NCBI RefSeq assembly: GCF_000270285.1
Contig: NC_015738.1
Location: 3,038,001-3,102,000, forward strand
Source of the DNA: Eggerthella sp. YY7918
Lineage (GTDB): Bacteria > Actinomycetota > Coriobacteriia > Coriobacteriales > Eggerthellaceae
Reading direction: 5' to 3'
Length of the DNA: 64,000 nucleotides
The notes under the pieces are model-generated. The model ran no database searches, was not told the DNA's origin, and was given only the letters and a program-made list of their open reading frames with translations. Position numbers and translations under genes: made by a program. This document shows positions 1 through 64,000 of this stretch, piece after piece. Position 1 is the first letter of the stretch. Every line of letters starts with the position of its first letter.

Positions 1-479
1 TTCCAGTTGAAGAGCAGAAGCATGATCGAGATCAATATGGTCGACGCGCCGGTTCCGAACAAAAGGGGCATGATATGGGAGAACATGCGCTCCTGATCGG
101 CGCAGTCCTTCATGATGGTGGTGGTGAGGTCCGAGAGGTCGCGCCTTCCGAAAAAGGAAAGGGGCAATCTGCGCAGCACCTCGGCAAGCTCGATCCGCTT
201 TCTGGCACTCTCGCCGTACACGACATTGTAGGTGAAATGGTATTCGAGCCATTGGGTCAGCAGCATGAGCAGGAGTATGACGACGATGGCTGCAAGATAG
301 CCACCAAGAGCAGGGAGGGGCTTCGAGGGGTCGAGCAGATGATCCAGGTAGTCGTTGGTCGCCATGCACAGCACGCCAATGGGTGCCATCATGACGAGGT
401 TGGCGAGAGCGCAGAAGAACGCGCCTCTCTTGAACTCGAAAGCACCCCGCTCGGTCAAAGCGAACTTCTCACGCAGCAT
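1..479 (-). CDS. ABC transporter, permease-ATPase fusion (YbtQ/IrtB-like), partial
   Basis: The frame runs off the left edge, so only the first 159 or so residues are present. It starts MLREKFALTERGAF and shows two hydrophobic helices (around residues 22-42 and 62-78), then the GRRDLSDLTTTIMKD stretch typical of the ABC exporter-fold transmembrane domain. The nucleotide-binding domain would lie outside the window. The ATG overlaps the end of the preceding ABC gene by 11 bp, so the two are translated together and probably form a heterodimer like YbtP/YbtQ of Yersinia or IrtA/IrtB of mycobacteria, which import ferric siderophores despite an exporter fold. The import direction is inferred from those families and from the NRPS neighbours. 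Confidence 0.85.
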   Translation of the reverse strand, partial: MLREKFALTERGAFEFKRGAFFCALANLVMMAPIGVLCMATNDYLDHLLDPSKPLPALGGYLAAIVVILLLMLLTQWLEYHFTYNVVYGESARKRIELAEVLRRLPLSFFGRRDLSDLTTTIMKDCADQERMFSHIMPLLFGTGASTILISIMLLLFNW

Positions 480-2319
480 CGTTGGCACCCCCTCCGATTC
501 TCCAAGAGACTGATTTCTGATAGTCCTCCCACATCCGGCGATACACTCCCTTGCTTTCGACAAGATCCCCGTGGGATCCCGATTCCGAGATGGCCCCGTT
601 CTCCACGACGCAGATCCTGTCCGCGCCCACCACGGTCGATAGCCGGTGTGCAATCATGAGAACGGTCTTGCCGTGCGTAAGACGCGCGAGCGCACGTTGG
701 ATAAGGGCTTCGTTTTCCGGATCGGCGAACGCTGTGGCCTCGTCCAAGACCACGATAGGCGCATCTTTCAGAATGGCCCGGGCAAGCGCGATACGCTGGC
801 ATTCGCCGCCCGACAGGTAGACGCCCTTCGCGCCGACCACCGTGTCCAAGCCCTCGGGCAGCTTCGCGATGATGTCGTCGCATTGCGCCGCGTGCGCGGC
901 CGCCTCCACCTCCGCGCGCGTAGCCGACGGGCGCGCGAATCTGATGTTGTCAATGAGGCTGCGCTTGAAAAGCCGTGTGTTTTGGAAGACGAAGGAAACG
1001 GAATCCATCAGTTCCGAACGGGGAACATCCCGCACATCAACACCGCCGACAAGCACCCGTCCTTCATCGACGTCCCAGAACCTCGGAACAAGGCTTGCAA
1101 TGGTGCTCTTGCCTCCTCCCGACGGCCCGACGAGCGCCATCGTTTCTCCTTCGGGAATCGCAAAGCTCACGTTCTTGACGGCAGGTGCGTCAGCGCCCGG
1201 ATACGTGAAAGACACCCCTTCAAAAACGATATCGCACGTCCCGCTCGCCCTCCCGCCTTTCGCAGAACAGCAAGGCATCTCCGGCGTGGATAGGATCCCC
1301 TCGATTCGCATCACGGCATCTTGGGCCATCGCCGCAGCTTCAGAGGCGTACAGTATCTTGGTCATCATCGATGTCGTCACCGCGCTGAACACCACGTAGA
1401 AGAGGAAGTCCGTGAAGAACGACGCGAAGTCCCCTGCTGCCCCCGCAAGCAGGATGCTGGCGGGAACCAGCACAGCAAAGGTCGAGTTGATCGCCACGAT
1501 CTGCACGACCTGCGGTTTTTCGCACAACTTCGAATAGCCATGGGCCATATCCCGGTACTGCAGGATGGCCTCCTTGAATGCGTTGAACGAATCGACCGTT
1601 TGCTGGAACACTTTGACGACGGGCATGCCTCGAACATATTCGGTCGCAGCGGCGTTCATTCGGTTCAATGCCTGCTGGTAGTTCGACACGAAAGTCAGAT
1701 AGCTTGAGTTCTCATCGCTGCCTCCCCCTCCCATCATCCTCCAAATGCACGCGAAGGACACCGCGATGGGAACCAGGCACGCCAAACCCATGGCCCAGTC
1801 GAAGATGAACATCACGACGACAAACACAACGGGGGTGATGAGGGCTCCCACGAAATCAGGGAACTTATGGGCAAGCACGGACTCGGTCTGGCCGGCGCAG
1901 CCGTCGATCACCCTCCTTAGTTCGCCGGTCGAATGCTCGTCGTAGTAGCCAAGGGGAACCTTGGAGAGATGGTGGGTCGCGGCCTTCCTCATGTTGTTGC
2001 CGGTTCGGAATGCCGCGATATGAGTGCACATCAACGCCGCGAAGTACACCACCACTCCGGCCACCGCGAATCCGACTGCCAGCCATGCGTAAAAGGCCGC
2101 GCCACTCGCTTCGCTCCATTGAGGAGCCACTGCGACAAACTGCGACATGATAAACCAGACGCACACAAGGGGCATCACAGCAAGCAACGAATGCAGACCA
2201 GACAAGGCGCAGCCCACCACGGTGAGGATTTTGTAAGGCCCTGCGAAGTCAAGCAACCTGAACAGCGGATGGGGTGCTTTGCGTTTCGACTTTTTGTTCT
2301 CTGGGCTTTGTTCCGTCAT
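469..2319 (-). CDS. ABC transporter, permease-ATPase fusion (YbtP/IrtA-like)
   Basis: A 616-aa fused transporter. Its N-terminal part has about six hydrophobic helices, and the C-terminal ATPase domain has Walker A (GPSGGGKST), signature (LSGGECQ) and Walker B (IVVLDEATA). The start is the ATG at 2319 (MTEQSPEN), preceded by a strong GGAGGAG ribosome site; the frame is open further upstream, but that extension covers the promoter. It is divergent from the TetR gene and followed by an overlapping second ABC gene. Such pairs in siderophore loci are usually inner-membrane importers of the ferric complex; export of the apo-siderophore is the alternative. It has no mycobacterial-type siderophore-reductase domain at its N-terminus. 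Confidence 0.88.
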   Translation of the reverse strand: MTEQSPENKKSKRKAPHPLFRLLDFAGPYKILTVVGCALSGLHSLLAVMPLVCVWFIMSQFVAVAPQWSEASGAAFYAWLAVGFAVAGVVVYFAALMCTHIAAFRTGNNMRKAATHHLSKVPLGYYDEHSTGELRRVIDGCAGQTESVLAHKFPDFVGALITPVVFVVVMFIFDWAMGLACLVPIAVSFACIWRMMGGGGSDENSSYLTFVSNYQQALNRMNAAATEYVRGMPVVKVFQQTVDSFNAFKEAILQYRDMAHGYSKLCEKPQVVQIVAINSTFAVLVPASILLAGAAGDFASFFTDFLFYVVFSAVTTSMMTKILYASEAAAMAQDAVMRIEGILSTPEMPCCSAKGGRASGTCDIVFEGVSFTYPGADAPAVKNVSFAIPEGETMALVGPSGGGKSTIASLVPRFWDVDEGRVLVGGVDVRDVPRSELMDSVSFVFQNTRLFKRSLIDNIRFARPSATRAEVEAAAHAAQCDDIIAKLPEGLDTVVGAKGVYLSGGECQRIALARAILKDAPIVVLDEATAFADPENEALIQRALARLTHGKTVLMIAHRLSTVVGADRICVVENGAISESGSHGDLVESKGVYRRMWEDYQKSVSWRIGGGANDAA

Positions 2320-2349
2320 TTCTCCTCCTGCTCTATTACCAGGACGTTG

Positions 2350-2412
2350 TTTTGCACTTGCAGCGACTTGAATATTTCCGCAAACTGACCGCGTTACGCT
2401 GGGGGTGCAAAA
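2350..2412. promoter_or_regulatory. divergent control region between ABC pair and TetR gene
   Basis: The 136 bp between the divergent starts hold an inverted pair TTTTGCAC (2350-2357) and GTGCAAAA (2405-2412) separated by 47 bp, with AATATTTCCGCAAAC between them. A similar string, AATATTTGCAAAC, occurs in the divergent region near 4719-4731 upstream of the NRPS operon. These are candidate sites for the TetR protein or an iron regulator; no binding is demonstrated. Confidence 0.35.
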
Positions 2413-2455
2413 AAATGGTATTCTGTCGCAACCAGCAAATAGAAAGGTGCTGAAT

Positions 2456-3133
2456 ATGGGGTCGACGCGCCAGACAGCCGGCTTGCCAGCAATTGACGTG
2501 ACTTCTATCTGCGATGCCGCCTTGAAGCTCACCAAAGAATTTGGCATAGATGGTTGGCCTATTCGTCAACTGGCTAAAGAAATTAACGCGTACCCAGGTG
2601 TCATTAATTACCACGTTGGTCGAAGAGAAGATGTGGTACATCTTGTTATCGAGCACGTTAATGCCGAAATCGACCTTCCTGAGCCTCGCGAGAATTGGAA
2701 ACGATGGTTCAAGCTTCTTCTTGAGGGGATGCGTTCCACCCTGAGAAAGTACCCCGGAGTCGCTCGTAGACTCGCTGCCGTAGGTCCTGGCCTTGGGGAA
2801 TCCGACCGCATTATCAATTGCGGCATTCAAGTGCTGAGAGATGCTGGGTTTGGCGATTGGTCCACTCTTGTTTATTCCGTTTTGCTTTGCCAAACTTGCG
2901 CGTTCGTTGCTACCGAGGATGACAGGGACAAAATGGACGATGTGCGCAAAGAGGTGGGGGGTTCGTATGCGAGTGCGCTTTCTGCGTCCGATCCCGGTAT
3001 TGCCGCTTTGGCAAAAACGGTCAAACTCCTGACCGAAGAAGAAAGCCTGAGGAGAAGTTTTTTTGATCATCAGTTCTCAGTCCTTCTCGATGCTCTTCTC
3101 GGCGGATTGGAAGAGATTTTTTTAAAGGGCTGA
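2456..3133 (+). CDS. TetR-family transcriptional regulator
   Basis: A 225-aa protein. The N-terminal helix-turn-helix lies at about residues 15-60 (LTKEFGIDGWPIRQLAKEIN, then YPGVINYHVGRREDV), followed by an all-helical ligand-binding part resembling the TetR C-terminal domain. The ATG at 2456 is chosen because AAAGG sits just upstream; an in-frame ATG at 2415 has no obvious ribosome site. It is divergent from the ABC pair and ends directly against the convergent aryl-AMP ligase gene (stop codons adjacent at 3131-3136). It probably represses the locus and itself. The ligand, perhaps the siderophore or a precursor, is unknown. Confidence 0.85.
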   Translation: MGSTRQTAGLPAIDVTSICDAALKLTKEFGIDGWPIRQLAKEINAYPGVINYHVGRREDVVHLVIEHVNAEIDLPEPRENWKRWFKLLLEGMRSTLRKYPGVARRLAAVGPGLGESDRIINCGIQVLRDAGFGDWSTLVYSVLLCQTCAFVATEDDRDKMDDVRKEVGGSYASALSASDPGIAALAKTVKLLTEEESLRRSFFDHQFSVLLDALLGGLEEIFLKG

Positions 3134-4675
3134 CTAGCGTATCGAGGTCTTAAGAGCATTTAAATCAATTTTTCCTATGGGGGTCAGGGGCAACAACTCA
3201 CGAATCTCTACTCTGTCTGGATGCTTGAATGGGGCGATTCCTATGTTGTTTAAAAACTCCCTTATGGATTCCAAGTTGGGCGCATCGCCGCTGCAAACGA
3301 TAAACGCACACGTCTTTTCGCCAAGGGCTTGATCCGGTATCCCGCAGACGGCTACGTCTACGATGCCGGGCATTTCTCTAAGACTTGCCTCTACGTCTTC
3401 CGCCGAGAAAGTCTCACCGCCACGGTTTATTGTGTTTTTCAGACGTCCCGTGATTTTGAAGTTGCCGCAGGGATCCCTCACCGCTAAATCCCCCGTATGA
3501 TAAAATCCTTCCGAATCAAAAGAGCGCAGAGTAGAATATTCATCTTCGTAATATCCACTCATCAGATACGGTCCTTTCCATATCAATTCCCCTTCTTCGC
3601 CGTCTGCGCAAGGTTGCCCATCTTGTCCGATGATAAGAGGGCGATCGTTTTCGGAAAGGGGGAAGCCTTGGGTGGTAAAGGCGATTTCCTCTGGCGCTTC
3701 AGGGCTTGTCAGCGTCAATATTCCTTCAGTCATGCCGTATGATTGCTGGACAGCGCAAGAGAAAGCGGCAGAAAGCCTCTTGGCATCTTTTGCGGTAAAT
3801 CGCGCACCTCCTACATGGATGGACTCAAGGCTTGAAAGATCAACAGGATACCAGTCGAGTGCGTCCATCCAGAGGTTTACCGCCGATGGAACTGCTGTTA
3901 TTGTCGTCACTTTTGCAGAAGAGATCAATGGAAACACTTCATCGGGACTCACGCTTTCCGCCAAAATGACGGTGCCTCCTTTTTCTAGCGCACCAAGTGC
4001 GCCGGGGCATGCGAGCGGCAAATTATGGCATATCGACAAAGCTGCTAGGTATTTTGTTTTTTCGGAAAAAAGCGATCGGGAAGCCGCTTCCACGAAATTG
4101 TACACATAGCTGAAATTTGAGCGAGGAATAAGTTTAGGGAGTCCTGTTGTACCACCCGACGGAAGCAGGAACAAAATTGATGAGGAGTGGGGTGCTGTGG
4201 CTTGCCAGAGCTCTCCGCGCATATCCGAAACTGATCGATATTGATCGGAAGATCCGATGACAAAACATTTTAGCCTTGGATTGTCCTTTTTGATGGCTTT
4301 TGCTAAGGACTCGTAATCATAAGCCGGGGAAGAACACGGAACAATTAGGCAGGATGCATTTGACTTTGAGCAGAAATGAGAGATTTCCGCTTTGCGATGA
4401 GTCGGCAAAGCAAGTACGGGGATGCATCCTCTCATTACTGACCCGAACAAGATTATAAGAGATTCAGCTTTGTTCGGAAGCTGAAGGACGATCCTGTCCC
4501 CAGCTTCTATCCCCTCCGAAGCAAGGCAAGAGGCGAATCGCCTTGCCGCATCAAATAGCTCAGTGTAAGTATACGTGGTTTCTCTGTCGCGAACCGCAAT
4601 ATTTGCCCCATATTCACGCTCCCATTGCGCAATACGTTCAACAAGAGTGAAACCAACGTCGGTTGCCCTTCTCAT
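3134..4675 (-). CDS. salicylate-type aryl-AMP ligase (DhbE/PchD/YbtE family)
   Basis: A 513-aa stand-alone adenylation enzyme expected to activate an aryl acid and load it onto the carrier domain of NRPS1. It has the P-loop PSGGTTGLPK (about residues 172-181), QQSYGMTEG, YHTGDL and a C-terminal lysine in PIGKIDLNAL. The substrate-pocket segment reads HNLPLACPG (residues 217-225). DhbE, which uses 2,3-dihydroxybenzoate, has HNYPLSSPG, and the Ser-to-Cys change there is the one associated with salicylate enzymes. Start 4675 (MRRATDVG) follows AAGGGGG; upstream ATGs lack a good site. It is divergent from the NRPS operon. No salicylate synthase is visible in the window, though one could lie left of base 1. 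Confidence 0.88.
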   Translation of the reverse strand: MRRATDVGFTLVERIAQWEREYGANIAVRDRETTYTYTELFDAARRFASCLASEGIEAGDRIVLQLPNKAESLIILFGSVMRGCIPVLALPTHRKAEISHFCSKSNASCLIVPCSSPAYDYESLAKAIKKDNPRLKCFVIGSSDQYRSVSDMRGELWQATAPHSSSILFLLPSGGTTGLPKLIPRSNFSYVYNFVEAASRSLFSEKTKYLAALSICHNLPLACPGALGALEKGGTVILAESVSPDEVFPLISSAKVTTITAVPSAVNLWMDALDWYPVDLSSLESIHVGGARFTAKDAKRLSAAFSCAVQQSYGMTEGILTLTSPEAPEEIAFTTQGFPLSENDRPLIIGQDGQPCADGEEGELIWKGPYLMSGYYEDEYSTLRSFDSEGFYHTGDLAVRDPCGNFKITGRLKNTINRGGETFSAEDVEASLREMPGIVDVAVCGIPDQALGEKTCAFIVCSGDAPNLESIREFLNNIGIAPFKHPDRVEIRELLPLTPIGKIDLNALKTSIR

Positions 4676-4820
4676 AAAACCCCCTTCTGCCATCCGAAGC
4701 CTTAGAAGATATTTGCGCAATATTTGCAAACAACAACCCTTTCGCTATAAGTATACTATAGCTAACATTATGTTAGTATGCCTTATATTCAAAGACTTAT
4801 TGCTTGAAAGGGCGGTTGGC
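4676..4820. promoter_or_regulatory. divergent promoter region with 15-bp palindrome
   Basis: This AT-rich intergenic segment separates the aryl-AMP ligase from the NRPS operon. It contains two ATATTTGC copies in tandem (about 4710-4733), a TATACT box (4753-4758), and a perfect palindrome CTAACATTATGTTAG (4762-4776) just downstream of that box. The position suits an operator for the rightward operon. The regulator could be the TetR protein or a metal-dependent repressor; the palindrome is not the canonical DtxR/IdeR box. Confidence 0.45.
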
Positions 4821-7800
4821 ATGTCTGAAGTATGCGTGGAGCTAGTTGGAAAGCTTGTTGGGGAAATGCTCGGACTGTCAAAAGAAGAACTAAGCCCTTC
4901 GGATAATCTTATCAGTTTGGGGCTAGGATCTCTTGACATTATGAGAATAGCTGGGTTGCTAACAAAGAATGGCTGCAATGTTACCTTTTCAGAATTGGTT
5001 TCGAATCCCTGTATGGCTTCTTGGGTAAATTTTGCAAGAGAGAGGTCTGCGAGAAGCTCGTCTAATGGCAGCCCTCTCCTCGGTTCCGCAAATTACAGCA
5101 AAGGCGACCCCTTTCCGATCACGTCCGTCCAACATGCCTATATGGTTGGAAGGCGAGACGGACAGGAGCTAGGGGGAACCGCTTGTCACGCTTATATGGA
5201 ATTCGAATGCGGATCTCTCGATGCGGCCAAACTCGAACGCGCAGTGGAACTTCTTATTCTAAGGCATCCCATGCTGCGCGCCCGGTTCTCTGATGACGGA
5301 ACAGCCCGCATCGAAGACAAAGTAACTTGGAAGGGACTAACCACCTACAGAGTGGAAGGAGCAGGCAATCCCGACTCGAGGATTGAAGGTATTCGCCAAG
5401 AATTAAGTCACCTACGTTTCGACATCGAGCAAGACGATCTCATAGATGTACGCCTTACTGTCGTATCACCGAAACGCACTATCATGCATATCAACGTCGA
5501 TCTTCTTGCAGCTGATGTGCTTAGCATCCAAGTTCTCTTAGAGGATCTAGCGCATCTCTACGACGGAACGGATCTCGCCCCCATCGAGATAGACTTCATG
5601 GAGTATGCGAGAAGAACCGGAATCGGAGAAGACGCACGAAACGAGGATAGAGAATACTGGCTGAATCGAATAGACAACATGCCAGGCGGCCCCTCTTTGC
5701 CACTGAAAGCCCCTATGGAGAGTGTCAAAAGATCTCAATTCACTCGTATGGAGTACTTAATTGATTCTAAGTCTTGGAAGAACTTCACCGAGAAAGGACG
5801 GCAAATCGGGGTTACCCAATCTATGGGCATCGCCGCTGTTTATGCCAAGGCTCTTTCTCGATGGAGCGAAGACAAGAAATTTCTTCTCAACCTTCCGCTG
5901 TTCAACAGAAAACCAATTCACCCAGACGTTGACAAGATCGTATCCGACTTCACCTCTCTTATCCTTCTTGAGGCTGATTGCGCAAACGCAATTTCCCTTC
6001 TTGAACTAGCTTCTCAAATGCAAGGACGCTTTCAGCAGGATGTTGCGCACTCTTCATTTGGAGCTGTAGAGGTTTTGAGAGAGCTTTCTCACCGTTGCCC
6101 AAACGATCCCAAGAAAGCCCCTGTTGTATTCGCTAGCAATATCGGCACCCAATTTATCTCCAACAAAGTGGAAGATGTTTTCGGTCCCTTGTCGAAGATG
6201 CTAGCAGAAACACCACAGGTATTGCTGGATCATCAGATATACGATCATAAAAACGGGTTGCTTTTGGCGTGGGATTACGTTTCCGAATTGCTTGATGACA
6301 AAATAGCCAAACAGATGTTTGAGGCATATTGCACAGCAGTGCGCTTCTACTGCGAAAACGACTGGTCGGAGCCGTTCCCCGACCTGCTGCCCCCTTCGCA
6401 GCGCGCGGCGCGCGCCGAGGCGAACTCGGAGGGGGCCGACCTCGGCGGCGGGACGCTCCACGGACGGTTCTTCGCCCGCGCCCAGGCCGAGCCGGATGCC
6501 CCGGCGCTGCGGTGGGGAGCCGACGGCGAGGCGACCTACGGGGAGCTTGCCGGCCGCGCCCTGCGCATCGCCGGGGGGCTCGCCGCCGCCGGCGTGGGCG
6601 AGGGCGACCGCGTGGCCGTCAGGCTCCCGAAGGGGCCCGGCCAGGTGGCAGCCGTGCTGGGCGTGCTGGCCGCCGGGGCGGCGTACGTCCCCGTCGGCGT
6701 CTCCCAGCCCGAGGCCCGCGCGGCGCTCATCCTCGAACAGGCGGGCGCGTCCCTGTGCGTCGACTCCACCGAGCTGGCCCGCCTCGAGGCGGCCGACCCC
6801 CTCCCCGCGCCCGCCGGCCCCTCCGAGCGCGCGCTGGCCTACGTGATCTACACGTCCGGCTCCACCGGGGTGCCGAAGGGGGTGGCGGTGAGCCACGCCG
6901 CCGCGTGGAACACCATCGCCGATGTCGTGCGCCGATGGGGCATGGGGCCGGGAGATGCGGTCCTGGGCGTGTCGGCCCTTGACTTCGACCTCTCCGTGTT
7001 CGACATCTTCGGGGCCCTCTCGTTCGGAGCCGCCGTCGTGCTGCCCGACGAGGAGGAGCGCCGCGACGCATCGGCGTGGCGCGAGCTCGTCTCGTCCCGG
7101 GGCGTGACGGTGTGGAACTCGGCCCCCGCCCTGCTGGACGTGATGCTCGACGACGGCCCCGGGGCCGCGGCCGGTCTGCGGTTGGCCCTCGTCTCCGGCG
7201 ACTGGGTGCCGCTGGGTCTGCGCTCGAAGCTGCCCGAGGGGGTGCTGCTCGTGGCCATGGGCGGCGCGACCGAGGCCGGCATATGGTCGAACTACTTCGA
7301 GGTCGGGGAGGTCGATCCGTCGTGGAGCTCGATCCCCTACGGCAGACCCCTCTCCAACCAGTCCTTCCGCGTCGTGGGCGAGGACGGCCTCGACTGCCCC
7401 GACTGGGTGCCCGGCGAGCTGTGGATCGGCGGGGGGAGCCTGGCCGACGGGTATCTGGGCGATCCGGGGAAGACGGCCGCCTCCTTCGTCGAGGACGGGG
7501 GGCGCTGGTACCGGACGGGGGACATGGGCCGCTACTGGCCCGGAGCCGTCTTGGAGTTCCTCGGTCGCAAGGATTCCCAGCAGCAGGTGAAGATACGCGG
7601 CCACAGGGTGGAGCTGGGCGAGGTCGAGGCCGCCGTGGCCGGATGCCCCGGGGTGAAGGGGGCCGTGGCCGTCGTGGCCGGCGAGCGCGAGCGCTCGGTG
7701 GTGCATGCGTTCGTGGTCGCCGACGAGGGGGCTGACGTGGATCCGGCCGGGGTGCTGTCCCGCGTGGCCGGGCTCCTTCCCTCCTACTTCGTCCCCCATG

Positions 7801-8165
7801 ACGTGACGGTCCTAGACGAGTGGCCCTTGAGCGCGAACGGGAAGGTCGATCGAAAGGCCTTGGCCGGCATGGCCCCCGAAGCGGCCCCGTCCGCATCCTC
7901 CCTGTCCGAACCGGCCACCGAAGCGGAGCGCGCCGTGGCGTCGGTGTGGGAGGAGCTGCTCGATGCGGGGCCCGTCGGAAGGGAGTCGAACTTCTTCGAG
8001 CTGGGCGGCGACAGCCTCATGGCCATGAGAATGACGAGCGCTTTGGAAAAGCGTCTTGGATTCAAAATTGGACTTCAAGAATTTATATCCGATCCGACTG
8101 TAGCCGGAATCTGCCAAAAGATAGATACGACATGCGGGGACACATATGAGGAGGGAACCCTATGA
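4821..8165 (+). CDS. NRPS1: ArCP-Cy-A-PCP, PchE-like without epimerase
   Basis: A 1,114-aa synthetase starting at ATG 4821 after GAAAGGG. It has an aryl carrier domain with Ser37 in GLGSLD, a heterocyclization domain (about 95-525) with the DxxxxDxxS motif intact (D227, D232, S235), an adenylation domain from about 545 with SGSTGVPKG near 679, and a peptidyl carrier with Ser1065 in LGGDSL. A-domain pocket residues read D-L-F (FDLSVFDIF), N (TVWNSAP), S (LVSGDW) and IW (GGATEAGIWS), consistent with cysteine. It would condense the loaded aryl acid with cysteine and cyclize it to a thiazoline. P. aeruginosa PchE carries an epimerase in its A domain; none is present here. The segment from about 6361 to 8040 is far more GC-rich than the rest of the gene. 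Its stop overlaps the NRPS2 start. Confidence 0.92.
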   Translation: MSEVCVELVGKLVGEMLGLSKEELSPSDNLISLGLGSLDIMRIAGLLTKNGCNVTFSELVSNPCMASWVNFARERSARSSSNGSPLLGSANYSKGDPFPITSVQHAYMVGRRDGQELGGTACHAYMEFECGSLDAAKLERAVELLILRHPMLRARFSDDGTARIEDKVTWKGLTTYRVEGAGNPDSRIEGIRQELSHLRFDIEQDDLIDVRLTVVSPKRTIMHINVDLLAADVLSIQVLLEDLAHLYDGTDLAPIEIDFMEYARRTGIGEDARNEDREYWLNRIDNMPGGPSLPLKAPMESVKRSQFTRMEYLIDSKSWKNFTEKGRQIGVTQSMGIAAVYAKALSRWSEDKKFLLNLPLFNRKPIHPDVDKIVSDFTSLILLEADCANAISLLELASQMQGRFQQDVAHSSFGAVEVLRELSHRCPNDPKKAPVVFASNIGTQFISNKVEDVFGPLSKMLAETPQVLLDHQIYDHKNGLLLAWDYVSELLDDKIAKQMFEAYCTAVRFYCENDWSEPFPDLLPPSQRAARAEANSEGADLGGGTLHGRFFARAQAEPDAPALRWGADGEATYGELAGRALRIAGGLAAAGVGEGDRVAVRLPKGPGQVAAVLGVLAAGAAYVPVGVSQPEARAALILEQAGASLCVDSTELARLEAADPLPAPAGPSERALAYVIYTSGSTGVPKGVAVSHAAAWNTIADVVRRWGMGPGDAVLGVSALDFDLSVFDIFGALSFGAAVVLPDEEERRDASAWRELVSSRGVTVWNSAPALLDVMLDDGPGAAAGLRLALVSGDWVPLGLRSKLPEGVLLVAMGGATEAGIWSNYFEVGEVDPSWSSIPYGRPLSNQSFRVVGEDGLDCPDWVPGELWIGGGSLADGYLGDPGKTAASFVEDGGRWYRTGDMGRYWPGAVLEFLGRKDSQQQVKIRGHRVELGEVEAAVAGCPGVKGAVAVVAGERERSVVHAFVVADEGADVDPAGVLSRVAGLLPSYFVPHDVTVLDEWPLSANGKVDRKALAGMAPEAAPSASSLSEPATEAERAVASVWEELLDAGPVGRESNFFELGGDSLMAMRMTSALEKRLGFKIGLQEFISDPTVAGICQKIDTTCGDTYEEGTL
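6361..8040 (+). other. GC-rich segment spanning the NRPS1 A domain and PCP start
   Basis: Between the end of the Cy domain and the carrier-domain serine motif, base composition changes abruptly. GC-ending codons dominate almost every position, while the flanking parts of the same gene and the next gene are roughly balanced. The left edge is sharp near 6361-6380 (end of Cy, linker) and the right edge falls around 8010-8040, inside or just after GGDSL. The edges coincide with domain borders, as expected for replacement of an A-domain cassette by recombination. Confidence 0.75.
6837..6922 (+). repeat. 86-bp identical tract, copy 1 (NRPS1 A domain)
   Basis: This tract encodes the A-domain core around YTSGSTGVPKGVAVSHAAAW and is identical, base for base, to 10151-10236 in NRPS2. 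It lies within the GC-rich segment, so its composition matches its surroundings here. Confidence 0.95.
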
Positions 8166-11100
8166 TGGACGAGATCCGATGCCTTCTTGAAGAGATGGCA
8201 GATGCGGGAATACGTTTATGGGTCGAGGACGGAAAGCTAAAATTCAGAGCGCCATCTGGAGCCATGACGGTAGAAAGGGCTAACCTGATAAAGAAGAACA
8301 GGGATGCTGTAATCGCAGCCCTCAACGAACCTCGCCCGATAAAGCGCGAGCCCGAGAAAAGGTACGATCCTTATCCTCTTACAGACATACAGCAAGCTTA
8401 TCAGCTTGGCAAGAGCGAAGCTTATCCCTACGGCGGAGTGGGATGCCAAGGGTACATGGAGATTAGCTTGGGAGGCGTTGAATTCGAGCGATTGAACAAC
8501 GCATGGCGAAAAGTGGTGGCTCGGCATGACGTACTTCACTCGGTCATTTCTGAAGACGGTTATCAGCAGGTGCTGGAAGAATATGATGTGGGATTGATTG
8601 AATTCGTCGAAGCCGAATCGCGAAGCTTAGAAGAGGTCGCTTCCGAATGTCGTAGAACCATGGATCACAAGGATTATGCAACCTCGGTCCATCCGTACGA
8701 ACTGAAAGTGAGTACTGATGGGATTAAGTCAATCCTCCACATATCAGTCAACTTGGCTCTTTGTGACTTTTTGAGCATTACCATAATCCTCAATGATCTG
8801 GCTCGGGCATATGACGGCGAGCAACTAGATAGCAGCGACGAGATTTCCTTCAGAGATTTTGTCATGGATGCAAAAACCCGAGGAGTTTCCAGCCCTTCTC
8901 TAAAAGCAGATGAGGAATACTGGTCGGCACGCATTGACGAATTGCCTCCCGCCCCTATGCTTCCCATGGGGCCGAATCCTGACGTGCGAACGGGAGTTAG
9001 ATTCATTAGGCACCAGATGAGCCTTACCGATAACGAATGGGCAGAATTCCGTCGCACAAGCGCAGAGAAAGGGGTTACCCCCACAGCTGCATTGGTCGCT
9101 GCATTCTCGGACACTTTGGCGCTGTGGGCGGAATCATCGGATTTCACGATCAATATGACAATGTTGAACAGGGGGGACGACATTCCTGGAATCATGCGTA
9201 CGGTCGGTGATTTCACAATGTCAAGCCTATTGGGATTGATTCGTGACGAGCGCGCGCCCTTCTTCTCCCGCGCTCGTGCAGCGCAATCACAGCTATGGTC
9301 GGATCTTGAACATAGAAGCTTCTCCGGAGTCTCCGTGCTGAGAGAGATCGCGCGACGACGTGGACGTGCGGGCGGTGGGGCGCTCATGCCGTTCGTTTTC
9401 ACGAGCAGCATCGGCCTACGCGGAGGATCGTCCTTGAGTGAAACAAGCCTCTTTCGTGGCTCTCGAGTCATCGGCGGACTTTCACAAACCCCCCAAGTAT
9501 GGCTTGACTGCCAAGCGATGGAGTGGAATGGGTCTCTTGTAATCAATTGGGATGAGCGCGCTGGAGTCTTCCCTGACGGTCTGGTTTCAGATGCCTTTTC
9601 ATCCTTCGAACAGACCCTTAGAAGTCTTGCCTCGAGCAAAGCGACATGGGAAGAGACACGAATAGTCCATTTACCTCAAAAGCAGAAACTTGTTCGTATC
9701 GCAGCAAACGACACCGGCAAAGAAATAGTGTCGAGTACCCTCCACTCAGACTTTATGAAGACAGCCCTCTCTCATCCAGAGCTCCCCGCCGTGCGATTGG
9801 GAGATGAGTTTGTGACATATGCGGAGCTGAGGGCGCTTTCCCTCAAAGTGGCCCATAAGTTAAAGCGAGGAGTTCGGACTGCGATCATTCTTGAGAAGAG
9901 CATTGCACAAGTAGTTGCGGTGATCGGCTGCAGCCTTGCCGGCGCTCCCTTTATTCCTCTATCCCCTGACCATCCTCGATCAAGAGTCGACACCGTTATG
10001 GGCAATGCGGAAGTGGGCGCGGTTCTCGCCAAAGCTGAAACCCTCGAAAGGCTTGACTTGGCCGGCAAAGAAGAGGCTATGGATATCGACCTTATCCTAA
10101 GCGATGACATTTCCGCTAACTTCGAGGATCGGACTTTGCCATCTGACGAAGCCTACGTGATCTACACGTCCGGCTCCACCGGGGTGCCGAAGGGGGTGGC
10201 GGTGAGCCACGCCGCCGCGTGGAACACCATCGCCGACATAAATTCTCGATTCAACGTTAGGCAGAGCGACAAGATCATCGGATTGGCCGAGCTAACCTTC
10301 GACCTAGCTATATATGATATATTTGGAATCCTTTCCGTCGGAGGAGAGCTTATCTTCCCCGAACCCTCATCACTTAATGATCCGTCGAGCTGGTGCGACG
10401 TAGTTGTTAAACGCAAGGTAACGATATGGAATTCTGTCCCCCAGCAGATGCAAATGCTTTCTTACTACCTTGATACGGCTCCGGATGTCCCCTCTCTTTC
10501 CTTGAGGCTCGCTCTCTTGTCTGGCGACTGGATACCCGTCTCTCTACCCAACGATATCGCAGATAAAATCCCTCACTTGAAAATGGTGAGCCTCGGCGGT
10601 GCCACCGAGGGAGGAATCTGGTCGATCTTCCACGAAATCAATCCATCGGATTCGGAAAAGGCAAGCATTCCCTACGGAAAGCCTCTTGCCAACCAGGAGT
10701 TTGATATCGTAGGACGCGAACTTGAATCGCTGCCTCTTCTCGTTCCGGGTGAAATCATCATTAGCGGAAAGAGCCTTGCTTCGGGCTACCTCAATGACCC
10801 TGTTCGAACATCCGAGAGTTTTATAATGCGGGATGGAGTGAAATGCTATCGAACCGGCGACATGGGCAAATACCTGGAAAACGGCGACATCGAGTTTCTC
10901 GGGCGTGCAGATCAGCAGATTAAAGTACGGGGTTACCGCGTCGAGCTAGGCGAAGTGGAAGCCGCTTTAGAAAAGGCACCGGGAGTGGACAAGGCTGTCG
11001 CATTTGCTGCCGACAACGATAAAACCGACAAGCATCTTCTCGCCGCAGTCATCGCCGAAAAGGTCAATCCCGACAAGGCAGAATCCTTGTTCAAGAGATC

Positions 11101-13555
11101 TACGGTCGCCATGAAAGAATGTATGAGAGATCGCTTCAGCAAAATGGCTGTCAACGAAGTTGCAGAGTATTGCCGCAAAGTTGACGAGGTCTGCTTGTCG
11201 GCCATGATGAATTTGATAGCAGATGCCGTTAGCAAAGATGGCTTCTCAATGGATGACATGATGCATGGACTCAATGCCAAAGAGAGGAACAGAAGGCTCC
11301 TAGAGAGATGGGCGAAGTCTCTCGTCGACATGAAAGCGCTCAATGCAAAGGGCGACTCGTTTTGCTTCTCGGACGATTATAAGAGAGGCGACATTGAAGC
11401 TTTATGGCAACAGCTCGAATCCTTGGAACTGAAAGTCGAGTACAGCAAAGGGCTTTTGTCGTTTTTGCACACATGCATAGATTCCTTATCCGGCCTCGTG
11501 TCGGGGAAAGTGGATCATTTATCCATACTTTTTCCCGAAGGTGGTTTTGATGTAGCCGCTTCAACCTACAGGGACAACCTAGCCTCCAAAACTCTCAACT
11601 CCACACTAGTTAGCATGGTTTCGGAATTTGCGCGCATCAAGGGTGGGTTGAGAGTTCTTGAGGTCGGGGCCGGTACGGGAGGCAGCAGCGACTCGCTCAT
11701 CGATGCGCTTGAGGGAACGGGGAGCACATATCTTTTTACTGACATCTCTGAATTCTTCCTCTCTGAAGCCCGAAATCGCTACGAAGGTAAAAACTGGATT
11801 GGCTACGCCATCTACGATGTCAATAAGGATGCCAGAACTCAGGGACTTGCAGACAACTCATTTGATCTCATCGTAGGCGCAAACGTACTCCATAATTGCA
11901 TCGATGTCCTTGCAGGGCTGGGGCAAATCAAATCCCTTCTTTCTCCGGGAGGCATTTTGGCCTTTATTGAGGCCACGCGCGAGAGCTTTCCCCTTATGGT
12001 CAGCATGGATTTCCAAGATGCCCTCGGGATGGAGTACTCGGATTTGCGTGCAGGAACCAGCAAGGTATTCCTTAACCTCGACGAATGGAGCGGAATCCTC
12101 GCAAAAGCAGGTTTTGGCTTGACGGACTGCTCTCCTACGAACGAAGAACCGGATCTCTTTGGCCAGCACCTGATAGTCGCACAAGCAAAGGCTGATATAG
12201 CCGCGCTTTCGGTCGATGATGTGGTATCAGCCGCACAAGAAACCCTTCCCTCATACATGATTCCTGAAGCCATTGGGATAATCGACACCCTTCCCCTTTC
12301 GAGAAACGGAAAGGTTGACAGAGCCGAGCTTAAACGCCTACCACTGCTCGGAAGAACGCAGTCGAAAACTGCGGGCATCGGAGATGAGAGAGACAGCTAC
12401 CGTAGCGATTTGGAAGCACGCCTAGCTGTAGAGTTTTCTGAAGTACTCGGAGCAGATAGCGTCAGGAGGGATGATGACTTCTTTGAGCTTGGAGGCGATT
12501 CGCTTTTGGCCACCAAACTCGCAGCCCAGATAAAGAAGAACGTAGACGAAGCGGCTGAGCTTGAATGGGAGTGGCTTTTGAGAAAGATGATGGAAAGCCC
12601 AACGGTCAGCTCACTCGCACTCGCGCTCTCCAGTACAGAAGAAGCAGAAAAGGCCGCGCCCAAAGGGCAGATGGCGCCTGTTGTCGTATTGAAAGACGGA
12701 AACGGAGATGGCGTCGTTAACGTATTGGTGCATGACGGAACAGGCACTCTTGACCCATACCGCGACCTTATTAGCGCTTCGGGTGACAAACTCATCATCG
12801 GTGTGCAAATGCCCGACATGCAAAAAGCCTTGGATTATGACACCCGATCTCTTATAGAAACCCTCGGAAGAGAGTATGCCGACCGCCTCTCGGAATGGAA
12901 TGGATGCAGCTTTAGGATAGTGGGATACTGCATGGGAGGTTTGATCGCAACAGAGATTGCAAGAAACCTGATGGAGCAGGGAGAAACCGTTGCCGATCTC
13001 TTTGTCATCAGCTCATATGGGTTCCCGTTCAAAATCACCGAAGACGTAATGATTGAGTATGCTTTTGCTCGCGTACTTAATGCCCCAACTGAAGACCTCG
13101 GGTATCCGAAAGACGACGAAGCCTTCGCCAACGCAATCGCTGATGCCCAGATCCGACACCCCGGAGTATTGGATCTTCTCGATGGTGAAGGCCCTGTTGT
13201 CGAAAAACTGAAGAAGATTGCCTCCCTAGATTCGAACGAGCGCATGCGTAGGATACTTTCAACCGTGACCGCCGATAGCAACGTCGTAGAAAGATTGACC
13301 CAAATTTACAGGACGTTCAAACATAATTTGATTGCAGTAATGGAATACGAATCAAAACCCTATCTTGGCCCTATCCACTTTTTGCGAGACAGTGGAAGAA
13401 TGGGGCTATTCAAGAACATCGGTGGTGATGAAACGGTTTTCTGGAACAGCGTCGCCCTCATGGGGATAGACACCCAAGATATAGAAGGAGATCACTTTAC
13501 CTGCATATCCGGAGAACACGCAAAAGATGTCGCAAAGAGAGTGGGGCTTCGATGA
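8162..13555 (+). CDS. NRPS2: docking-Cy-A-MT-PCP-TE, PchF-like
   Basis: A 1,797-aa synthetase, close to the length of PchF. It has an N-terminal TubC-type docking helix region (about 1-50), a Cy domain (about 60-500), and an A domain with the same tract as NRPS1 and a cysteine-type pocket (FDLAIYDIF, TIWNSVP, LLSGDW, GGIWS). A methyltransferase is inserted in the A domain (LEVGAGTGG at about 1166-1174), then come a PCP (Ser1447) and a thioesterase. The Cy motif reads N197-L-A-L-C-D202-F-L-S205, so the first Asp is Asn. The thioesterase nucleophile motif is GYCMGG, with Cys1590 where Ser is usual. Predicted role: add and cyclize a second cysteine, N-methylate it after reduction, and release the product. 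Its start overlaps the NRPS1 stop (ATGATG) after GGAGGG. Confidence 0.92.
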   Translation: MMDEIRCLLEEMADAGIRLWVEDGKLKFRAPSGAMTVERANLIKKNRDAVIAALNEPRPIKREPEKRYDPYPLTDIQQAYQLGKSEAYPYGGVGCQGYMEISLGGVEFERLNNAWRKVVARHDVLHSVISEDGYQQVLEEYDVGLIEFVEAESRSLEEVASECRRTMDHKDYATSVHPYELKVSTDGIKSILHISVNLALCDFLSITIILNDLARAYDGEQLDSSDEISFRDFVMDAKTRGVSSPSLKADEEYWSARIDELPPAPMLPMGPNPDVRTGVRFIRHQMSLTDNEWAEFRRTSAEKGVTPTAALVAAFSDTLALWAESSDFTINMTMLNRGDDIPGIMRTVGDFTMSSLLGLIRDERAPFFSRARAAQSQLWSDLEHRSFSGVSVLREIARRRGRAGGGALMPFVFTSSIGLRGGSSLSETSLFRGSRVIGGLSQTPQVWLDCQAMEWNGSLVINWDERAGVFPDGLVSDAFSSFEQTLRSLASSKATWEETRIVHLPQKQKLVRIAANDTGKEIVSSTLHSDFMKTALSHPELPAVRLGDEFVTYAELRALSLKVAHKLKRGVRTAIILEKSIAQVVAVIGCSLAGAPFIPLSPDHPRSRVDTVMGNAEVGAVLAKAETLERLDLAGKEEAMDIDLILSDDISANFEDRTLPSDEAYVIYTSGSTGVPKGVAVSHAAAWNTIADINSRFNVRQSDKIIGLAELTFDLAIYDIFGILSVGGELIFPEPSSLNDPSSWCDVVVKRKVTIWNSVPQQMQMLSYYLDTAPDVPSLSLRLALLSGDWIPVSLPNDIADKIPHLKMVSLGGATEGGIWSIFHEINPSDSEKASIPYGKPLANQEFDIVGRELESLPLLVPGEIIISGKSLASGYLNDPVRTSESFIMRDGVKCYRTGDMGKYLENGDIEFLGRADQQIKVRGYRVELGEVEAALEKAPGVDKAVAFAADNDKTDKHLLAAVIAEKVNPDKAESLFKRSTVAMKECMRDRFSKMAVNEVAEYCRKVDEVCLSAMMNLIADAVSKDGFSMDDMMHGLNAKERNRRLLERWAKSLVDMKALNAKGDSFCFSDDYKRGDIEALWQQLESLELKVEYSKGLLSFLHTCIDSLSGLVSGKVDHLSILFPEGGFDVAASTYRDNLASKTLNSTLVSMVSEFARIKGGLRVLEVGAGTGGSSDSLIDALEGTGSTYLFTDISEFFLSEARNRYEGKNWIGYAIYDVNKDARTQGLADNSFDLIVGANVLHNCIDVLAGLGQIKSLLSPGGILAFIEATRESFPLMVSMDFQDALGMEYSDLRAGTSKVFLNLDEWSGILAKAGFGLTDCSPTNEEPDLFGQHLIVAQAKADIAALSVDDVVSAAQETLPSYMIPEAIGIIDTLPLSRNGKVDRAELKRLPLLGRTQSKTAGIGDERDSYRSDLEARLAVEFSEVLGADSVRRDDDFFELGGDSLLATKLAAQIKKNVDEAAELEWEWLLRKMMESPTVSSLALALSSTEEAEKAAPKGQMAPVVVLKDGNGDGVVNVLVHDGTGTLDPYRDLISASGDKLIIGVQMPDMQKALDYDTRSLIETLGREYADRLSEWNGCSFRIVGYCMGGLIATEIARNLMEQGETVADLFVISSYGFPFKITEDVMIEYAFARVLNAPTEDLGYPKDDEAFANAIADAQIRHPGVLDLLDGEGPVVEKLKKIASLDSNERMRRILSTVTADSNVVERLTQIYRTFKHNLIAVMEYESKPYLGPIHFLRDSGRMGLFKNIGGDETVFWNSVALMGIDTQDIEGDHFTCISGEHAKDVAKRVGLR
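10151..10236 (+). repeat. 86-bp identical tract, copy 2 (NRPS2 A domain)
   Basis: Identical to 6837-6922 and in the same reading frame. Here it is a GC-rich patch in a much less GC-rich gene, with divergent sequence resuming immediately on both sides. This suggests copying from the NRPS1 A domain, or from the same GC-rich source, into NRPS2. Confidence 0.95.
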
Positions 13556-14574
13556 TCGGAGTGCTTGGGTCGAGCGGGCATGTTGGATCACTGCTTGCCG
13601 ACATGCTGAAAGCTAAGGGGTACGAGCTTCGCCTCGGTTCTCGCTCGGCCGGATTCATCGTCAACATGACAGACCCTAGTTCTTTGTCAAGATTTCTCGA
13701 TGGATGCGATGCGGTGGTCAACTGCGCTGGCCCCGCGTATCTACTGAGCGAACCAGCAGCAAGAACCGCCATAAGCTCAGGCGTTGCATACTTTGACGTT
13801 GCCGGCTGCGAAAACCTGTGCAAAACCCTAGCTGACGAATCGGCGGAAACACCGGTTGTATTTTCTGCAGGAATGGTGCCGGGGCTCTCGGGTCTTCTAC
13901 TAAAGATGGCTATTTCCGCAAACAAAGGACAGGATATTGTTGGCTTTGCCGGGGGAGTCCAAGATATCTCTCTGGGTGCTGCGGCGGATCTAGTTTTGAG
14001 CATGTCCGATACGTCGGGATATGGCAACAATGGCTCCATGTGGCGTAGCGGCGCAGTCCGCGAACTTGACCACGATCCAACCCCCGCCCCCTCTTGCTTT
14101 CCCGAAGGGTCGTTTTGCAGAGCCTTTTTGTCAGAAGAGGCGAGAGTCATAGCCGAGAAGGAGGCACTTCCAAGACTTGAATGGTATAACGTATTTGTAG
14201 GTGATCTGTTTTGCAAGGCTCTTGTCGACGCACAGTTGTCGAAAACCCAGAGCCTCGAAGAAGCAAGCAAGAAAATCAGCATAGCCGCATCCATCGATGC
14301 TATGGGTAGACAGGCATTTTATACGTTGGCTGCAACTTCTGGAGAAATGGCCTACATTGTTAAATCGGCCGACAGCTATGAGCTAACTGCAGCAGTGGCA
14401 TGCTATGCCATAGAGAGTTTCCTTGCTGGGAGCATCCCCAATGGCGTATACAACTTGCCCGATCTGCTTGATCCAGAACTGGCGATATACGGAATTCTAT
14501 CTTTGTCTAAGAGTGCTCGAATCGAAATTGCACCGTCAAAGTCTTTGTTTGAAGTCGAGGAAGGCGAGTTATGA
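13552..14574 (+). CDS. saccharopine dehydrogenase-like NAD(P)-binding oxidoreductase
   Basis: A 340-aa protein opening with a Rossmann fingerprint (IGVLGSSGHVGSLLADML), then the saccharopine dehydrogenase-like pattern DAVVNCAGP and GVAYFDVAG. The ATG overlaps the NRPS2 stop (ATGA), so translation is coupled. In the pathway it may reduce a thiazoline ring or an intermediate. A second, unrelated reductase (the thiazolinyl imine reductase) follows directly, so the two may act on different rings or one may be redundant. The substrate cannot be decided from sequence. Confidence 0.78.
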   Translation: MIGVLGSSGHVGSLLADMLKAKGYELRLGSRSAGFIVNMTDPSSLSRFLDGCDAVVNCAGPAYLLSEPAARTAISSGVAYFDVAGCENLCKTLADESAETPVVFSAGMVPGLSGLLLKMAISANKGQDIVGFAGGVQDISLGAAADLVLSMSDTSGYGNNGSMWRSGAVRELDHDPTPAPSCFPEGSFCRAFLSEEARVIAEKEALPRLEWYNVFVGDLFCKALVDAQLSKTQSLEEASKKISIAASIDAMGRQAFYTLAATSGEMAYIVKSADSYELTAAVACYAIESFLAGSIPNGVYNLPDLLDPELAIYGILSLSKSARIEIAPSKSLFEVEEGEL

Positions 14575-15554
14575 AAGCCGTGGTTGTGGGGAGCACGTTC
14601 GGAAGCGTATATGCCGAGGGCATTAAGATTGCCGACGATGTAGAGCTGGCTGGTATTGTAGGCAGGGGGAGCAAGAGAAGCGCCGCCTTGGCTGCATCAT
14701 ACGGAGTTCCTCTGTATCAAGGGGCTAATGCCGTTCCGGCAAACATAGATCTTGCTTGTGTCGTGGTAAGATCAGCCATGGTTGGAGGAGATGGAGTTGA
14801 AATATCTCGCTCCTTCCTCGAGAAGGGCATTCACGTAATCCAAGAGCAGCCCATGCATAGCAGCGAGGTTCTTGAGCTGACCAGATGCGCTGCAGAACAT
14901 GATTGCAAATTCATGCTTAACGGTTTCTATCCATATCTCGATTCGGTTAAGCGCTTCATTGATGCCGCAGCTTCCCTTCGCAAGGAACACGAATTGCTAA
15001 GCATAGATGTGACTACATGCGTACAAGTAGCATACCCTTTTGTAGAGGTGGTTGGGAAAGTGGCCGGAAGCTTGCATCCTTTCAGATTGGAGAAGATAGC
15101 AGATGCCGGTCCTTTTGACATCCTAGTCGGAGAAGTAGGAGGAGTTCCCCTTTCCGTTCGATTCCAAAACGAAATGGATTCCAGTGACCCAGACAATAAT
15201 GCCATAGCCCTGATGCGGATGGATGTTTGCTCGGATAAAGGCATTCTGTCCCTATGCGACGTTTACGGAGATGTTCTTTGGACGCCACGGTTTCATGTCG
15301 GAAAGGCAGCAGCCGACAGCTCGAATCTCTCAACCGTCGAAAGCGCAAGTATTAACGTTCTTCATAGGAGAGCAGAGGCATATAATTCTATCCTCGCTGA
15401 ACAGTGGCCGAAGGGGATTGCCAATATGCTCTCGGAGAGACTTGGAGAGCGCAACTCCCTTGCCACAACCCAATTCCAGATTTCCGCATGCCTAGCCTGG
15501 CAAGAGTTTACTTCGGCCTTAGGTGCCCCAAGCGAATTGAGGCAACGTCGTTAA
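14571..15554 (+). CDS. thiazolinyl imine reductase (PchG/YbtU/Irp3 family)
   Basis: A 327-aa Gfo/Idh/MocA-fold oxidoreductase starting with a Rossmann stretch (KAVVVGSTFGSVYAEGI). The segment EKGIHVIQEQPMHSSEV matches the PchG/Irp3 pattern, where Gfo/Idh enzymes usually have an EKP motif. It is expected to reduce a thiazoline to a thiazolidine with NADPH while the chain is bound to the synthetase. The start overlaps the previous stop (ATGA), and its stop shares a base with the next ATG (TAATG). Confidence 0.88.
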   Translation: MKAVVVGSTFGSVYAEGIKIADDVELAGIVGRGSKRSAALAASYGVPLYQGANAVPANIDLACVVVRSAMVGGDGVEISRSFLEKGIHVIQEQPMHSSEVLELTRCAAEHDCKFMLNGFYPYLDSVKRFIDAAASLRKEHELLSIDVTTCVQVAYPFVEVVGKVAGSLHPFRLEKIADAGPFDILVGEVGGVPLSVRFQNEMDSSDPDNNAIALMRMDVCSDKGILSLCDVYGDVLWTPRFHVGKAAADSSNLSTVESASINVLHRRAEAYNSILAEQWPKGIANMLSERLGERNSLATTQFQISACLAWQEFTSALGAPSELRQRR

Positions 15555-16966
15555 TGGTAGTCGAGCGAACAGCGTCATTTGGAAAGCTTCATTTAAAAGG
15601 CATTGTTGCTTCGGTAGGTTTGACCGCTGGGCTTCTCGTTTTGATATTTCCATTGCCGGAGTTGGAAAGCCCAGCACGTATTCAGCTTGCTCTCACTCTC
15701 GGTGCTTTATCGTTTTGGGCAAGCGGAGTGATGCCGGCCCCAATTACGGGCATGCTGTATATGGGGCTACTGCTCATCACGAACTCCTCTGATCCGCTAA
15801 CAGTTTTTTCTGGCTGGACGAACGAAGGAGGCGGTCTATGGCTGGTGCTTTGCGCGTTTCTCATAGCTTCTGGAGTTGAAAGGTCTGGACTTGCTAGAAG
15901 AGCAGCTCTGAGTATTTGCGCATCCGGTCAAGTCAAAGGTTTTCAATCGCTCATTGCAGCGATAGCCGTCATAGAGCTGTTGTTCGCACTGATCATTCCA
16001 AGCGCCTTTGCAAGAACATTCGTCATATTGGCAGTTGCAAAAGAAGTGTGCAAAGAAAATAGCGTATCTGAGACGGATGCCGCTGTAATCAATTTTGCAT
16101 GTTTTGCGCTTGCAGTTCCCACGACACTTATCTTTTTGACTTCGGAACCAGCCCTCAATACACTCGTTGTTGAATATTCCGAATTAGGGTTGAGCTGGGT
16201 TGGCTGGTTCAGCACTATAGGCATTCCCAACATCATCTACTTATTTTTAGTGACAGTTCTGTTTATAAGAGTGTTTAAGCCGTCTGGAAAGGTCTTTGTA
16301 GATGGGGTAAAAAGCCGCGCTTCGTTAGAAGACCTTGGCAGATTGAGCCCTAAAGAAAAGAAGATGGCTTTGTGGCTCTCTCTGATGATTGCATTCTGGT
16401 TGCTTTACCCTTTCATGGGAATAGGTATAGCGTGGGGAACTATGCTTCTCACATCGCTTATGTTCCTACCTCGAATCGGAGTACTTGACGCAAAAGCTTT
16501 TGCAGACGTTCCCGTGGGAACTCTTGTATTCCTCACCTGTGCGTTGTCGATCGGATCTGTAGGCGAAGCCACAGGTATGAGCCAGTGGATTGCCGATACG
16601 GCGCTCCCAGCTTCTTTACCAAGCGATATTCTGTCAACCGTCATTTTTATATCAGCAATATCATTGGCCATCCATACTTTGATAGGATCAGTGTTGGCCA
16701 CCGCTGTCGTTATTTTTCCCATACTGATATCGTTCGGCGATGTAGCGGGATTGGGCGTAAGCGATGCGGGCGCTGTTCTGATCGCATACCAAATGATTGC
16801 CAGCCAGTTTTTTCTTTCGATGCATCAGGCACCGATTGCCTCTGGCATGGAGCTTGCTGGGTACGGCGAAAAGACCGTAATGAAGCTTGGCGCTCCCATG
16901 ACTTGCCTTGCGCTTGTTCAGCAGGTACTCGTGACTGGCTGGCTTTTTCTTGCAGACGTTTTGTAG
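15554..16966 (+). CDS. DASS/SLC13-family anion:sodium symporter-like membrane protein
   Basis: A 470-aa protein with about a dozen hydrophobic helices. The residues MPAPITGMLYMG and the later NTLVVEYSELGLSW and SVGEATGMSQWI regions resemble the divalent anion symporter family. The ATG at 15554 is chosen because it overlaps the upstream stop (TAATG); an open frame extends further upstream over the reductase gene. Such a carrier is not standard in pyochelin or yersiniabactin loci. It could move an aromatic or carboxylate precursor, or the product. The substrate is unknown. Confidence 0.78.
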   Translation: MVVERTASFGKLHLKGIVASVGLTAGLLVLIFPLPELESPARIQLALTLGALSFWASGVMPAPITGMLYMGLLLITNSSDPLTVFSGWTNEGGGLWLVLCAFLIASGVERSGLARRAALSICASGQVKGFQSLIAAIAVIELLFALIIPSAFARTFVILAVAKEVCKENSVSETDAAVINFACFALAVPTTLIFLTSEPALNTLVVEYSELGLSWVGWFSTIGIPNIIYLFLVTVLFIRVFKPSGKVFVDGVKSRASLEDLGRLSPKEKKMALWLSLMIAFWLLYPFMGIGIAWGTMLLTSLMFLPRIGVLDAKAFADVPVGTLVFLTCALSIGSVGEATGMSQWIADTALPASLPSDILSTVIFISAISLAIHTLIGSVLATAVVIFPILISFGDVAGLGVSDAGAVLIAYQMIASQFFLSMHQAPIASGMELAGYGEKTVMKLGAPMTCLALVQQVLVTGWLFLADVL

Positions 16967-16988
16967 GATCGCTCCTAGGAGGACAAGC

Positions 16989-17750
16989 GTGAACAATTGG
17001 ATAGTCGATCTCAATCAGAAAGAGCAAGCGAGAGGAACAGCTTTGGTATTTGTGCCCCATGCGGGCGGAGGACCCAATGCATTCAGATCTGTCGCACGCG
17101 AGATTCGCAGGAAACTTCCTGTCTACGCTATTTGCTATCCAGGTCATGAAAATAGAATATCGGAGCCTCTCGTAGACGATTTCTCGTTTGTAGCAGAGGG
17201 AATCGCCAAAGCAGCGTCCGCATATTTTGAAGATCGACCTTTTGCCTATTTCGGACACAGCATGGGGGCCTCCCTTGCCCATGAAGCAGCTCGAATCGCA
17301 GCGCTGGATAAACTGCATGGCCCTTCGCATTTGATAGTATCAAGCCGAGAAGCTCCTTCGAGCATCAGAGAGGCCCACGTCCACCTCTATGACGATGCCG
17401 AATTTAGGGAAGAATTGCTTCGCGTAGGCGGAATATCTCCCGAGGTGCTCGAGATAGACGAACTCTGCGATATATTTTTGCCGATCATTCGGAACGACTA
17501 CAAACTGATAGAAGAGTACGTTCCTACAGAAAATTATGAGATGGGCATCGACTGTCCCGTTACGGCTTTCTTAGGGAAGGACGATCCGGAAGCTCTGGAG
17601 AATGAAATGAGGGATTGGGCAAACGTTACGACAGGCTTCTTCGAGATGAGGCATTTCCAAGGAGGGCATTTTTACTTCATGGACGATGTTTCCCAAGTCG
17701 CCACTGCTCTAGTCGAAACGCTGCACAACAACAGACAATCCAGCGTCTAG
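16989..17750 (+). CDS. type II thioesterase (PchC/YbtT family)
   Basis: A 253-aa alpha/beta hydrolase with FVPHAGGG near the start, the nucleophile elbow FGHSMGAS, and a C-terminal HFQGGHFYF carrying the catalytic His. It would remove wrong or stalled acyl groups from the carrier domains. A GTG start at 16989 is chosen because AGGAGG lies 7 bp upstream; an earlier in-frame ATG at 16950 overlaps the transporter gene. It is the last gene of the biosynthetic operon, 10 bp from the convergent ABC importer genes, and no terminator hairpin is visible in that gap. Confidence 0.9.
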   Translation: MNNWIVDLNQKEQARGTALVFVPHAGGGPNAFRSVAREIRRKLPVYAICYPGHENRISEPLVDDFSFVAEGIAKAASAYFEDRPFAYFGHSMGASLAHEAARIAALDKLHGPSHLIVSSREAPSSIREAHVHLYDDAEFREELLRVGGISPEVLEIDELCDIFLPIIRNDYKLIEEYVPTENYEMGIDCPVTAFLGKDDPEALENEMRDWANVTTGFFEMRHFQGGHFYFMDDVSQVATALVETLHNNRQSSV

Positions 17751-17759
17751 ATCGCCACA

Positions 17760-19241
17760 CTAACCCTCGAAAGGCACGGCGATTTCCTCCTCGCAGGTGT
17801 AGCGCGCCACTCTTTCCGCATGGGTGACAACGACAAGCGCCAAGCCCTCGTCTCGTTTCAGCTGGTTCAACGTATCGAGGATGTCCTTTTGAGTGGTGGG
17901 GTCGAGGGCGGAGGTCGATTCGTCGCAAACAAGCACCTTGGGCTCATGGGCGAGGGCCCGGGCGATGGCAACGCGCTGGGCCTGTCCACCCGAAAGCGAG
18001 CGGGGGTGCTGGCGTTTGATCTCGTCGGGCAAACGCACCAAGGCCAAAAGCTCCGAGACCCGCTCCCTCACCTCTTTCCTCGACCAGCGAGGATGCACCC
18101 GCCTGACGGCGCGAGAAAGCTGGGTGTCCACGCAAAGCGCGGGATTGAGGCTTGTCGCAGGATCCTGCGGCACCATCTGCACGGCGGCAAGCTCGGTTTG
18201 CGACCGATCCTTGAACGAGCGCGCGAGAACATGCATATCCCCATCGCCCAAATCGAGCGCCACAGAACCTCTTTCCGCAGGGCGCTCTCCCGTGATGGCC
18301 CTGACAATCGTACTCTTGCCCGACCCCGAAGGCCCGAAAAGGGAAAGCCCCCGGCCATGATTGATCGAAAACGCGGCATTCCTCGTTGCAACCTTGCCGT
18401 CGGGCGTCACGACATCGAAGCTTGATGCTGAAAACACAGGGGCACCGGCGGATGAATCCATTTCATCGCCGGGACGCCGTTCAAGCCGCTGGGCGTCAAC
18501 GAGTTTGCGGGCGTAATCGGTTCCAGGGTTGTTCATCAGCTCGGAATGCGAAACCGTTTCGAGAACGCAGCCCTCTTTGAGGACGGTGACGGATTCGGCG
18601 AACTTGCCGGCCACATCAAGGTCGTGGGTGATGGCGACAACGCTCATTCCCGATTCGGCGCAGATTCCCTTGATGGTGGCCACGACCTCATCGGCGGTGG
18701 CTCCGTCGAGGCCGGCAGTGGGCTCGTCGAGTATAAGCACGCGAGGTTTCGACGCGATGGCCTTGGCGATGGCCACACGTCGACGCTGCCCTCCGGAAAG
18801 CGAGCGCGGCCTCCGGTCGAGCAGCCCTTTGACACCCGAGAGGCCCACCCTGCCAAGCAAGCCGAGCGCGTCCTCGTCGTCCATCGGGACGGATTCTGAC
18901 AGCAGCGCGCGCACCGTCATGTGGGGCGTGAGCGAGAGAGCGGGATCCTGCGACAGCCACGATACCGTTTCCGCCCGGTAGCGCCTCAGCGATGAGCCTT
19001 TGAGAGAAAGCACGTTCGCCCCGTCGACGAAGATCGTTCCGGCCTCGTGGACGAGGCCGCTGCGGATGCGTCCCATGAGCGCGAGGGCGAGCGTGGTTTT
19101 GCCCGACCCCGATTCTCCGACGAGAGCGCGGTTTTCTCCGGCCAAAATCTCTATCGACAGATCGTCGATAACGCGTTTACCCCCGAGAGTTGCAATCGAA
19201 AGGCCCGCTATCTCGACAATCGCGTCCGATCCGTTCGTCAC
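17760..19241 (-). CDS. fused double ATPase of an Opp/Dpp/Ni-type ABC importer
   Basis: A 493-aa protein with two complete nucleotide-binding domains in tandem. The first has Walker A GESGSGKTT, signature LSGGQRRR and Walker B LILDEPTAG. The second has GPSGSGKST, LSGGQAQR and LVCDESTSAL. It therefore replaces the usual separate DppD and DppF proteins. The GTG start overlaps the permease stop (GTGA) after AAAAGGAG. It is the last gene of a four-gene leftward operon. Confidence 0.93.
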   Translation of the reverse strand: MTNGSDAIVEIAGLSIATLGGKRVIDDLSIEILAGENRALVGESGSGKTTLALALMGRIRSGLVHEAGTIFVDGANVLSLKGSSLRRYRAETVSWLSQDPALSLTPHMTVRALLSESVPMDDEDALGLLGRVGLSGVKGLLDRRPRSLSGGQRRRVAIAKAIASKPRVLILDEPTAGLDGATADEVVATIKGICAESGMSVVAITHDLDVAGKFAESVTVLKEGCVLETVSHSELMNNPGTDYARKLVDAQRLERRPGDEMDSSAGAPVFSASSFDVVTPDGKVATRNAAFSINHGRGLSLFGPSGSGKSTIVRAITGERPAERGSVALDLGDGDMHVLARSFKDRSQTELAAVQMVPQDPATSLNPALCVDTQLSRAVRRVHPRWSRKEVRERVSELLALVRLPDEIKRQHPRSLSGGQAQRVAIARALAHEPKVLVCDESTSALDPTTQKDILDTLNQLKRDEGLALVVVTHAERVARYTCEEEIAVPFEG

Positions 19242-20053
19242 AGGTTGCTCCTTTTCCCTATTCGATCAAGCAGAAGATTGCCCGATATGGTGATGCAGGC
19301 AATCGCGATAGTGGGAGCAAGCGCGGCCCACGGGTTCAGGCTGATGCCCGTGACGCCCGTCTGTATCATGGTTCCCCAGTCGGAGCCCGTTCCGAGGGGG
19401 TCGAACCCGAGAAAAGCGGCCGTCGCAACAAGATAGACGGAGTTGATGAACCTCATGCCCACCGTGGTTGCCAAGGGAACCGCCAAGTTCGGAAGCACCT
19501 CGCGCACAGCCGTCTTCGCCGCCGAATCGCCGGAAAGGCGCGCCGCCGTCACATAAGGCGATGCGGCCACGGGACGGACGAGCGAGCGCGTGTACCGAGC
19601 TATGTAGGGTGCCGACACCGCCGTGGTCACCACGATCATCGTCCCCACTCCCGAACCAAGCCCGAACACAAGAACCATGACTACGAGTATCGAAGGAATG
19701 ACCAGCAGCAGATCGAGCAGGTACGATAACACATCGGCGAACCTGCCCTTCGCACTCACGGCGAACCCGAGAGCCACGCCCACGGCAGCGGCGACGGCGG
19801 TGGAAACAGCGGCAACGGCGATAAGGTGCGCGCCGCCGTGCATGAGGCGCGCCAAAACATCGCGGCCAAGCCCGTCGGTGCCCAAAGGATGCTCGGCGCT
19901 CGGAGGCATGAACGCGGCCCCCACGGTGCTTGTCCCGTCTGCCGGGGAAAGCGATCCGGCGAGCGCAAGAGCGAGAAAAGCGATGAAGAAGACGAGAAGC
20001 ACAAGATCGGGCCAAGAGAGCAGCTTCTCGCTAATGCTACGCTTCGATCTCAC
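19238..20053 (-). CDS. Opp/Dpp-type ABC importer permease (DppC-like)
   Basis: A 271-aa permease with an N-terminal helix, then PLGTDGLGRDVLARLMHG, which is characteristic of DppC/OppC/NikC, and about five more helices. The GTG at 20053 follows GAAGGAGG and overlaps the end of the DppB-like gene by 17 bp. An upstream in-frame ATG exists but has no ribosome site. The EAA loop region is RLSGDSAAKTAVREVLPNL. Confidence 0.93.
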   Translation of the reverse strand: MRSKRSISEKLLSWPDLVLLVFFIAFLALALAGSLSPADGTSTVGAAFMPPSAEHPLGTDGLGRDVLARLMHGGAHLIAVAAVSTAVAAAVGVALGFAVSAKGRFADVLSYLLDLLLVIPSILVVMVLVFGLGSGVGTMIVVTTAVSAPYIARYTRSLVRPVAASPYVTAARLSGDSAAKTAVREVLPNLAVPLATTVGMRFINSVYLVATAAFLGFDPLGTGSDWGTMIQTGVTGISLNPWAALAPTIAIACITISGNLLLDRIGKRSNL

Positions 20054-21014
20054 GGGACCGCCTCCTTCCCAACCCGTCGGCAATCCAGAAAGCCGCAAGC
20101 GACACCGCTATGACAACCGCCGAGCAAGCCATGAGCAAATCGGGCTCGCGGTTGAGCACGGCGTTGACAAGAAGCGTGCCCAAGCCGGGAAAGCTGAAAA
20201 GGGATTCAATGATGACCGTGCCGCCAATAAGATAAGGTACGACCGAAGCCGCCGACTGCGCAACGGGGGCGACGATTCCGGGCAAGAGGTTTTTGACGAT
20301 CACCCTTCTTTCCGGCAGACCAGAAAGTCGGGCCGATTCGACATGAAGCGTTTGGTTCTCCCGCTCGACCACGGCGCGCACCGGGCGCACAAGGGTGCAA
20401 GCCCCGATGAGGGATATGGCGACGATGGGAAGCACCATGATGATGGGCTTGTCGAACATCGAGCCACTCCCAACGGGAAGAAGCGATACGGCGGGAAACC
20501 ACCCGAGCTGCGTCGCGAACACCAAGATGAGAAAGAATCCGACAACGAACTCGGGTGTTCCCACAACAGCAAGCGCAAGCGTACTCACAATCTTGTCTGC
20601 CGCCTTGCCGCCATGAAGACCCGCGAAAATGCCACCAGCCGTGCCGACCACAATCACCAAAACAAGCGAGATCGCAAAAATCACTCCAGTTCGCGCAAGA
20701 GGGCCGACCATAGCGTCGGCTACGGGTAATCCCGACGCAAGAACGGTTCCGAAGTCGCCCTGCAGCGCATGAGCGCACCAGAGAACGAAACGATAGAGTA
20801 CCGGCTTGTCGAGGCCGTATTGCTGCGTGAGCTCGGCCACACGCTCGGGAGTCGCCTGTAATCCGAGACGCTGCGTGGCGGCATCGCCGGGCAGAGCCTC
20901 AAGGGCGAGGAACACGAGCAGACACGTGAAGATCAGCGAGATCGCGAAGAGGAGAATACGGGAGAGTATCCGCAGTGCGCGGTGCCCTCCCGTACGGTCG
21001 GCGTTCGGTGACAT
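20037..21014 (-). CDS. Opp/Dpp-type ABC importer permease (DppB-like)
   Basis: A 325-aa permease with six or so hydrophobic helices, a LPGDAATQRLGLQATPERVAEL segment after the first helix as in DppB/NikB, and an EAA loop RLSGLPERRVIVKNLLPG. The start is the ATG at 21014 (MSPNADRT) after GAAGGG; a longer frame upstream overlaps the binding-protein gene and is not used. It forms the channel with the DppC-like protein. Confidence 0.92.
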   Translation of the reverse strand: MSPNADRTGGHRALRILSRILLFAISLIFTCLLVFLALEALPGDAATQRLGLQATPERVAELTQQYGLDKPVLYRFVLWCAHALQGDFGTVLASGLPVADAMVGPLARTGVIFAISLVLVIVVGTAGGIFAGLHGGKAADKIVSTLALAVVGTPEFVVGFFLILVFATQLGWFPAVSLLPVGSGSMFDKPIIMVLPIVAISLIGACTLVRPVRAVVERENQTLHVESARLSGLPERRVIVKNLLPGIVAPVAQSAASVVPYLIGGTVIIESLFSFPGLGTLLVNAVLNREPDLLMACSAVVIAVSLAAFWIADGLGRRRSREIEA

Positions 21015-21031
21015 GCCCTTCGTCCGATTCG

Positions 21032-22609
21032 CTAAGCGGAGAGGGTTGCCTTGGCGAACAGAGGCACCGAGAGCGTGATGTCTATGCCGTCGAGGCCATC
21101 TACCTGCCCGCTCAGATCGGCGCAGTATCCCCAAACGATATCGCCGCCCTCGGCCCAGAGACGCTCCTGTGCTTGGTTGAGGAGTTCCGCCCGGTCGGCC
21201 TCATCCACTGCCGAGGTTGCTTGGGCCAAGAGGGAATCGTACTCGTCATCCTTCCACTGGCTGAAGTTGTACGGCGAGCTGCCACCGGTGTACATGACGG
21301 CCGAAGCGATATACGGGCGATTGATGAGATAGGTTGCGAAAATCTGCGCTCCGTAGATGTTGTTCATGTCGGAGAACAGCGTCGTCGGATCGATCTCCTT
21401 CACCGACACCGTGATGCCCGCCTTCTCCAGCTGGGCTTTGAGCATCTCTGCAGAATCGTTGACGCCGGTGGTGGTTTCGGCGGTCGTGATCTCGAGCTCG
21501 GTCACGCCCTTTTCTTCGAGCACCTTCTTGGCGGTGTCGAAGTCGTAAGCACGCTGCTCGAGGGAATCATTGTAGCCCGGCATACCCTGGCCAAGCACAT
21601 CATTGCCAACCACACCCGCAGAGCGGAAGATGGTGTCGTTCATGGTCTGGCGGTCGACGATAAGCTTGAGGGCCTCGCGTACCTCGGGATCATCGAAAGG
21701 CGCGGCGGACGCGTTGAGGCAGAAGCGGAAAGAACTCGAATTCTCGATGCCGCCGTTCAAAACGTTGAAGCCGGACTGGCCTTCGAGCGTGGCCGCGTTC
21801 GTCGTCGAGATTTGGTGGGCGAAGTCGACCTCGCCGCTCGTGAGCGCCGTGTACCTCGTCTCGGGATCGGTGATGGGGACGATCTCAACCGTGTCGATGG
21901 CCGGAGCGCCTCCCCAGTAATCGGCGTTCTTCTCAAGCACGGCTCCAGTGTCGGGAGAGAAGGAAACGAGCTTGAAGGGCCCGCTGCCGATGTCGCCAGA
22001 GAAATCGTCGCCGGCGCTGCCCGCCGGGAACACGAAGGTGACGGCGGAAACGACCTCGTCCCAGAAGGTGGCTTGCGGCGAGAGAAGCTGGAGCGTGAAC
22101 GTGCGCTCGTCCACAACCGAGCTGCCCTCCCAATCGACGTTCGCGTAGAACGACGAGTACATGGGTGAGGTGCCGGCGTACTGGAGGCTGTAGAGCGCAT
22201 CTTCAGCCGTGACGGTCTCGCCGTCATGATACTTCACACCGTCCTTAAGGGTGACGGTCCAAGCGCTCGCATCCTCGTTGGGTTCGATGCTTTCGGCAAG
22301 CGAGTTCTCCACCACGCCGTTGCGCAGGAGGATAAGCGAGTCGTACACGTTGAGCGCAATCGCCAACGGAAGAAGCGTGCTGAAGGTGGCTGGATCCAAC
22401 GTGTCCGTCGAGCTGCCCATCATGGCAACCCGCAACGTCTTGGGCGTCTCATCCGACTGAGAAGCGCCCTCGCCGGAATCACTGGTGCCCGACGAGCAGC
22501 CAGCAAGCAGCGACCCCGTGCCCATGGCGATGGCGAAGCCTCCCATCAGCTTCACGCAGTCACGGCGAGAAAGAACCCCTTTCCCCAGCATTGTTTCATC
22601 TTGTGACAT
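21032..22609 (-). CDS. extracellular solute-binding lipoprotein, family 5 (Tat-type)
   Basis: A 525-aa binding protein. The N-terminus has a twin-arginine motif (LSRRDCVKL) followed by a lipobox (LLAGC), so it is probably exported folded and then lipid-anchored. The body shows family 5 features: DGVKYHDGETVTAEDALYSL and NADYWGG. The ATG at 22609 (MSQDETML) follows GGAGCG; another ATG five codons upstream has no site. It is the first gene of the importer operon. Family 5 binds peptides, nickel or metallophore chelates, and the neighbouring siderophore genes make a chelate plausible but unproven. Confidence 0.93.
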   Translation of the reverse strand: MSQDETMLGKGVLSRRDCVKLMGGFAIAMGTGSLLAGCSSGTSDSGEGASQSDETPKTLRVAMMGSSTDTLDPATFSTLLPLAIALNVYDSLILLRNGVVENSLAESIEPNEDASAWTVTLKDGVKYHDGETVTAEDALYSLQYAGTSPMYSSFYANVDWEGSSVVDERTFTLQLLSPQATFWDEVVSAVTFVFPAGSAGDDFSGDIGSGPFKLVSFSPDTGAVLEKNADYWGGAPAIDTVEIVPITDPETRYTALTSGEVDFAHQISTTNAATLEGQSGFNVLNGGIENSSSFRFCLNASAAPFDDPEVREALKLIVDRQTMNDTIFRSAGVVGNDVLGQGMPGYNDSLEQRAYDFDTAKKVLEEKGVTELEITTAETTTGVNDSAEMLKAQLEKAGITVSVKEIDPTTLFSDMNNIYGAQIFATYLINRPYIASAVMYTGGSSPYNFSQWKDDEYDSLLAQATSAVDEADRAELLNQAQERLWAEGGDIVWGYCADLSGQVDGLDGIDITLSVPLFAKATLSA

Positions 22610-23141
22610 ATCCGCTCCAATCATTTTTTCATATCATCCCGTACATCAGCATCTATTCCTTTATATTTAGATAGACACTGTCCAATTAGAACAAGGACAT
22701 TATAAAGATAAAAGGTTTCTATGTCTAACTTTTTTGTTGGTGGCTTTCGATTGAAACCTGCACAACCGTTCTTTTAAAGCCGTGTTTTACAAATCAGTTT
22801 TAGTTTGATTAACAGAAAAACTGGTTTGATACCCGGCTCGGCAATATGTCGTAAGCGAGTAGTAGAGAAGTGTATTTGAAGCGACGAAGGGGGTCTCCTG
22901 ATATCCTCAGAATCAAATCGGTCTCTCCAGCCCACTAGCTCCCTGCACGCGCTTTTTTGCTTGCAGGTGGCAAAGATTTTTTAGCCATGTGGTCAGAAAG
23001 GCACGCTTTGCAAATAGCTTGCGATTACGCCCTCTTCTTTTTCTGATGGAGACAGTGAAAAGCATGCATCCCGGGAGCAATTCGGTTTGAGAGCAAAACA
23101 ACGCAGGCGCCAAAAGGAGGTTGGCTTGAGGGAGTTCGACC
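22610..23141. other. non-coding region upstream of the importer operon
   Basis: 532 bp of AT-rich DNA without a convincing gene on either strand. It must hold the leftward promoter of the importer operon. Visible structures are an interrupted inverted repeat TGTCC/GGACA (22679-22699), a possible operator, and an 11-bp stem with one G-T pair, AAATCAGTTTT/AAAACTGGTTT (22791-22827). The element border may lie in or near this region, but no repeat proves it. Confidence 0.5.
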
Positions 23142-23699
23142 TTGAAGACTAAATCCCCCAGGGCTTATTGCGCTGGCAGCGCCAACCGAGGTAGGTGCCC
23201 AGCCGTGAAGGAGGATGCCATTACTCAAAAAGTAACGGAGTGTTGCTATCGACTAAGAGACCGCCTCTTCAAGAAGACGATGGGGAAAGCTTATGGCACT
23301 CCAGCGTCAATCGAACACGATAGCAGCGGGTCAGAAAGAGAGACAGCACCATTTTCTCTGCTTTCTGCGAAGTACGTCTTGAAGCTTGGCATTTCAAAAA
23401 GCGAGTTCTGCAGACGTACTTTGCTGTCGGAGAAAACTTACGAGCGAATCAAATATGGTCAACTTGCAGATCGTCCTAAACCAGAAACAGTGATGCAATT
23501 TTGCGTAGGCCTCGGACTCTCTTTGGAAGAATCCGAGAATCTTTTCAATGCGGCGGGTTATTACCTTGGAGGGTGTAAGCTTCATGAGGCATACAGAGAG
23601 TTGCTGTCCATGAACGACAGCCTAACCATCTACGAGTGCAACGATGTTTTGCGTCATTTGGAGCTGCCTTTATTGGCAAGATGGATAGAGATTTCTTAG
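23142..23699 (+). CDS. helix-turn-helix domain protein
   Basis: Up to 185 aa from a TTG at 23142; an ATG at 23280 (MGKAYGTP) is the alternative start, and neither has a clear site. The central part (ISKSEFCRRTLLSEKTYERI, then KPETVMQFCVGLGLSLEESE and NLFNAAGYYL) is typical of the XRE-like domains seen in regulators beside defence or mobile genes. Its stop overlaps the stop of the convergent CHAP hydrolase by a few bases, so it sits exactly at the end of the conjugation module. Target unknown. Confidence 0.65.
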   Translation: MKTKSPRAYCAGSANRGRCPAVKEDAITQKVTECCYRLRDRLFKKTMGKAYGTPASIEHDSSGSERETAPFSLLSAKYVLKLGISKSEFCRRTLLSEKTYERIKYGQLADRPKPETVMQFCVGLGLSLEESENLFNAAGYYLGGCKLHEAYRELLSMNDSLTIYECNDVLRHLELPLLARWIEIS

Positions 23700-25273
23700 A
23701 AAGAGCACGCCCCATACCCCATAATGAAAGGGCTTCCGACGCCGTAGGCGCTTCTCCTGCACGCATCGTCCGAATTGCCTTCGATGGTGCGCACGGTGGA
23801 GCCGTCGCACGACTCCACGATGCCCACGTGGTCGGAGACGCCGTCTCCGTCCCAGTCGAAGAACACGATGTCCCCAGGCGCCGGCGCGCTGCCTCCCGGC
23901 AGCCAGCGGCCTGCGGCCTTGAACCACTGCACGCCCGTGGGGCAGTAGGAGAACTTGGGCACCGCGCCCGAATCGATGTACCCGCACTCGTTCGCACACC
24001 AGCTCACGAAGCACGCGCACCATTCCACGCGGCTCTCGAACCCGTACCATGACCAGTACGGCCTGCCGCCCACGTTGCCCAGCTGGCTCGAGGCGATCTC
24101 CACGATGTCGGCGGCGCCGCCCGCGATCCCGTGGAGTACGGCCCGCCATGCGGCGTCGTGGCGCTCGTCCAGAAGCTCGCGCAGCGTTTCGAGTTGCCCC
24201 GCGTCGAACCCGTAGGCCGACGCCATCTGCTCCGCCGTCTTGGCCGAGAGCGTGACGCGCAGCACCTTGGCGGGCGGGGCGTCTTCGCCGTCGGAATCGC
24301 TCGGCTCGGCTTCCTCTATCTCGGTTTCTATGGAGTTCATGTCCCAGAACACGGCGCGCAGCGCGCCCTGCCGCGCGGCGTCGAGCGTCAGAACGTCGAG
24401 CGGGTTCTCGGCGTCTGCCGCCAGCTTGACCGCGAACACGGCGAGGGTTTCCTTCCACGGGCTCTTGCCGCCCGAAACCGAAACCTCGTCGCATTCCGCC
24501 GACGCCTTGGCCTCCTCCACCTTGGCGGCGTGCTCGGCGTCTATCTCCGCCACCACCTCGCGGAGCGGGGGGTTGCCGTCGCCTATGTCGCCGCCCATGA
24601 GGAAGATGCCGAACGCCGAGGTGGCGACGAACGCCGCGAGGCATGTCACCACGACCACTGCGGCAGCGGACGACCCAAGACCGGTGAGCGCCGCAGTTGC
24701 CGCCCGCGCCTGGAGCGCGGCCATGCGCGCGAACCGGCCCGCGCTGCTTGCCGCCCGCCGCGCGGCGGCGTTCGCGCCCTTCGCCGTAGCTTTGCGGGAT
24801 GCCCGGGCCGCGCGTGCGCGCGACGCCGCCTGCGCCCTCGTGCGCATGGCTTCTCGGGCGCGCGCGTTCGCCGGCCGGGGCGCCCTCGGCGAAGGGCTCG
24901 ATGCTTCGCGGCTTGACCCGCAGGATGCCGCGCAACCCCTCGGCGTGCGACGTTCGCCGCGCTCTGCGGACGGGAAGGTCGTGCGCGCGCGTTCCTTGGG
25001 GACATTGCGCCGCCGGATTGCGCGGGCGACCCGCGCACCGTTCGCTGTGGCCGCGAAGCCCTCGTGCGCCGTTCGCTCCGATTCGCCGCGCGCCGCCGCC
25101 CAGCCGCCTTCGGCTTCATCGCCCCTTCGTTCGCGTGTGTGTGCGGGGTTTGCCGCCTTCGCCGTTTCGCCGACGCGCAGCGCTGCGGGCCGCGCCGCCT
25201 TTTGGAGAAGCGCCGCGCGGTCGAGGGTCTTCACGTTCCTGGCGACGACGCGCTCCTTGATGTCGCTCGGCAA
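23696..25273 (-). CDS. CHAP-domain cell-wall hydrolase of the conjugation apparatus
   Basis: A 525-aa protein with a TTG start after AAAGGAGG. The first 190 residues are Ala/Arg-rich and cytoplasmic in character, followed by one membrane helix (about 195-230). The C-terminal CHAP domain has the catalytic Cys in EWCACFVSW (about 418) and His in SDHVGIVES (about 482). Such VirB1-like hydrolases open the peptidoglycan for Gram-positive conjugation channels. It is the last gene of the leftward transfer operon, directly behind VirB4. Confidence 0.88.
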   Translation of the reverse strand: MPSDIKERVVARNVKTLDRAALLQKAARPAALRVGETAKAANPAHTRERRGDEAEGGWAAARGESERTAHEGFAATANGARVARAIRRRNVPKERARTTFPSAERGERRTPRGCAASCGSSREASSPSPRAPRPANARAREAMRTRAQAASRARAARASRKATAKGANAAARRAASSAGRFARMAALQARAATAALTGLGSSAAAVVVVTCLAAFVATSAFGIFLMGGDIGDGNPPLREVVAEIDAEHAAKVEEAKASAECDEVSVSGGKSPWKETLAVFAVKLAADAENPLDVLTLDAARQGALRAVFWDMNSIETEIEEAEPSDSDGEDAPPAKVLRVTLSAKTAEQMASAYGFDAGQLETLRELLDERHDAAWRAVLHGIAGGAADIVEIASSQLGNVGGRPYWSWYGFESRVEWCACFVSWCANECGYIDSGAVPKFSYCPTGVQWFKAAGRWLPGGSAPAPGDIVFFDWDGDGVSDHVGIVESCDGSTVRTIEGNSDDACRRSAYGVGSPFIMGYGACSF

Positions 25274-25294
25274 GGCGGCCTCCTTTCTGCTTCG

Positions 25295-27604
25295 TCACTC
25301 CCCGGGCTTAGTGGTCATGAGGCGGTAGAGCTCGGTGTCCCTCGGGAAGCGGTTGGCGAACGGCACGATGGCGCCGCCGTAGCGCAGGAGGCCGCAGCCC
25401 GCCTCGGCGTTGGTGATGTAGCCCATCTGCTCTCGGCTGATGTTGAGGAGTTCGCCCAGTTTCCCGCGGTCGGCGGCCGCCTGGTTGAGCATGACGATGA
25501 GCTCGGAGTTGGAGAGCATCGTGGAGGCCAAGACCGAATCGAGCAGGTACTCCACGTTCTGCGTGATGGCCGTGGGGTAGGCGTTGCGCTTGCGGAAGCG
25601 GCGCCACGCGCTGTTGAAGAACGCGCCGGAGTACTCGTTCTCGAACACCACGTGGAACTCGTCTATGAAGATGTGCGTGCGCCTGCCCGCGCGCCAGTTG
25701 TCCGTCACGCGGTTGAGCATCGCGTCGGTGATGACGAGCAGCCCCATGGTCTTGAGCTGGCGGCCCAGGTCCATGATGTCGTAGACGAGGAGCCTGTTGC
25801 GGGTGTCCACGTTGGTTGGGTGCGCGAACGCGTCCAGCGTGCCCGAGGTGAACAGCTCCAGCGAAAGCGCCAGGTCACGCGCCTGCGGCTCGGGCTGGGC
25901 GAGCAGTTTGTCGCGCAGGTGGGCGAGCGTGGGCGCCTCGCCGCCGCGCAGGTAGTCGGCGTACACCGCCGAGGTGCAGCGGTCCACGACCGACTTGGCC
26001 TGCGGCCCCAGTCCCCGGCGGTCGAGCTGCTCGAACAGTGACAGCACGAACTCGCTCTTGTCGGCCACGGGGTTGCCTCCCTCGCCGTAGCCCTCCACCA
26101 TGTCCATGGCGTTGATGTGGTGGGGGCTGCCCGCCGCGATGCGCACCACCTCGCCGCCCAGTGCCTCGGCGAGCGAGGCGTACTCGCGCTCGGGGTCGCA
26201 TATCACTATGTCGTCGTCGGTCGAGAGCGCAAGCATAGCTATGAGCTCCTTGGTCGAGAAGCTCTTGCCCGAGCCCGGCACGCCCAGCACGAACGCGTTG
26301 GGGTTCAGGAGCCGCGACTTGTCGCACAGGATGAGGTTGCGCGATATGGCGTTCTCGCCGAAGTACATGCCGCCCTCCTCCATGATCTCCTGCACGCGGA
26401 ACGGCATGAGCACGGCGAGGCTCTCGGTGGTGAGCGTGCGCATCGCCTCGATGCGACGCACGCCTATGGGCAGCGCGGTTGACAGCCCGTCGAGCTGCTG
26501 GAAGCGCAGGACCGAGAGGCGGCACAGGTGCTTGCGCGCGCACGAGAGCAGCGCCTCGGTGTCGGCGTCGAGCTCCTCGGGCGTGTCGGCAAAGTGGACG
26601 AGCGTCACCGTGGCGAACATCATGCGCTGGTCGCGCGACATGAGGTCGTCCAGGAACTCGCGGCTCTCCTTGCGCTGCTGCTCCATGTCGTAGGGCACGG
26701 CCACGTTATAGTTCATGTTGGCGTTCTGCCGGCGCGTCCAGTTGGTGATGTTCGTCTCCACACCGAGCAGTCGCCGCTCCACCTCGCGCACCGCCTCGTC
26801 AGTGGGCACGGGGACGACGTCTATGGAAAGCGCCATCGCGCGCCTCGCGTCGGTAAGCTCGGCCAGAAAGCCGTCCTTGATGTAGGACGCGTAGTCGGTC
26901 AGGTACAGGGCGCGCGCCCAGCGGCCGCCCACCCGCAGGCGGTCGGCCTCAATGCCCGCGCCCTCGGGCGCAACGGCGTCCTTGAACGAGTGCCCCCGGC
27001 GCATCGAGGCGCGCACGTCGATGGGCAGGTCGTCGGCGCCGCCCCGGTAGAAGCCCCTCAGAAGCCGCAGCTTGCCCTCTGCGTCGAGCTCCTCGCAGTG
27101 CGCCCCGAGGCGCGCGAGGTGCGCGGCCGTCTCCGCCGACGCGCGGTTGAAGTAGGAGCGGGCCTCCTGGATGCTTCTCCCTCCCACGGCGATGGTAAGG
27201 TATATCTCGCGCACCATGGAATTCGCCCCCGTGGCCTTCTCTATGAGCATGGCGTTGTACTCCTCGCGGTAGCGGTCGAGCCCGTCGCCCTTGGGCGGTA
27301 TGAGGATGCGCCGCCCGAGGGCTTCGGCGTCGAGCCTGCGCACCGCCACGGTGACCTTGGCCCGCGCGTCGGAGTCGAAAGAGTTGAGCAGGTCCGAGTA
27401 GCCCAGGAACATGGCCTCCTTATCCTCCTTTGACGCCGCCGCGTAGTTCACGTCGCTCACGCGCCAGGTCTTCGCGTACTCGCCGTCGTCGGTGAGGCAC
27501 ACGCCGTCGGGCCAGATGCGGCGCACGGGCACGGCGTCCTCGGCGGTTTTCGGCGGGACGAACCGCGTGCCGCCTTTGCGCCGCCTAGCTGCGAGTGCGG
27601 CCAT
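25295..27604 (-). CDS. virB4: VirB4-type conjugation ATPase
   Basis: A 769-aa ATPase with Walker A GVPGSGKSFST (about 438), DDDIVICDPEREY, and a Walker B-like THIFIDEFHVVF, followed by the TAITQNVEYLL motif usual in VirB4/TraE proteins. It powers assembly and substrate transfer of the type IV secretion channel. The ATG follows AAAGGAGG and overlaps the PrgI gene by 20 bp. It is full length with all motifs intact. Confidence 0.95.
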   Translation of the reverse strand: MAALAARRRKGGTRFVPPKTAEDAVPVRRIWPDGVCLTDDGEYAKTWRVSDVNYAAASKEDKEAMFLGYSDLLNSFDSDARAKVTVAVRRLDAEALGRRILIPPKGDGLDRYREEYNAMLIEKATGANSMVREIYLTIAVGGRSIQEARSYFNRASAETAAHLARLGAHCEELDAEGKLRLLRGFYRGGADDLPIDVRASMRRGHSFKDAVAPEGAGIEADRLRVGGRWARALYLTDYASYIKDGFLAELTDARRAMALSIDVVPVPTDEAVREVERRLLGVETNITNWTRRQNANMNYNVAVPYDMEQQRKESREFLDDLMSRDQRMMFATVTLVHFADTPEELDADTEALLSCARKHLCRLSVLRFQQLDGLSTALPIGVRRIEAMRTLTTESLAVLMPFRVQEIMEEGGMYFGENAISRNLILCDKSRLLNPNAFVLGVPGSGKSFSTKELIAMLALSTDDDIVICDPEREYASLAEALGGEVVRIAAGSPHHINAMDMVEGYGEGGNPVADKSEFVLSLFEQLDRRGLGPQAKSVVDRCTSAVYADYLRGGEAPTLAHLRDKLLAQPEPQARDLALSLELFTSGTLDAFAHPTNVDTRNRLLVYDIMDLGRQLKTMGLLVITDAMLNRVTDNWRAGRRTHIFIDEFHVVFENEYSGAFFNSAWRRFRKRNAYPTAITQNVEYLLDSVLASTMLSNSELIVMLNQAAADRGKLGELLNISREQMGYITNAEAGCGLLRYGGAIVPFANRFPRDTELYRLMTTKPGE

Positions 27605-27968
27605 GATGCCCTCCTTTCTCGCGGCGGATGCCCTTCGCGCGATGCGGCGTGCAGACGGCCTCGTAGTACAGGTTCTGCGGGCGCGCGGGCAGTTCCTTGG
27701 GGGTCAAAAGCGCGTATTTGGCCCACGCCCACGCCGCGCGTTCGACCGCCATGCCGTGCCAGGTGACGAACCCCAGCGCGGCGAACGGGGCCGCTCCCGC
27801 GATGCACGCCCAGGAGAGCTCGTCCAGTCTCAGGAAGGGCGACAGCCCGAAGTAGAGCCCCACGGCGGCGACGCAGGCGAGCAGCGCGAAGACGCACTGC
27901 CGAAGCGACATGCCGAAGAACACCCCCTCGGTATACTCGCGTATCTCTCGGTTGACCTTCACTTCCAC
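27585..27968 (-). CDS. prgI: PrgI-family conjugal transfer membrane protein
   Basis: 127 aa from a GTG at 27968, giving MEVKVNREIREYTEGV, the usual PrgI N-terminus; AGAGGAGC lies just upstream. Two membrane helices follow (about 20-65). PrgI is the VirB3-like partner of VirB4 in Gram-positive systems, and the gene order PrgI-VirB4 fits. An upstream in-frame ATG would add a basic stretch not found in the family. Confidence 0.85.
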   Translation of the reverse strand: MEVKVNREIREYTEGVFFGMSLRQCVFALLACVAAVGLYFGLSPFLRLDELSWACIAGAAPFAALGFVTWHGMAVERAAWAWAKYALLTPKELPARPQNLYYEAVCTPHRAKGIRREKGGHHGRTRS

Positions 27969-28071
27969 TTCTTGCTCCTCTCTGCCTGCGCGGCGAAGCG
28001 GGCGCGTAAAGCGCCCCGCGCGCGGCGCGGGCAATGTGTTCGTTCGGTTGTTTCGGGAAAGGGGAGGGGCG

Positions 28072-28911
28072 TCAAAGCCCCATCATCTCGCGCACCACGC
28101 GGTCGGCCATCTTGACCATGCCCGTGAGCACCAGCATGTTGAAGGCAAGCTCTCCCACGTACGACCACACCTGCGTGACCACGGGAGCCTCGGCATCCAC
28201 CACCGGCGGCGCCGATGCGAACAGCGAGAATATGACGCATGCGAGCAGGATGACCGCACCCTCGAGGCACACGGCCCCGTAGCTTTTGAGGAACGCCTTG
28301 CCGACCGACTGACTCGGCTCGCCCGCGAAGGTGGACAGGGGTATGGGCGCGAGCGCGGTGTACATGTATATCTTGAAGAACCTGCCGTACACCGCCAGTA
28401 TCATGATGAACGAGAGCACCGTGACGAGCAGCCCGCCGAGCAACGTCACCGCCCACAGGGGTATGGCGTCGAGGAAGCCCACGTCCTCGATGGCCTCCAC
28501 CATCTCGCCAGGCAGCGCGGCGGGCGCGGCCGACGCAAAGCCCGCAGCATCCATCATGTCGCCGATGAGCCCCTGCACCACGTCGAGGAACGCCATCATG
28601 AGCTCAAGCCCGTAGACGACGGCGGCGTGCGCCAGCACGAACCGCACGAACAGCTTCAACACCACCTCCGGGCGCTTGGCCTCGGCGAACGAGCCGCAGG
28701 TCTTCACGAGGCCCGACAGGAAGAACAGCACGAGGAGCGCGAGCGCCACCGCCTGCACGGCGCCGTGGATGGAGAGCACCGCGTCCCATATCCCGCCGCC
28801 CCGGAAGTCGGCGGGCGACGCCGTGAGCAACCCCACGATCTCGCCCATCTTCTCGTTCCACGTGTCGAGCGCTCCCTGGAGGTTGCTGACCACCCAGTTG
28901 TCCGAATCCAA
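28072..28911 (-). CDS. VirB6/TrbL-like polytopic conjugation protein
   Basis: A 279-aa membrane protein with about six hydrophobic helices. The second half contains AVYGRFFKIYMYTALAPIPL and SVGKAFLKSYGAVCLEGAVI, typical of the VirB6-like subunits in Tn1549-type elements. It starts at TTG 28911 after AAAGGAGGCGG. It is expected to form part of the inner-membrane channel next to PrgI and VirB4. Confidence 0.82.
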   Translation of the reverse strand: MDSDNWVVSNLQGALDTWNEKMGEIVGLLTASPADFRGGGIWDAVLSIHGAVQAVALALLVLFFLSGLVKTCGSFAEAKRPEVVLKLFVRFVLAHAAVVYGLELMMAFLDVVQGLIGDMMDAAGFASAAPAALPGEMVEAIEDVGFLDAIPLWAVTLLGGLLVTVLSFIMILAVYGRFFKIYMYTALAPIPLSTFAGEPSQSVGKAFLKSYGAVCLEGAVILLACVIFSLFASAPPVVDAEAPVVTQVWSYVGELAFNMLVLTGMVKMADRVVREMMGL

Positions 28912-28945
28912 CGGCCCGCCTCCTTTCGGGGCCCGCGCGACGGGC

Positions 28946-29278
28946 CTATCCGACGATGATATCCAAGATTTCCTTCGCGAACGTGATGACCACGCCGCCC
29001 GCCAGGGTCAGGAAGCCGTTGGCGCGCTGGGACGGGTCGTGGCTCTTGAGCGACATGCCCACCTGCACCACGCCGAAGCCGAGCAGGATGAGCCCGACGC
29101 TCCTGATGAGCCCGAAGATGAACGTGGAGAGGTTGTCCACCGCCGCTATCGGGTCGGTCGCCGCGAACGCGGCGGGCGGCTCCAGCGCCAAGGCCGAAGC
29201 GGCGCAGACGGCGATTGCCGCCATGAGCCGCGCGCGGGCTGCGGGGCGGGCCTTCTTCCCCTCAGTGGTCTTTCTCAT
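28946..29278 (-). CDS. small VirB2-like membrane protein
   Basis: A 110-aa protein with a basic N-terminus, a signal-like helix ending in AAFAA (about residues 18-40), and two further hydrophobic segments split by SLKSHDPSQRANG. The layout is that of VirB2/TrbC pilin-like subunits, but sequence similarity is low, so the role is inferred from position between VirD4 and VirB6. The ATG at 29278 follows AAAGGAG and overlaps the VirD4 end by 17 bp. Confidence 0.65.
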   Translation of the reverse strand: MRKTTEGKKARPAARARLMAAIAVCAASALALEPPAAFAATDPIAAVDNLSTFIFGLIRSVGLILLGFGVVQVGMSLKSHDPSQRANGFLTLAGGVVITFAKEILDIIVG

Positions 29279-31082
29279 GCGTTGGTTCTCCTTTCCCGCC
29301 CGCCGCCTCCGCCGCGAGCGCTGCCTCGGCCTCCTCCCCGTCGAGCACGACGCAGCCCGCAGGCGCGGCCTGCGCGCTCGCGGGGGCAACGCCTTCGTAG
29401 GGCGCCACGGCGGCGCTTGCCAGCGGGCAGGCGCCGTGCTCGTAGGGCGGCGCGCCGCCCTCGGGGGTGAGCCGCGCGGCGGGATGCCGCGCTATGTCGA
29501 GCTTTAAGTCGATGATGGGGCGCTCGCCGCGCACGAAGAGCAGCGCGCGGGAGTTGTCGAGCATGCGCACCTCGTCGGGCGTCATGAGCTCGCGCCCCGA
29601 GATCTGCTGGTTGGTGGACCAGCTGCCGCCCCTCCCGGTGGTCCTGCCGTGCGTGTCGAGGTCGATGGTCTCCTTGCCCAGAAGCTCGCTGACGTACTTG
29701 TGGGTGGATTGCTCGTTGCCGCCCAGGTACAGGAACTCGTCGCAGTTGCCGACGATGGACTCCCACTGCTTGTCGAACAGCGCCCGCAGCTGCGCCATGT
29801 TCTGGATGATGATCGACGCGGACACCCCGCGCCCGCGCATGGTGGAGAGTATCTTCTCAAAATCATTGGGTAAGCTCACGTTGGCGAACTCATCCATGAG
29901 GAAGTGCACGTGCACGGGCAGCTGCCCGCCGTGTTTTCCGTCCGCGAGCGCGAAAAGCTGCTGGAACAGCTGCGTGTAGAGGACGGACACCAGGAAGTTG
30001 AAACTGGTGTCGTTGTCGGGTATGACTGCGAACAGGGCCACCTTGCGCTCCCCGAGCGACGGCAGGTCGAGCTCGTCTGTGGCGGTGAGCGACGCCAGGG
30101 CGTCGAGGTTGAACTTCTCCAGCCTGGAGGCGAGCGTCACCTGGATGGATTTGAGCGTCTTGGCCGAGCCGGAGCGGTAGCTGCGGTAGTATTTGAGCGC
30201 GATGTGGCCAGGGTCCCTCATCTCCAGCCGGTCGAACAGCTCGTCGAGCACCGAGGCGTAATCGTCGTCGTCCTCGCGCACCTCGCCGGCGCGCAGCATC
30301 TCCATGAGGGTGGCGTAGTTGCGCTCCTCGGGCGGTGCCTCGTGCACGAGGTAAAGCAGAAGCGCCAGGTGCAGCATCCCGGCGGCCGTGTCCCAGAAAG
30401 GATCCTGGCTCTGCGCGCCCTTGGGAGTCGTCGCCTTGAACAGGTTGGTGTTGAGCCGCTGCGCGTCCGCGTCCGACTCGATGTAGGAAAGCGGGTTGTA
30501 GCAGTGGGACCTCTCCATGCGCACGAGGTCGAGCACGCGCACCTCGTAGCCCCTCGATTCGAGCAGCCCGCCCACGGCGCGCACGATCTCGCCCTTCGGG
30601 TCGAGCACCACCATCGATGTGTTGGCCTGGCAGGCGTTGGGCAGGCTGAACCCGCGCGTTTTGCCTGCGCCCGAGCCGCCCACCACGAGCGTGTTCATCG
30701 AGCGCCTGTGGGCGTGGGTGTCGTAGCTCATGCGAAAATTGCGCGTGAGCAGCTTGTCGCCTGCGGGGTCGCGCCCCCGGTAGCGGTGGCAGATGCGGCG
30801 GGCGTCACCCCACCGGGCGCTGCCGTGCTCCTCGCCGGGGCGCAGGTTGCGCCGGGTGAGCAGCCACGCCGCCGCGCAGGCGGCATACAGGACCAGGAAC
30901 AGCAGCGCCCATCGCGCGCCGCCCGCCGTGGGCTTCGTCGAAAAGGGATCCGAGAACGCCGCGATGAGCGAGGCGAGCGACCCCCCGCCGTCCAAGGCGG
31001 GGGCGGCGACGAACCCCGCCCACGCCGCCAGCGGCGCGGCGAGCGCGGCGGCTGCCGCCTCGCCAGCCGTCGGGGGCCTCAT
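29262..31082 (-). CDS. virD4: VirD4-type coupling protein
   Basis: A 606-aa protein with two N-terminal membrane helices, Walker A VVGGSGAGKTR (about 132), VVLDPKGEI, Walker B-like HFLMDEFANV and IIIQNMAQLRALF. It brings the relaxase-DNA complex to the channel. The ATG at 31082 overlaps the stop of the ArdC-like gene by 4 bp after GGAGGGC. The acidic Ala-rich C-terminal tail may contact substrates. Confidence 0.94.
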   Translation of the reverse strand: MRPPTAGEAAAAALAAPLAAWAGFVAAPALDGGGSLASLIAAFSDPFSTKPTAGGARWALLFLVLYAACAAAWLLTRRNLRPGEEHGSARWGDARRICHRYRGRDPAGDKLLTRNFRMSYDTHAHRRSMNTLVVGGSGAGKTRGFSLPNACQANTSMVVLDPKGEIVRAVGGLLESRGYEVRVLDLVRMERSHCYNPLSYIESDADAQRLNTNLFKATTPKGAQSQDPFWDTAAGMLHLALLLYLVHEAPPEERNYATLMEMLRAGEVREDDDDYASVLDELFDRLEMRDPGHIALKYYRSYRSGSAKTLKSIQVTLASRLEKFNLDALASLTATDELDLPSLGERKVALFAVIPDNDTSFNFLVSVLYTQLFQQLFALADGKHGGQLPVHVHFLMDEFANVSLPNDFEKILSTMRGRGVSASIIIQNMAQLRALFDKQWESIVGNCDEFLYLGGNEQSTHKYVSELLGKETIDLDTHGRTTGRGGSWSTNQQISGRELMTPDEVRMLDNSRALLFVRGERPIIDLKLDIARHPAARLTPEGGAPPYEHGACPLASAAVAPYEGVAPASAQAAPAGCVVLDGEEAEAALAAEAAGGKGEPTHEKDH

Positions 31083-31945
31083 CTGCCCTCCGACCTGTCG
31101 CGCCGCCTTTCGGGCGGGGCCATGCGCTCCGACACGTCGCGCGCGGCCTTGCCGATCTCGCCCAAGGCGTCCCTCACCTCGCGCGCGCTCGCTTCCGGTG
31201 GCGCGGGCGCGGCGACGGCTCCCGAACATTCGAGTCCCAGGCGGCGGGCGGCTATGCCCGCCGCGAGGTCGGCCTTCGCGGCGTGCGTCTCCCTGTCGTA
31301 GGCATCGAGGCCGAGCGCCATGCTGGCATGCGCCGCCTCGACTATCAGCGCCGAGAGCAGCTGCGGCTCATCGAGCCCTCGCTGCACCCGTATGGCCCCC
31401 GAGGCGTGATCGTACTCGGCGGGGACGCCGCCGAGGTCGTCAACCGGCTCTATTCTCGTCGGCGAGCGAGCGACCAGCGCCGCGAGCGCGGCGTGAGGGT
31501 CCACTCTGCGCGGCAGGCATGGCCGCGCGGTGGTCTGCGACACGTCGAACACCTTGCGCACGTCGTACAAGACGCCGATGCTGCCGTCGTCGCGCACGTA
31601 CTCCTTGACGGGTTCGATGATGGGGATCGCCTTCTGCCCGCGCCTCACCGACGCTCCCTGCCTGCGCCAATGCTCAGCCGTGCCGACGCGCGTCGCGTTC
31701 GGTATGCGGTCGGCTATGAGCAGGATGTTCGTGGCGGAATGGTGGGGCAGCTGCGCCGCCACCCGCATGTACGTCTCCAGCGCCGCTGGATCCGAATTCG
31801 CGCGCAGCGCGGCGGCGTCGGCGCGGTCGAATGCCTCTTGGCGCTCGCTCTGCTTCCGCTCCGCCCACGCTTGCTTGTCGAACTCGCCTTCCGGCGCGAA
31901 TTCCCGGCTACTGCGTTCTTCCATCATCCGGTAGATATCTTGCAT
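31079..31945 (-). CDS. ArdC/LtrC-like antirestriction-type protein, degenerate protease part
   Basis: A 288-aa protein. Residues 55-115 (SATNILLIADRIPNATRVGT, then GASVRRGQKAIPIIEPVK) match the N-terminal domain of ArdC/LtrC-like proteins, the same fold that opens the 2,013-aa helicase of this element. The C-terminal part (LLSALIVEAAHASMALG) aligns with the position of a zinc-protease HExxH motif, but reads VEAAH, so the catalytic Glu pattern is lost. It may protect incoming single-stranded DNA or act only by binding. Confidence 0.68.
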   Translation of the reverse strand: MQDIYRMMEERSSREFAPEGEFDKQAWAERKQSERQEAFDRADAAALRANSDPAALETYMRVAAQLPHHSATNILLIADRIPNATRVGTAEHWRRQGASVRRGQKAIPIIEPVKEYVRDDGSIGVLYDVRKVFDVSQTTARPCLPRRVDPHAALAALVARSPTRIEPVDDLGGVPAEYDHASGAIRVQRGLDEPQLLSALIVEAAHASMALGLDAYDRETHAAKADLAAGIAARRLGLECSGAVAAPAPPEASAREVRDALGEIGKAARDVSERMAPPERRRDRSEGR

Positions 31946-31948
31946 GCT

Positions 31949-32674
31949 CTACCTTCCTTTCTCCAGGGCGCGCGCCATGGGCTTGCGAGTCGCATGCGCT
32001 TCGCCGCTCATTTCGCGTGCCGCCGATATGGCGCGCATCTCCGCGCGCACGGACAGCCTGCCGCAGCGCTTGCGCGCTGCCTCACCATCCTTTTCTGAGA
32101 GCCGTTTTCTCGCGGATGTAGGCCCTGACGGACGGCTTTCCGCCGGGGCTTGCGCTAAAGGGGAGGCGTCGCTGTCGCCCGGCGATGCCAGCAAATCATC
32201 GAGGAGCGCCGCAGCTTGTTCGGGTGCGCGCGGCGCCTGCGCGGCGTGCGCGCGCCCATCGTGCCGATTCCCCTCGCGCGGCTCGGGCGCTTCGCGGGCG
32301 TCGTCTCTCATGCGGCACAGGCCGAGCCTCTCCGCGATGCGGTTCACCTTGCTCGCGTCCTCGGTCCGCACCAGAAGATCGACGGATTCGCCGTCCTTCT
32401 GCTTCACGACGGCGTATGCGATGCCGTAGCGTCGGGCCTCCTTCGCGAACCCTTTCAGATCGTCAAAGCGGATGGGGAACACGCGCAGCTCACGGCCCGA
32501 TTTGAGCATCGCCGAAAGCCGCGCCCTGCCCTTGGTTTTCTCGTTGCTCGCCGCGGCCGCCAGCAGCATGGCGGCCGCGTTCTTCGCGCCGGCGCCCGTG
32601 ATGCGCAGCGCCACCTCGGTTCCCTCGAGCGTCATCCTCACGATCTGCTCAGCAGCCTCGCTCGATGCGTCCAT
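31949..32674 (-). CDS. PcfB/DUF3801-family conjugation protein
   Basis: A 241-aa protein whose first 110 residues follow the PcfB pattern (AGAKNAAAMLLAAAASNEKT, then GRARLSAMLKSGRELRVFPI). PcfB of pCF10 helps dock the relaxosome to the coupling protein. The C-terminal half is disordered and basic with no clear domain. It sits between the relaxase and VirD4 genes and overlaps the relaxase end by 26 bp. Confidence 0.85.
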   Translation of the reverse strand: MDASSEAAEQIVRMTLEGTEVALRITGAGAKNAAAMLLAAAASNEKTKGRARLSAMLKSGRELRVFPIRFDDLKGFAKEARRYGIAYAVVKQKDGESVDLLVRTEDASKVNRIAERLGLCRMRDDAREAPEPREGNRHDGRAHAAQAPRAPEQAAALLDDLLASPGDSDASPLAQAPAESRPSGPTSARKRLSEKDGEAARKRCGRLSVRAEMRAISAAREMSGEAHATRKPMARALEKGR

Positions 32675-33995
32675 GACCTTCCACCTGCCTTTCCTCTCTG
32701 TTCGCTTCGGCGCCCTCGATCTGCGCGATGCGGGCCGGCAGCTCGGCGCTTCTTGCCCGGATGCGCGCGCAGGCGCGCGCCTCGCGCCTTGCGCCCCGCA
32801 GCTCCGACGCTATCTCGGCGATGCGGGGGTTTGGGGGCGCGGGGGATCCCGCCGCCTTGGAGCGCCTCGCCTCGTTGCGCAGCGCGCGGCGTTCGGCCTG
32901 CAGCGCCTCGGACTTGTCGGCCAAGGCTCTTTCGTATGCCGCCAGCTGGGATCGCGTCTCTATCCCCTCGCGCGCGAGCAGCGCGAGCTCCCCCGATATG
33001 GCTTCGAGTTCGCGCAGATCCTCGCGCAGCAGGAAATGCGCCCGCCCGCCTGGCGCCCTCTGCCTCTTCGCGCCGTTGAGCAGCGCCATGTACCTGCGGT
33101 ACAGGCTCACGAGCGTGCCCTTCGGCACGGGCGGGCGCTCCTTGGGAGCGGGCCTCGGCCTGCCGAGGGGCAGGCGCTGGCGGCTGTTGGCGAGGATGCG
33201 CGCGCCGATGCCCTCCTGCGAGTACGCGTCCCCGAAATTGCGGCGCAGGCGCACGAAACGCTCCTTGCCGGGCGGGCGCACCGATATGTCCTTGCCCACC
33301 TTCACGTCGTAGCCCATCGCGCGCAGGTTCGCGTGGAACTGGCGCATGCTCGCCGCACGCCCTACGGCCTCGTCCACGTCGGCCTTCACGAGCGAGCGCC
33401 ACGTGGGGCGCCCCTCGCGCTCGGCGCGCCATTCGGCGTGGTGGCGCGCGCCGCCGCGCCCGGGGCTCTCCACCACCGAAAGACCATGCTCCCGGCACAG
33501 TTCGTCGGACGCTTCGCGCATCGCGCGGTAGCAGGCGGCGTCTCGGTGGAAGCGCCTGCCGTCGGCGAAGGACACAGAGTTGACCACGAAGTGGTTGTGG
33601 AGGTGGGCCTTGTCCAGATGGGTGGCCACCACAACCTCGAAGCGGCCGCCCCACAGCTCTTGGGCGAGGGCGACGCCCACCTCGTGGGCCGTGGCGGGGT
33701 CGGTCTCGCCGGGCGCGAACGCCTGGTATCCGTGGAAGGCCACGATGCCGCCCGTCTTGCCGTATTGGCGCTTGGTCGCGTTCATCTCTTCCAGCGCCGT
33801 GGCGGGCAGGCAGTTGACGCCGGTCACGTACAGCTGCCGCTCAGTCTTGCCGGGGTCGGCGGCGTAGAGGATGGCGGCGCCCACGCCCTGGAGCTCCCAC
33901 TCGTCGGGCGAGCCTTCGGCCTTGTCCGGGTTCCCGGCGTACCCGAGCACGCGCGCCAGGCGCCCTTCGACCTTCCAAATCGACGTGACGGCCAC
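32649..33995 (-). CDS. MOBP-type relaxase
   Basis: A 448-aa relaxase with the metal-binding three-His motif THLDKAHLHNHFVVN (His131, 133 and 135). The likely nicking Tyr is in the N-terminal region: Tyr19 in VLGYAGNP, or Tyr44. The C-terminal half is helical and coiled-coil-like, rich in Arg and Glu. It should nick at oriT just upstream and pilot the strand. The MobC gene precedes it with a 1-bp gap. Confidence 0.92.
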   Translation of the reverse strand: MAVTSIWKVEGRLARVLGYAGNPDKAEGSPDEWELQGVGAAILYAADPGKTERQLYVTGVNCLPATALEEMNATKRQYGKTGGIVAFHGYQAFAPGETDPATAHEVGVALAQELWGGRFEVVVATHLDKAHLHNHFVVNSVSFADGRRFHRDAACYRAMREASDELCREHGLSVVESPGRGGARHHAEWRAEREGRPTWRSLVKADVDEAVGRAASMRQFHANLRAMGYDVKVGKDISVRPPGKERFVRLRRNFGDAYSQEGIGARILANSRQRLPLGRPRPAPKERPPVPKGTLVSLYRRYMALLNGAKRQRAPGGRAHFLLREDLRELEAISGELALLAREGIETRSQLAAYERALADKSEALQAERRALRNEARRSKAAGSPAPPNPRIAEIASELRGARREARACARIRARSAELPARIAQIEGAEANREERQVEGHGRIERGC

Positions 33996-33996
33996 C

Positions 33997-34326
33997 TCAT
34001 CGCCTCCTTCCCGGCTCTTTGACCGCCGCCACGATCTCGCGGAGCGCGGCTTCGAGCCTTCGCGCCTCGGCGTCGTAGCGGGCGGCGTCCACGGTGCCGA
34101 GGGCGTGGGCCTTGCGCGCGATCTGGTTGAGGTTGTTCCCGATGGCGTGCAGCTCGCGGGTCATCGCCAGGTAGTCGGGCGGCGGCTTCGGCCTCGGGTC
34201 GATGCCCCCTATGAGCGCGCGCAGGTACGCCTCCTGCGACCAGCCCGCCCTGCGCGCCGCCTCTTTGAGCCGCGCCAGCTCTTCCTCCGTGAGCCTCACC
34301 GTGGCCTTGCGCGTGCGCCTTTCCAT
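33997..34326 (-). CDS. mobC: MobC relaxosome accessory protein
   Basis: 109 aa. It opens MERRTRKATVRLTEEELARL with a ribbon-helix-helix-like DNA-binding start, then ELHAIGNNLNQIARKAHALG, the classic MobC signature. The ATG at 34326 follows GAAGGGAGGCG. MobC binds oriT and aids strand opening for the relaxase encoded directly downstream. Confidence 0.92.
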   Translation of the reverse strand: MERRTRKATVRLTEEELARLKEAARRAGWSQEAYLRALIGGIDPRPKPPPDYLAMTRELHAIGNNLNQIARKAHALGTVDAARYDAEARRLEAALREIVAAVKEPGRRR

Positions 34327-34460
34327 TCGCCGCCTCCCTTCGCGGGGTTGCAGGGGGTGCCCCCTGCGTCTGCCGAGCGCCAGCGCTCGGCGTTGCTTGC
34401 TGGTACGCGACGGTTTTCCGCCGCCTCGGCGGCGGACTTCGCAACCCGCCGAAAGAAAGA
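34327..34460. other. candidate origin of transfer (oriT)
   Basis: This 134-bp gap between the primase and MobC genes holds three compact inverted repeats: GCAGGGGGTGCCCCCTGC (about 34347-34364), CCGAGCGCCAGCGCTCGG (about 34373-34390) and CCGCCGCCTCGGCGGCGG (about 34418-34435). A hairpin cluster directly upstream of mobC and a MOBP relaxase is the usual place for oriT in this element class. The nick site cannot be named. Confidence 0.6.
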
Positions 34461-35429
34461 TCACCTTCCCCTGTCGGGCGCTCGGCCTCTGGAGCGGCGG
34501 GCCAAGAGGAACTCATTCACGTCCTTACCCTCCGGGGGAGGCTCCATCGACGCCGCCACGCCGCGAGAAGCGGCTGCGCGCGCGATCTCGCGGGCGGCCC
34601 GCCTGCCCGCCTCGTCGTTGTCGAGATGCAAGGCCAACGAGGCGATGTATGGGCGGTCGTCAAGATGCTGCGCGAGGGCGAGCGGCAGCTTCGGGGCTCC
34701 GTTGCGCGCATGGGGGACCGACACCCCGCCGAGGGACAGCATCCCCAAGCTGGCCGTCTGCTTGCCCTCGTGCTCGAGGATGGTCGCGTAGGAAAGCGCG
34801 TCTATGGCGCTCTCGAAAACATGGAGCACGCCGTTGTTTCGGACGCTTTGCAGGGAGAACGCGAAGCGCTTGTCGGATCTGGGAGCCTCGCCCTTGAAGC
34901 CTCCCTCGCACGAGCGCAAGGCCGCGTACCTCGGAACGCCCGTGCGGTCCCTGCCGACGAACACCGCGCACGCGACCCCGCCGCGCATGGTGCCGTAGAC
35001 GTCTCCGGCATCCACGAGGCCCTTCAGCAGGCTGCGCGAGATGCCGCGCGATTCGAGGTACCGCATCGCATCGTCGTCGGCGCACCGGCGTGGGAGGCGA
35101 AACGCCGGGCGCGGCGCGCTCGCCGGTGGGGCGGCATGCGCGGGCGGGGATGCTCTCGCAACGGCAGGGCGGTCGGCCCGCAGATGCTCCACGGCGTCGA
35201 GGAAGGCCATGTCGCGCACTTTGACGAGGAAGTCGAGCGCGCTCCTGCCGCCGAGATCCCGGCTCCACCAGAACCACTTGCCGTTGGAGATCTTAAGGCT
35301 GTCGTGTTCCTTCGTGCAGTAGACGCCGGGCGAAATGCGCACCAGCTCGTCGGGTTCGCGCTCTTGCAGGTAAGTAAGCAGGTCAACCCGCTTCACTTCA
35401 GCGATGATTTCAGGGTCGACGTATGGCAT
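34461..35429 (-). CDS. TOPRIM/DUF3991-type primase-like protein
   Basis: A 322-aa protein starting MPYVDPEIIAEVKRVDLLTY (ATG 35429). The first 90 residues resemble the degenerate CHC2-like zinc domain of element-borne primases (YCTKEHDSLKISNGKWFWWS). The TOPRIM-like part contains HVFESAIDALSYATIL and LHLDNDEAGRRAAREIA. It probably primes the complementary strand after transfer or in replication. A long in-frame extension upstream is an artefact of high GC and lacks a start signal. Confidence 0.85.
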   Translation of the reverse strand: MPYVDPEIIAEVKRVDLLTYLQEREPDELVRISPGVYCTKEHDSLKISNGKWFWWSRDLGGRSALDFLVKVRDMAFLDAVEHLRADRPAVARASPPAHAAPPASAPRPAFRLPRRCADDDAMRYLESRGISRSLLKGLVDAGDVYGTMRGGVACAVFVGRDRTGVPRYAALRSCEGGFKGEAPRSDKRFAFSLQSVRNNGVLHVFESAIDALSYATILEHEGKQTASLGMLSLGGVSVPHARNGAPKLPLALAQHLDDRPYIASLALHLDNDEAGRRAAREIARAAASRGVAASMEPPPEGKDVNEFLLARRSRGRAPDRGR

Positions 35430-35567
35430 GTTTTCGTCCTTTTCTTGTCTTCGGATTTGCCTGTGGCCGCCGGAGCGGCGCGGCGTGCCCCCATTCGCCT
35501 TCGCTTCGCCATGCCGATTCGAGATGCGCGGAACGCGGCGTGCCCAAGAGACGCTGAAAGGGGTAGA

Positions 35568-36590
35568 ATGGCGGGCATGGTGAATCCGAGTGAAACATAC
35601 ACTGCATGGAGCATCGGGGAGGGCGCGCACGAGGTGACGGGGCTCAAGCCGATGCTGAACCCGGAGGAGCAGGTTGCGCTTCTGAAGGCGAAAGGCGTCT
35701 CGTTCGAGCGATGCGGCGAGGAGCAAGCCGCGGACGCTTTGGCCCGCCGGGGAACCTTCGTGCACCTCGCGTCATGCCGCAGGCTGTTCCAGAAGCACGC
35801 GTCCGGCGACGACCGGGGGAAGTACGTGAGGCTTGACTTCGCCGACCTGCTGGCTCTCGATGCGCTCGACGACGAGCTCCGCAAGGCGTTCCTAGCTGTC
35901 TCGCAAGACGTGGAGCGGCTGGCCAAGACCTCCATGGTGACGCGCGCCTCCAGGCTCGACGACGAGGACGGCTACGGCATAGTCGCCGATTTCATGAGGG
36001 CGCAACAGAGGAGATACCGCAGCTACATCGAGCGGGATCTCTCCTCGCGCATGTCCGCCGGCATCGTCGGCGACGTTTACACCGGGCGCATCATCGGCCA
36101 TTACCGAGACGCGATGCCCGTATGGGCGTTTTTGGAGGTGGTCACGTTCGGAACGGCGCTGGCCTTCTGCCTGTTCTGCTCCGAGCGATGGGACGACGCC
36201 GTCATGCGGGAGGAGCACTACATCCTCAAGGGCGTGAAGGCCGTGAGGAACTGCTGTTCCCACGGCAGCTGCATAGTCAACGGGATGGACGGCTCCAACG
36301 AGTGCGATTACGCGCTTTCCAGCCTGGTCTACGATTGGCTCGCCGAGAAAGGCGTCGGCAACAGCAAGACGCGCCGCGCCAAGTTAAGGAACCGTCGTAT
36401 GCAGCAGCTCCTCGAGACGCTCGTGATGTTCGACCGATTGGGAGGGCCGGCGCTCTGTCCCCGTTCGACGGCGCTGCTGGAAGGGCTGCGCGCGAGTCTT
36501 CTCGGCACGTGCGAGAGCTACGGCGTCCAGAACGGGTTCGTGTCGTACCTGAGGTTTCTGGCGAATCTCATTGACAAGGCGCTCGGCTGA
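35568..36590 (+). CDS. Abi_2/AbiD-AbiF-type HEPN abortive infection protein
   Basis: A 340-aa protein starting at ATG 35568 (MAGMVNPS) after AAAGGGG; an alternative ATG is at 35577. The region after residue 40 matches the Abi_2 layout (EEQVALLKAKGVSFERCGEE, VRLDFADLLALDALDDELRK), ending in the HEPN RNase motif RNCCSH (Arg-x4-His). Abi_2 proteins are RNase-like phage-exclusion effectors. It is rightward, against the direction of the element backbone, and followed by its own terminator, so it behaves as an independent cargo unit. Confidence 0.75.
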   Translation: MAGMVNPSETYTAWSIGEGAHEVTGLKPMLNPEEQVALLKAKGVSFERCGEEQAADALARRGTFVHLASCRRLFQKHASGDDRGKYVRLDFADLLALDALDDELRKAFLAVSQDVERLAKTSMVTRASRLDDEDGYGIVADFMRAQQRRYRSYIERDLSSRMSAGIVGDVYTGRIIGHYRDAMPVWAFLEVVTFGTALAFCLFCSERWDDAVMREEHYILKGVKAVRNCCSHGSCIVNGMDGSNECDYALSSLVYDWLAEKGVGNSKTRRAKLRNRRMQQLLETLVMFDRLGGPALCPRSTALLEGLRASLLGTCESYGVQNGFVSYLRFLANLIDKALG

Positions 36591-36634
36591 TGGCACCATA
36601 ACCTCAGATTCAAAAACCTTCGGGTTTTGTATGG

Positions 36635-36666
36635 GCCAATCCCGCTGGGATTGGCTCTAGTTTTTT
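36635..36666 (+). terminator. rho-independent terminator after the Abi gene
   Basis: A perfect 9-bp stem GCCAATCCC/GGGATTGGC with a 3-nt loop (36635-36655) is followed by TCTAG and six T residues. A smaller stem AAAACC-TTCG-GGTTTT lies just upstream (36613-36628). Both fit the end of the Abi transcript. Confidence 0.8.
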
Positions 36667-36771
36667 GGGCTTGGTTGGCTCTCACGTCGCTTCAACTGCG
36701 TCTTCCGAACCGACGTCCGGCAGATCGCCCTCGTTTGCCCGACGGCGGAGCTCGGTTTGGCGGTGACTTCC

Positions 36772-37683
36772 ATGAACACAAAAGGGCCGAAAAAGAAGAA
36801 GCAGCATTACGTTCCGAAGTTCTACTTGCGTGGGTTTTGCGGGAGCGGCGACACGGTGTTCGCGCTAGATAAGGAGTCGGGGGGAATATTTACACCCTCG
36901 GTTGGCGATTTCTGTGCGGAGAGGTACCTGTACGAATCCCTATCGAACGACCCCAACTGGTACAAGGGGAAATTCGTCTATCCGAACTACACTGAGGACG
37001 GCCTCTGCGAACTGGAGAGCGCTTTTGCCCCCGTCCTGAAAAGGGTGGCGGCCCTGTGCGTGCCGAACGCCCCGTTCACGTGCGTCGGCGATGACGACGC
37101 GAGAATCATCGCGTCTTTTGTGGCGAATGCGATTGCTCGCCATCCCAGCGTGTTCAAGCCCCTCCGGAATGAGCTTATGTTGTCGGCTTCGGAAGAAGAC
37201 CTCTCTCCGTATCGCGACCTTATGAGGGCTCTGGGGCACGAGGGCGCGTTCGAGGGGGTGGCGGCGGAAGGCGTCACGCGCCGCCTGCTGCTAGATACGG
37301 GCGACGGGTCCTACCAAGGGCTCATCGTAGGAGAGCTGCTCGAAATGGAGGGGATCGTCCTGCGCGCGCCCGGGTGCGCCTCGTTCGCCACCGCGTCTTT
37401 CCCCGTCCTCCCCGTTGTTCGGGAAACAGGGGGGCGGGATCGCCTCTCCTCTCTGTACTGCCCTATCAGCCCGAATGCGGCCGTCATCTACGGCCCCGGC
37501 CCCCGTCGGGGGATGGGAGGTTGCGAGCTGCTCGGCGCGCGCGATGTCGTCAGGCTCAACGCCGCCTACTTCGAGGCGGACTTCGTCCGCTTCGTCGTAG
37601 CGAAGGACAGGCGGACCCTGGAAGAGGCCCGCTCTTTCGCCGAGGCTAAACGGCCTTCTCCACCCTCTCGCCGATCCATTTGA
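36772..37683 (+). CDS. DUF4238-family protein, probable defence cargo
   Basis: A 303-aa protein with the family signature KKKKQHYVPKFYLRGFC close to its start. ATG 36772 is chosen because family members begin just before this motif; a TTG at 36757 has a better-placed GGAG and is possible. DUF4238 proteins have no settled biochemical role and are often found in mobile or defence regions. The C-terminus overlaps the convergent cytosine methyltransferase gene by 38 bp. Confidence 0.72.
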   Translation: MNTKGPKKKKQHYVPKFYLRGFCGSGDTVFALDKESGGIFTPSVGDFCAERYLYESLSNDPNWYKGKFVYPNYTEDGLCELESAFAPVLKRVAALCVPNAPFTCVGDDDARIIASFVANAIARHPSVFKPLRNELMLSASEEDLSPYRDLMRALGHEGAFEGVAAEGVTRRLLLDTGDGSYQGLIVGELLEMEGIVLRAPGCASFATASFPVLPVVRETGGRDRLSSLYCPISPNAAVIYGPGPRRGMGGCELLGARDVVRLNAAYFEADFVRFVVAKDRRTLEEARSFAEAKRPSPPSRRSI

Positions 37684-38989
37684 CGACCGGGACGGCCATG
37701 GCGTTTCCGAGGGCTTTGTAACGACGGCCGTCCGGAGCCGGCTTGCCGCGGAACTCCACGTTCGTCCAGTTGTCCGGGAAGCCTTGCAGCCTCTCGCACT
37801 CCAACGGCGTGAGCCGCCTGACCGCCGGACCCTGCAGGACGTGGCTCGCCTGCTTGACGCCGGGATGCGCGGCGAGCGCGCCCACGTGGCTGCCCGACCC
37901 GCCGACGAAGCGCACCTCGTCGCGCGTGTTCTGGGCGAACGCCGCGACGGGGCCCACGCACGACGGGGAGCCGCCCACCTTCAGCGTGCCCGCCAGGTCC
38001 ACGTCGCACGCCGCGTTGGCCGCGTCCCCCGAAAGGCACGCCATGGGCGGCCCCTTGGCGGCGTTCGCCGTGAGGCACCCGCACAGGCCGTCGCCCACGT
38101 GCGCGTTCGCATGGGTGGACGCGAGGCACAGGGCCTCGCGCGGCGGCCCGCCCGCAGGCAGGGCCACGGCGTGGCGGTCGGCGGCGGTGAGGGTGTACAT
38201 GCCTTTCTCGTCGGGGTCGCAGAAGCCCGCGCCATTGCCCCCGTTTTCAGGCTTTCGGCCTATGGAGTTGCCAACGATGCCGTAGACGGCGGGCGCGTGC
38301 CAGTCGGCCGTGAGGGTGGGCGATTGCTCGGCGGCGTGGCCTACCGACCCGCTGGCGGGGGCGGCGGAGTACTTGAAGCCTGCCGTTCGAGCGCCTCCTC
38401 CAGCTGCGGCGGCAAGGAGCGCCCTCTTCTCCTTGCCCGGCGGATGATCCCAGCGCATGCAGTGGGGCTCAAATAGTACCTCGCAGGCACGGGCGGCGCT
38501 TCCAAGCACTCCGACAAGAAAGACACGCTCGCGTCGCTGGGCCAAGCCGAAGAATTGCGCGTCCAGAATTCTCCATGCCAGACCGTACCCGACCTCATCC
38601 ATCGCCCGGAGCAGGCATCGGAAAGCCTCCCCGTTCTCGCTCGAGAGCGCTCCCGGGACGTTCTCCCAGACAAAGCATCTCGGCATGACCTCACGTACAG
38701 CTCGAATAAATTCGAGCATGAGGCCCGACTCGCCTTTGAGCCCCGTTCTCTTTCCGGCGACGGAAAAGCTCTGGCACGGGCTTCCGCCGATGACAACGTC
38801 GATCTCGCCACGCATCTCCTTCCACTCGACCTTCGATATATCTCCCAGGTTGGGCACGCTCGGGAAGCGAGTAGCGAGAACCGCGTTGCAGAACGGGTCG
38901 ATCTCGCTGAAGGCGACCGCCTCCCAGCCGAGCGGCCCCCACGCGCAGCTCGCCGCCTCTATGCCTGAGAAAAGGCTCACGTACCTCAC
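37646..38989 (-). CDS. DNA cytosine-5 methyltransferase (Dcm-like)
   Basis: A 447-aa enzyme starting at GTG 38989 after AAGGGGG. It has motif I YVSLFSGIEAASCA, the catalytic GGSPCQSFSVAG (Cys in PCQ), FVWENVPGAL, QRRERVFLVG and the C-terminal RRLTPLECERLQGFP with GNAMAVPV. No restriction endonuclease is adjacent, so it is an orphan enzyme that probably protects the element from host restriction. The start overlaps the stop of the Dam-like gene (GTGA). Confidence 0.92.
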   Translation of the reverse strand: MRYVSLFSGIEAASCAWGPLGWEAVAFSEIDPFCNAVLATRFPSVPNLGDISKVEWKEMRGEIDVVIGGSPCQSFSVAGKRTGLKGESGLMLEFIRAVREVMPRCFVWENVPGALSSENGEAFRCLLRAMDEVGYGLAWRILDAQFFGLAQRRERVFLVGVLGSAARACEVLFEPHCMRWDHPPGKEKRALLAAAAGGGARTAGFKYSAAPASGSVGHAAEQSPTLTADWHAPAVYGIVGNSIGRKPENGGNGAGFCDPDEKGMYTLTAADRHAVALPAGGPPREALCLASTHANAHVGDGLCGCLTANAAKGPPMACLSGDAANAACDVDLAGTLKVGGSPSCVGPVAAFAQNTRDEVRFVGGSGSHVGALAAHPGVKQASHVLQGPAVRRLTPLECERLQGFPDNWTNVEFRGKPAPDGRRYKALGNAMAVPVVKWIGERVEKAV

Positions 38990-39531
38990 GAAGCCCCCTT
39001 CCCGCCGCGCGCTGCGGCGTTGGCTATTGACGACACCTTGCCGGGGGCGGCGCCCTCCCCGAACACGGCGACCATGCTCGGAAAGGGCGCGGGGCCCTGA
39101 GCGACGCCGGCGAGCTCGAACCTGATGCGGCCGCGAACGAGCCTTATCTCTGCATGGCCGAGGATGTAACGGAGGAACCACTCGGTGTCCGTGCGCGCCG
39201 CCACCAGCAGCGCGACCGTCGTGCGCGGCTTGGCGCCCTCGATTGCCGCCTTGCGCGCCCATGCCCCGACGCCCCGGCCGTAGGGCGGATTCACCCACAC
39301 TCTCTCGCCGCCCCAGTCAGCCGCGAGCCCGTCGTCTCGTTTGGTGAGGTGCCTTTCGCATTTGGCGTTGGCGTCCGAGCTCGCCGCGTCAAGGGTGAAG
39401 TGGAACTCGGAATCGAGCGCCGAGAACAGCCACGCGGGGGTCTCCCAGTCGTCGCGCGCCGACGAGAAGGCCGCCCCGCCGGCGCCGGTGAAGCCGCCTG
39501 GCGGCGCTGCTGCCGCGCTTTTCACCGGCAT
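38986..39531 (-). CDS. phage-type Dam-like DNA N6-adenine methyltransferase
   Basis: A 181-aa protein with DDWETPAWLFSALDSEFHFT followed by DAASSDANAKC and the catalytic-type VWVNPPYGR (NPPY), the hallmark of the phage Dam family. The start at ATG 39531 is weakly supported; it overlaps the upstream gene. Part of a run of three methyltransferase genes in the element. Confidence 0.88.
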   Translation of the reverse strand: MPVKSAAAAPPGGFTGAGGAAFSSARDDWETPAWLFSALDSEFHFTLDAASSDANAKCERHLTKRDDGLAADWGGERVWVNPPYGRGVGAWARKAAIEGAKPRTTVALLVAARTDTEWFLRYILGHAEIRLVRGRIRFELAGVAQGPAPFPSMVAVFGEGAAPGKVSSIANAAARGGKGAS

Positions 39532-40190
39532 AGCCCCGCCGCCTTTCGGATGGGCACCTCGCGCTCGCACACGTCAACGATGTGCAGGCACAGCCTCTCG
39601 GGGATGCGCCCGCGCTCGCGCGCGTTCGCCAGGCCCTGCGTGCCGGACTTCGACCCGCGCGGCGCCGACTCGTGGCAGGGCGCCCCGTTGCGGCACGGCG
39701 GGCAGAATCGCGGGTCGGAGGCGTTCGTGAATATGTCGGTCGGCTTCATGGCCCTCGCGCCGTATTGGCAGTAGGTGACGGTGTGGCGGGGGATGACCGC
39801 CATCATGTCCTGCTTGCGCAGGCCCGCGCGCGGGTTCTCTATGAAGTAGAGCGCCGGCCTCAGATCGCGGATGAGGCGGAGCATCGCCAGATCCACCCGG
39901 TCGCATTTGAGCGCGTAGTCGCTCACGGGGTCCAGGTTGCCGGTGTTGGCGTTCTTGCGCCTGTGGCGCGATATGCCCGCCATGGAGAACGTGGCGCAGT
40001 CCGGCGACGCCCACACCACGTCGGGCCGGCCGAATGCGCGCAGGACGTCCGGCGCTTTCAGGAACTCGATGTCGGCGTGGAGGTCGGCGGGCAGCGATTC
40101 GTCCCACTCCACCGAGAACACCTCGTGGCCCCGCTTTTCGAACGCCTCGCCGATGGAGCGCGTTCCGCTGAACAGTTCGAGCACTTTCAT
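39522..40190 (-). CDS. small phage-type cytosine methyltransferase-like protein
   Basis: A 222-aa protein starting MKVLELFSGTRSIGEAF (ATG 40190, spaced correctly from AAGGGGG; the ATG at 40196 is too close). It has VVWASPDCATFSMAGI, where a catalytic Cys follows SPD rather than SP, and FIENPRAGLRK in place of the ENV motif. The C-terminus carries several Cys (FCPPCRNGAPC), a possible zinc site. Family members in phages and conjugative elements are thought to be methyltransferases; activity is not proven here. Confidence 0.8.
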   Translation of the reverse strand: MKVLELFSGTRSIGEAFEKRGHEVFSVEWDESLPADLHADIEFLKAPDVLRAFGRPDVVWASPDCATFSMAGISRHRRKNANTGNLDPVSDYALKCDRVDLAMLRLIRDLRPALYFIENPRAGLRKQDMMAVIPRHTVTYCQYGARAMKPTDIFTNASDPRFCPPCRNGAPCHESAPRGSKSGTQGLANARERGRIPERLCLHIVDVCEREVPIRKAAGLCR

Positions 40191-40303
40191 AAACATTCCC
40201 CCTTCGCGAAAAGGAATGCCCCGGCGTTGCCGCCAAGGCGCTCCATCGACCGATTCCGGTTTGCCGGCGATGAGGCGCATCTCGCGCGGCGCGGTGTGCG
40301 CCC

Positions 40304-43300
40304 TCACCGTTCGAACTCCTTTTTCTTTTCGGCACGTTCCGGCTCATGACCGTCGTCGCACAGCTGCTCGGGGCCGCTTTTTCCCACGTCGAGCAGGGCG
40401 TCGAGCTCCGCGAGGCGGGCGGACTTCTCTTTCAGCTCGCCTTCGTGGGGAAAAGGTTTGGTGGCCTCGGTGCGCGCAGCCTCCATCTGCCTGCGGGCTT
40501 CTTCGAGGCGCGCGCGGCACTCGTCAGCCTCCGCGCCCATCTTGGCGATGGCGTTGTCCAGCCTCGTCACGGCGCCTGCCGCATCACCGCCCAGCTCGCA
40601 TTTGTGCTCGGCTTCGCCGACGATGCGCATCTCGAACGCCGCGCTCATGCGGTCGAACGTCAACTCCAGGGAGAACCCCCGGTACGACCCGAGCGGCATG
40701 GCCCCCGTCTCGGTCATCTCGCCGCGCGCCGCGAGCACCGCCTCGCCTGCCGCCGCACGCTCCCGGAAGGCGGTGCCGCGCACTTCCATCGAAAATGCCT
40801 CCTTCGTCGGCGGCGGGTTCGCCCTTGCCTTCGCGACATCGGCCTCCAGCGATTCGAGGCGCGCCGACAGCGACGCCATGCGCTGCGGGTAGTCCTTGGC
40901 GGCCTTGTCCTCCAGCGCGTACTTCTGCGCTAGGTGGTCGGCCTTCAGCATCCGCAGGCGGGACACCTCGACATCGAGGCCCATGCGCTCCTTGACGAGC
41001 GGGTTTCCCGTGGCGAGCGCTTTGAGCTCGGCGTAGGAAAGCGCCGCCTCGTCAACGTCGGCGGCTGTGCGAACGGGCGACTTCGAGGTCATGACCTGCG
41101 CTATGAATCGCTGCTTTCCCTCTACGAGCTGGTAGAGGTACGCGTCGAAGGTGCCTTCGGTGACGTAGCGGTACGCCTCCACCTCGGCATTCATGTTGCC
41201 CTGGCGCTCGATGCGCCCGAGGCGCTGCTGGAGGTCGGCGGGGCGCCACGGGCAGTCGAGGTCGTGGATGGCGGCGAGCCTGCGCTGCACGTTGGTGCCC
41301 GCGCCCATCTTCTGCGTGGACCCCATGAGGATGCGCACGGCTCCGGCGTTCACCTTCCCGAAGAGGGCGAGCTTCTTCGCCTCGGTGTCGGTGTCGTGGA
41401 TGAACGCCACCTCGCCCTCGGGCACGCCGCGCGCCACGAGCTTGCGGCGCAGATCGTCGTACACGTTGAAGGACCCGTCGCCCTTCGGGGTGGAGAGGTC
41501 GCAGAACACGAGCTGGGTGAGCCTTTCCTCGGCGCCGTCGCGCCATATGCGCAGCACGTTCTCGCAGCAAGCGTTCACCTTGCTGCCCTCGAAGTCGGGC
41601 AGCGCGGGGTCGGCGAGGCGTTGGTCGAGGGCTATCTTGCGGCCGTCGTTGGTGATGAGGAGCATGTTGTCCTTCTCGGCGGGCACACTGCCCGCCCTCA
41701 CCGCCTCGGCGCGCTCGGCGAGCCCCGCCACCAGCTCGCGCTGGACGGGGGAGGGCTGCACCGCCACGTTGCGCAGATGCACCTTGGGCGTGGGAAGCGC
41801 CAGCGTGTCCGCCGTCTGCACGTCGGCGACCTGTTTGAACATGGACATGAGCTCGGGTAGGTTATAGAAGCGCGAGAAGCGCGTTTTCTGCCGATAGCCC
41901 GTGCCTTCGGGGGCCAGCTCCAATGCCGTCACTGTCTCGCCGAACGTGGACGCCCAGCAGTCGAAGTGGGAAAACCCCAAGCGCTCCAGCTCGCCGTATT
42001 GCAGGTAGCGCTGCATGGTGTAGAGCTCCGCCATCGAGTTGGACACCGGCGTGCCCGTGGCGAACACCGTGCCGCGTCCGCCGGTCTGCTCGTCGAGGAT
42101 GCGGCACTTCATGAACAGGTCGGAAGACTTCATGGCCTCGCTCTGGGCGATGCCGCTGACGTTTCGCATCTTGGTGTGGAAGAACAGGTTCTTGTAGTAG
42201 TGGGCCTCGTCCACGAAGATCCGGTCGACGCCGAGCTCCTCGAACGTGAGCACGTCGTCCTTGTCGGTTTGGTCAGCGAACTTGGCGAGTCTCACGTTCA
42301 GGCGCTTCTTCGTGATCTCCATCTGCTTCACGCTGAACCGTTCGCCGTGCTGCGCCTTGATCTCGGCTATGCCGTCGGAGAGCTCGGCGATCTGGCTCTC
42401 TATGAACGCTCGCTGACGCTCCACCGATACGGGTATCTTCTCGAACTGGGTGTGCCCCATGATCACGCCGTCCCAGTCCCCCGAGGCGATGCGGGCGCAG
42501 AAGCGCCTGCGGTTGCGCCGCTCGAAGTCGCGCTTGGTGGCCACCAGCAAATTGGCGGCGGGGTAGAGCCTCAGCCATTCCGACGCCCACTGCCCCGTGA
42601 GGTGGTTCGGCACGACGAACAGGGGCTTGGAGCAAAGCCCTATGCGCCGCAATTCCATGGCGGCCGCCGCCATGGTGAATGTCTTGCCCGCTCCCACCTC
42701 GTGGGCGAGAAGCGCGTTTTTCCCGTAGAGGATGCGGGCGACGGCGTTTCTCTGGTGCGGCCTCAGCTCTATCTCGGGGTTCATGCCGGGAAACGCCAGG
42801 TGCGAGCCGTCGAACTCGCGCGGGCGGATGGCGTTGAACCGCTCGTTGTAGGCGGCGACCAGCCTCTCCCTGCGCGCCTGGTCTGAGAACACCCACTCCT
42901 TGAAGGCCGCCTTGATGGCCTCCTGCTTGGCGAGCGCCACCGCCGTCTCCTTCTTGTTGAGGACGGGTTTCTTCTTGCCGTTTTCGTCCTCGACGTAATC
43001 GACCACGCGCGCGTCCTTGAGGTTGAGCGTCTCCTCGATGATGTGGTAGGCGCTCATGCGGCGCGTGCCGTAGGTCGACAGCGCGCGCACGTTCGAGCCG
43101 TCGCGGCCCTTGCCCTCGATGCGCCACTGCGCCGTGGCGGCGGAATACCTCACGGCCACCTGTTCGCGGACCCAGTAGGACGGGTCGAGCAGGTGGAGCA
43201 CGAACTCACGCACGTCGTCGGCGGGGATCCACGTCGCTCCGAGGCGCACGCTTATCTCGGCCGCCCCCAAATCGGGCGGCTGGGCGCAGCGCAGCGCCTC

Positions 43301-46300
43301 GATATTGGGAATGTACGAGGGGTCGGACGCGGCCGTCAGCTCGGCGATGCGCAGCTTCGCCCGCACGTTGCCGGAGAGGTATTCGTCGGCGGGCTGCCAG
43401 ACGGGCTGCTCTCCGGTCGCCGTGGGAACGCGGAATATGGCGCCTTTCAGCGCTTCGGCCAGTTCGTTTTCCCCCATTCCGGTCAACCTCGCCATGTAGG
43501 GCAGATCGACCCGTCCGCGTTCAGACAGCGAGGCAGCCAGCGCCGCCTGGGGGTCGTCGGCGTGCGTCACGGGCGCGTTGGGCCGTATCGTGCGCTTGGA
43601 GAACATGTCCGCCTTGCGCTCGAAGTTCCCCTCGCCGTCGAGGATCTCCAATGCGCACAGCAGCGGGTAGGAGGAATCCTGCTTGAGCGCGGCGGCGTTC
43701 GCGCGCGAGTTCAGGATGCCGTGCTTCGCCGCGTAGGCGTCGTAGAGCGCGTTGAGCCTTGCGCGCTCAGCCTCCACCTCCGCATCGGGCGCGCCGTCCT
43801 TTTCGAGCGTTATGAGCCGTCGGGCGCAATCCCGTAGGGGGATCATTCCCCCGATTCGCTCAGCGGCCGCCTTCGAGGGATTCTGCCGGTGCATGAGGGG
43901 ACCCATGCGGAAGTAGAGGGCGCCGCCAGATTCGGCGTAGGACCAGTCGCGCACGTCCGGGTCTGCGGGGATGGCGTCGCCGGGCTCGCTTTCGGGCGCA
44001 TCCCATTCGGGGATGCGGGCGGTCATCTTGCCGAGGGCTTCGCGCAGCGCTTCTTCCAAGTCGGTGCCGGGCTTCGGCCTGCATTCGGAGTCCGCCCGCC
44101 CGTAGGCGTTCGTCGTCGCGGCGAGCTCGCCGAGCACCATGTCGGGGTGGGATGCGAAGTAGGAGTTCACGTCGATGCCCGCCTCGACGCGCTCGGTGTG
44201 CGCCCATTCGGGCTCGCAGACCTCGGCGCGCTCGCGCTTCTGGAGGATGACCACGTCCGCCGTGACTTCGGCATGCGGCGAGAAGGCCGTGTTGGGCAGG
44301 CGGACCGCTCCCACGAGCTCGGCGCGCTCGGCGATCCTTCTGCGGGCGGCGGGATTCTTCTTGTCGAGCGTGCCTTTGGACGTGACGAAAGCCACGATGC
44401 CTCCCGGCCTCACCAAGTCGAGCGCCCTCGCGAAGAACCAATCGTGCACGAGCAGCCCCTCGTCCCGATGGCGGGGATCGTCGACCTGGTAGCTGCCGAA
44501 GGGCACGTTTCCCACCGCGACGTCGAACGATTCGTCGTCGAGGTCTGCGTGCTCGAAGCCGCCGTGGATGATCTCCGCGGACGGATGGAGGGCGCGGGCG
44601 ATGCGCGCGGTCAGGCCGTCGAGCTCCACGCCGACGAGGCGGCAGCCCGCAAGCGCCTCCGGCATGGCGGCGAAGAACGCGCCCGTGCCGCATGACGGCT
44701 CCAGCACCCTGCCGCCCGAAAGCCCCATGCCCCGGATGGCCTCCCATATGGGGCGCGCGATCTCCTGCGGGGTGTAGAACGCCGTGAGCGTGGAGGCGCG
44801 CGCCGCCGCGTACTCCCCGTCGGAGAGCAGCTGGCGCAGCCGGGCCTTCTCGTGCGCCCATTTCCCCGATTCCTCGTCGAACGCGTCGGCGAGGCCGCCC
44901 CAGCCCACGTAGCGCGCGAGCGCTTCGCGCTCTGCGGCGTCGGGCGGGCGGCCTTCCCCCTCGACGGCGACGAGCGCTTCGATGGCCGCGATGTTGCCGC
45001 GCAGCCGCCCGAGCGGGGTGGCGAGCTGTTCGGGATACTCATTTGCCCCATCGTCGAACGAGAAAGCCAGCTGGCCCCGTTCGGGCGGCTTTGCCTCGGA
45101 ACGGCGGGAGGCGGGCTTGTCGCCCGCCTCCCTTCGGCTTGTCTTGGTTTTCTCTTGGCCGCGCTGCTTTTCTAGGCGTACACGACCTTCATCGCCGCCG
45201 CTTCGCGGGCCGCTGCCGCCGCCTCGGCCATCTTCGCCGCCCACGCTGCCGGATCCGCCACCTTCGCCGCTTCGTCCAACCCCCTGCTCTTCGCCACGCG
45301 GGCCGCCAGGTCGTCCGCCATCGCCTCCGCGAGGGCTTCCGTCTCGGCCAGGTGCCTCGCCAGCGCCCCCTGCGCCAGCAGGTCCGCCCGCAGCTCGGGC
45401 TTGCTCGATCTCAGGTATTCGTCCCTCATCAGCGCGAACGGCCCCAGGTTCGCCGCCGCTTCCTCTTCCGTTGCCAGGGTCGGCAGCAGAAGACCACCGC
45501 CCTCCCTGTACGCCATCTCCATCGCCTCTCCTTTCATCGGGCTCTTTTGCCGGATTATGGACGGCGGCGGCCAAGGGCGCAAACGTGCGATGGGATGCTT
45601 CCGGGGCTCTTTCCCGCATCGCGGGGGCTATCGTGCGCAGGACGGCTGCGGCGGCGCTTGCCGTGCGGCAGCCGAGCGCGTTCATCGCCCGGACCGTGCC
45701 GAACATCGGCAGGGCGTCCGCCGCGCGCGGCGTGATGAGCGCGCCGCCTTCGATGCCGCAGCGCGACGCCGCCTCGTAGGCGGCAGATGCCGCCGCGAGC
45801 TCCAGAAGCAGATCCCCGGCCTCGGGGGCTTCGAGGCGTTCCAGGCCGCTTCCGCCGCGCGCTTCCCCGATGGCCGCGACGGCCGATTCCGCGTTTTCGC
45901 GTACGGCGGCGCTCGCCGCCTCGGCGATGGCCTCGATGGTGCCTTTCCTGGCATCAGCCCCGAAGGATTCATGGAGGGCGCCGACGATGGCCGCCTCCTG
46001 CTCCGGGCCGCCAGCCCAAAGCGGCAGCGGGCGGGCGGCGCGCCCGGGCGCCGTGTCCGACACGTCGAAGTAGTAGCGCAACCGCCCCGTTCCCGGGGCT
46101 CCGAACACGGCGATTCCGACTGATCCGCGCTTCACCCGCCGGCCGAACAGGGCATCCCAGCGCTCCAATTCCAACACCGCCTTGGCGTCCGGGCGCTGCG
46201 CGTGGACGAGCGCCTGCTCCGGGAAGGGCAGCTTGTAGTTGCGGCCCGCCGATTCGAGGAACGCCTTCCACGCCTCGGGGCTTTCGCTCAAAGCGACGAG

Positions 46301-46345
46301 GGTCGTTCGGTAGAGTTCTTCAATGGTCCGGTACGTGCTCGCCAC
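40304..46345 (-). CDS. giant ArdC-N6-methylase-SNF2 helicase protein
   Basis: A 2,013-aa protein with a GTG start at 46345 after GAGGAGG. In order it has an ArdC/LtrC-like N-terminal domain (about 10-100), a helical region, a Gly/Arg-rich linker (about 274-391) that overlaps the TnpV-like gene in another frame, an N6-adenine methylase ([10 protein letters not shown] near 547, GNVPFGSY near 611), an SF2/SNF2 helicase with AHEVGAGKT (near 1213), VDEAHYYKN (near 1380) and [11 protein letters not shown] (near 1708), and a coiled-coil tail. Proteins of this build are a backbone gene of Tn1549-type elements and are presumed to act in DNA protection or establishment. No break was seen. Confidence 0.93.
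45172..45522 (-). CDS. TnpV-like protein encoded inside the helicase gene, other frame
   Basis: A 116-aa protein, [16 protein letters not shown]..., with [20 protein letters not shown] and [20 protein letters not shown], the layout of TnpV of Tn4451-type transposons. A strong site, AAAGGAGAGGCG, precedes its ATG at 45522. It lies on the same strand as the 2,013-aa helicase gene but in a different frame, across the helicase segment that is low-complexity Gly/Arg/Glu. Normal-looking protein in this frame and composition-driven sequence in the other suggest the TnpV frame is under selection. The function of TnpV is unknown. Confidence 0.68.
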
Positions 46346-46447
46346 GCGTCACCTCCTCGGAAGCTTCGTAGGTTCGCTCGCAGGCGTGATTTCCCGCGGG
46401 CCCCTTGGTTAGAATCGGCCAAATCCTCCAATAGACGGGAGTTTTTC

Positions 46448-46585
46448 ATGAGGAAGCTGCTCGCCCTGCTCAGGCTGGTGGCCGCCGTTTTCGCTCTGGC
46501 GGCTGCCGCCTACGTTTGCCTCGTCGTTTTCGGCGTTTTCTCGGCTCTCGACAGCGCGACCTCCGGGTATTCCATCTACCGCTAG
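46448..46585 (+). CDS. 45-aa single-helix membrane peptide
   Basis: MRKLLALLRLVAAVFALAAA continues through one long hydrophobic helix and ends TSGYSIYR. GGGAG lies 7 bp before the ATG. It is rightward in the gap between the leftward helicase and surface-protein genes, so it would need its own promoter in 46350-46440. No family recognised; it could be a chance frame, but the ribosome site and helix pattern support it. Confidence 0.45.
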   Translation: MRKLLALLRLVAAVFALAAAAYVCLVVFGVFSALDSATSGYSIYR

Positions 46586-46636
46586 CCGGCAGGTGGCGAA
46601 TGGCCCTCGCGGGCCGCCCGCCCGCCGCGCGCGTTC

Positions 46637-48928
46637 TCATCGGATCTCGGGGATTTCGCGCTCGCCGAGTTCTTCGGCGTCCTTCTCGCGGCACCGCTTC
46701 ATAGCGACGGCAAGGCATCCGAAGCCGGCCGCCGCGATGGCGGCCGAGACGGCGGCCAAGGGCGCGAGGTTCACGCCGGTCTTGTCGAAGGGCTCGCCCC
46801 CTTCGACTGCGGGCGCAGGGGTCGCCTCGTCCTCCATGGTCACTGTCTGAACGTCGCCCGTGGCCTCGACCTCGAATTCAACGTCCTCCGCCAGCTCATA
46901 GCCCTCGGGCGCGCTTTCCTCGTGCAAGGTGTACGTTCCCGGCGCGAGCTTCTCTATGCGGTGGGGCTCTTCGGCGGAAACCCACTCCTCCACCACGGCG
47001 CCCTCGGCGTCGAGCACCTGCATGGCCGCCCCGGAAAGCGGCGCGCCCGTTTCCGCGTCCACCTTCTCGGCATCGACCTTGGTGAAGTCGTCCTCCATGG
47101 TCACCTTCTGGGAAACCTGGCCGGACACCACCTCGAAATCCACGCTGTTTGCGACCAGGTAGCCCTCGGGGGCGATCTCCTCGCGCAGGGTGTAGGAGCC
47201 CTCGTCGAGCACGATCTCGTGCGGCTCTTCCCCGGACACCCATTCGTCCACCACGTTGCCTTCGGCGTCGGTCACTTGGAGCGTGGCGCCCGGAAGCTCC
47301 TCGCCCGTCACGATGTCGGCTTTGGAGATGGAGACGTGCGGCTTGTCCGAGTTCACCAGCGTCCCGAGGTCGATGGTCGCGCCGTCTCGGTACACGCTCA
47401 CCTCGAACGCGGGGATGAGTTCCCGGTCGGCGTTCGCCTCGCAGGGCTGCTCTTCCACGATGTAGGCGTCATACGGCAGCGCGCCCAAGGCGTCGTCGGG
47501 CTCCCCGCCGCCGAACCACACGCCGGACTCCGCCGTGCCGCCGTTGGTGTCGGCGGTGTGGGGGTTCCACGACGCGGCGGTGGATGCGCAGCCGTTGGCG
47601 TCGGTGACGATGGTGTGGCTTTCTCCAGTGGTGGCGCTGGTGACGAGGAACGGCACGCCGGCCATGCGGCCTTGGTCGCCCTCGCCGACCTTCACGAGTT
47701 TCAAGTCGCCTCGGATGACCTGCTCAGTGAGCTCGTCGGCCACCTCGTGTTCGAAAACGGGCGATTCGCTGCCCGCCATGTCCGCTGTGACGGTTATCTC
47801 GTGGGCCTCGGGGTCGGGCAGGTAGCCGGCGGGCGCTTTCGTCTCCTTGATGGTCACGGTGCCGAGGGGGATGCCCTCGAAAGGCAGCTTCGAGTTCTCC
47901 ACGACGCCCTTCGCGGTCACGTATTCGCCGCCGTGAAGGTAGGTGGCCTCGTACTCCGCGCCGTCGAGAGATGCGGCTCCCTGTGGCTCGGGCAGCAAGG
48001 TTTCGGCGTCTTTCTTGATGAGCGTGAGATTCACCGTGACGGGGGCGTCTTGCGCGTTCACGTGAACGTTGCCGCCGGCGACCGTCACGTGGAACTCCTC
48101 CTGGGAAAGCGCGTAGCCCGCTGGCGCGCTGATCTCGCGCACGACGTAGTCGCCGTTGGGCAGCTTCTCGGAGGTCTGCCCGTGGCCGCTCTCGTCGGTG
48201 GTGAACTGCGCCACGAGGCTTCCGCCCTGGTAGACGCCGTAGACCGCGCCGGCGAGCGTGTACTCGCCGTTGCCGGCCGTCACCGACGCATCGGCGCTCG
48301 TCTTGTCGAGCGTGACGAAGCCGCCCTCGGACAGCCCCCTGTACACGGCGAAGCTGGCGTAGGTCTTGCCGTGCCCGCCGTCGATGCCCCACATGTAGTC
48401 GAATCGCACGTTGCAGGTGCCGAAGTGTTCGCTCCATGCGTGATAGACCGTTGCGCCTTCGCCCGCGATGGCGCAGTGCACGGTGGCACCCGACGCGTTG
48501 GAGAACACGATGACGTCGCCCGGCTTCACGGTTCCCGCCGCGAACGCGGCGTTGTAGTCATCCGCCGACGAGCCGCGGAACGTCTCGTGCGCGGCGCAGA
48601 ACGCCGCGATGGCGTCCGTTCCGCAGTTGCCGGGGCTTCCGCCGGGCCAGCTCAGCCCGTAGACGTTGGCGATGACCCAGCCGACGAACCCCGAGCAATC
48701 CCAGCCCGAGGTGCCTTTGCCTCCCCAGACGTAGGGCGTGCCCATCAGGTCTTCTATGCCGCCTTTCACTTCCTCCCAAGTGGCGTCGCTGAGCGAGCCG
48801 TCTGCCGCGTATGCCGCTTGGCTGCGCGAAGGAAGCCCCGCGAACACCGCCGCCGCGACGAGGAGGGCCGCGAGCATGCAGCGGATTATCTTGCCCGCAG
48901 CGCGGCCGTTGGTTGCCTGTGCTTTCAT
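46637..48928 (-). CDS. NlpC/P60-CnaB repeat surface protein
   Basis: A 763-aa exported protein. It has a signal peptide (1-41) and an NlpC/P60 cysteine peptidase domain (45-205; Cys78 in GWDCSGF, His151 in ATVHCAIAG). About five SpaA/CnaB-type repeats follow (markers: LPNGDYVVREISAPAGYAL, LDEGSYTLREEIAPEGYLV, LAPGTYTLHEESAPEGYEL). A C-terminal PFDKTGVN motif, membrane helix and basic tail form a likely variant sorting signal. CnaB domains often carry Lys-Asn isopeptide bonds. The adjacent class B sortase could anchor it to the wall. Fusion of a wall hydrolase to adhesin repeats suggests a role in mating contact plus wall remodelling. Confidence 0.9.
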   Translation of the reverse strand: MKAQATNGRAAGKIIRCMLAALLVAAAVFAGLPSRSQAAYAADGSLSDATWEEVKGGIEDLMGTPYVWGGKGTSGWDCSGFVGWVIANVYGLSWPGGSPGNCGTDAIAAFCAAHETFRGSSADDYNAAFAAGTVKPGDVIVFSNASGATVHCAIAGEGATVYHAWSEHFGTCNVRFDYMWGIDGGHGKTYASFAVYRGLSEGGFVTLDKTSADASVTAGNGEYTLAGAVYGVYQGGSLVAQFTTDESGHGQTSEKLPNGDYVVREISAPAGYALSQEEFHVTVAGGNVHVNAQDAPVTVNLTLIKKDAETLLPEPQGAASLDGAEYEATYLHGGEYVTAKGVVENSKLPFEGIPLGTVTIKETKAPAGYLPDPEAHEITVTADMAGSESPVFEHEVADELTEQVIRGDLKLVKVGEGDQGRMAGVPFLVTSATTGESHTIVTDANGCASTAASWNPHTADTNGGTAESGVWFGGGEPDDALGALPYDAYIVEEQPCEANADRELIPAFEVSVYRDGATIDLGTLVNSDKPHVSISKADIVTGEELPGATLQVTDAEGNVVDEWVSGEEPHEIVLDEGSYTLREEIAPEGYLVANSVDFEVVSGQVSQKVTMEDDFTKVDAEKVDAETGAPLSGAAMQVLDAEGAVVEEWVSAEEPHRIEKLAPGTYTLHEESAPEGYELAEDVEFEVEATGDVQTVTMEDEATPAPAVEGGEPFDKTGVNLAPLAAVSAAIAAAGFGCLAVAMKRCREKDAEELGEREIPEIR

Positions 48929-49021
48929 GTTCTTCTCCTTGCGTTGTCGTTTTCTGCGTTTGCGTGCCGGACGTTCGGATCGCCCTTACATTCCGTGCTC
49001 CCTTCTCTCGCTTTGAGGCCG

Positions 49022-49813
49022 TCAGCTTTCCGCGGGCTGCGCGTACACGAGCGTCCTCTCGTTCGCGTAGGTCGTGTACGAGCAGGTCACGAACGTGAAC
49101 AGCTGCGAAGCGTTTTCGTCGTTCGATATGCGCACGTCGCACTCCTCGAAGCGTTGCGCGTACCAGGCGCGCATCTCGTCGGCGGATGAGAAGTCCGTCC
49201 GCTTGGCGTTTTCGCTGCCGTCGATCACGTCCACCGCCGACACGGAAAGCTCCATGGCCCCGTTGGGAGTTTGCAGCTCGATGGTCGGATGCGAGCGCGC
49301 GAACGCCTCGTCCGAGTAGCGCGCGAAGTCAGCGAACATCGCCACGAATCCGCCGCCCATGTTGTGTCCGAACACCACCGCGCTCATGCCGCCCACGCCG
49401 TCGCACGCCGCGTCCACGTAGGGGCATCCGTAGGGGTTCCACGAGCGGTAGATGTCGTGGCTCAGGTAGTAATCGGGGTCGCCGCCCGGCGCCTGCACGA
49501 CGGCGTAGTCGATGGCGGTGCCATCGACGCTCACCCACGCGACGATCGCGGGGTTCACAACCCGCCAGTAATCCCAATCGACCCCTTCGGCATCTGCCGC
49601 GGTGGGCGATTCGTTCGAAGCCATTGCGGAAACCGCTGCCGCTGACAGGCTTCCGAACGGCTGCCCCCTGGGGTTGGGCACCACCGACGCGGCGCTTCCG
49701 GCGGTCGATGCCTGGAAGGCGGCCATCGCCCCGCAGAGGGCGAGCAGCAGGATCCCGGCGAGAAGCCAGCCCGCCGCCCTCCGCCTCGGTCGCTTGTGGT
49801 CGGCTTCGCTCAT
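49022..49813 (-). CDS. srtB: class B sortase
   Basis: A 263-aa protein with one N-terminal membrane helix (13-33) and a sortase domain holding His150 (VVFGHNMGG), Cys244 (FVTCSY) and Arg253 (NERTLVYAQ). The WRVVNPAIVAWVSVDGTAID region before the domain core is typical of class B. It lies directly upstream of the CnaB surface-protein gene, 93 bp apart, so the surface protein is its probable substrate. Confidence 0.93.
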   Translation of the reverse strand: MSEADHKRPRRRAAGWLLAGILLLALCGAMAAFQASTAGSAASVVPNPRGQPFGSLSAAAVSAMASNESPTAADAEGVDWDYWRVVNPAIVAWVSVDGTAIDYAVVQAPGGDPDYYLSHDIYRSWNPYGCPYVDAACDGVGGMSAVVFGHNMGGGFVAMFADFARYSDEAFARSHPTIELQTPNGAMELSVSAVDVIDGSENAKRTDFSSADEMRAWYAQRFEECDVRISNDENASQLFTFVTCSYTTYANERTLVYAQPAES

Positions 49814-49828
49814 TGGCTGCCCCCTTCC

Positions 49829-49866
49829 AAAACCGAAGGCGGCCCCGCAGAGCCGCCTTCGGTTTT
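49829..49866 (-). terminator. strong hairpin terminator between parB and the sortase gene
   Basis: A perfect 15-bp stem (arms 49829-49843 and 49852-49866) with an 8-nt loop. On the leftward strand the stem ends in TTTT, so it may end the parAB transcript and separate it from the sortase operon. The 225-bp gap around it has no gene; a CCCTG/CAGGG repeat around GTTGCAAC lies near 49980-50008. Confidence 0.75.
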
Positions 49867-50038
49867 CGTTTCTCTCCGGTATGAGGTTTTATTTCCGGCA
49901 AGGTTGGTTGCCATCCCCTTCTTCGGCTGGTAATCCCCGGAAGGGGGTGGGGTGTGGGGAGGGGGAAACCCGGAAAACGCCCTGGTTGCAACATATGCTG
50001 GATCAGGGCGCACGTCCCCCTTGGCCTGTCGGTGGGCC

Positions 50039-50977
50039 TCAGCGCTCGCGGGCGCGCTTCCTCTCGTGGCGCTCTAAGAGCTCGAGCGCCTTGACTATGC
50101 GGGCCTCCACGGCCTCCCTGCTCGTGCCGGGCTTGAAGAAACGCTCTATCTTCTCGCGGGGGATGCGGAACTGTTCCACCTGGTTGGGTTTGCGCTCGCC
50201 CATGATGGACGCCATGGCTTCTCGCGACAGCGCGCCCTGCTCCGAGAGCCTGCGCATCCTGATCGCCTGGGCGTGGGACGGCGTGCACGCCTCCATCCCC
50301 ATGGCGTCGAGCAGGTCGTCCTGCTCCCTTTCGGACAGATAGCTGATCTCCACGGCGGGGCGCATGGCCATCGACCCGCCGTCCACCATGTCGAGCAGAT
50401 CGGGGTTGAGGTGCGTGAGGCGGACGTAGCGCTGTACTTGGCTTTTGCTCTCCCCCGATTGTTCCGCCACAATGTCGCGCGAGCGTGCGTTGGCCAACTT
50501 GTGCCCCACTGGGGCACAAGTCAAGTCGGAGCGGTACCCCTGCCGGCTCAGAGCGTCGATTTTCATCTTGTAGGCGAACGCTTTCTCGCTCGGCAACACG
50601 TTCTCGCGCTGGATGTTCGCGTCCACCATCGCGATGACCGCCTCGTCGTAGGTCATCTCCCGAACCACGGCGGGAAGGGCCTCCAGCCCCGCCATCTCGG
50701 CGGCGCGCTTGCGCCTGTGGCCGCTCACCATCTCGTAGCGCCCGTTCTCCTTCGGCCTCACGAGCGCGGGCACGAGCACGCCGAATCTGGAAACGCTCTC
50801 GGCCATGTCGCGCAAGGCGTCGTCATCGACGCGGAAGGGATGGTCCGGGAAGGGATCTATCATGTAGAGGGGGATGACCCCCACTTTCTCGCAGCCCACC
50901 TCGTCGCGCTCGGCCTGCGTGGTGAACAGGTCATCGAGCGACGGCAGGTCGATGGGTATCGCGCTTTCTCTGGGCAT
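50039..50977 (-). CDS. parB: ParB-family partition protein
   Basis: A 312-aa protein with IDPFPDHPFRVDDDALRDMA at the start of the ParB domain, the motif VSGHRRKRAAEMAGL, and a central HTH-like AEQSGESKSQVQRYVRLTHL. It should bind parS-like sites and work with ParA to retain the element when it is excised. The start follows GGAGGAGGTG and lies inside the end of parA (47-bp overlap). Confidence 0.93.
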   Translation of the reverse strand: MPRESAIPIDLPSLDDLFTTQAERDEVGCEKVGVIPLYMIDPFPDHPFRVDDDALRDMAESVSRFGVLVPALVRPKENGRYEMVSGHRRKRAAEMAGLEALPAVVREMTYDEAVIAMVDANIQRENVLPSEKAFAYKMKIDALSRQGYRSDLTCAPVGHKLANARSRDIVAEQSGESKSQVQRYVRLTHLNPDLLDMVDGGSMAMRPAVEISYLSEREQDDLLDAMGMEACTPSHAQAIRMRRLSEQGALSREAMASIMGERKPNQVEQFRIPREKIERFFKPGTSREAVEARIVKALELLERHERKRARER

Positions 50978-51758
50978 CTTCGAGCACCTCCTCCGCCAGC
51001 TTCGCGTAGGCCGCCGCGACGGGGCTTTTCGCGTCGTGTTGGAAGATGCTCTTTCCGTAGGCGCTCGTCTCCGCAGCCCTCACCGCCAAGGGCACGGTGG
51101 CGCCGAACACGCGCAGCGTCTTCCCGTAGCCTTCGCGCAGCGAGGCCTCGATCTGCTTGGCGAGGTTCGTCCTGCCGTCAACGAGCGTCAGCAGCACGCC
51201 CTCGATTTCCAAGTGTGGGTTGATCTGCCGCTTCACGCGCCCTATCGTCTTGACGAGCTGGGTCATGCCCTTCGCGGGAAGATACTGCGCCTGCACGGGC
51301 ACGATGACGGAATCGGCGGCGGCCAACGCGTTGACGGCGAGCATGCCGAGGGACGGCATGCAGTCTATGAGGGCGTAGTCGTAGCCGCGCTTGGCCTCGT
51401 CGAGCCATGCTTTGAGCGTTCGCTCGCGGTTCATGGCGGTGACGAGCGCCACCTCTGTGCCCGACAGCTCGATGTTCGCGGGCATCAGGTCAACGCCCTC
51501 GGGGTGCTTCAATATCCCGGCATCGGGTTCCAGCGGCTCGTCGCGGGCGACCGCCTCCAAATGGGTCGCCAACGTGGTTTCCAGCTCGTCGGGATTGCGC
51601 CAGCCGAGCGATGCGGTGAGGTCGCCCTGCGGGTCGGCATCTATTAGCAGAACGCGCTTCCCGCTCATGGCGAGCGCCACGCCGAGGCTTGCGGCGGTGG
51701 TCGTCTTGCCCGTGCCGCCTTTCTGATTTGCTATCGCTACGACTTTGCACCTGCTCAT
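50931..51758 (-). CDS. parA: ParA-family partition ATPase
   Basis: A 275-aa ATPase opening MSRCKVVAIANQKGGTGKTT, a deviant Walker A (KGGTGKT), then LLIDADPQGDLTASLGW and DYALIDCMPSLGMLAVNAL. The ATG at 51758 follows GGAGACC. It is the first gene of the parAB pair and lacks an N-terminal HTH, so ParB or another protein may autoregulate the operon. Confidence 0.95.
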   Translation of the reverse strand: MSRCKVVAIANQKGGTGKTTTAASLGVALAMSGKRVLLIDADPQGDLTASLGWRNPDELETTLATHLEAVARDEPLEPDAGILKHPEGVDLMPANIELSGTEVALVTAMNRERTLKAWLDEAKRGYDYALIDCMPSLGMLAVNALAAADSVIVPVQAQYLPAKGMTQLVKTIGRVKRQINPHLEIEGVLLTLVDGRTNLAKQIEASLREGYGKTLRVFGATVPLAVRAAETSAYGKSIFQHDAKSPVAAAYAKLAEEVLEDAQRKRDTHRPAVAR

Positions 51759-52613
51759 AGGCGGTCTCCAATGGTTCGCAGGGCAGGTAGCGACGATGCG
51801 GCCACGAAACGAACACAAACGAAGCCCCTGTTGCATGGTCCGGCGGGGTCGAGAATGCGCACGTTCGTCAAAAGTTCGTCAAAAACGCGCGTTTCTCCTG
51901 TTTCCCGAACGGATTGAAAAACAAAGGCGTGTCGAAAAGTACGCCTTTGAACTGGTTTTTTGTGATTGTCTGTTTTGTGAGTTTCCTGAAAAATCGGGCG
52001 TGAAATTGATTGGGAAGCTTGGGCCTTACCACTTGGCGACACCCGCATGTTAACGGATTATAACCTTACATTCCCCGTTGTTGGAAGAATATCAGCCAAT
52101 AATCCATGTATGAACTAGGCGGCACGCCTCGGGAAGTTCATATACCTCGTCTCCATGTCGAGCCCTGTATTGGGAACATAGTCTGCGTAAAGATCAAACG
52201 TGTAAGCTAGCAAGAAGGCGGCGATGGGTTTGTTTCCGCTCATGACAGGATGCAAAGACGGGCTACTCAACGATGCGATTCGCTGAAGCGCATTATTGGA
52301 CAACAGCGTTACACGGGAAGGCTCAATATGTCGATATGCGCATTGAGCCTTCTCTTTGGGTTTCAAGACATCTTCGGCCACACCGAGCGTCAATCGCCGC
52401 AAATGCTCGCAGGCACAAATCGACAAGAGTTGCGCACGATCCTACAAGCGAGTAATCCGGCACATAAGGGTTGCACATTCTTGCGGCTTGCATGCCGTCG
52501 GTCGGGCAGTAAAGACCTATCCTAACAGCATCTCGCTCTGAAAGTTGCCAAGCCTTGTGTAAGGACTCTCACACCACGAGAAGCACGGAGTTAAGCTGGT
52601 AGGCAGAACCAAA
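51759..52613. other. long stretch without a convincing gene, right of parA
   Basis: 855 bp. Apart from the tandem repeat upstream of parA there is only a leftward frame (52115-52426) ending MSGNKPIAAFLLAYTFDLYADY..., which has no good start and no recognised family. The composition is lower in GC than the conjugation genes. The element's right border may lie here or further right; no duplicated att-like sequence could be identified by eye. Confidence 0.5.
51863..51884. repeat. tandem 11-bp repeat upstream of parA
   Basis: Two perfect adjacent copies of GTTCGTCAAAA, 105 bp upstream of the parA start. On the leftward strand each copy contains TTGACG, a -35-like element. They could be part of the parAB promoter or short iterons for ParB or another binding protein. 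Confidence 0.6.
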
Positions 52614-52733
52614 TTATTTACCTTTTTCTTCTTTTTCCTTCTTCTTTTTCTTGCTCCACCACGTACCAGCTAACGAGCATCCTCCACCTAAAATAAGCAC
52701 AACAATCAAAATGTATACCCATAAATTGTCCAT
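52614..52733 (-). CDS. 39-aa membrane peptide with Lys/Glu-rich tail
   Basis: A short leftward frame: MDNLWVYILIVVLILGGGCS, then LAGTWWSKKKKKEKEEKGK. It has one hydrophobic helix with a lipobox-like GGGC and a highly charged tail. GAGAGGAAAA precedes the ATG. No family is recognised. Its neighbours to the right are two further small membrane-protein genes on the same strand. Confidence 0.5.
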   Translation of the reverse strand: MDNLWVYILIVVLILGGGCSLAGTWWSKKKKKEKEEKGK

Positions 52734-52904
52734 TATGTTTTCCTCTCTCGCAGACTTACGTTACATGCCATCCCGAACAAGTAGAGAGTCATCTCAGAAT
52801 CTTTATTAGTTGAAATTCAGAAGTAGGGCATTAGTGCTTGGAACTAGCGCGATTAGCACTGAACCTGTTGTAAGCAAACAACTTGATATCGTCGCTTGAC
52901 TATC

Positions 52905-53039
52905 TTATTGACGGATCCCTTCAAGCTCTTTAACGCGAGCATTAAGCTTAACGAGTGCGCATCCGACGACAACGAGAGCGACGATAAAAACCAATGAGAG
53001 CGTGAGCAGCAGGACGGGCAGTGCGTTTGCGGTAATCAT
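52905..53039 (-). CDS. 44-aa single-helix membrane peptide
   Basis: MITANALPVLLLTLSLVFIV continues as a long hydrophobic helix and ends in a short charged segment LNARVKELEGIRQ that could pair as a coiled coil. AAAGGAAC is well placed before the ATG at 53039. Function unknown; it could belong to a small membrane-peptide group with the genes on either side. Confidence 0.55.
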   Translation of the reverse strand: MITANALPVLLLTLSLVFIVALVVVGCALVKLNARVKELEGIRQ

Positions 53040-53194
53040 GATAGTTCCTTTCGTTCGGATTGATTGAGTGCCACAACGATTAGGAACCACCGCTGTATAA
53101 CGAGAATAACAGTATTCATTACATAAAGCAAGAAATAGTTTACATATACCTAAACGAGAGGTTCGCCTGCTGCAATCGACAAAAGGAGCGTACT

Positions 53195-53506
53195 TTACCG
53201 GAGCTTCCTCAAGATCAGTATCGAAATGAACACCACCAGCAAGAATGAGTTAAACATGAGACGTATGGCATTCGAGAAAAATACCGGGTTTTGCGTAACC
53301 GTATAAGTGAATCCCGTGAGGATATTGATAAACACGAAAAGCGAAATAACGCCGATCAGACATGCCGACCCGAGAATTGCCCTGCCGTGTTCATCGCGCG
53401 CCTCCTTAGAGAAAACGTAAACGAAAAAAGCCACAGTGAACAAAACCGTTATCCACCACATGATCTGTGTGAACGTCATATCGTTCATTAGCTCGGTGAA
53501 AGTCAT
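53195..53506 (-). CDS. 103-aa three-helix membrane protein paired with an HTH gene
   Basis: MTFTELMNDMTFTQIMWWIT leads into three hydrophobic helices. Its start overlaps the stop of the preceding HTH gene (ATGA type), so both are made from one message. Small HTH plus multi-helix membrane-protein pairs of this kind are common in Actinobacteria and Firmicutes; their role is usually undefined. Confidence 0.75.
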   Translation of the reverse strand: MTFTELMNDMTFTQIMWWITVLFTVAFFVYVFSKEARDEHGRAILGSACLIGVISLFVFINILTGFTYTVTQNPVFFSNAIRLMFNSFLLVVFISILILRKLR

Positions 53507-53727
53507 TGGGCGTTCTCCTTAAAGTCGAACAAATCCTCGATGGTCACGTCGAACACCTGCGCAATGCTGTAGGCCAAAAGCATCGAAGGGTTGTAGCGGT
53601 TCTTTTCCAGCTGCATGATGGTTTGACGCGATACGTTCACGCGATCCGCAAGCTCCTGTTGCGTCATGCGTTTGGTGGCGCGGTACACATGTATCTTGCT
53701 TTCGAACGAATACTTGCTCTTCGCCAT
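53503..53727 (-). CDS. XRE-family (Cro/CI-like) regulator
   Basis: A 74-aa protein, almost entirely one HTH domain: IHVYRATKRMTQQELADRVN, then VSRQTIMQLEKNRYNPSMLL. ATG 53727 follows GGAAAGGCG. It likely represses its own operon with the membrane protein downstream. Confidence 0.88.
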   Translation of the reverse strand: MAKSKYSFESKIHVYRATKRMTQQELADRVNVSRQTIMQLEKNRYNPSMLLAYSIAQVFDVTIEDLFDFKENAQ

Positions 53728-53976
53728 ACCGCGCCTTTCCAAGAAGCAGATTGAAAACTATTCTATGTATTGTGTCATAAATATTTTGCTTGGGCAATTT
53801 GAAGCCTATTGCAGCTTATGAATTGCGGACTGACATGTATGACCTGAATGTTTCGCCGTCGAACAAGTACTCAATACACCTTGTAAAGCATAAATAGGGG
53901 CTCGGGCTTTAAGAGTCTCCGGTATCGGATGTCTCCCATGTTCACGCCGATTCTACGGCATGGTCGCGTGGATTGG

Positions 53977-54637
53977 TTAAAAGTAGCGCCCTGCACGTGA
54001 GGGCGCTACTTTTTTAAGGGACTCATCGTCGAACTGCTCGGAAAACTGAATGCTATGAGAGCCTTTGTAGGAGCTCAAGCGTGCTTGCAGCCATATCCAT
54101 TTTCTCAAACACGTTCCATCCGGATCGCCGCTCTCTGCTTGGGCCACAAGGTGCCTGTATACAATGGAGGCCTTAGGGACGTACGTTTCGGCGACGTCGT
54201 ATCCGAAGGAGAGTGCAGCCATGTCGACGAGCTCTGGCAACCTGGATGAGAACGGTCTCGCCGTCCACGGTCACGCGGTTGAGTCTTTGCAGATCGTCGG
54301 CATCGGCTATGAGGAAGCTCCAGCCGTCGCGCCTGCGGGCGACGGGGAGCCCCTTCGGTCCTGGCTCGCCCTTGTAGGCTTCAGCTGCTTTGTAGTAATA
54401 GGAACGGAGCCACAGGCTCTCGCCGTTCACGTTGGCCAAGTCCAGCGTGTAGTTTGTGAGAAGGTTGCCGGGCTGTGGAACCTTGTCTATCAGGTGGTCG
54501 GTGTCGAAGGCGGGGCATGCGGAGGAAGGGGTGTGCGAGTCAGGGCAAATCGAAGAAGGAAGATGTTGTTGCCCTAAACGTCCCGAGGTAGCCCCTCGAA
54601 GGGGCTTCCCAACCCGGCTTGGCTCAGACAGCCCCAC
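53977..54637 (-). pseudogene. frameshifted gene remnant of unknown family
   Basis: The upstream frame (…NYTLDLANVNGESLWLRSYY, then DGWSFLIADADDLQRLNRVT, VLIQVA) reads like real protein until about 54245. There the sense continues one frame over (LPELVDMAALSFGYDVAETY) to the stop at 53977. A single-base change would restore one protein of about 200 aa. No family is recognised. A true programmed shift or two overlapping genes are less likely. Confidence 0.5.
53979..54015. terminator. hairpin with T-run at the end of the remnant
   Basis: A perfect 14-bp stem, AAAAGTAGCGCCCT/AGGGCGCTACTTTT, with a 7-nt loop, followed by extra T on the rightward strand. It overlaps the last codons of the leftward remnant and could work in both directions. 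Confidence 0.65.
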
Positions 54638-54878
54638 GGCGGGCCGCCGTGCAAATAGTCCATCAGATCGCGTTCGTCCTCGGAGAGCTCAAACCCGGCA
54701 GGCACGAGCGCGTTGTCGATTAAGGAAACGAACCTGAGCAGATCATCCTGGTCGTAGACCACGGCTCGTAGTCTGACTTGAGTGCGTGCTCGGGAAGGTC
54801 CGGGATGCAGGTCGGGATGGCGCGGTTCTGCAGCTTGCTCTCGACGCACTGGGAAAGCGGAATCTTGGTCGTTTCCAT
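54574..54878 (-). pseudogene. short frameshifted gene of unknown family
   Basis: A well-formed start (METTKIPLSQ at 54878 after AGGAGGTCAAGG) leads into CIPDLPEHALKSDYEPW. The frame then closes, but the next frame continues as VVYDQDDLLRFVSLIDNALV, then PAGFELSEDERDLMDYL, to 54574. One base around 54765 would join them into about 102 aa. Together with the neighbouring frameshifted remnant it marks a decaying region. Confidence 0.5.
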
Positions 54879-55261
54879 TTCCTTGACCTCCTGTTCGGTT
54901 CGGCCCCGCCCCCTTTGGGCGGGCCTTGTGGCCCGTGCTCCGGCGAGGTTCGCACGGCGCGCAAGGGAGGAAGCGAAACCCGCCAGGGCTCCGAGTTTCC
55001 GGGAGGCAGTGGAAGGGGCGCAACCTTCCCGGAAAGTTTTCGCGGCCCTTGCGCACCGCGTGGTTCCCGGCCGAGCATGCGGATCCCAAGGCCGCCGGGG
55101 GCGGGATGTGCGGAGGAGGTGGAGGAGACGACGGAGGATCACACCCGCTTCATTAGCACGCTTGCAGGAAACGTATGCTTTCTCTGAAAGCACTTTGCGG
55201 ACAAAGACGGCGACCATCACGTCGCCATTTGATGGATTCGATGAATATCGCTATAGAAGGG

Positions 55262-55291
55262 TGTCACAAAAATGATATACTTTTTGTGACA
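55262..55291. promoter_or_regulatory. perfect inverted-repeat operator of the AbiE pair
   Basis: TGTCACAAAAA (55262-55272) and TTTTTGTGACA (55281-55291) are perfect inverted 11-bp arms around an 8-bp spacer. The spacer contains most of a TATACT box (55276-55281). It lies 18 bp before the AbiEi start. AbiEi-type antitoxins are known to repress their own operon through inverted repeats, so this is the likely binding site. Confidence 0.75.
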
Positions 55292-55309
55292 AGAAAGGAG
55301 GCTCCAAAC

Positions 55310-55924
55310 GTGTCCGAGCAAAAGACGGTTGTCGAGATAGTGCGCGGTGCAGAGCCGGGCACTCTTTTCGTAGCAGCTGATTTCGCAGACGCAGGCTCGT
55401 CCGCCTCCGTCCGAAAGACGCTCTCCCGCCTGGTTGAGTCGGGAAAGCTCGAGCGTCCTGTGCGGGGACTATACCGCAAGCCTCGTCATAGCGCTTTCCT
55501 GAATCGGACAGTACCCGCAAGCCCAGACGAGATCGCTGAGGCCCTTGCACGGAAGTTCGAGTGGCAAATCGCCCCCTATGGAGACACCGCCCTGAACCGA
55601 CTGGGAATGGATAGTCAGGTGCCCGCCGTCGTGCGCTACGTGAGCGACGGGCCGTATCGCACCTACGAGTATGGGCCTTACACCATCGAGTTTCGACACA
55701 CGGCCAACCGAGACTTGTCACGACTGAGCCCCGTAGCGGCCACAGTCGTCCAGGCGCTGAAAGCTCTTGGCAAGGACGGTGTAACGCAGGACAAGCTGGA
55801 CGCCATCGCATCGAAACTCGACGATTCCCAACTGGAAGATTTGGAACAGCAAACACGAAACGCTACCTCATGGGTGCGCAACGCCGTGAAGACAATGAGG
55901 CGAAGGAGATTGCAGAATGCTTAA
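55310..55924 (+). CDS. abiEi: AbiEi/DUF6088-type antitoxin and autorepressor
   Basis: 204 aa from GTG 55310 after AAAGGAGG. The N-terminal winged-helix part (SASVRKTLSRLVESGKLERP, then VRGLYRKPRHSAFLNRTVPA) is followed by the AbiEi-like domain (EIAEALARKFEWQIAPYGDT). It should counteract the AbiEii toxin and repress the operon. Its end overlaps the toxin start by 8 bp. The inverted repeat just upstream fits its binding site. Confidence 0.85.
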   Translation: MSEQKTVVEIVRGAEPGTLFVAADFADAGSSASVRKTLSRLVESGKLERPVRGLYRKPRHSAFLNRTVPASPDEIAEALARKFEWQIAPYGDTALNRLGMDSQVPAVVRYVSDGPYRTYEYGPYTIEFRHTANRDLSRLSPVAATVVQALKALGKDGVTQDKLDAIASKLDDSQLEDLEQQTRNATSWVRNAVKTMRRRRLQNA

Positions 55925-56918
55925 ACTTTCCAGACTACCCCAAGAGGAACGTGCCGATGTCTTTGTTGCCGCAGCCAAAGAAAAAGGAATGCACCCAGCC
56001 ATTGTCGAGAAGGATTTCTGGGTCTGCTGGACGCTCGATTATCTCTTCGGAGAATCGGGCTTCCGTGACTTTTTCGCTTTCAAGGGTGGGACCAGCCTGT
56101 CGAAGGGCTTCGGTCTCATAGAAAGGTTCTCTGAGGATATCGATCTCATCTTCGATTGGAGGCTTCTTGGTTATGGAATTGACGAGCCATGGGAAAAGAG
56201 GAGCAACACCAAGCAAGACGAATTCGTCGGCAAAATCAACGGCGATGCCGCACGCTTCCTCGAAGACGAATTGATGCCGGAGATGCAAGCACATCTTGAC
56301 TCGCAACACATTGTGGGATGCTCGCTCGCCATAGATGCCGGCGACCCCCAAACGCTTCGGTTTTTCTACCCGCAGTCCTTTTCTGATAATTCCATCCTGC
56401 AGGAAATTAGATTGGAAACAGGTGCGCTCGCGGCGTGGACGCCAACCACTGGGGTGCGCATTTCCCCCTATGTTGTCGAGCAATTCCCGGAGGTATTCGA
56501 GAGCAAAGCCGTATCCGTTCGCACGGTTTCGCCAGAACGTACTTTCTGGGAAAAGGCGACGATACTCCATAAAGAGGCTTTTCGTACCAACGGTAGGTTT
56601 CCAACGAGGTACTCGCGGCATTATTACGACCTGTTCAAACTGGCTCAGTCGAATGTGAAACAACGAGCGCTAAATGACACCGGTCTTCTCAAAAGCGTAG
56701 TGAATTTTAAGATGACCTTTTGGCGTTCAAATGCCGCGAGATACGATTTGTGCGCGCCGGGAACACTGCGGTTGATGCCGCCAGAAGAAGCTATCGACCT
56801 TATCGAACAGGATTATGCCGCAATGAAGAACATGATCTTCGGTGATACGCCCGATTTCAAGACGATGATGTCGGGAATCCGCAATCTGGAAGATGAGGTC
56901 AACTTTTCTAACATCTAG
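55917..56918 (+). CDS. abiEii: AbiEii-type nucleotidyltransferase toxin
   Basis: A 333-aa protein with the nucleotidyltransferase core FKGGTSLSKGFGLIERFSED (about 55-74), then IDL, and the later FWEKATILHKEAFR region typical of the AbiEii/AbiGii family. Relatives modify tRNA ends with nucleotides and halt growth, which blocks phage spread. GAAGGAG precedes the ATG. The stop overlaps the convergent SirTM gene by 11 bp. Confidence 0.9.
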   Translation: MLKLSRLPQEERADVFVAAAKEKGMHPAIVEKDFWVCWTLDYLFGESGFRDFFAFKGGTSLSKGFGLIERFSEDIDLIFDWRLLGYGIDEPWEKRSNTKQDEFVGKINGDAARFLEDELMPEMQAHLDSQHIVGCSLAIDAGDPQTLRFFYPQSFSDNSILQEIRLETGALAAWTPTTGVRISPYVVEQFPEVFESKAVSVRTVSPERTFWEKATILHKEAFRTNGRFPTRYSRHYYDLFKLAQSNVKQRALNDTGLLKSVVNFKMTFWRSNAARYDLCAPGTLRLMPPEEAIDLIEQDYAAMKNMIFGDTPDFKTMMSGIRNLEDEVNFSNI

Positions 56919-57900
56919 GAGGTTTGAAGCTCGTGTATATTTCGCAAGTCGTAATCTCTAATTTCAAAGCATAGCGATCTTTTTTGCCGCAAGTACGTAG
57001 AAGGAGAAAAGCGTTTGATAGTACCTCGCCTATGTCGGCATCGAGCAGGATGGAACGCTCCTTGATTGCTTCGGGGGCGCAGGCTTCTCCTTTGTTTATG
57101 CAGCAATAGGTTGCGTGCTTGTTGCGTTTTACGGCATTCCAGAATGGGTATTTGATGATAACGGGAGTGTTCATTCCCACGCCGAGTTCGAGGTAGAGCA
57201 CGTTTGCGTCCTCATAGGTTCGGCAGAAAGCGTGGTAGCGGGCGTTCGCCTTGTACCATTCCTCGTCTTGTACGAAGCGATCGTCAATGCGCAGGTTGGT
57301 GGTCAGGGGGCTGCCGCAATGCGGACACCGCGGAATGAGGTCGCTCGGCACGCGCATGCCCTTTTGCCGCTCCACCATGGCGCGCACAGTCGCTTCGTTA
57401 TCGTACGTTTCTTGCGTACAGGGGCCGCTGCACTGGAACAGGCCGTAGTCGCCTTGGGTGCAAAACAGCCTGCTCTCGTCGAAGCCCGCCAGATGAAACT
57501 GATGGTCCACATTCGTGGTTATGACGAAGTAGTCCTTGTCTCGCACCAGGTTGAACAGGTCGCGATAGGGCTTGCCTGGCTTCGCCTCGTAGCGATTGAT
57601 AAAAATGTGTCGACTCCACCACGCCCAGAACGTCTCAGCATCGGGGAAGGGATAGAAGCCTCCGGAGTACATATCAGTGATGCCAAAGCGGTCGCGAAAG
57701 TCGGCAAAATTCTTATCGAAGCGCTCACCTGAATAGGTCAGTCCCGCGGCAGTGGACATTCCTGCACCTGCGCCTATGAGCACGGCATCGGCCTCGCACA
57801 GGGCGCGGTGCAGACGATCTCTGCCTGCGGCCGTCTCGACTTCGCCGCCTTTGGCGCACACAAGTTGGCCTCCGGGAATGTTAGTCGAAAAGAAGTTCAT
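56908..57900 (-). CDS. SirTM-type sirtuin (protein ADP-ribosyltransferase)
   Basis: A 330-aa protein with the NAD-binding GAGAGMSTAAGL (43-54), FVITTNVDHQFHLAGFD, and a zinc ribbon (CSGPC and CPHCG). These are class M sirtuins, which ADP-ribosylate protein rather than deacetylate. The ATG at 57900 overlaps the end of the macrodomain gene by 20 bp. In staphylococci and streptococci the SirTM operon also carries lipoyl-carrier and ligase genes; those are absent here, leaving only writer and eraser. Confidence 0.88.
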   Translation of the reverse strand: MNFFSTNIPGGQLVCAKGGEVETAAGRDRLHRALCEADAVLIGAGAGMSTAAGLTYSGERFDKNFADFRDRFGITDMYSGGFYPFPDAETFWAWWSRHIFINRYEAKPGKPYRDLFNLVRDKDYFVITTNVDHQFHLAGFDESRLFCTQGDYGLFQCSGPCTQETYDNEATVRAMVERQKGMRVPSDLIPRCPHCGSPLTTNLRIDDRFVQDEEWYKANARYHAFCRTYEDANVLYLELGVGMNTPVIIKYPFWNAVKRNKHATYCCINKGEACAPEAIKERSILLDADIGEVLSNAFLLLRTCGKKDRYALKLEITTCEIYTSFKPPRC

Positions 57901-58678
57901 AGTAGATTCTTTCGTCCTTCTCGCTGAACACGTTGAACACGATATGCATATGAGAGTGGTGGGAATCCAGCCACGTGCGCACGGCGTCAACGGCGATGGG
58001 TGCAGCTTTTGCTTGCGGAAACCCGAACACTCCGGTACTGATGCAGCAAAACGCGAGGGAGGTGCAGCCAAGACTTTCCGCGGCGTTCAGGCAGTTGGTA
58101 TAGCTCTGTGCCAGAAGCTCTTCATCGCGCCTGGTCGGATGCCCGTTCGCGATGGGGCCCACCGTGTGAATCACGAAGCGCGCGGGCAGGTTGTAGGCGG
58201 GCGTCACCTTGGCACGCCCCGTCGGTTCCTCGTACCCCTGCTCACGCATGAGCCGCGCGCATTCCGCGCGCAGCTGCACGCCCGCAAACGTGTGGATGGC
58301 ATTGTCGATGCAGTAATGCCCGGGCACCCAGCACCCCAGCATCTGGCTGTTGGCGGCGTTCACAATGGCGTCGACCGCAAGCGTGGTGATGTCTCCCCGC
58401 CAGAGCGACAGGCGACTGTCCAGCGGAACGCGCGGCAGCGCGGCGGCGTCGGTGATGCCGGCATCTTCTATCAGCCCCTGCAACACGCGATCTTGCGTGG
58501 CGAGGAACTCCTCGGAAGTCGGAAGGGGCTCGCGCGTGTTCACGAGATCGCGAAACTGCCGAAACAGCGCCTCTGCCCCAGTGGCGCTCTCTACGCCTGC
58601 AAGCTGAGGGGCGCCTTCGCCATAGCGCTCTTCAACAAGCGCACGCACGAGAAATACCAGGTCATCAGTCCTACCCAT
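57881..58678 (-). CDS. zinc-type macrodomain ADP-ribosyl hydrolase
   Basis: A 265-aa protein: a helical N-terminal part (1-85), then a macrodomain with GDITTLAVDAIVNAANSQML and GCWVPGHYCIDNAIHTFAG. The Cys-His-Cys set in the latter is the zinc site of the SirTM-linked macrodomain class. It should remove the ADP-ribose that SirTM adds. AAGGAAG precedes the ATG, and the gene is first in the two-gene operon. Confidence 0.92.
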   Translation of the reverse strand: MGRTDDLVFLVRALVEERYGEGAPQLAGVESATGAEALFRQFRDLVNTREPLPTSEEFLATQDRVLQGLIEDAGITDAAALPRVPLDSRLSLWRGDITTLAVDAIVNAANSQMLGCWVPGHYCIDNAIHTFAGVQLRAECARLMREQGYEEPTGRAKVTPAYNLPARFVIHTVGPIANGHPTRRDEELLAQSYTNCLNAAESLGCTSLAFCCISTGVFGFPQAKAAPIAVDAVRTWLDSHHSHMHIVFNVFSEKDERIYYELLFD

Positions 58679-58916
58679 CGTCTTCCTTCTTTCCCTTGAG
58701 CGCCGAAGACACGGGGTCAGATTCGAATATGCGAGCCTCCCCGCTTCGCACGCCGCGACTCATCGGCCCCGCGCCTTTCTTCCGAGTTTGCCCTAGTATA
58801 CCTTCCTTCTCCACGCGCGTTTGCGCCCCCTCGTACCCTGGCATTCTACGGGGCATTTATTGCGTGGGAGCGGCGGGGCGACCTAGGGCTCTCCCCTTCC
58901 CGCTCCCAACAATAAA

Positions 58917-58982
58917 GCCTACCAGGTCAACCGTAGCCGTCGGCATGGGCAGAGCCCTTGCCCTACGATCAACCTGGTAGGC
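58917..58982. repeat. long imperfect hairpin between MerR and macrodomain genes
   Basis: GCCTACCAGGT (58917-58927) pairs with ACCTGGTAGGC (58972-58982), and a CGTAG/CTACG pair sits further in after a 4-nt mismatch. The 369-bp gap (58679-59047) has no gene. It may be a terminator for the MerR gene without a T-run, or a mobile palindromic repeat. Confidence 0.55.
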
Positions 58983-59047
58983 GAAAGGTTTCACAAGCGC
59001 CTTCGCGCGAAACGAAGCGCTATTTCCTGCAGCCCGTTCGAAATTCG

Positions 59048-59857
59048 CTACTTCTTCTCGATGGGAATTTGGATCTCGGTGAGCCAGTCGGACTCGGTAG
59101 TGCCGTTCCAGATGCCTTCGATGTAGCTTTCGCGGGCCAAGTCGACCACGCGATAGCCGTTCTGCTCCACCCATTCCATAGCAAATGCGTAAGCGCGCGG
59201 CAAGTCGGCGTACGGGCCGCGATGCATGACAGACACGACGGTAACCGCGGGAATCTCCTCGAACACAATGCCGTCGGTTTCCACGCCGAATTCTTCCACG
59301 GCCTGGGAATATTTCATCGTGATGTCACGCTCTTTATACTCACCGTCAAGGTACGTGACGAAGCAGTATTCGGGCGTCGCGCATTTGAGATTAGGATTCG
59401 CGGCCTTCACGGCGCGGCCGAGCGCGGGAATAACCTCGAAGTATGCGGAATAGTCGGGAACGGTCATTGTCTTGGAGTACACGATACAGCTGGGAACGTC
59501 TTTGATGGTTGCTTGATAGTCCATATAAAACCCCTTTCCGTCGTTTGAAAGCATGAATGTGATGCGCGCGAGGCGCTCTTGTGCGGTTGCGAGTTCCCGA
59601 GCGACTTCCTCGCGACGCCGCGTAAGAATAGGCTCAGGGTCGGCGCCGCCCACAATGGCGGCCACCTCGTCGAGCGCAAGCCCCGCCTGACGCAACGCCT
59701 GAATGCGATGCAGCTCGGCCAGCTGGCGCGTCGTGTACAGCCGATACCCCGTGGCCGCATCCACGGCCTCCGGACGCAGAAGCCTAATGTGATCGTAGTG
59801 GTGCAGCGTCTTCACGGTGGTCTTGCCCATTTTTGAGAACTCTCCAATGTAGAACAC
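59048..59857 (-). CDS. MerR regulator with GyrI-like effector domain
   Basis: A 269-aa protein. The MerR HTH is at the N-terminus (GKTTVKTLHHYDHIRLLRPE, then TGYRLYTTRQLAELHRIQ), a short coiled coil follows, and the C-terminal half is a GyrI/BltR-like small-molecule domain (VVSVMHRGPYADLPRAY, TTESDWLTEIQIPI). A GTG at 59857 (MFYIGEFSKM) has the best spacing from AAGGAGGTG. A MerR-type operator lies just upstream. It may control the ABC-2 genes nearby or a drug response. Confidence 0.88.
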   Translation of the reverse strand: MFYIGEFSKMGKTTVKTLHHYDHIRLLRPEAVDAATGYRLYTTRQLAELHRIQALRQAGLALDEVAAIVGGADPEPILTRRREEVARELATAQERLARITFMLSNDGKGFYMDYQATIKDVPSCIVYSKTMTVPDYSAYFEVIPALGRAVKAANPNLKCATPEYCFVTYLDGEYKERDITMKYSQAVEEFGVETDGIVFEEIPAVTVVSVMHRGPYADLPRAYAFAMEWVEQNGYRVVDLARESYIEGIWNGTTESDWLTEIQIPIEKK

Positions 59858-59881
59858 GTCGTTCACCTCCTTCCGCATCCC

Positions 59882-59912
59882 ATTCAACCCCCTCCTGCAA
59901 CCGGAGGGTCAA
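59882..59912 (-). promoter_or_regulatory. MerR-type promoter with dyad in the -35/-10 spacer
   Basis: On the leftward strand TTGACC (59912-59907) is followed after 19 bp by TTGAAT (59887-59882). Between them lies CCCTCC-GGTTGCA-GGAGGG, a perfect dyad. A long spacer with a central dyad is the classic MerR arrangement. It drives the MerR gene itself. Confidence 0.65.
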
Positions 59913-59952
59913 GGGGTTTTCTAAATAACTTCGCGAACGTTATTATCGCCGT

Positions 59953-60693
59953 TTATTCCCACTTGAAGAACCGCATGGCAATCACCGTGCACACGACTGC
60001 CCAGGCGGCCATTACGATCACGGGCACGATGGCCTGGTCAATGGGCAGACCCAGTGACGTGGCTTTCAGCAGCTTCACGCCCTGAGTGAGCGGAAGGAAG
60101 TCTGCCACGCGTTGCACCGCTTGGGGCAGCACTTCGTAGGGCAGCGTGGTTCCCGATAGCAGCAGCATGGGGAAGTACAGCACGCTGGTGAGAATGCCGG
60201 CCGTTTTCTCGTTGGGTGCTAGACCGCCCACCATCATGCCGAGCGCCAAGATGGCCGCCAACACCAACACGTAGGAACCGATGAACGCTGGCCACGACCC
60301 CGTGAATTGGTAGCCGAAAAACAGCGCGGCCACGCCGAACACGAGCACTACCGCCACCAGGGCATACACGCTGTAGATGGCCACTTGCACCGCGAGGATC
60401 ATGCGAGCGCTCACCGGCGTGACGAAGTAGCGCTTGAGGATTTTTCGGTAGCGGTAGTTCGACACCACCAGCGGCAGACCCATCGCGCCGCCCGCGCAGA
60501 TGGCGATGGCCGACACCGCACCCACCGACTGCGCCACAAACGTGTAGTCCGCGCCCTCGACGGGCTGGCCTCCGAACACCATGCCGATGATCAGCATTAC
60601 CACCACGGGCATGATCACGGCGAAGATGGGCATGTTCATGTCGCGCAGCGACAGGCGAAACTCAACTCCGAACAGGGTACTAAAGGCTTTCAT
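59953..60693 (-). CDS. ABC-2 type transporter permease
   Basis: A 246-aa protein with about six hydrophobic helices and the ABC-2 pattern MNMPIFAVIMPVVVMLIIGM, GILTSVLYFPMLLLSGTTLP and FLPLTQGVKLL. The ATG at 60693 follows GGAAGGAG and overlaps the ATPase end by 14 bp. The substrate is unknown; drug or lipid export is typical. Confidence 0.92.
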   Translation of the reverse strand: MKAFSTLFGVEFRLSLRDMNMPIFAVIMPVVVMLIIGMVFGGQPVEGADYTFVAQSVGAVSAIAICAGGAMGLPLVVSNYRYRKILKRYFVTPVSARMILAVQVAIYSVYALVAVVLVFGVAALFFGYQFTGSWPAFIGSYVLVLAAILALGMMVGGLAPNEKTAGILTSVLYFPMLLLSGTTLPYEVLPQAVQRVADFLPLTQGVKLLKATSLGLPIDQAIVPVIVMAAWAVVCTVIAMRFFKWE

Positions 60694-61426
60694 GACTGGC
60701 TCCTTCCGCGTTTTCTGCGATCTCGGCATAAGCGAGGTACGCGTCCTCAAACGTTTTAGCTGATTGGGCGGCCACGGCCTCAGCCACCGTGCCCGAGAAC
60801 ACGATGCGGCACTTCCGCATAATGGCAATGCGGTCGCAGAGCGCCTCCACCTCGTCCATGAAGTGACTGGTCAGAACTATGGTCATGCCCTTCGCGCGCA
60901 TCTCGGCCAGCAGATCCCACACATCGCGGCGCGCCTTCACGTCCAAACCGGTGGTGAGCTCGTCGAGAAACACCACCTCGGGGCGCGGAATGAGCGCCAG
61001 TACGACAAACAGACGCTGGCGCTGCCCGCCGGAAAGCGACTCCACGGCCTGCGTACGCACGTCGGTCAGCCCGAAGCGGGCGAGCAGCTGCGCGGGGTCG
61101 TCGGCCTCGCGGTAGAGCGCGCGCGTCTCGCGGCACAGTTCGTCGACGGTGATTTTGTCCTGGTAGCGCGCCTCTTGGAACTGCACGCCTACCCGCTCAA
61201 ACAACTCCTTGCGCTGGGTACGCGGATCCATCCCCAGGATGGTGGCACTGCCTGCGTCGGGCGTGCGCACCCCCAGCAGACACTCAAGCGTCGTGGTCTT
61301 CCCCGTGCCGTTCGCGCCAAGCAGGCCGAACGTCTCGCCGCGCGCTACGTCGAAACTCACACCCGCCACGGCCGGCTCGTCCCCATACGATTTTCTCAGT
61401 TCGCGCACGCTAACAACGTTGTTCAT
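60680..61426 (-). CDS. ABC-2 type transporter ATPase
   Basis: A 248-aa ATPase with Walker A GANGTGKTTT, signature LSGGQRQR, Walker B VVFLDELTTGLD and the switch His in VLTSHFMDEV. The ATG at 61426 follows AAAGGAGAGG. It pairs with the overlapping permease and lies 69 bp behind the second MerR gene, so MerR control of the exporter is likely. Confidence 0.94.
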   Translation of the reverse strand: MNNVVSVRELRKSYGDEPAVAGVSFDVARGETFGLLGANGTGKTTTLECLLGVRTPDAGSATILGMDPRTQRKELFERVGVQFQEARYQDKITVDELCRETRALYREADDPAQLLARFGLTDVRTQAVESLSGGQRQRLFVVLALIPRPEVVFLDELTTGLDVKARRDVWDLLAEMRAKGMTIVLTSHFMDEVEALCDRIAIMRKCRIVFSGTVAEAVAAQSAKTFEDAYLAYAEIAENAEGASHESL

Positions 61427-61495
61427 GCGCCTCTCCTTTCTTTCGGTCGCGGGCCATACTAGGAGAGGCACAAACTCTGGTGGCAAAGTGGAGGG

Positions 61496-62263
61496 TTAGG
61501 TTGTGGGAATTTCTTTCATGCGCTGCAGAAGGTCGATCATTTCGAACGCGTTGCGTTCGGCCGCGTCGAGGGACGTGAGCAGCTGATCGCAGACTGACAG
61601 GATGTCGTCGTCGGGATCGGGGCTGTCCAGCACCCGCTCGATATCGGTGGCGGCGTCGCGGTCAAGCGCCTCAAGCAGGCGCAGGATGGAGGCGAGCGAA
61701 TAGTTCGCCGCACGCAAGGCACGGATGATGGCAAGGCGGTTGATATCGGCGGCCGCGTAGACGCGATAGCCATTCCGCTTGCGCCTGACCTGCAACAACC
61801 CATTCATTTCCCAGTTGCGCAACGCGTCGATGGTGGTGTCCAGGTAGTCGGCCGTCTGTTTGCGCGTGAGCATGAGAGGTTCACCGGGCGCGTCGGTCTC
61901 GCCCACATGTGCGAGCAACTTGCGCACCTGGCGCAGCGCCTCTTCGGCAGCGGCTCGTTCGCGACGTAAGTGCGCTATGCGCTGATCAACCAGTGCAAGC
62001 GCCTGGTCATACGATTGCCGCGCCATGGTGTCAATGATGACGAGCACTTCCCGACGCAGCCCATTCTGCACCAATTCCACGTTGAGCGCCGCTCGCACAA
62101 ACTGCACCTGCAACACGTGCAGTTCCGTGAACACCCGATACCCATTCGCACGCCGCGCCGGCGCCGTAATGAAACCAATGCGCTCATACAGCCGCACCGT
62201 ATTAGGATGCACCCCCGCAATCCGCGCAATCTGTGACGTAGTATAAGTAGACAAACGCTTCAT
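61496..62263 (-). CDS. MerR-family regulator
   Basis: A 255-aa protein with an N-terminal HTH (YTTSQIARIAGVHPNTVRLY, then ERIGFITAPARRANGYRVF) and a second MerR-like HTH region near the middle (LTRKQTADYLDTTIDALRNW, then KRNGYRVYAAADINRLAIIR). It therefore looks like two MerR domains in tandem. A TATACT box ends 6 bp before the ATG, so the message could be leaderless. It likely controls the ABC-2 exporter genes directly downstream. Confidence 0.82.
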   Translation of the reverse strand: MKRLSTYTTSQIARIAGVHPNTVRLYERIGFITAPARRANGYRVFTELHVLQVQFVRAALNVELVQNGLRREVLVIIDTMARQSYDQALALVDQRIAHLRRERAAAEEALRQVRKLLAHVGETDAPGEPLMLTRKQTADYLDTTIDALRNWEMNGLLQVRRKRNGYRVYAAADINRLAIIRALRAANYSLASILRLLEALDRDAATDIERVLDSPDPDDDILSVCDQLLTSLDAAERNAFEMIDLLQRMKEIPTT

Positions 62264-62417
62264 GCAGGCAGTATACCCTGAGGCCAGCTTGTTCTCATAA
62301 AACTACGAAGCGATACAGTACGCCACATACAAAGGAACACTTTTCACGCCATTTTCGAAGCCAAAGTTTTTAGAAGAAAGACGCATTACGAACGACGATA
62401 GTGTTTTGAATAGTTCG

Positions 62418-62445
62418 GAAATTTCGTTATGTGTAACGAAATTTC
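62418..62445. repeat. perfect 12-bp palindromic hairpin
   Basis: GAAATTTCGTTA and TAACGAAATTTC around TGTG. There is no T-run, so it is more like an operator than a terminator. It lies in the 276-bp gap between the second MerR gene and the SirTM fragment, which otherwise holds no gene. Confidence 0.7.
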
Positions 62446-62539
62446 AACTTAGAGGAAGAGGAGGAGCTGCTTTTCTGTAACAACACTGATGAGTTTAGAG
62501 CAGGACGTCGCACCGATGGCATCCTTCTTTGCACCTGCT

Positions 62540-62699
62540 GGTGGTCGCGGAAGTCAGCGAAATTCTTATCGAATCGCTCACCTGAATAGGTTAGCCCCGC
62601 TGCGGTGGACATTCCTGCACATGCTCCTATGAGCACGGCATCGACCTCGCGCTGGACGCGGCGCAGGCGCTCTTTTGCACCTCCATAGAAGTTTTGACC
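62540..62699 (-). pseudogene. SirTM gene fragment
   Basis: The leftward translation has DAVLIGACAGMSTAAGLTYS, then GERFDKNFADFRD, nearly the same as residues 38-70 of the intact SirTM gene (56908-57900), but GAGAG is changed to GACAG. Nothing before or after matches. The DNA has many silent differences from the intact gene, so it is an old duplicate or a relic of a second SirTM locus. Confidence 0.85.
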
Positions 62700-62707
62700 A
62701 ATCTCCC

Positions 62708-63988
62708 TTATACCACTTGGTGACGACGGAAGCTGATCGCAGCGAGGGGTAAGCAAAGGACAGTCACACAGGCCCACACAAGCGATGCGGCAATAACAGG
62801 TTCAAACACCACGGGTCCTGCAGCATAAGAAAGGTACTGGCTGACAAGAAAGCCGGGACTCATCGAATTGATAGGGAACAACGACAACACTCGCAGCATG
62901 AAGCCACTGGTAGCAGAACCCACAAGACCGGTAATAAGCAGCAAGCAAACAGTGATGGCGAAAATGGCAATCTGTGAGCGCATGCGCGCCGACAACAACA
63001 ACGTAAGACCTGCAAACCCAAGCATGATCAAATATCCCAAACCGACCGCAATCCATACCGCCTGAGATGCGGTCACATTGTAGGGCGATGTGGGAACAAG
63101 CACTTGGATAGGCAACTCGGCACCTCCTGCCCCAAAGCACATAAGGGGTATACCCACCACCACACCCGCGCTCAAAAGAAAGTAGATTGTAGCAAAGCCC
63201 ACAGCAGCAATCACCTTAGCTACTACCAAACGTCCCCGTCCATGACGGGTTGCCAGCAGCACCGCGTCGGTGCGAGCTGCATATTCCCCCGTAAACACAG
63301 GAGTCAGCGCAATACAGATGGCCACCATCGCAAACGTAAGAAAACCTACACAGTTGAGGATATCATCCCACCCACCTGCATAGCCGTAGGAAAACGGCGT
63401 AGCTATTTCATCGATCTTGGCCTGCCAAAAATCGTATTCGATTTGCGTAAGCGAAACTGAAGTGTATCCCTCAAGGCACGCGTCAAGCTGTCCTGAGCCC
63501 TGCGCGTTCAAAGCCTCGTAAAACGAAGCAGGGTCGACATCATTCACGACCATACCAGCAGCCGTCTGATAGGGCGATGTCTCCCTTGTGGACCAAGGCG
63601 AAAGCAGGAACCGATAGTAGGGATGAGAGAGCATCGCCCGATCAGCAGCAGATGCACGCTCTTCTAGAAGTTCAGAAGCGGACTCCCTCGACAGATTCAC
63701 CAACTCCTCAGGGGTTACCGACGCAAAAGCCACCTCGTTGTAATGTGCCATGTCCCCGGCGATACGTTCAGGAGTAAGAGTGCCTGCATGGGGCTCAATC
63801 TGGCTGCGCTCATATTCGATAGCAGCCAATCCGGTGTAGTCCTCATTGGCCTCTGCGTTGTGCGCGACCATCTGCAAAATGTTGGCACACATAACAAAAC
63901 AGATCAGCGCAAAGATGACCAAACAAGAAACGAGCGTTGACTTTCGGGTGATAATTTTCTTCAGCTCGAAACAAACAAGGCTTCCCAT
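62708..63988 (-). CDS. large ABC-2 type permease (ABC export system)
   Basis: A 426-aa protein with a first helix near residue 25, a long extracellular loop (about 45-200), and five or six helices in the C-terminal half. It is built like the ABC-2 permeases that export lantibiotic-type peptides or lipids. ATG 63988 follows AAGGG. Its ATPase should lie right of the window. It ends 9 bp before the SirTM fragment. Confidence 0.85.
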   Translation of the reverse strand: MGSLVCFELKKIITRKSTLVSCLVIFALICFVMCANILQMVAHNAEANEDYTGLAAIEYERSQIEPHAGTLTPERIAGDMAHYNEVAFASVTPEELVNLSRESASELLEERASAADRAMLSHPYYRFLLSPWSTRETSPYQTAAGMVVNDVDPASFYEALNAQGSGQLDACLEGYTSVSLTQIEYDFWQAKIDEIATPFSYGYAGGWDDILNCVGFLTFAMVAICIALTPVFTGEYAARTDAVLLATRHGRGRLVVAKVIAAVGFATIYFLLSAGVVVGIPLMCFGAGGAELPIQVLVPTSPYNVTASQAVWIAVGLGYLIMLGFAGLTLLLSARMRSQIAIFAITVCLLLITGLVGSATSGFMLRVLSLFPINSMSPGFLVSQYLSYAAGPVVFEPVIAASLVWACVTVLCLPLAAISFRRHQVV

Positions 63989-64000
63989 GGAAAATCCCTT

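Follow-up and report, generated by a model that had tools for sequence, protein, structure and literature searches.

Genes and features at the locus

The window, i.e. the whole stretch of 64,000 nucleotides from Eggerthella sp. YY7918 that we have analysed, contains a cluster of genes for a putative thiazoline-type metallophore, located next to a long array of conjugation and maintenance genes (Table 1). Profile searches with Pfam and NCBIfam have recovered all of the genes that were named in an initial annotation of this DNA, at the same coordinates and in the same families: the pyochelin-like domain order of the two synthetases and their two-cysteine logic are borne out by the domain profiles, and both the thiazolinyl imine reductase and the type II thioesterase are present as proposed. 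That annotation did not include the GC cliff in NRPS1, the mobile element in which the cluster is embedded, or another NRPS cluster of thiazoline type that is present in the same Eggerthella genome. The real start of the second fused ABC transporter is probably internal to its frame, at about position 2346.

Table 1. Features of the window, with coordinates counted from its first letter
Feature	Position	Strand	Evidence or remark
Fused ABC transporter 1, part	1..653	-	Pfam ABC_membrane and ABC_tran; whole frame, window -1257..653
Fused ABC transporter 2	469..2547	-	Pfam ABC_membrane and ABC_tran
TetR-like regulator, weak assignment	2405..3133	+	MftR2 8.8e-11 and TetR 4.7e-8, both below cut-off; TetR_N 0.012
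Aryl-AMP ligase, salicylate-type pocket	3134..4675	-	AMP-binding, E 3.5e-63
NRPS1, ArCP-Cy-A-PCP, 1,114 aa	4821..8165	+	Two PP-binding, one condensation and one AMP-binding domain
High-GC A block of NRPS1	6360..8023	+	Core 6360-7692 occurs three times in A. hattorii; the 7,056-bp loss has its junction here
86-bp tract identical to NRPS2 10151-10236	6837..6922	+	High-GC A-block sequence in NRPS1
NRPS2, docking-Cy-A-MT-PCP-TE, 1,797 aa	8162..13555	+	TubC docking, condensation, AMP-binding, methyltransferase, PP-binding and thioesterase domains
High-GC tract (71%) in NRPS2 A domain	10151..10236	+	Probable gene-conversion tract
Saccharopine-dehydrogenase-like reductase, EqbM type	13552..14574	+	Epimerase 31.2 and Sacchrp_dh_NADP 26.5 bits, both just above Pfam cut-offs
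Thiazolinyl imine reductase	14571..15554	+	TIGR01761 thiaz-red 270.8 bits (cut-off 188.8); Irp3/YbtU structures
DASS-like anion carrier	15554..16966	+	Na_sulph_symp 98.6 bits (above cut-off); TIGR00785 dass 107.6 (below 198.6)
Insertion site of 1.5-kb Mutator-type transposase in the A. hattorii copy	16096..16103	.	8-bp duplication
Type II thioesterase	16950..17750	+	Thioesterase profile; motif GHSMG
Opp/Nik-type ABC importer: ATPase, two permeases, binding protein	17760..22624	-	Candidate metal-chelate importer
Conjugation and maintenance genes	23696..51836	-	CHAP protein, VirB4 (25295-27604), VirD4/TraG-type (29262-31229), Toprim protein, DNA methylases
ParA-type ATPase of the element	50931-51836	-	
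Right end of the element	52010..52019	.	Core TTGGGAAGCT

The Cy domain of NRPS1 carries the motif DLLAADVLS, and the nearest solved relative of this synthetase is PchE (7EMY, E 3.3e-238); in the alignment of the two, followed by eye, the residues D, L and F of FDLSVFD, the N, and the I and W match at what we take to be the specificity positions of the A domain. By reading, no E-type insert has been found between motifs A8 and A9 of NRPS1, in agreement with the earlier description of this synthetase as lacking an epimerase. The Cy motif of NRPS2, NLALCDFLS (8750-8776), has Asn at the place of the first Asp of DxxxxDxxS, both in the window and in the related locus of Gordonibacter sp. An230, and the locus of Adlercreutzia hattorii does not differ from the window here; among the best-matching Cy domains of 73 relatives, this place is occupied by Asp (60), Glu (12) or Asn (1). 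The second ring may form poorly because of this substitution.

In order to judge which features are ordinary for such clusters, we have compared the window with 78 related loci, i.e. the best 80 of 108 confirmed loci minus two copies of the same element, with full flanks in 60 of the 78. The TE domain of NRPS2 has the motif GYCMGG, and its Cys had been a candidate oddity, which we have rejected: Cys occurs in 64 of 74 aligned loci, in the motif GYCxGG. The saccharopine-dehydrogenase-like gene, previously put forward as a difference from known systems, is likewise no special feature, as a homologue is found in 68 of the 78 loci and, according to the passages of PMC3672683 on its reconstitution in E. 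coli, equibactin activity is lost without EqbM. A homologue of the DASS-like carrier occurs in none of the 78, i.e. this gene is not ordinary for such clusters; the metallophore roles of this carrier and of the Opp/Nik-type importer are putative.

The mobile element around the cluster

Comparison with two Eggerthellaceae genomes has placed the cluster on an element that spans window positions -10,122 to 52,019 (62.1 kb core to core), copies of which are also located in Gordonibacter sp. An230 and A. hattorii 8CFCBH1, i.e. in three genera, all of them Eggerthellaceae. The cluster is not a fixed trait of the species, the mobile element being common to three genera; the suggestion of a probable gut actinobacterium does agree with the lineage of the relatives, and Eggerthellaceae are gut inhabitants. 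Across the common stretch, the window and the An230 element differ at 9 positions (7 + 2), some of which are located at the extreme ends. The chromosome flanks, when joined, give a tRNA-Gly(CCC) with the split located in the anticodon region, and all three copies of the element have a complete tRNA-Gly(CCC) close to their left ends; in A. hattorii, as judged by eye, only the right flank resembles that tRNA-Gly(CCC).

The left part of the element, outside the window, encodes a tyrosine recombinase, a MazF-like toxin, a PPTase, a SAH hydrolase, a cysteine synthase A, a SAM synthetase, ABC transporters and a DtxR-family repressor, with both Pfam domains of the latter above cut-off. The element has the integrase, the T4SS genes and the defined ends of an ICE; its excision and transfer are putative, with the near-identical copies in three genera as indirect evidence. 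Among 138 genomes of the family, five have a homologue of the imine reductase (E up to 1e-15), and three of these, including Eggerthella sp. YY7918, have the version that belongs to this element. The cluster has not been found on plasmids, where a single 81-bp match occurs, and neither the element nor its product is named in the titles and abstract openings that constituted our literature search, subscription papers and preprints being outside its scope.

The GC content of the cluster without the A block is 49.8%, that of the conjugation genes is 67.6%, and that of the chromosome flanks is 57.6% and 51.9%. We have dropped the idea that the cluster is GC-foreign to the chromosome; since the flanks have 58% and 52% GC, the contrast is with the conjugation genes of the element itself (68%).

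Repeated A domains and the GC cliff

In A. hattorii, NRPS1 is a protein of 3,466 aa with three extension modules, ArCP-Cy-A-PCP-Cy-A(MT-like insert)-PCP-Cy-A-PCP. Over 1,333 bp, its three A cores do not differ from each other, and copies 1 and 3 are identical over 1,664 bp; between modules 2 and 3, the likeness extends to the later part of the Cy domain, from just behind DxxxxDxxS, with one mismatch in 2,161 bp. The N-terminal parts of the Cy domains are only 24-31% identical to each other.

The repeated block stands out by its composition: in the window, the GC3 of NRPS1 is 0.48 up to position 6359, 0.94 in 6360-7692, 0.87 in 7693-8023 and 0.45 downstream. We have surveyed 137 A domains from the 78 relatives, both clusters of the YY7918 genome, another genome (G134) and A. 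hattorii, after the removal of matches that scored below 230 bits, covered less than 80% of the model or had too short flanks. GC3 exceeds that of the flanks by at least 0.19 in six of these domains (the one of the window, the three of A. hattorii and two of G134), while in the other 131 the difference lies between -0.11 and +0.06. The two G134 domains are near-identical (98.4% over 1,452 bp), and no other repeat that reaches 200 bp and 90% identity occurs among 81 loci, in which one genome, G264, is counted twice. Within the A. hattorii gene, GC3 is 0.47, 0.85 and 0.94 in the one-, two- and three-copy parts (Fisher p 8e-6, two versus three), and the GC of fourfold sites is 0.40, 0.88 and 0.95 (p 0.0016). 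This rise with copy number is compatible with GC-biased gene conversion, without being proof of it.

From 40 more loci of the family, made up of 30 loci and of 10 stretches that were picked in nine genomes for their long reading frames, we have obtained 26 rows, duplicates included; here, apart from a row of A. hattorii, one A domain, seen twice and belonging to genome G313, shows a GC3 cliff of +0.21 and has no near-identical copy in its genome, and the proposition that every GC-cliff A domain has a twin is thereby rejected.

The simpler reading of the cliff is import followed by copying between modules, i.e. that a high-GC A block came from a high-GC actinomycete and was then copied from module to module, with no GC-biased conversion involved, and we hold this to be slightly better than an even bet. 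In a FastTree phylogeny of 136 A domains, for which only local support is available, the A block of the window groups with high-GC Actinomycetota (local support 95, best identity 62%), and the A domain of NRPS2 groups with Curtanaerobium, another member of the Eggerthellaceae; the solitary cliff of G313 also favours import. On the other hand, no donor above 62% has been found, and GC cliffs otherwise go with copy number. Within the class, no close donor above 51% identity occurs outside the element (396 genomes, E up to 1e-110, 3 candidates scored per genome), and viral contigs contain no exact match to one 33-base pattern from the block. A broader proposal, which we offer as a rather speculative one, is that the A domain may act as a recombination contingency locus, where frequent GC-biased conversion would homogenise the copies and thereby give rise to the GC cliff, and crossovers would switch between a two-cysteine and a four-cysteine siderophore as the element moves between gut genera.

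Short and long forms of NRPS1

As far as A copy 1, and again from copy 3 onwards, the window corresponds to the sequence of A. hattorii, with 7,056 bp absent in frame; the two sequences have 3 mismatches in 1-8023 and 15 in 6360-16103. This arrangement suggests that the short NRPS1 arose by in-frame homologous recombination between the identical A copies 1 and 3, and because the copies are identical, the crossover can lie anywhere within them. The direction would be loss, rather than gain, of modules, as read from the GC mosaic and not from a dated tree. The short and the long form should give products with two and four cysteines, respectively.

In An230, no module-2/3 sequence has been found among the 40 candidates scored out of 152, in an assembly that includes contigs down to 615 bp, and the contigs break exactly at window position 6360, where the A block has its left boundary, and overlap by 77 bases. 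The break hints at a further A copy or a mixed population at this point, and it resembles a short-read graph where a second path enters a repeat; a minority long form in An230 would explain both the contig break and the lack of module-2/3 sequence.

It is unlikely, in our judgement, that the short NRPS1 results from a collapse of the identical 1.66-kb A blocks during assembly and that the actual gene comprises three modules like that of A. hattorii. A collapse between exact repeats would give exactly such an in-frame result, and the break of the An230 contigs at the block edge points the same way; however, the YY7918 genome is a single 3.12-Mb contig, which usually needs reads longer than 1.7 kb, and the scored candidates of An230 lack the sequence of modules 2 and 3, although this assembly includes contigs as small as 615 bp. 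Nor do we give much credit to the reverse history, with the short form as the original state and two modules added in A. hattorii through insertion and copying of the A block: NRPS1 does look short in two of the three copies of the element, but the modules of A. hattorii are not recent duplicates, because the N-terminal parts of their Cy domains are so divergent, and a high-GC block within low-GC modules reads as the overwriting of modules that already existed.

The putative loss of modules also bears on stereochemistry. The absence of an epimerase from NRPS1 had been taken to suggest an enantio-pyochelin-like product, which is weak ground: the near-identical NRPS1 of A. hattorii has an MT-like insert in module 2 (a weak match to the PchE-type epimerase, E 0.0098), so the absent insert in the window may reflect module loss.

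The aryl acid and its source

The pocket of the aryl-AMP ligase has been compared with those of the salicylate-AMP ligase 5WM2 and of DhbE, where the aligned segments read HNLPLACPG, HNFALACPG and HNYPLSSPG, respectively: the Cys that the initial annotation had placed at the salicylate position is present, as in 5WM2 (Ser in DhbE), and Ile is located where DhbE carries Val. The same code, Cys plus Ile, is given for EqbD in the relevant passages of PMC3672683. The top NCBIfam model is that of DHB-AMP ligase, at 465 bits (below the cut-off of 723.55); judged by its pocket residues, the enzyme is probably of the salicylate type.

No salicylate synthase had been seen beside the cluster, and our searches (Chorismate_bind, CM_2) have recognised none in the window, in the left part of the element or anywhere else in the genome, so that genes for the aryl acid to the left of the window, as once envisaged, have no candidate. 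The whole-genome check that had been proposed has returned one chorismate-binding protein, an isochorismate synthase (TIGR00543 259.5 bits, cut-off 224.75; salicylate synthase model 86.4, cut-off 325.15), the gene of which adjoins menD. In each of the genomes of An230, A. hattorii and G264, there is again a single chorismate-binding protein, which is a MenF orthologue (59-82% identity) located beside menD, and G134 has a second such protein in addition to its MenF orthologue beside menD.

The chorismate-mutase family includes isochorismate-pyruvate lyases, and it is conceivable, if improbable, that the host itself produces salicylate, with isochorismate as the source and a lyase step that is non-enzymatic or has escaped recognition: all three element hosts have an isochorismate synthase, and the sole CM_2 protein of the YY7918 genome scores below the cut-offs of the chorismate-mutase models that it matches. 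Against this, the gene of that sole candidate adjoins the one for DAHP synthase, and equibactin, which also lacks a salicylate synthase, required added salicylate in defined medium (PMC3672683). Ten metallophore regions without chelator genes anywhere in the genome are described in the portion of PMC12971057 that deals with them, where equibactin is given as an example of exogenous precursors. From the lack of a synthase, the salicylate requirement of equibactin and these regions, it follows that the best reading, though not a proven one, is that salicylate would be scavenged from the surroundings.

Proposed function and significance

In the route that we propose, the ligase would load salicylate from the surroundings onto the ArCP; NRPS1 would add and cyclise one Cys; NRPS2 would add, cyclise and N-methylate a second one; the imine reductase would reduce one ring; and the TE would release the product, to be moved by the ABC systems of the element, with iron presumably sensed by its DtxR-type repressor. 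The calculated [M+H]+ is about 325.07 for the two-cysteine product and about 495.06 for the four-cysteine product, or 509.08 with one more methyl. Substrate, product and role in iron uptake are predictions from the sequence. We consider it probable that the locus encodes a salicylate-capped thiazoline metallophore of the pyochelin/equibactin kind, carried by a conjugative element of ~62 kb, and that its NRPS1 was shortened by recombination between A copies. That the locus is decaying, with little or no metallophore made, we regard as distinctly improbable: the Asn in the Cy motif of NRPS2, the Mutator-type transposase insertion that cuts the DASS-like gene of A. hattorii and the deletions that affect the equibactin locus in persistent isolates of S. 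equi (documented in the consulted part of PMC4561494) are outweighed by the intact frames of the entire window cluster, by a TE motif that is the usual one among relatives and by the near-identity between genera, which implies recent spread.

What is new here is NRPS1, in which the number of modules appears to vary through homogenised A domains on a mobile element. Near-identical mobile elements with synthetases that differ by exactly two modules capture the remodelling of an assembly line in nature, and GC steps make the boundaries of its domains visible. Two questions thereby become testable: by what means NRPS naturally change their number of modules, and whether gene conversion in bacteria is biased towards GC. 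The locus would also extend equibactin-like, probably salicylate-dependent metallophores to the Eggerthellaceae, and gut salicylate would thereby be linked to the metal uptake of commensals.

Comparison with known systems

The pyochelin layout comprises PchD/E/F/G, with the synthetases ArCP-Cy-A-PCP and Cy-A-MT-PCP-TE. The YY7918 locus shares this succession of domains, the ligase and the imine reductase; it differs in having neither PchA/PchB nor an E-type insert in NRPS1, in its location on a mobile element and in its use of ABC transport.

ICE-borne thiazoline metallophores are a kind already known, and the equibactin locus eqbA-N, which rides on ICESe2 of Streptococcus equi, is the closest parallel in the parts of PMC3672683 that describe it: both loci are ICE-borne and have a DtxR-like regulator, a PPTase, a ligase with Cys and Ile, an imine reductase, a Cy-rich NRPS pair with MT and TE, a saccharopine-dehydrogenase-like gene, a type II TE and ABC transporters, and neither has a salicylate synthase. 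As far as the same parts go, EqbE/EqbG have one A domain, three Cy domains and an E domain, whereas the YY7918 synthetases have two A domains (one in each), two Cy domains and no E insert; the Ser of the equibactin TE is replaced by Ala, and that of the YY7918 NRPS2 by Cys; the type of importer is different; and the YY7918 element adds a cysteine synthase, a SAM synthetase, a SAH hydrolase and the DASS-like carrier. The element 023_CTn1 of C. difficile clade 3, as outlined in the relevant section of PMC6814731, is also a mobile element of a gut anaerobe, with two NRPS, a PPTase, an imine reductase, a saccharopine dehydrogenase and a DHB-type ligase; its host belongs to another phylum, and that section does not mention variation in module number.

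Recombination of A domains and concerted evolution, i.e. domain replacement and homogenisation within an assembly line, are known in NRPS/PKS from the cases presented in the consulted portions of PMC9205934 and PMC4256081. In contrast to those cases, the homogenised copies described here are also GC cliffs, and they are tied to a change of module number between near-identical mobile elements.

A second thiazoline-type cluster in the same genome

Eggerthella sp. YY7918 holds a second, larger thiazoline-type NRPS cluster, the first NRPS of which has two A domains; a later Cy domain is divided over two frames, and the split domain is followed by the order Cy-A-MT-PCP-TE. Near these NRPSs are located an ABC pair, an imine reductase, a type II TE, an MFS carrier and also an aryl-AMP ligase (42% identity).

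Positions of the features (C1, contig of YY7918; window coordinates below zero lie to its left)
Feature	Sequence	Coordinates
Second NRPS cluster	C1 (L016, L018)	36000-57300
Second NRPS cluster, further part	C1	30707-32155
Split Cy domain	L016	near 12606-12648
Conjugation-type genes	C1	60862-73986
Element tRNA-Gly(CCC)	window	about -9926..-9853
SpaA-repeat, NlpC/P60 protein	window	46637-48928
Transposase insertion	L020 (A. hattorii)	13902-15415
Insertion site	window	16096-16103
GC-rich A domains	G134, L024+L025 joined	18238-19689; 22634-24084
A domain	G313, L202	about 6663-7847

Additional features of the element and of related genomes

The element brings its own tRNA-Gly(CCC) and splits the chromosomal tRNA-Gly(CCC) in the anticodon region; it also encodes a SpaA-repeat and NlpC/P60 protein, likely a surface protein. 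In the A. hattorii copy, a Mutator-type transposase insertion of 1.5 kb breaks the DASS-like carrier gene, and 8 bp are duplicated at the site.

Among other Eggerthellaceae, an NRPS locus of G134 contains two GC-rich, near-identical, inverted A domains; one A domain of G313 has raised GC3 (0.85 vs 0.63), and no near-identical copy of it was found within that genome.

Conjugation-type genes next to the second cluster

Conjugation-type genes adjoin the second cluster of YY7918 and, since they are 82.6-85.7% identical to those of the element copies of Gordonibacter sp. An230 and A. hattorii, this cluster may be carried on a related element.
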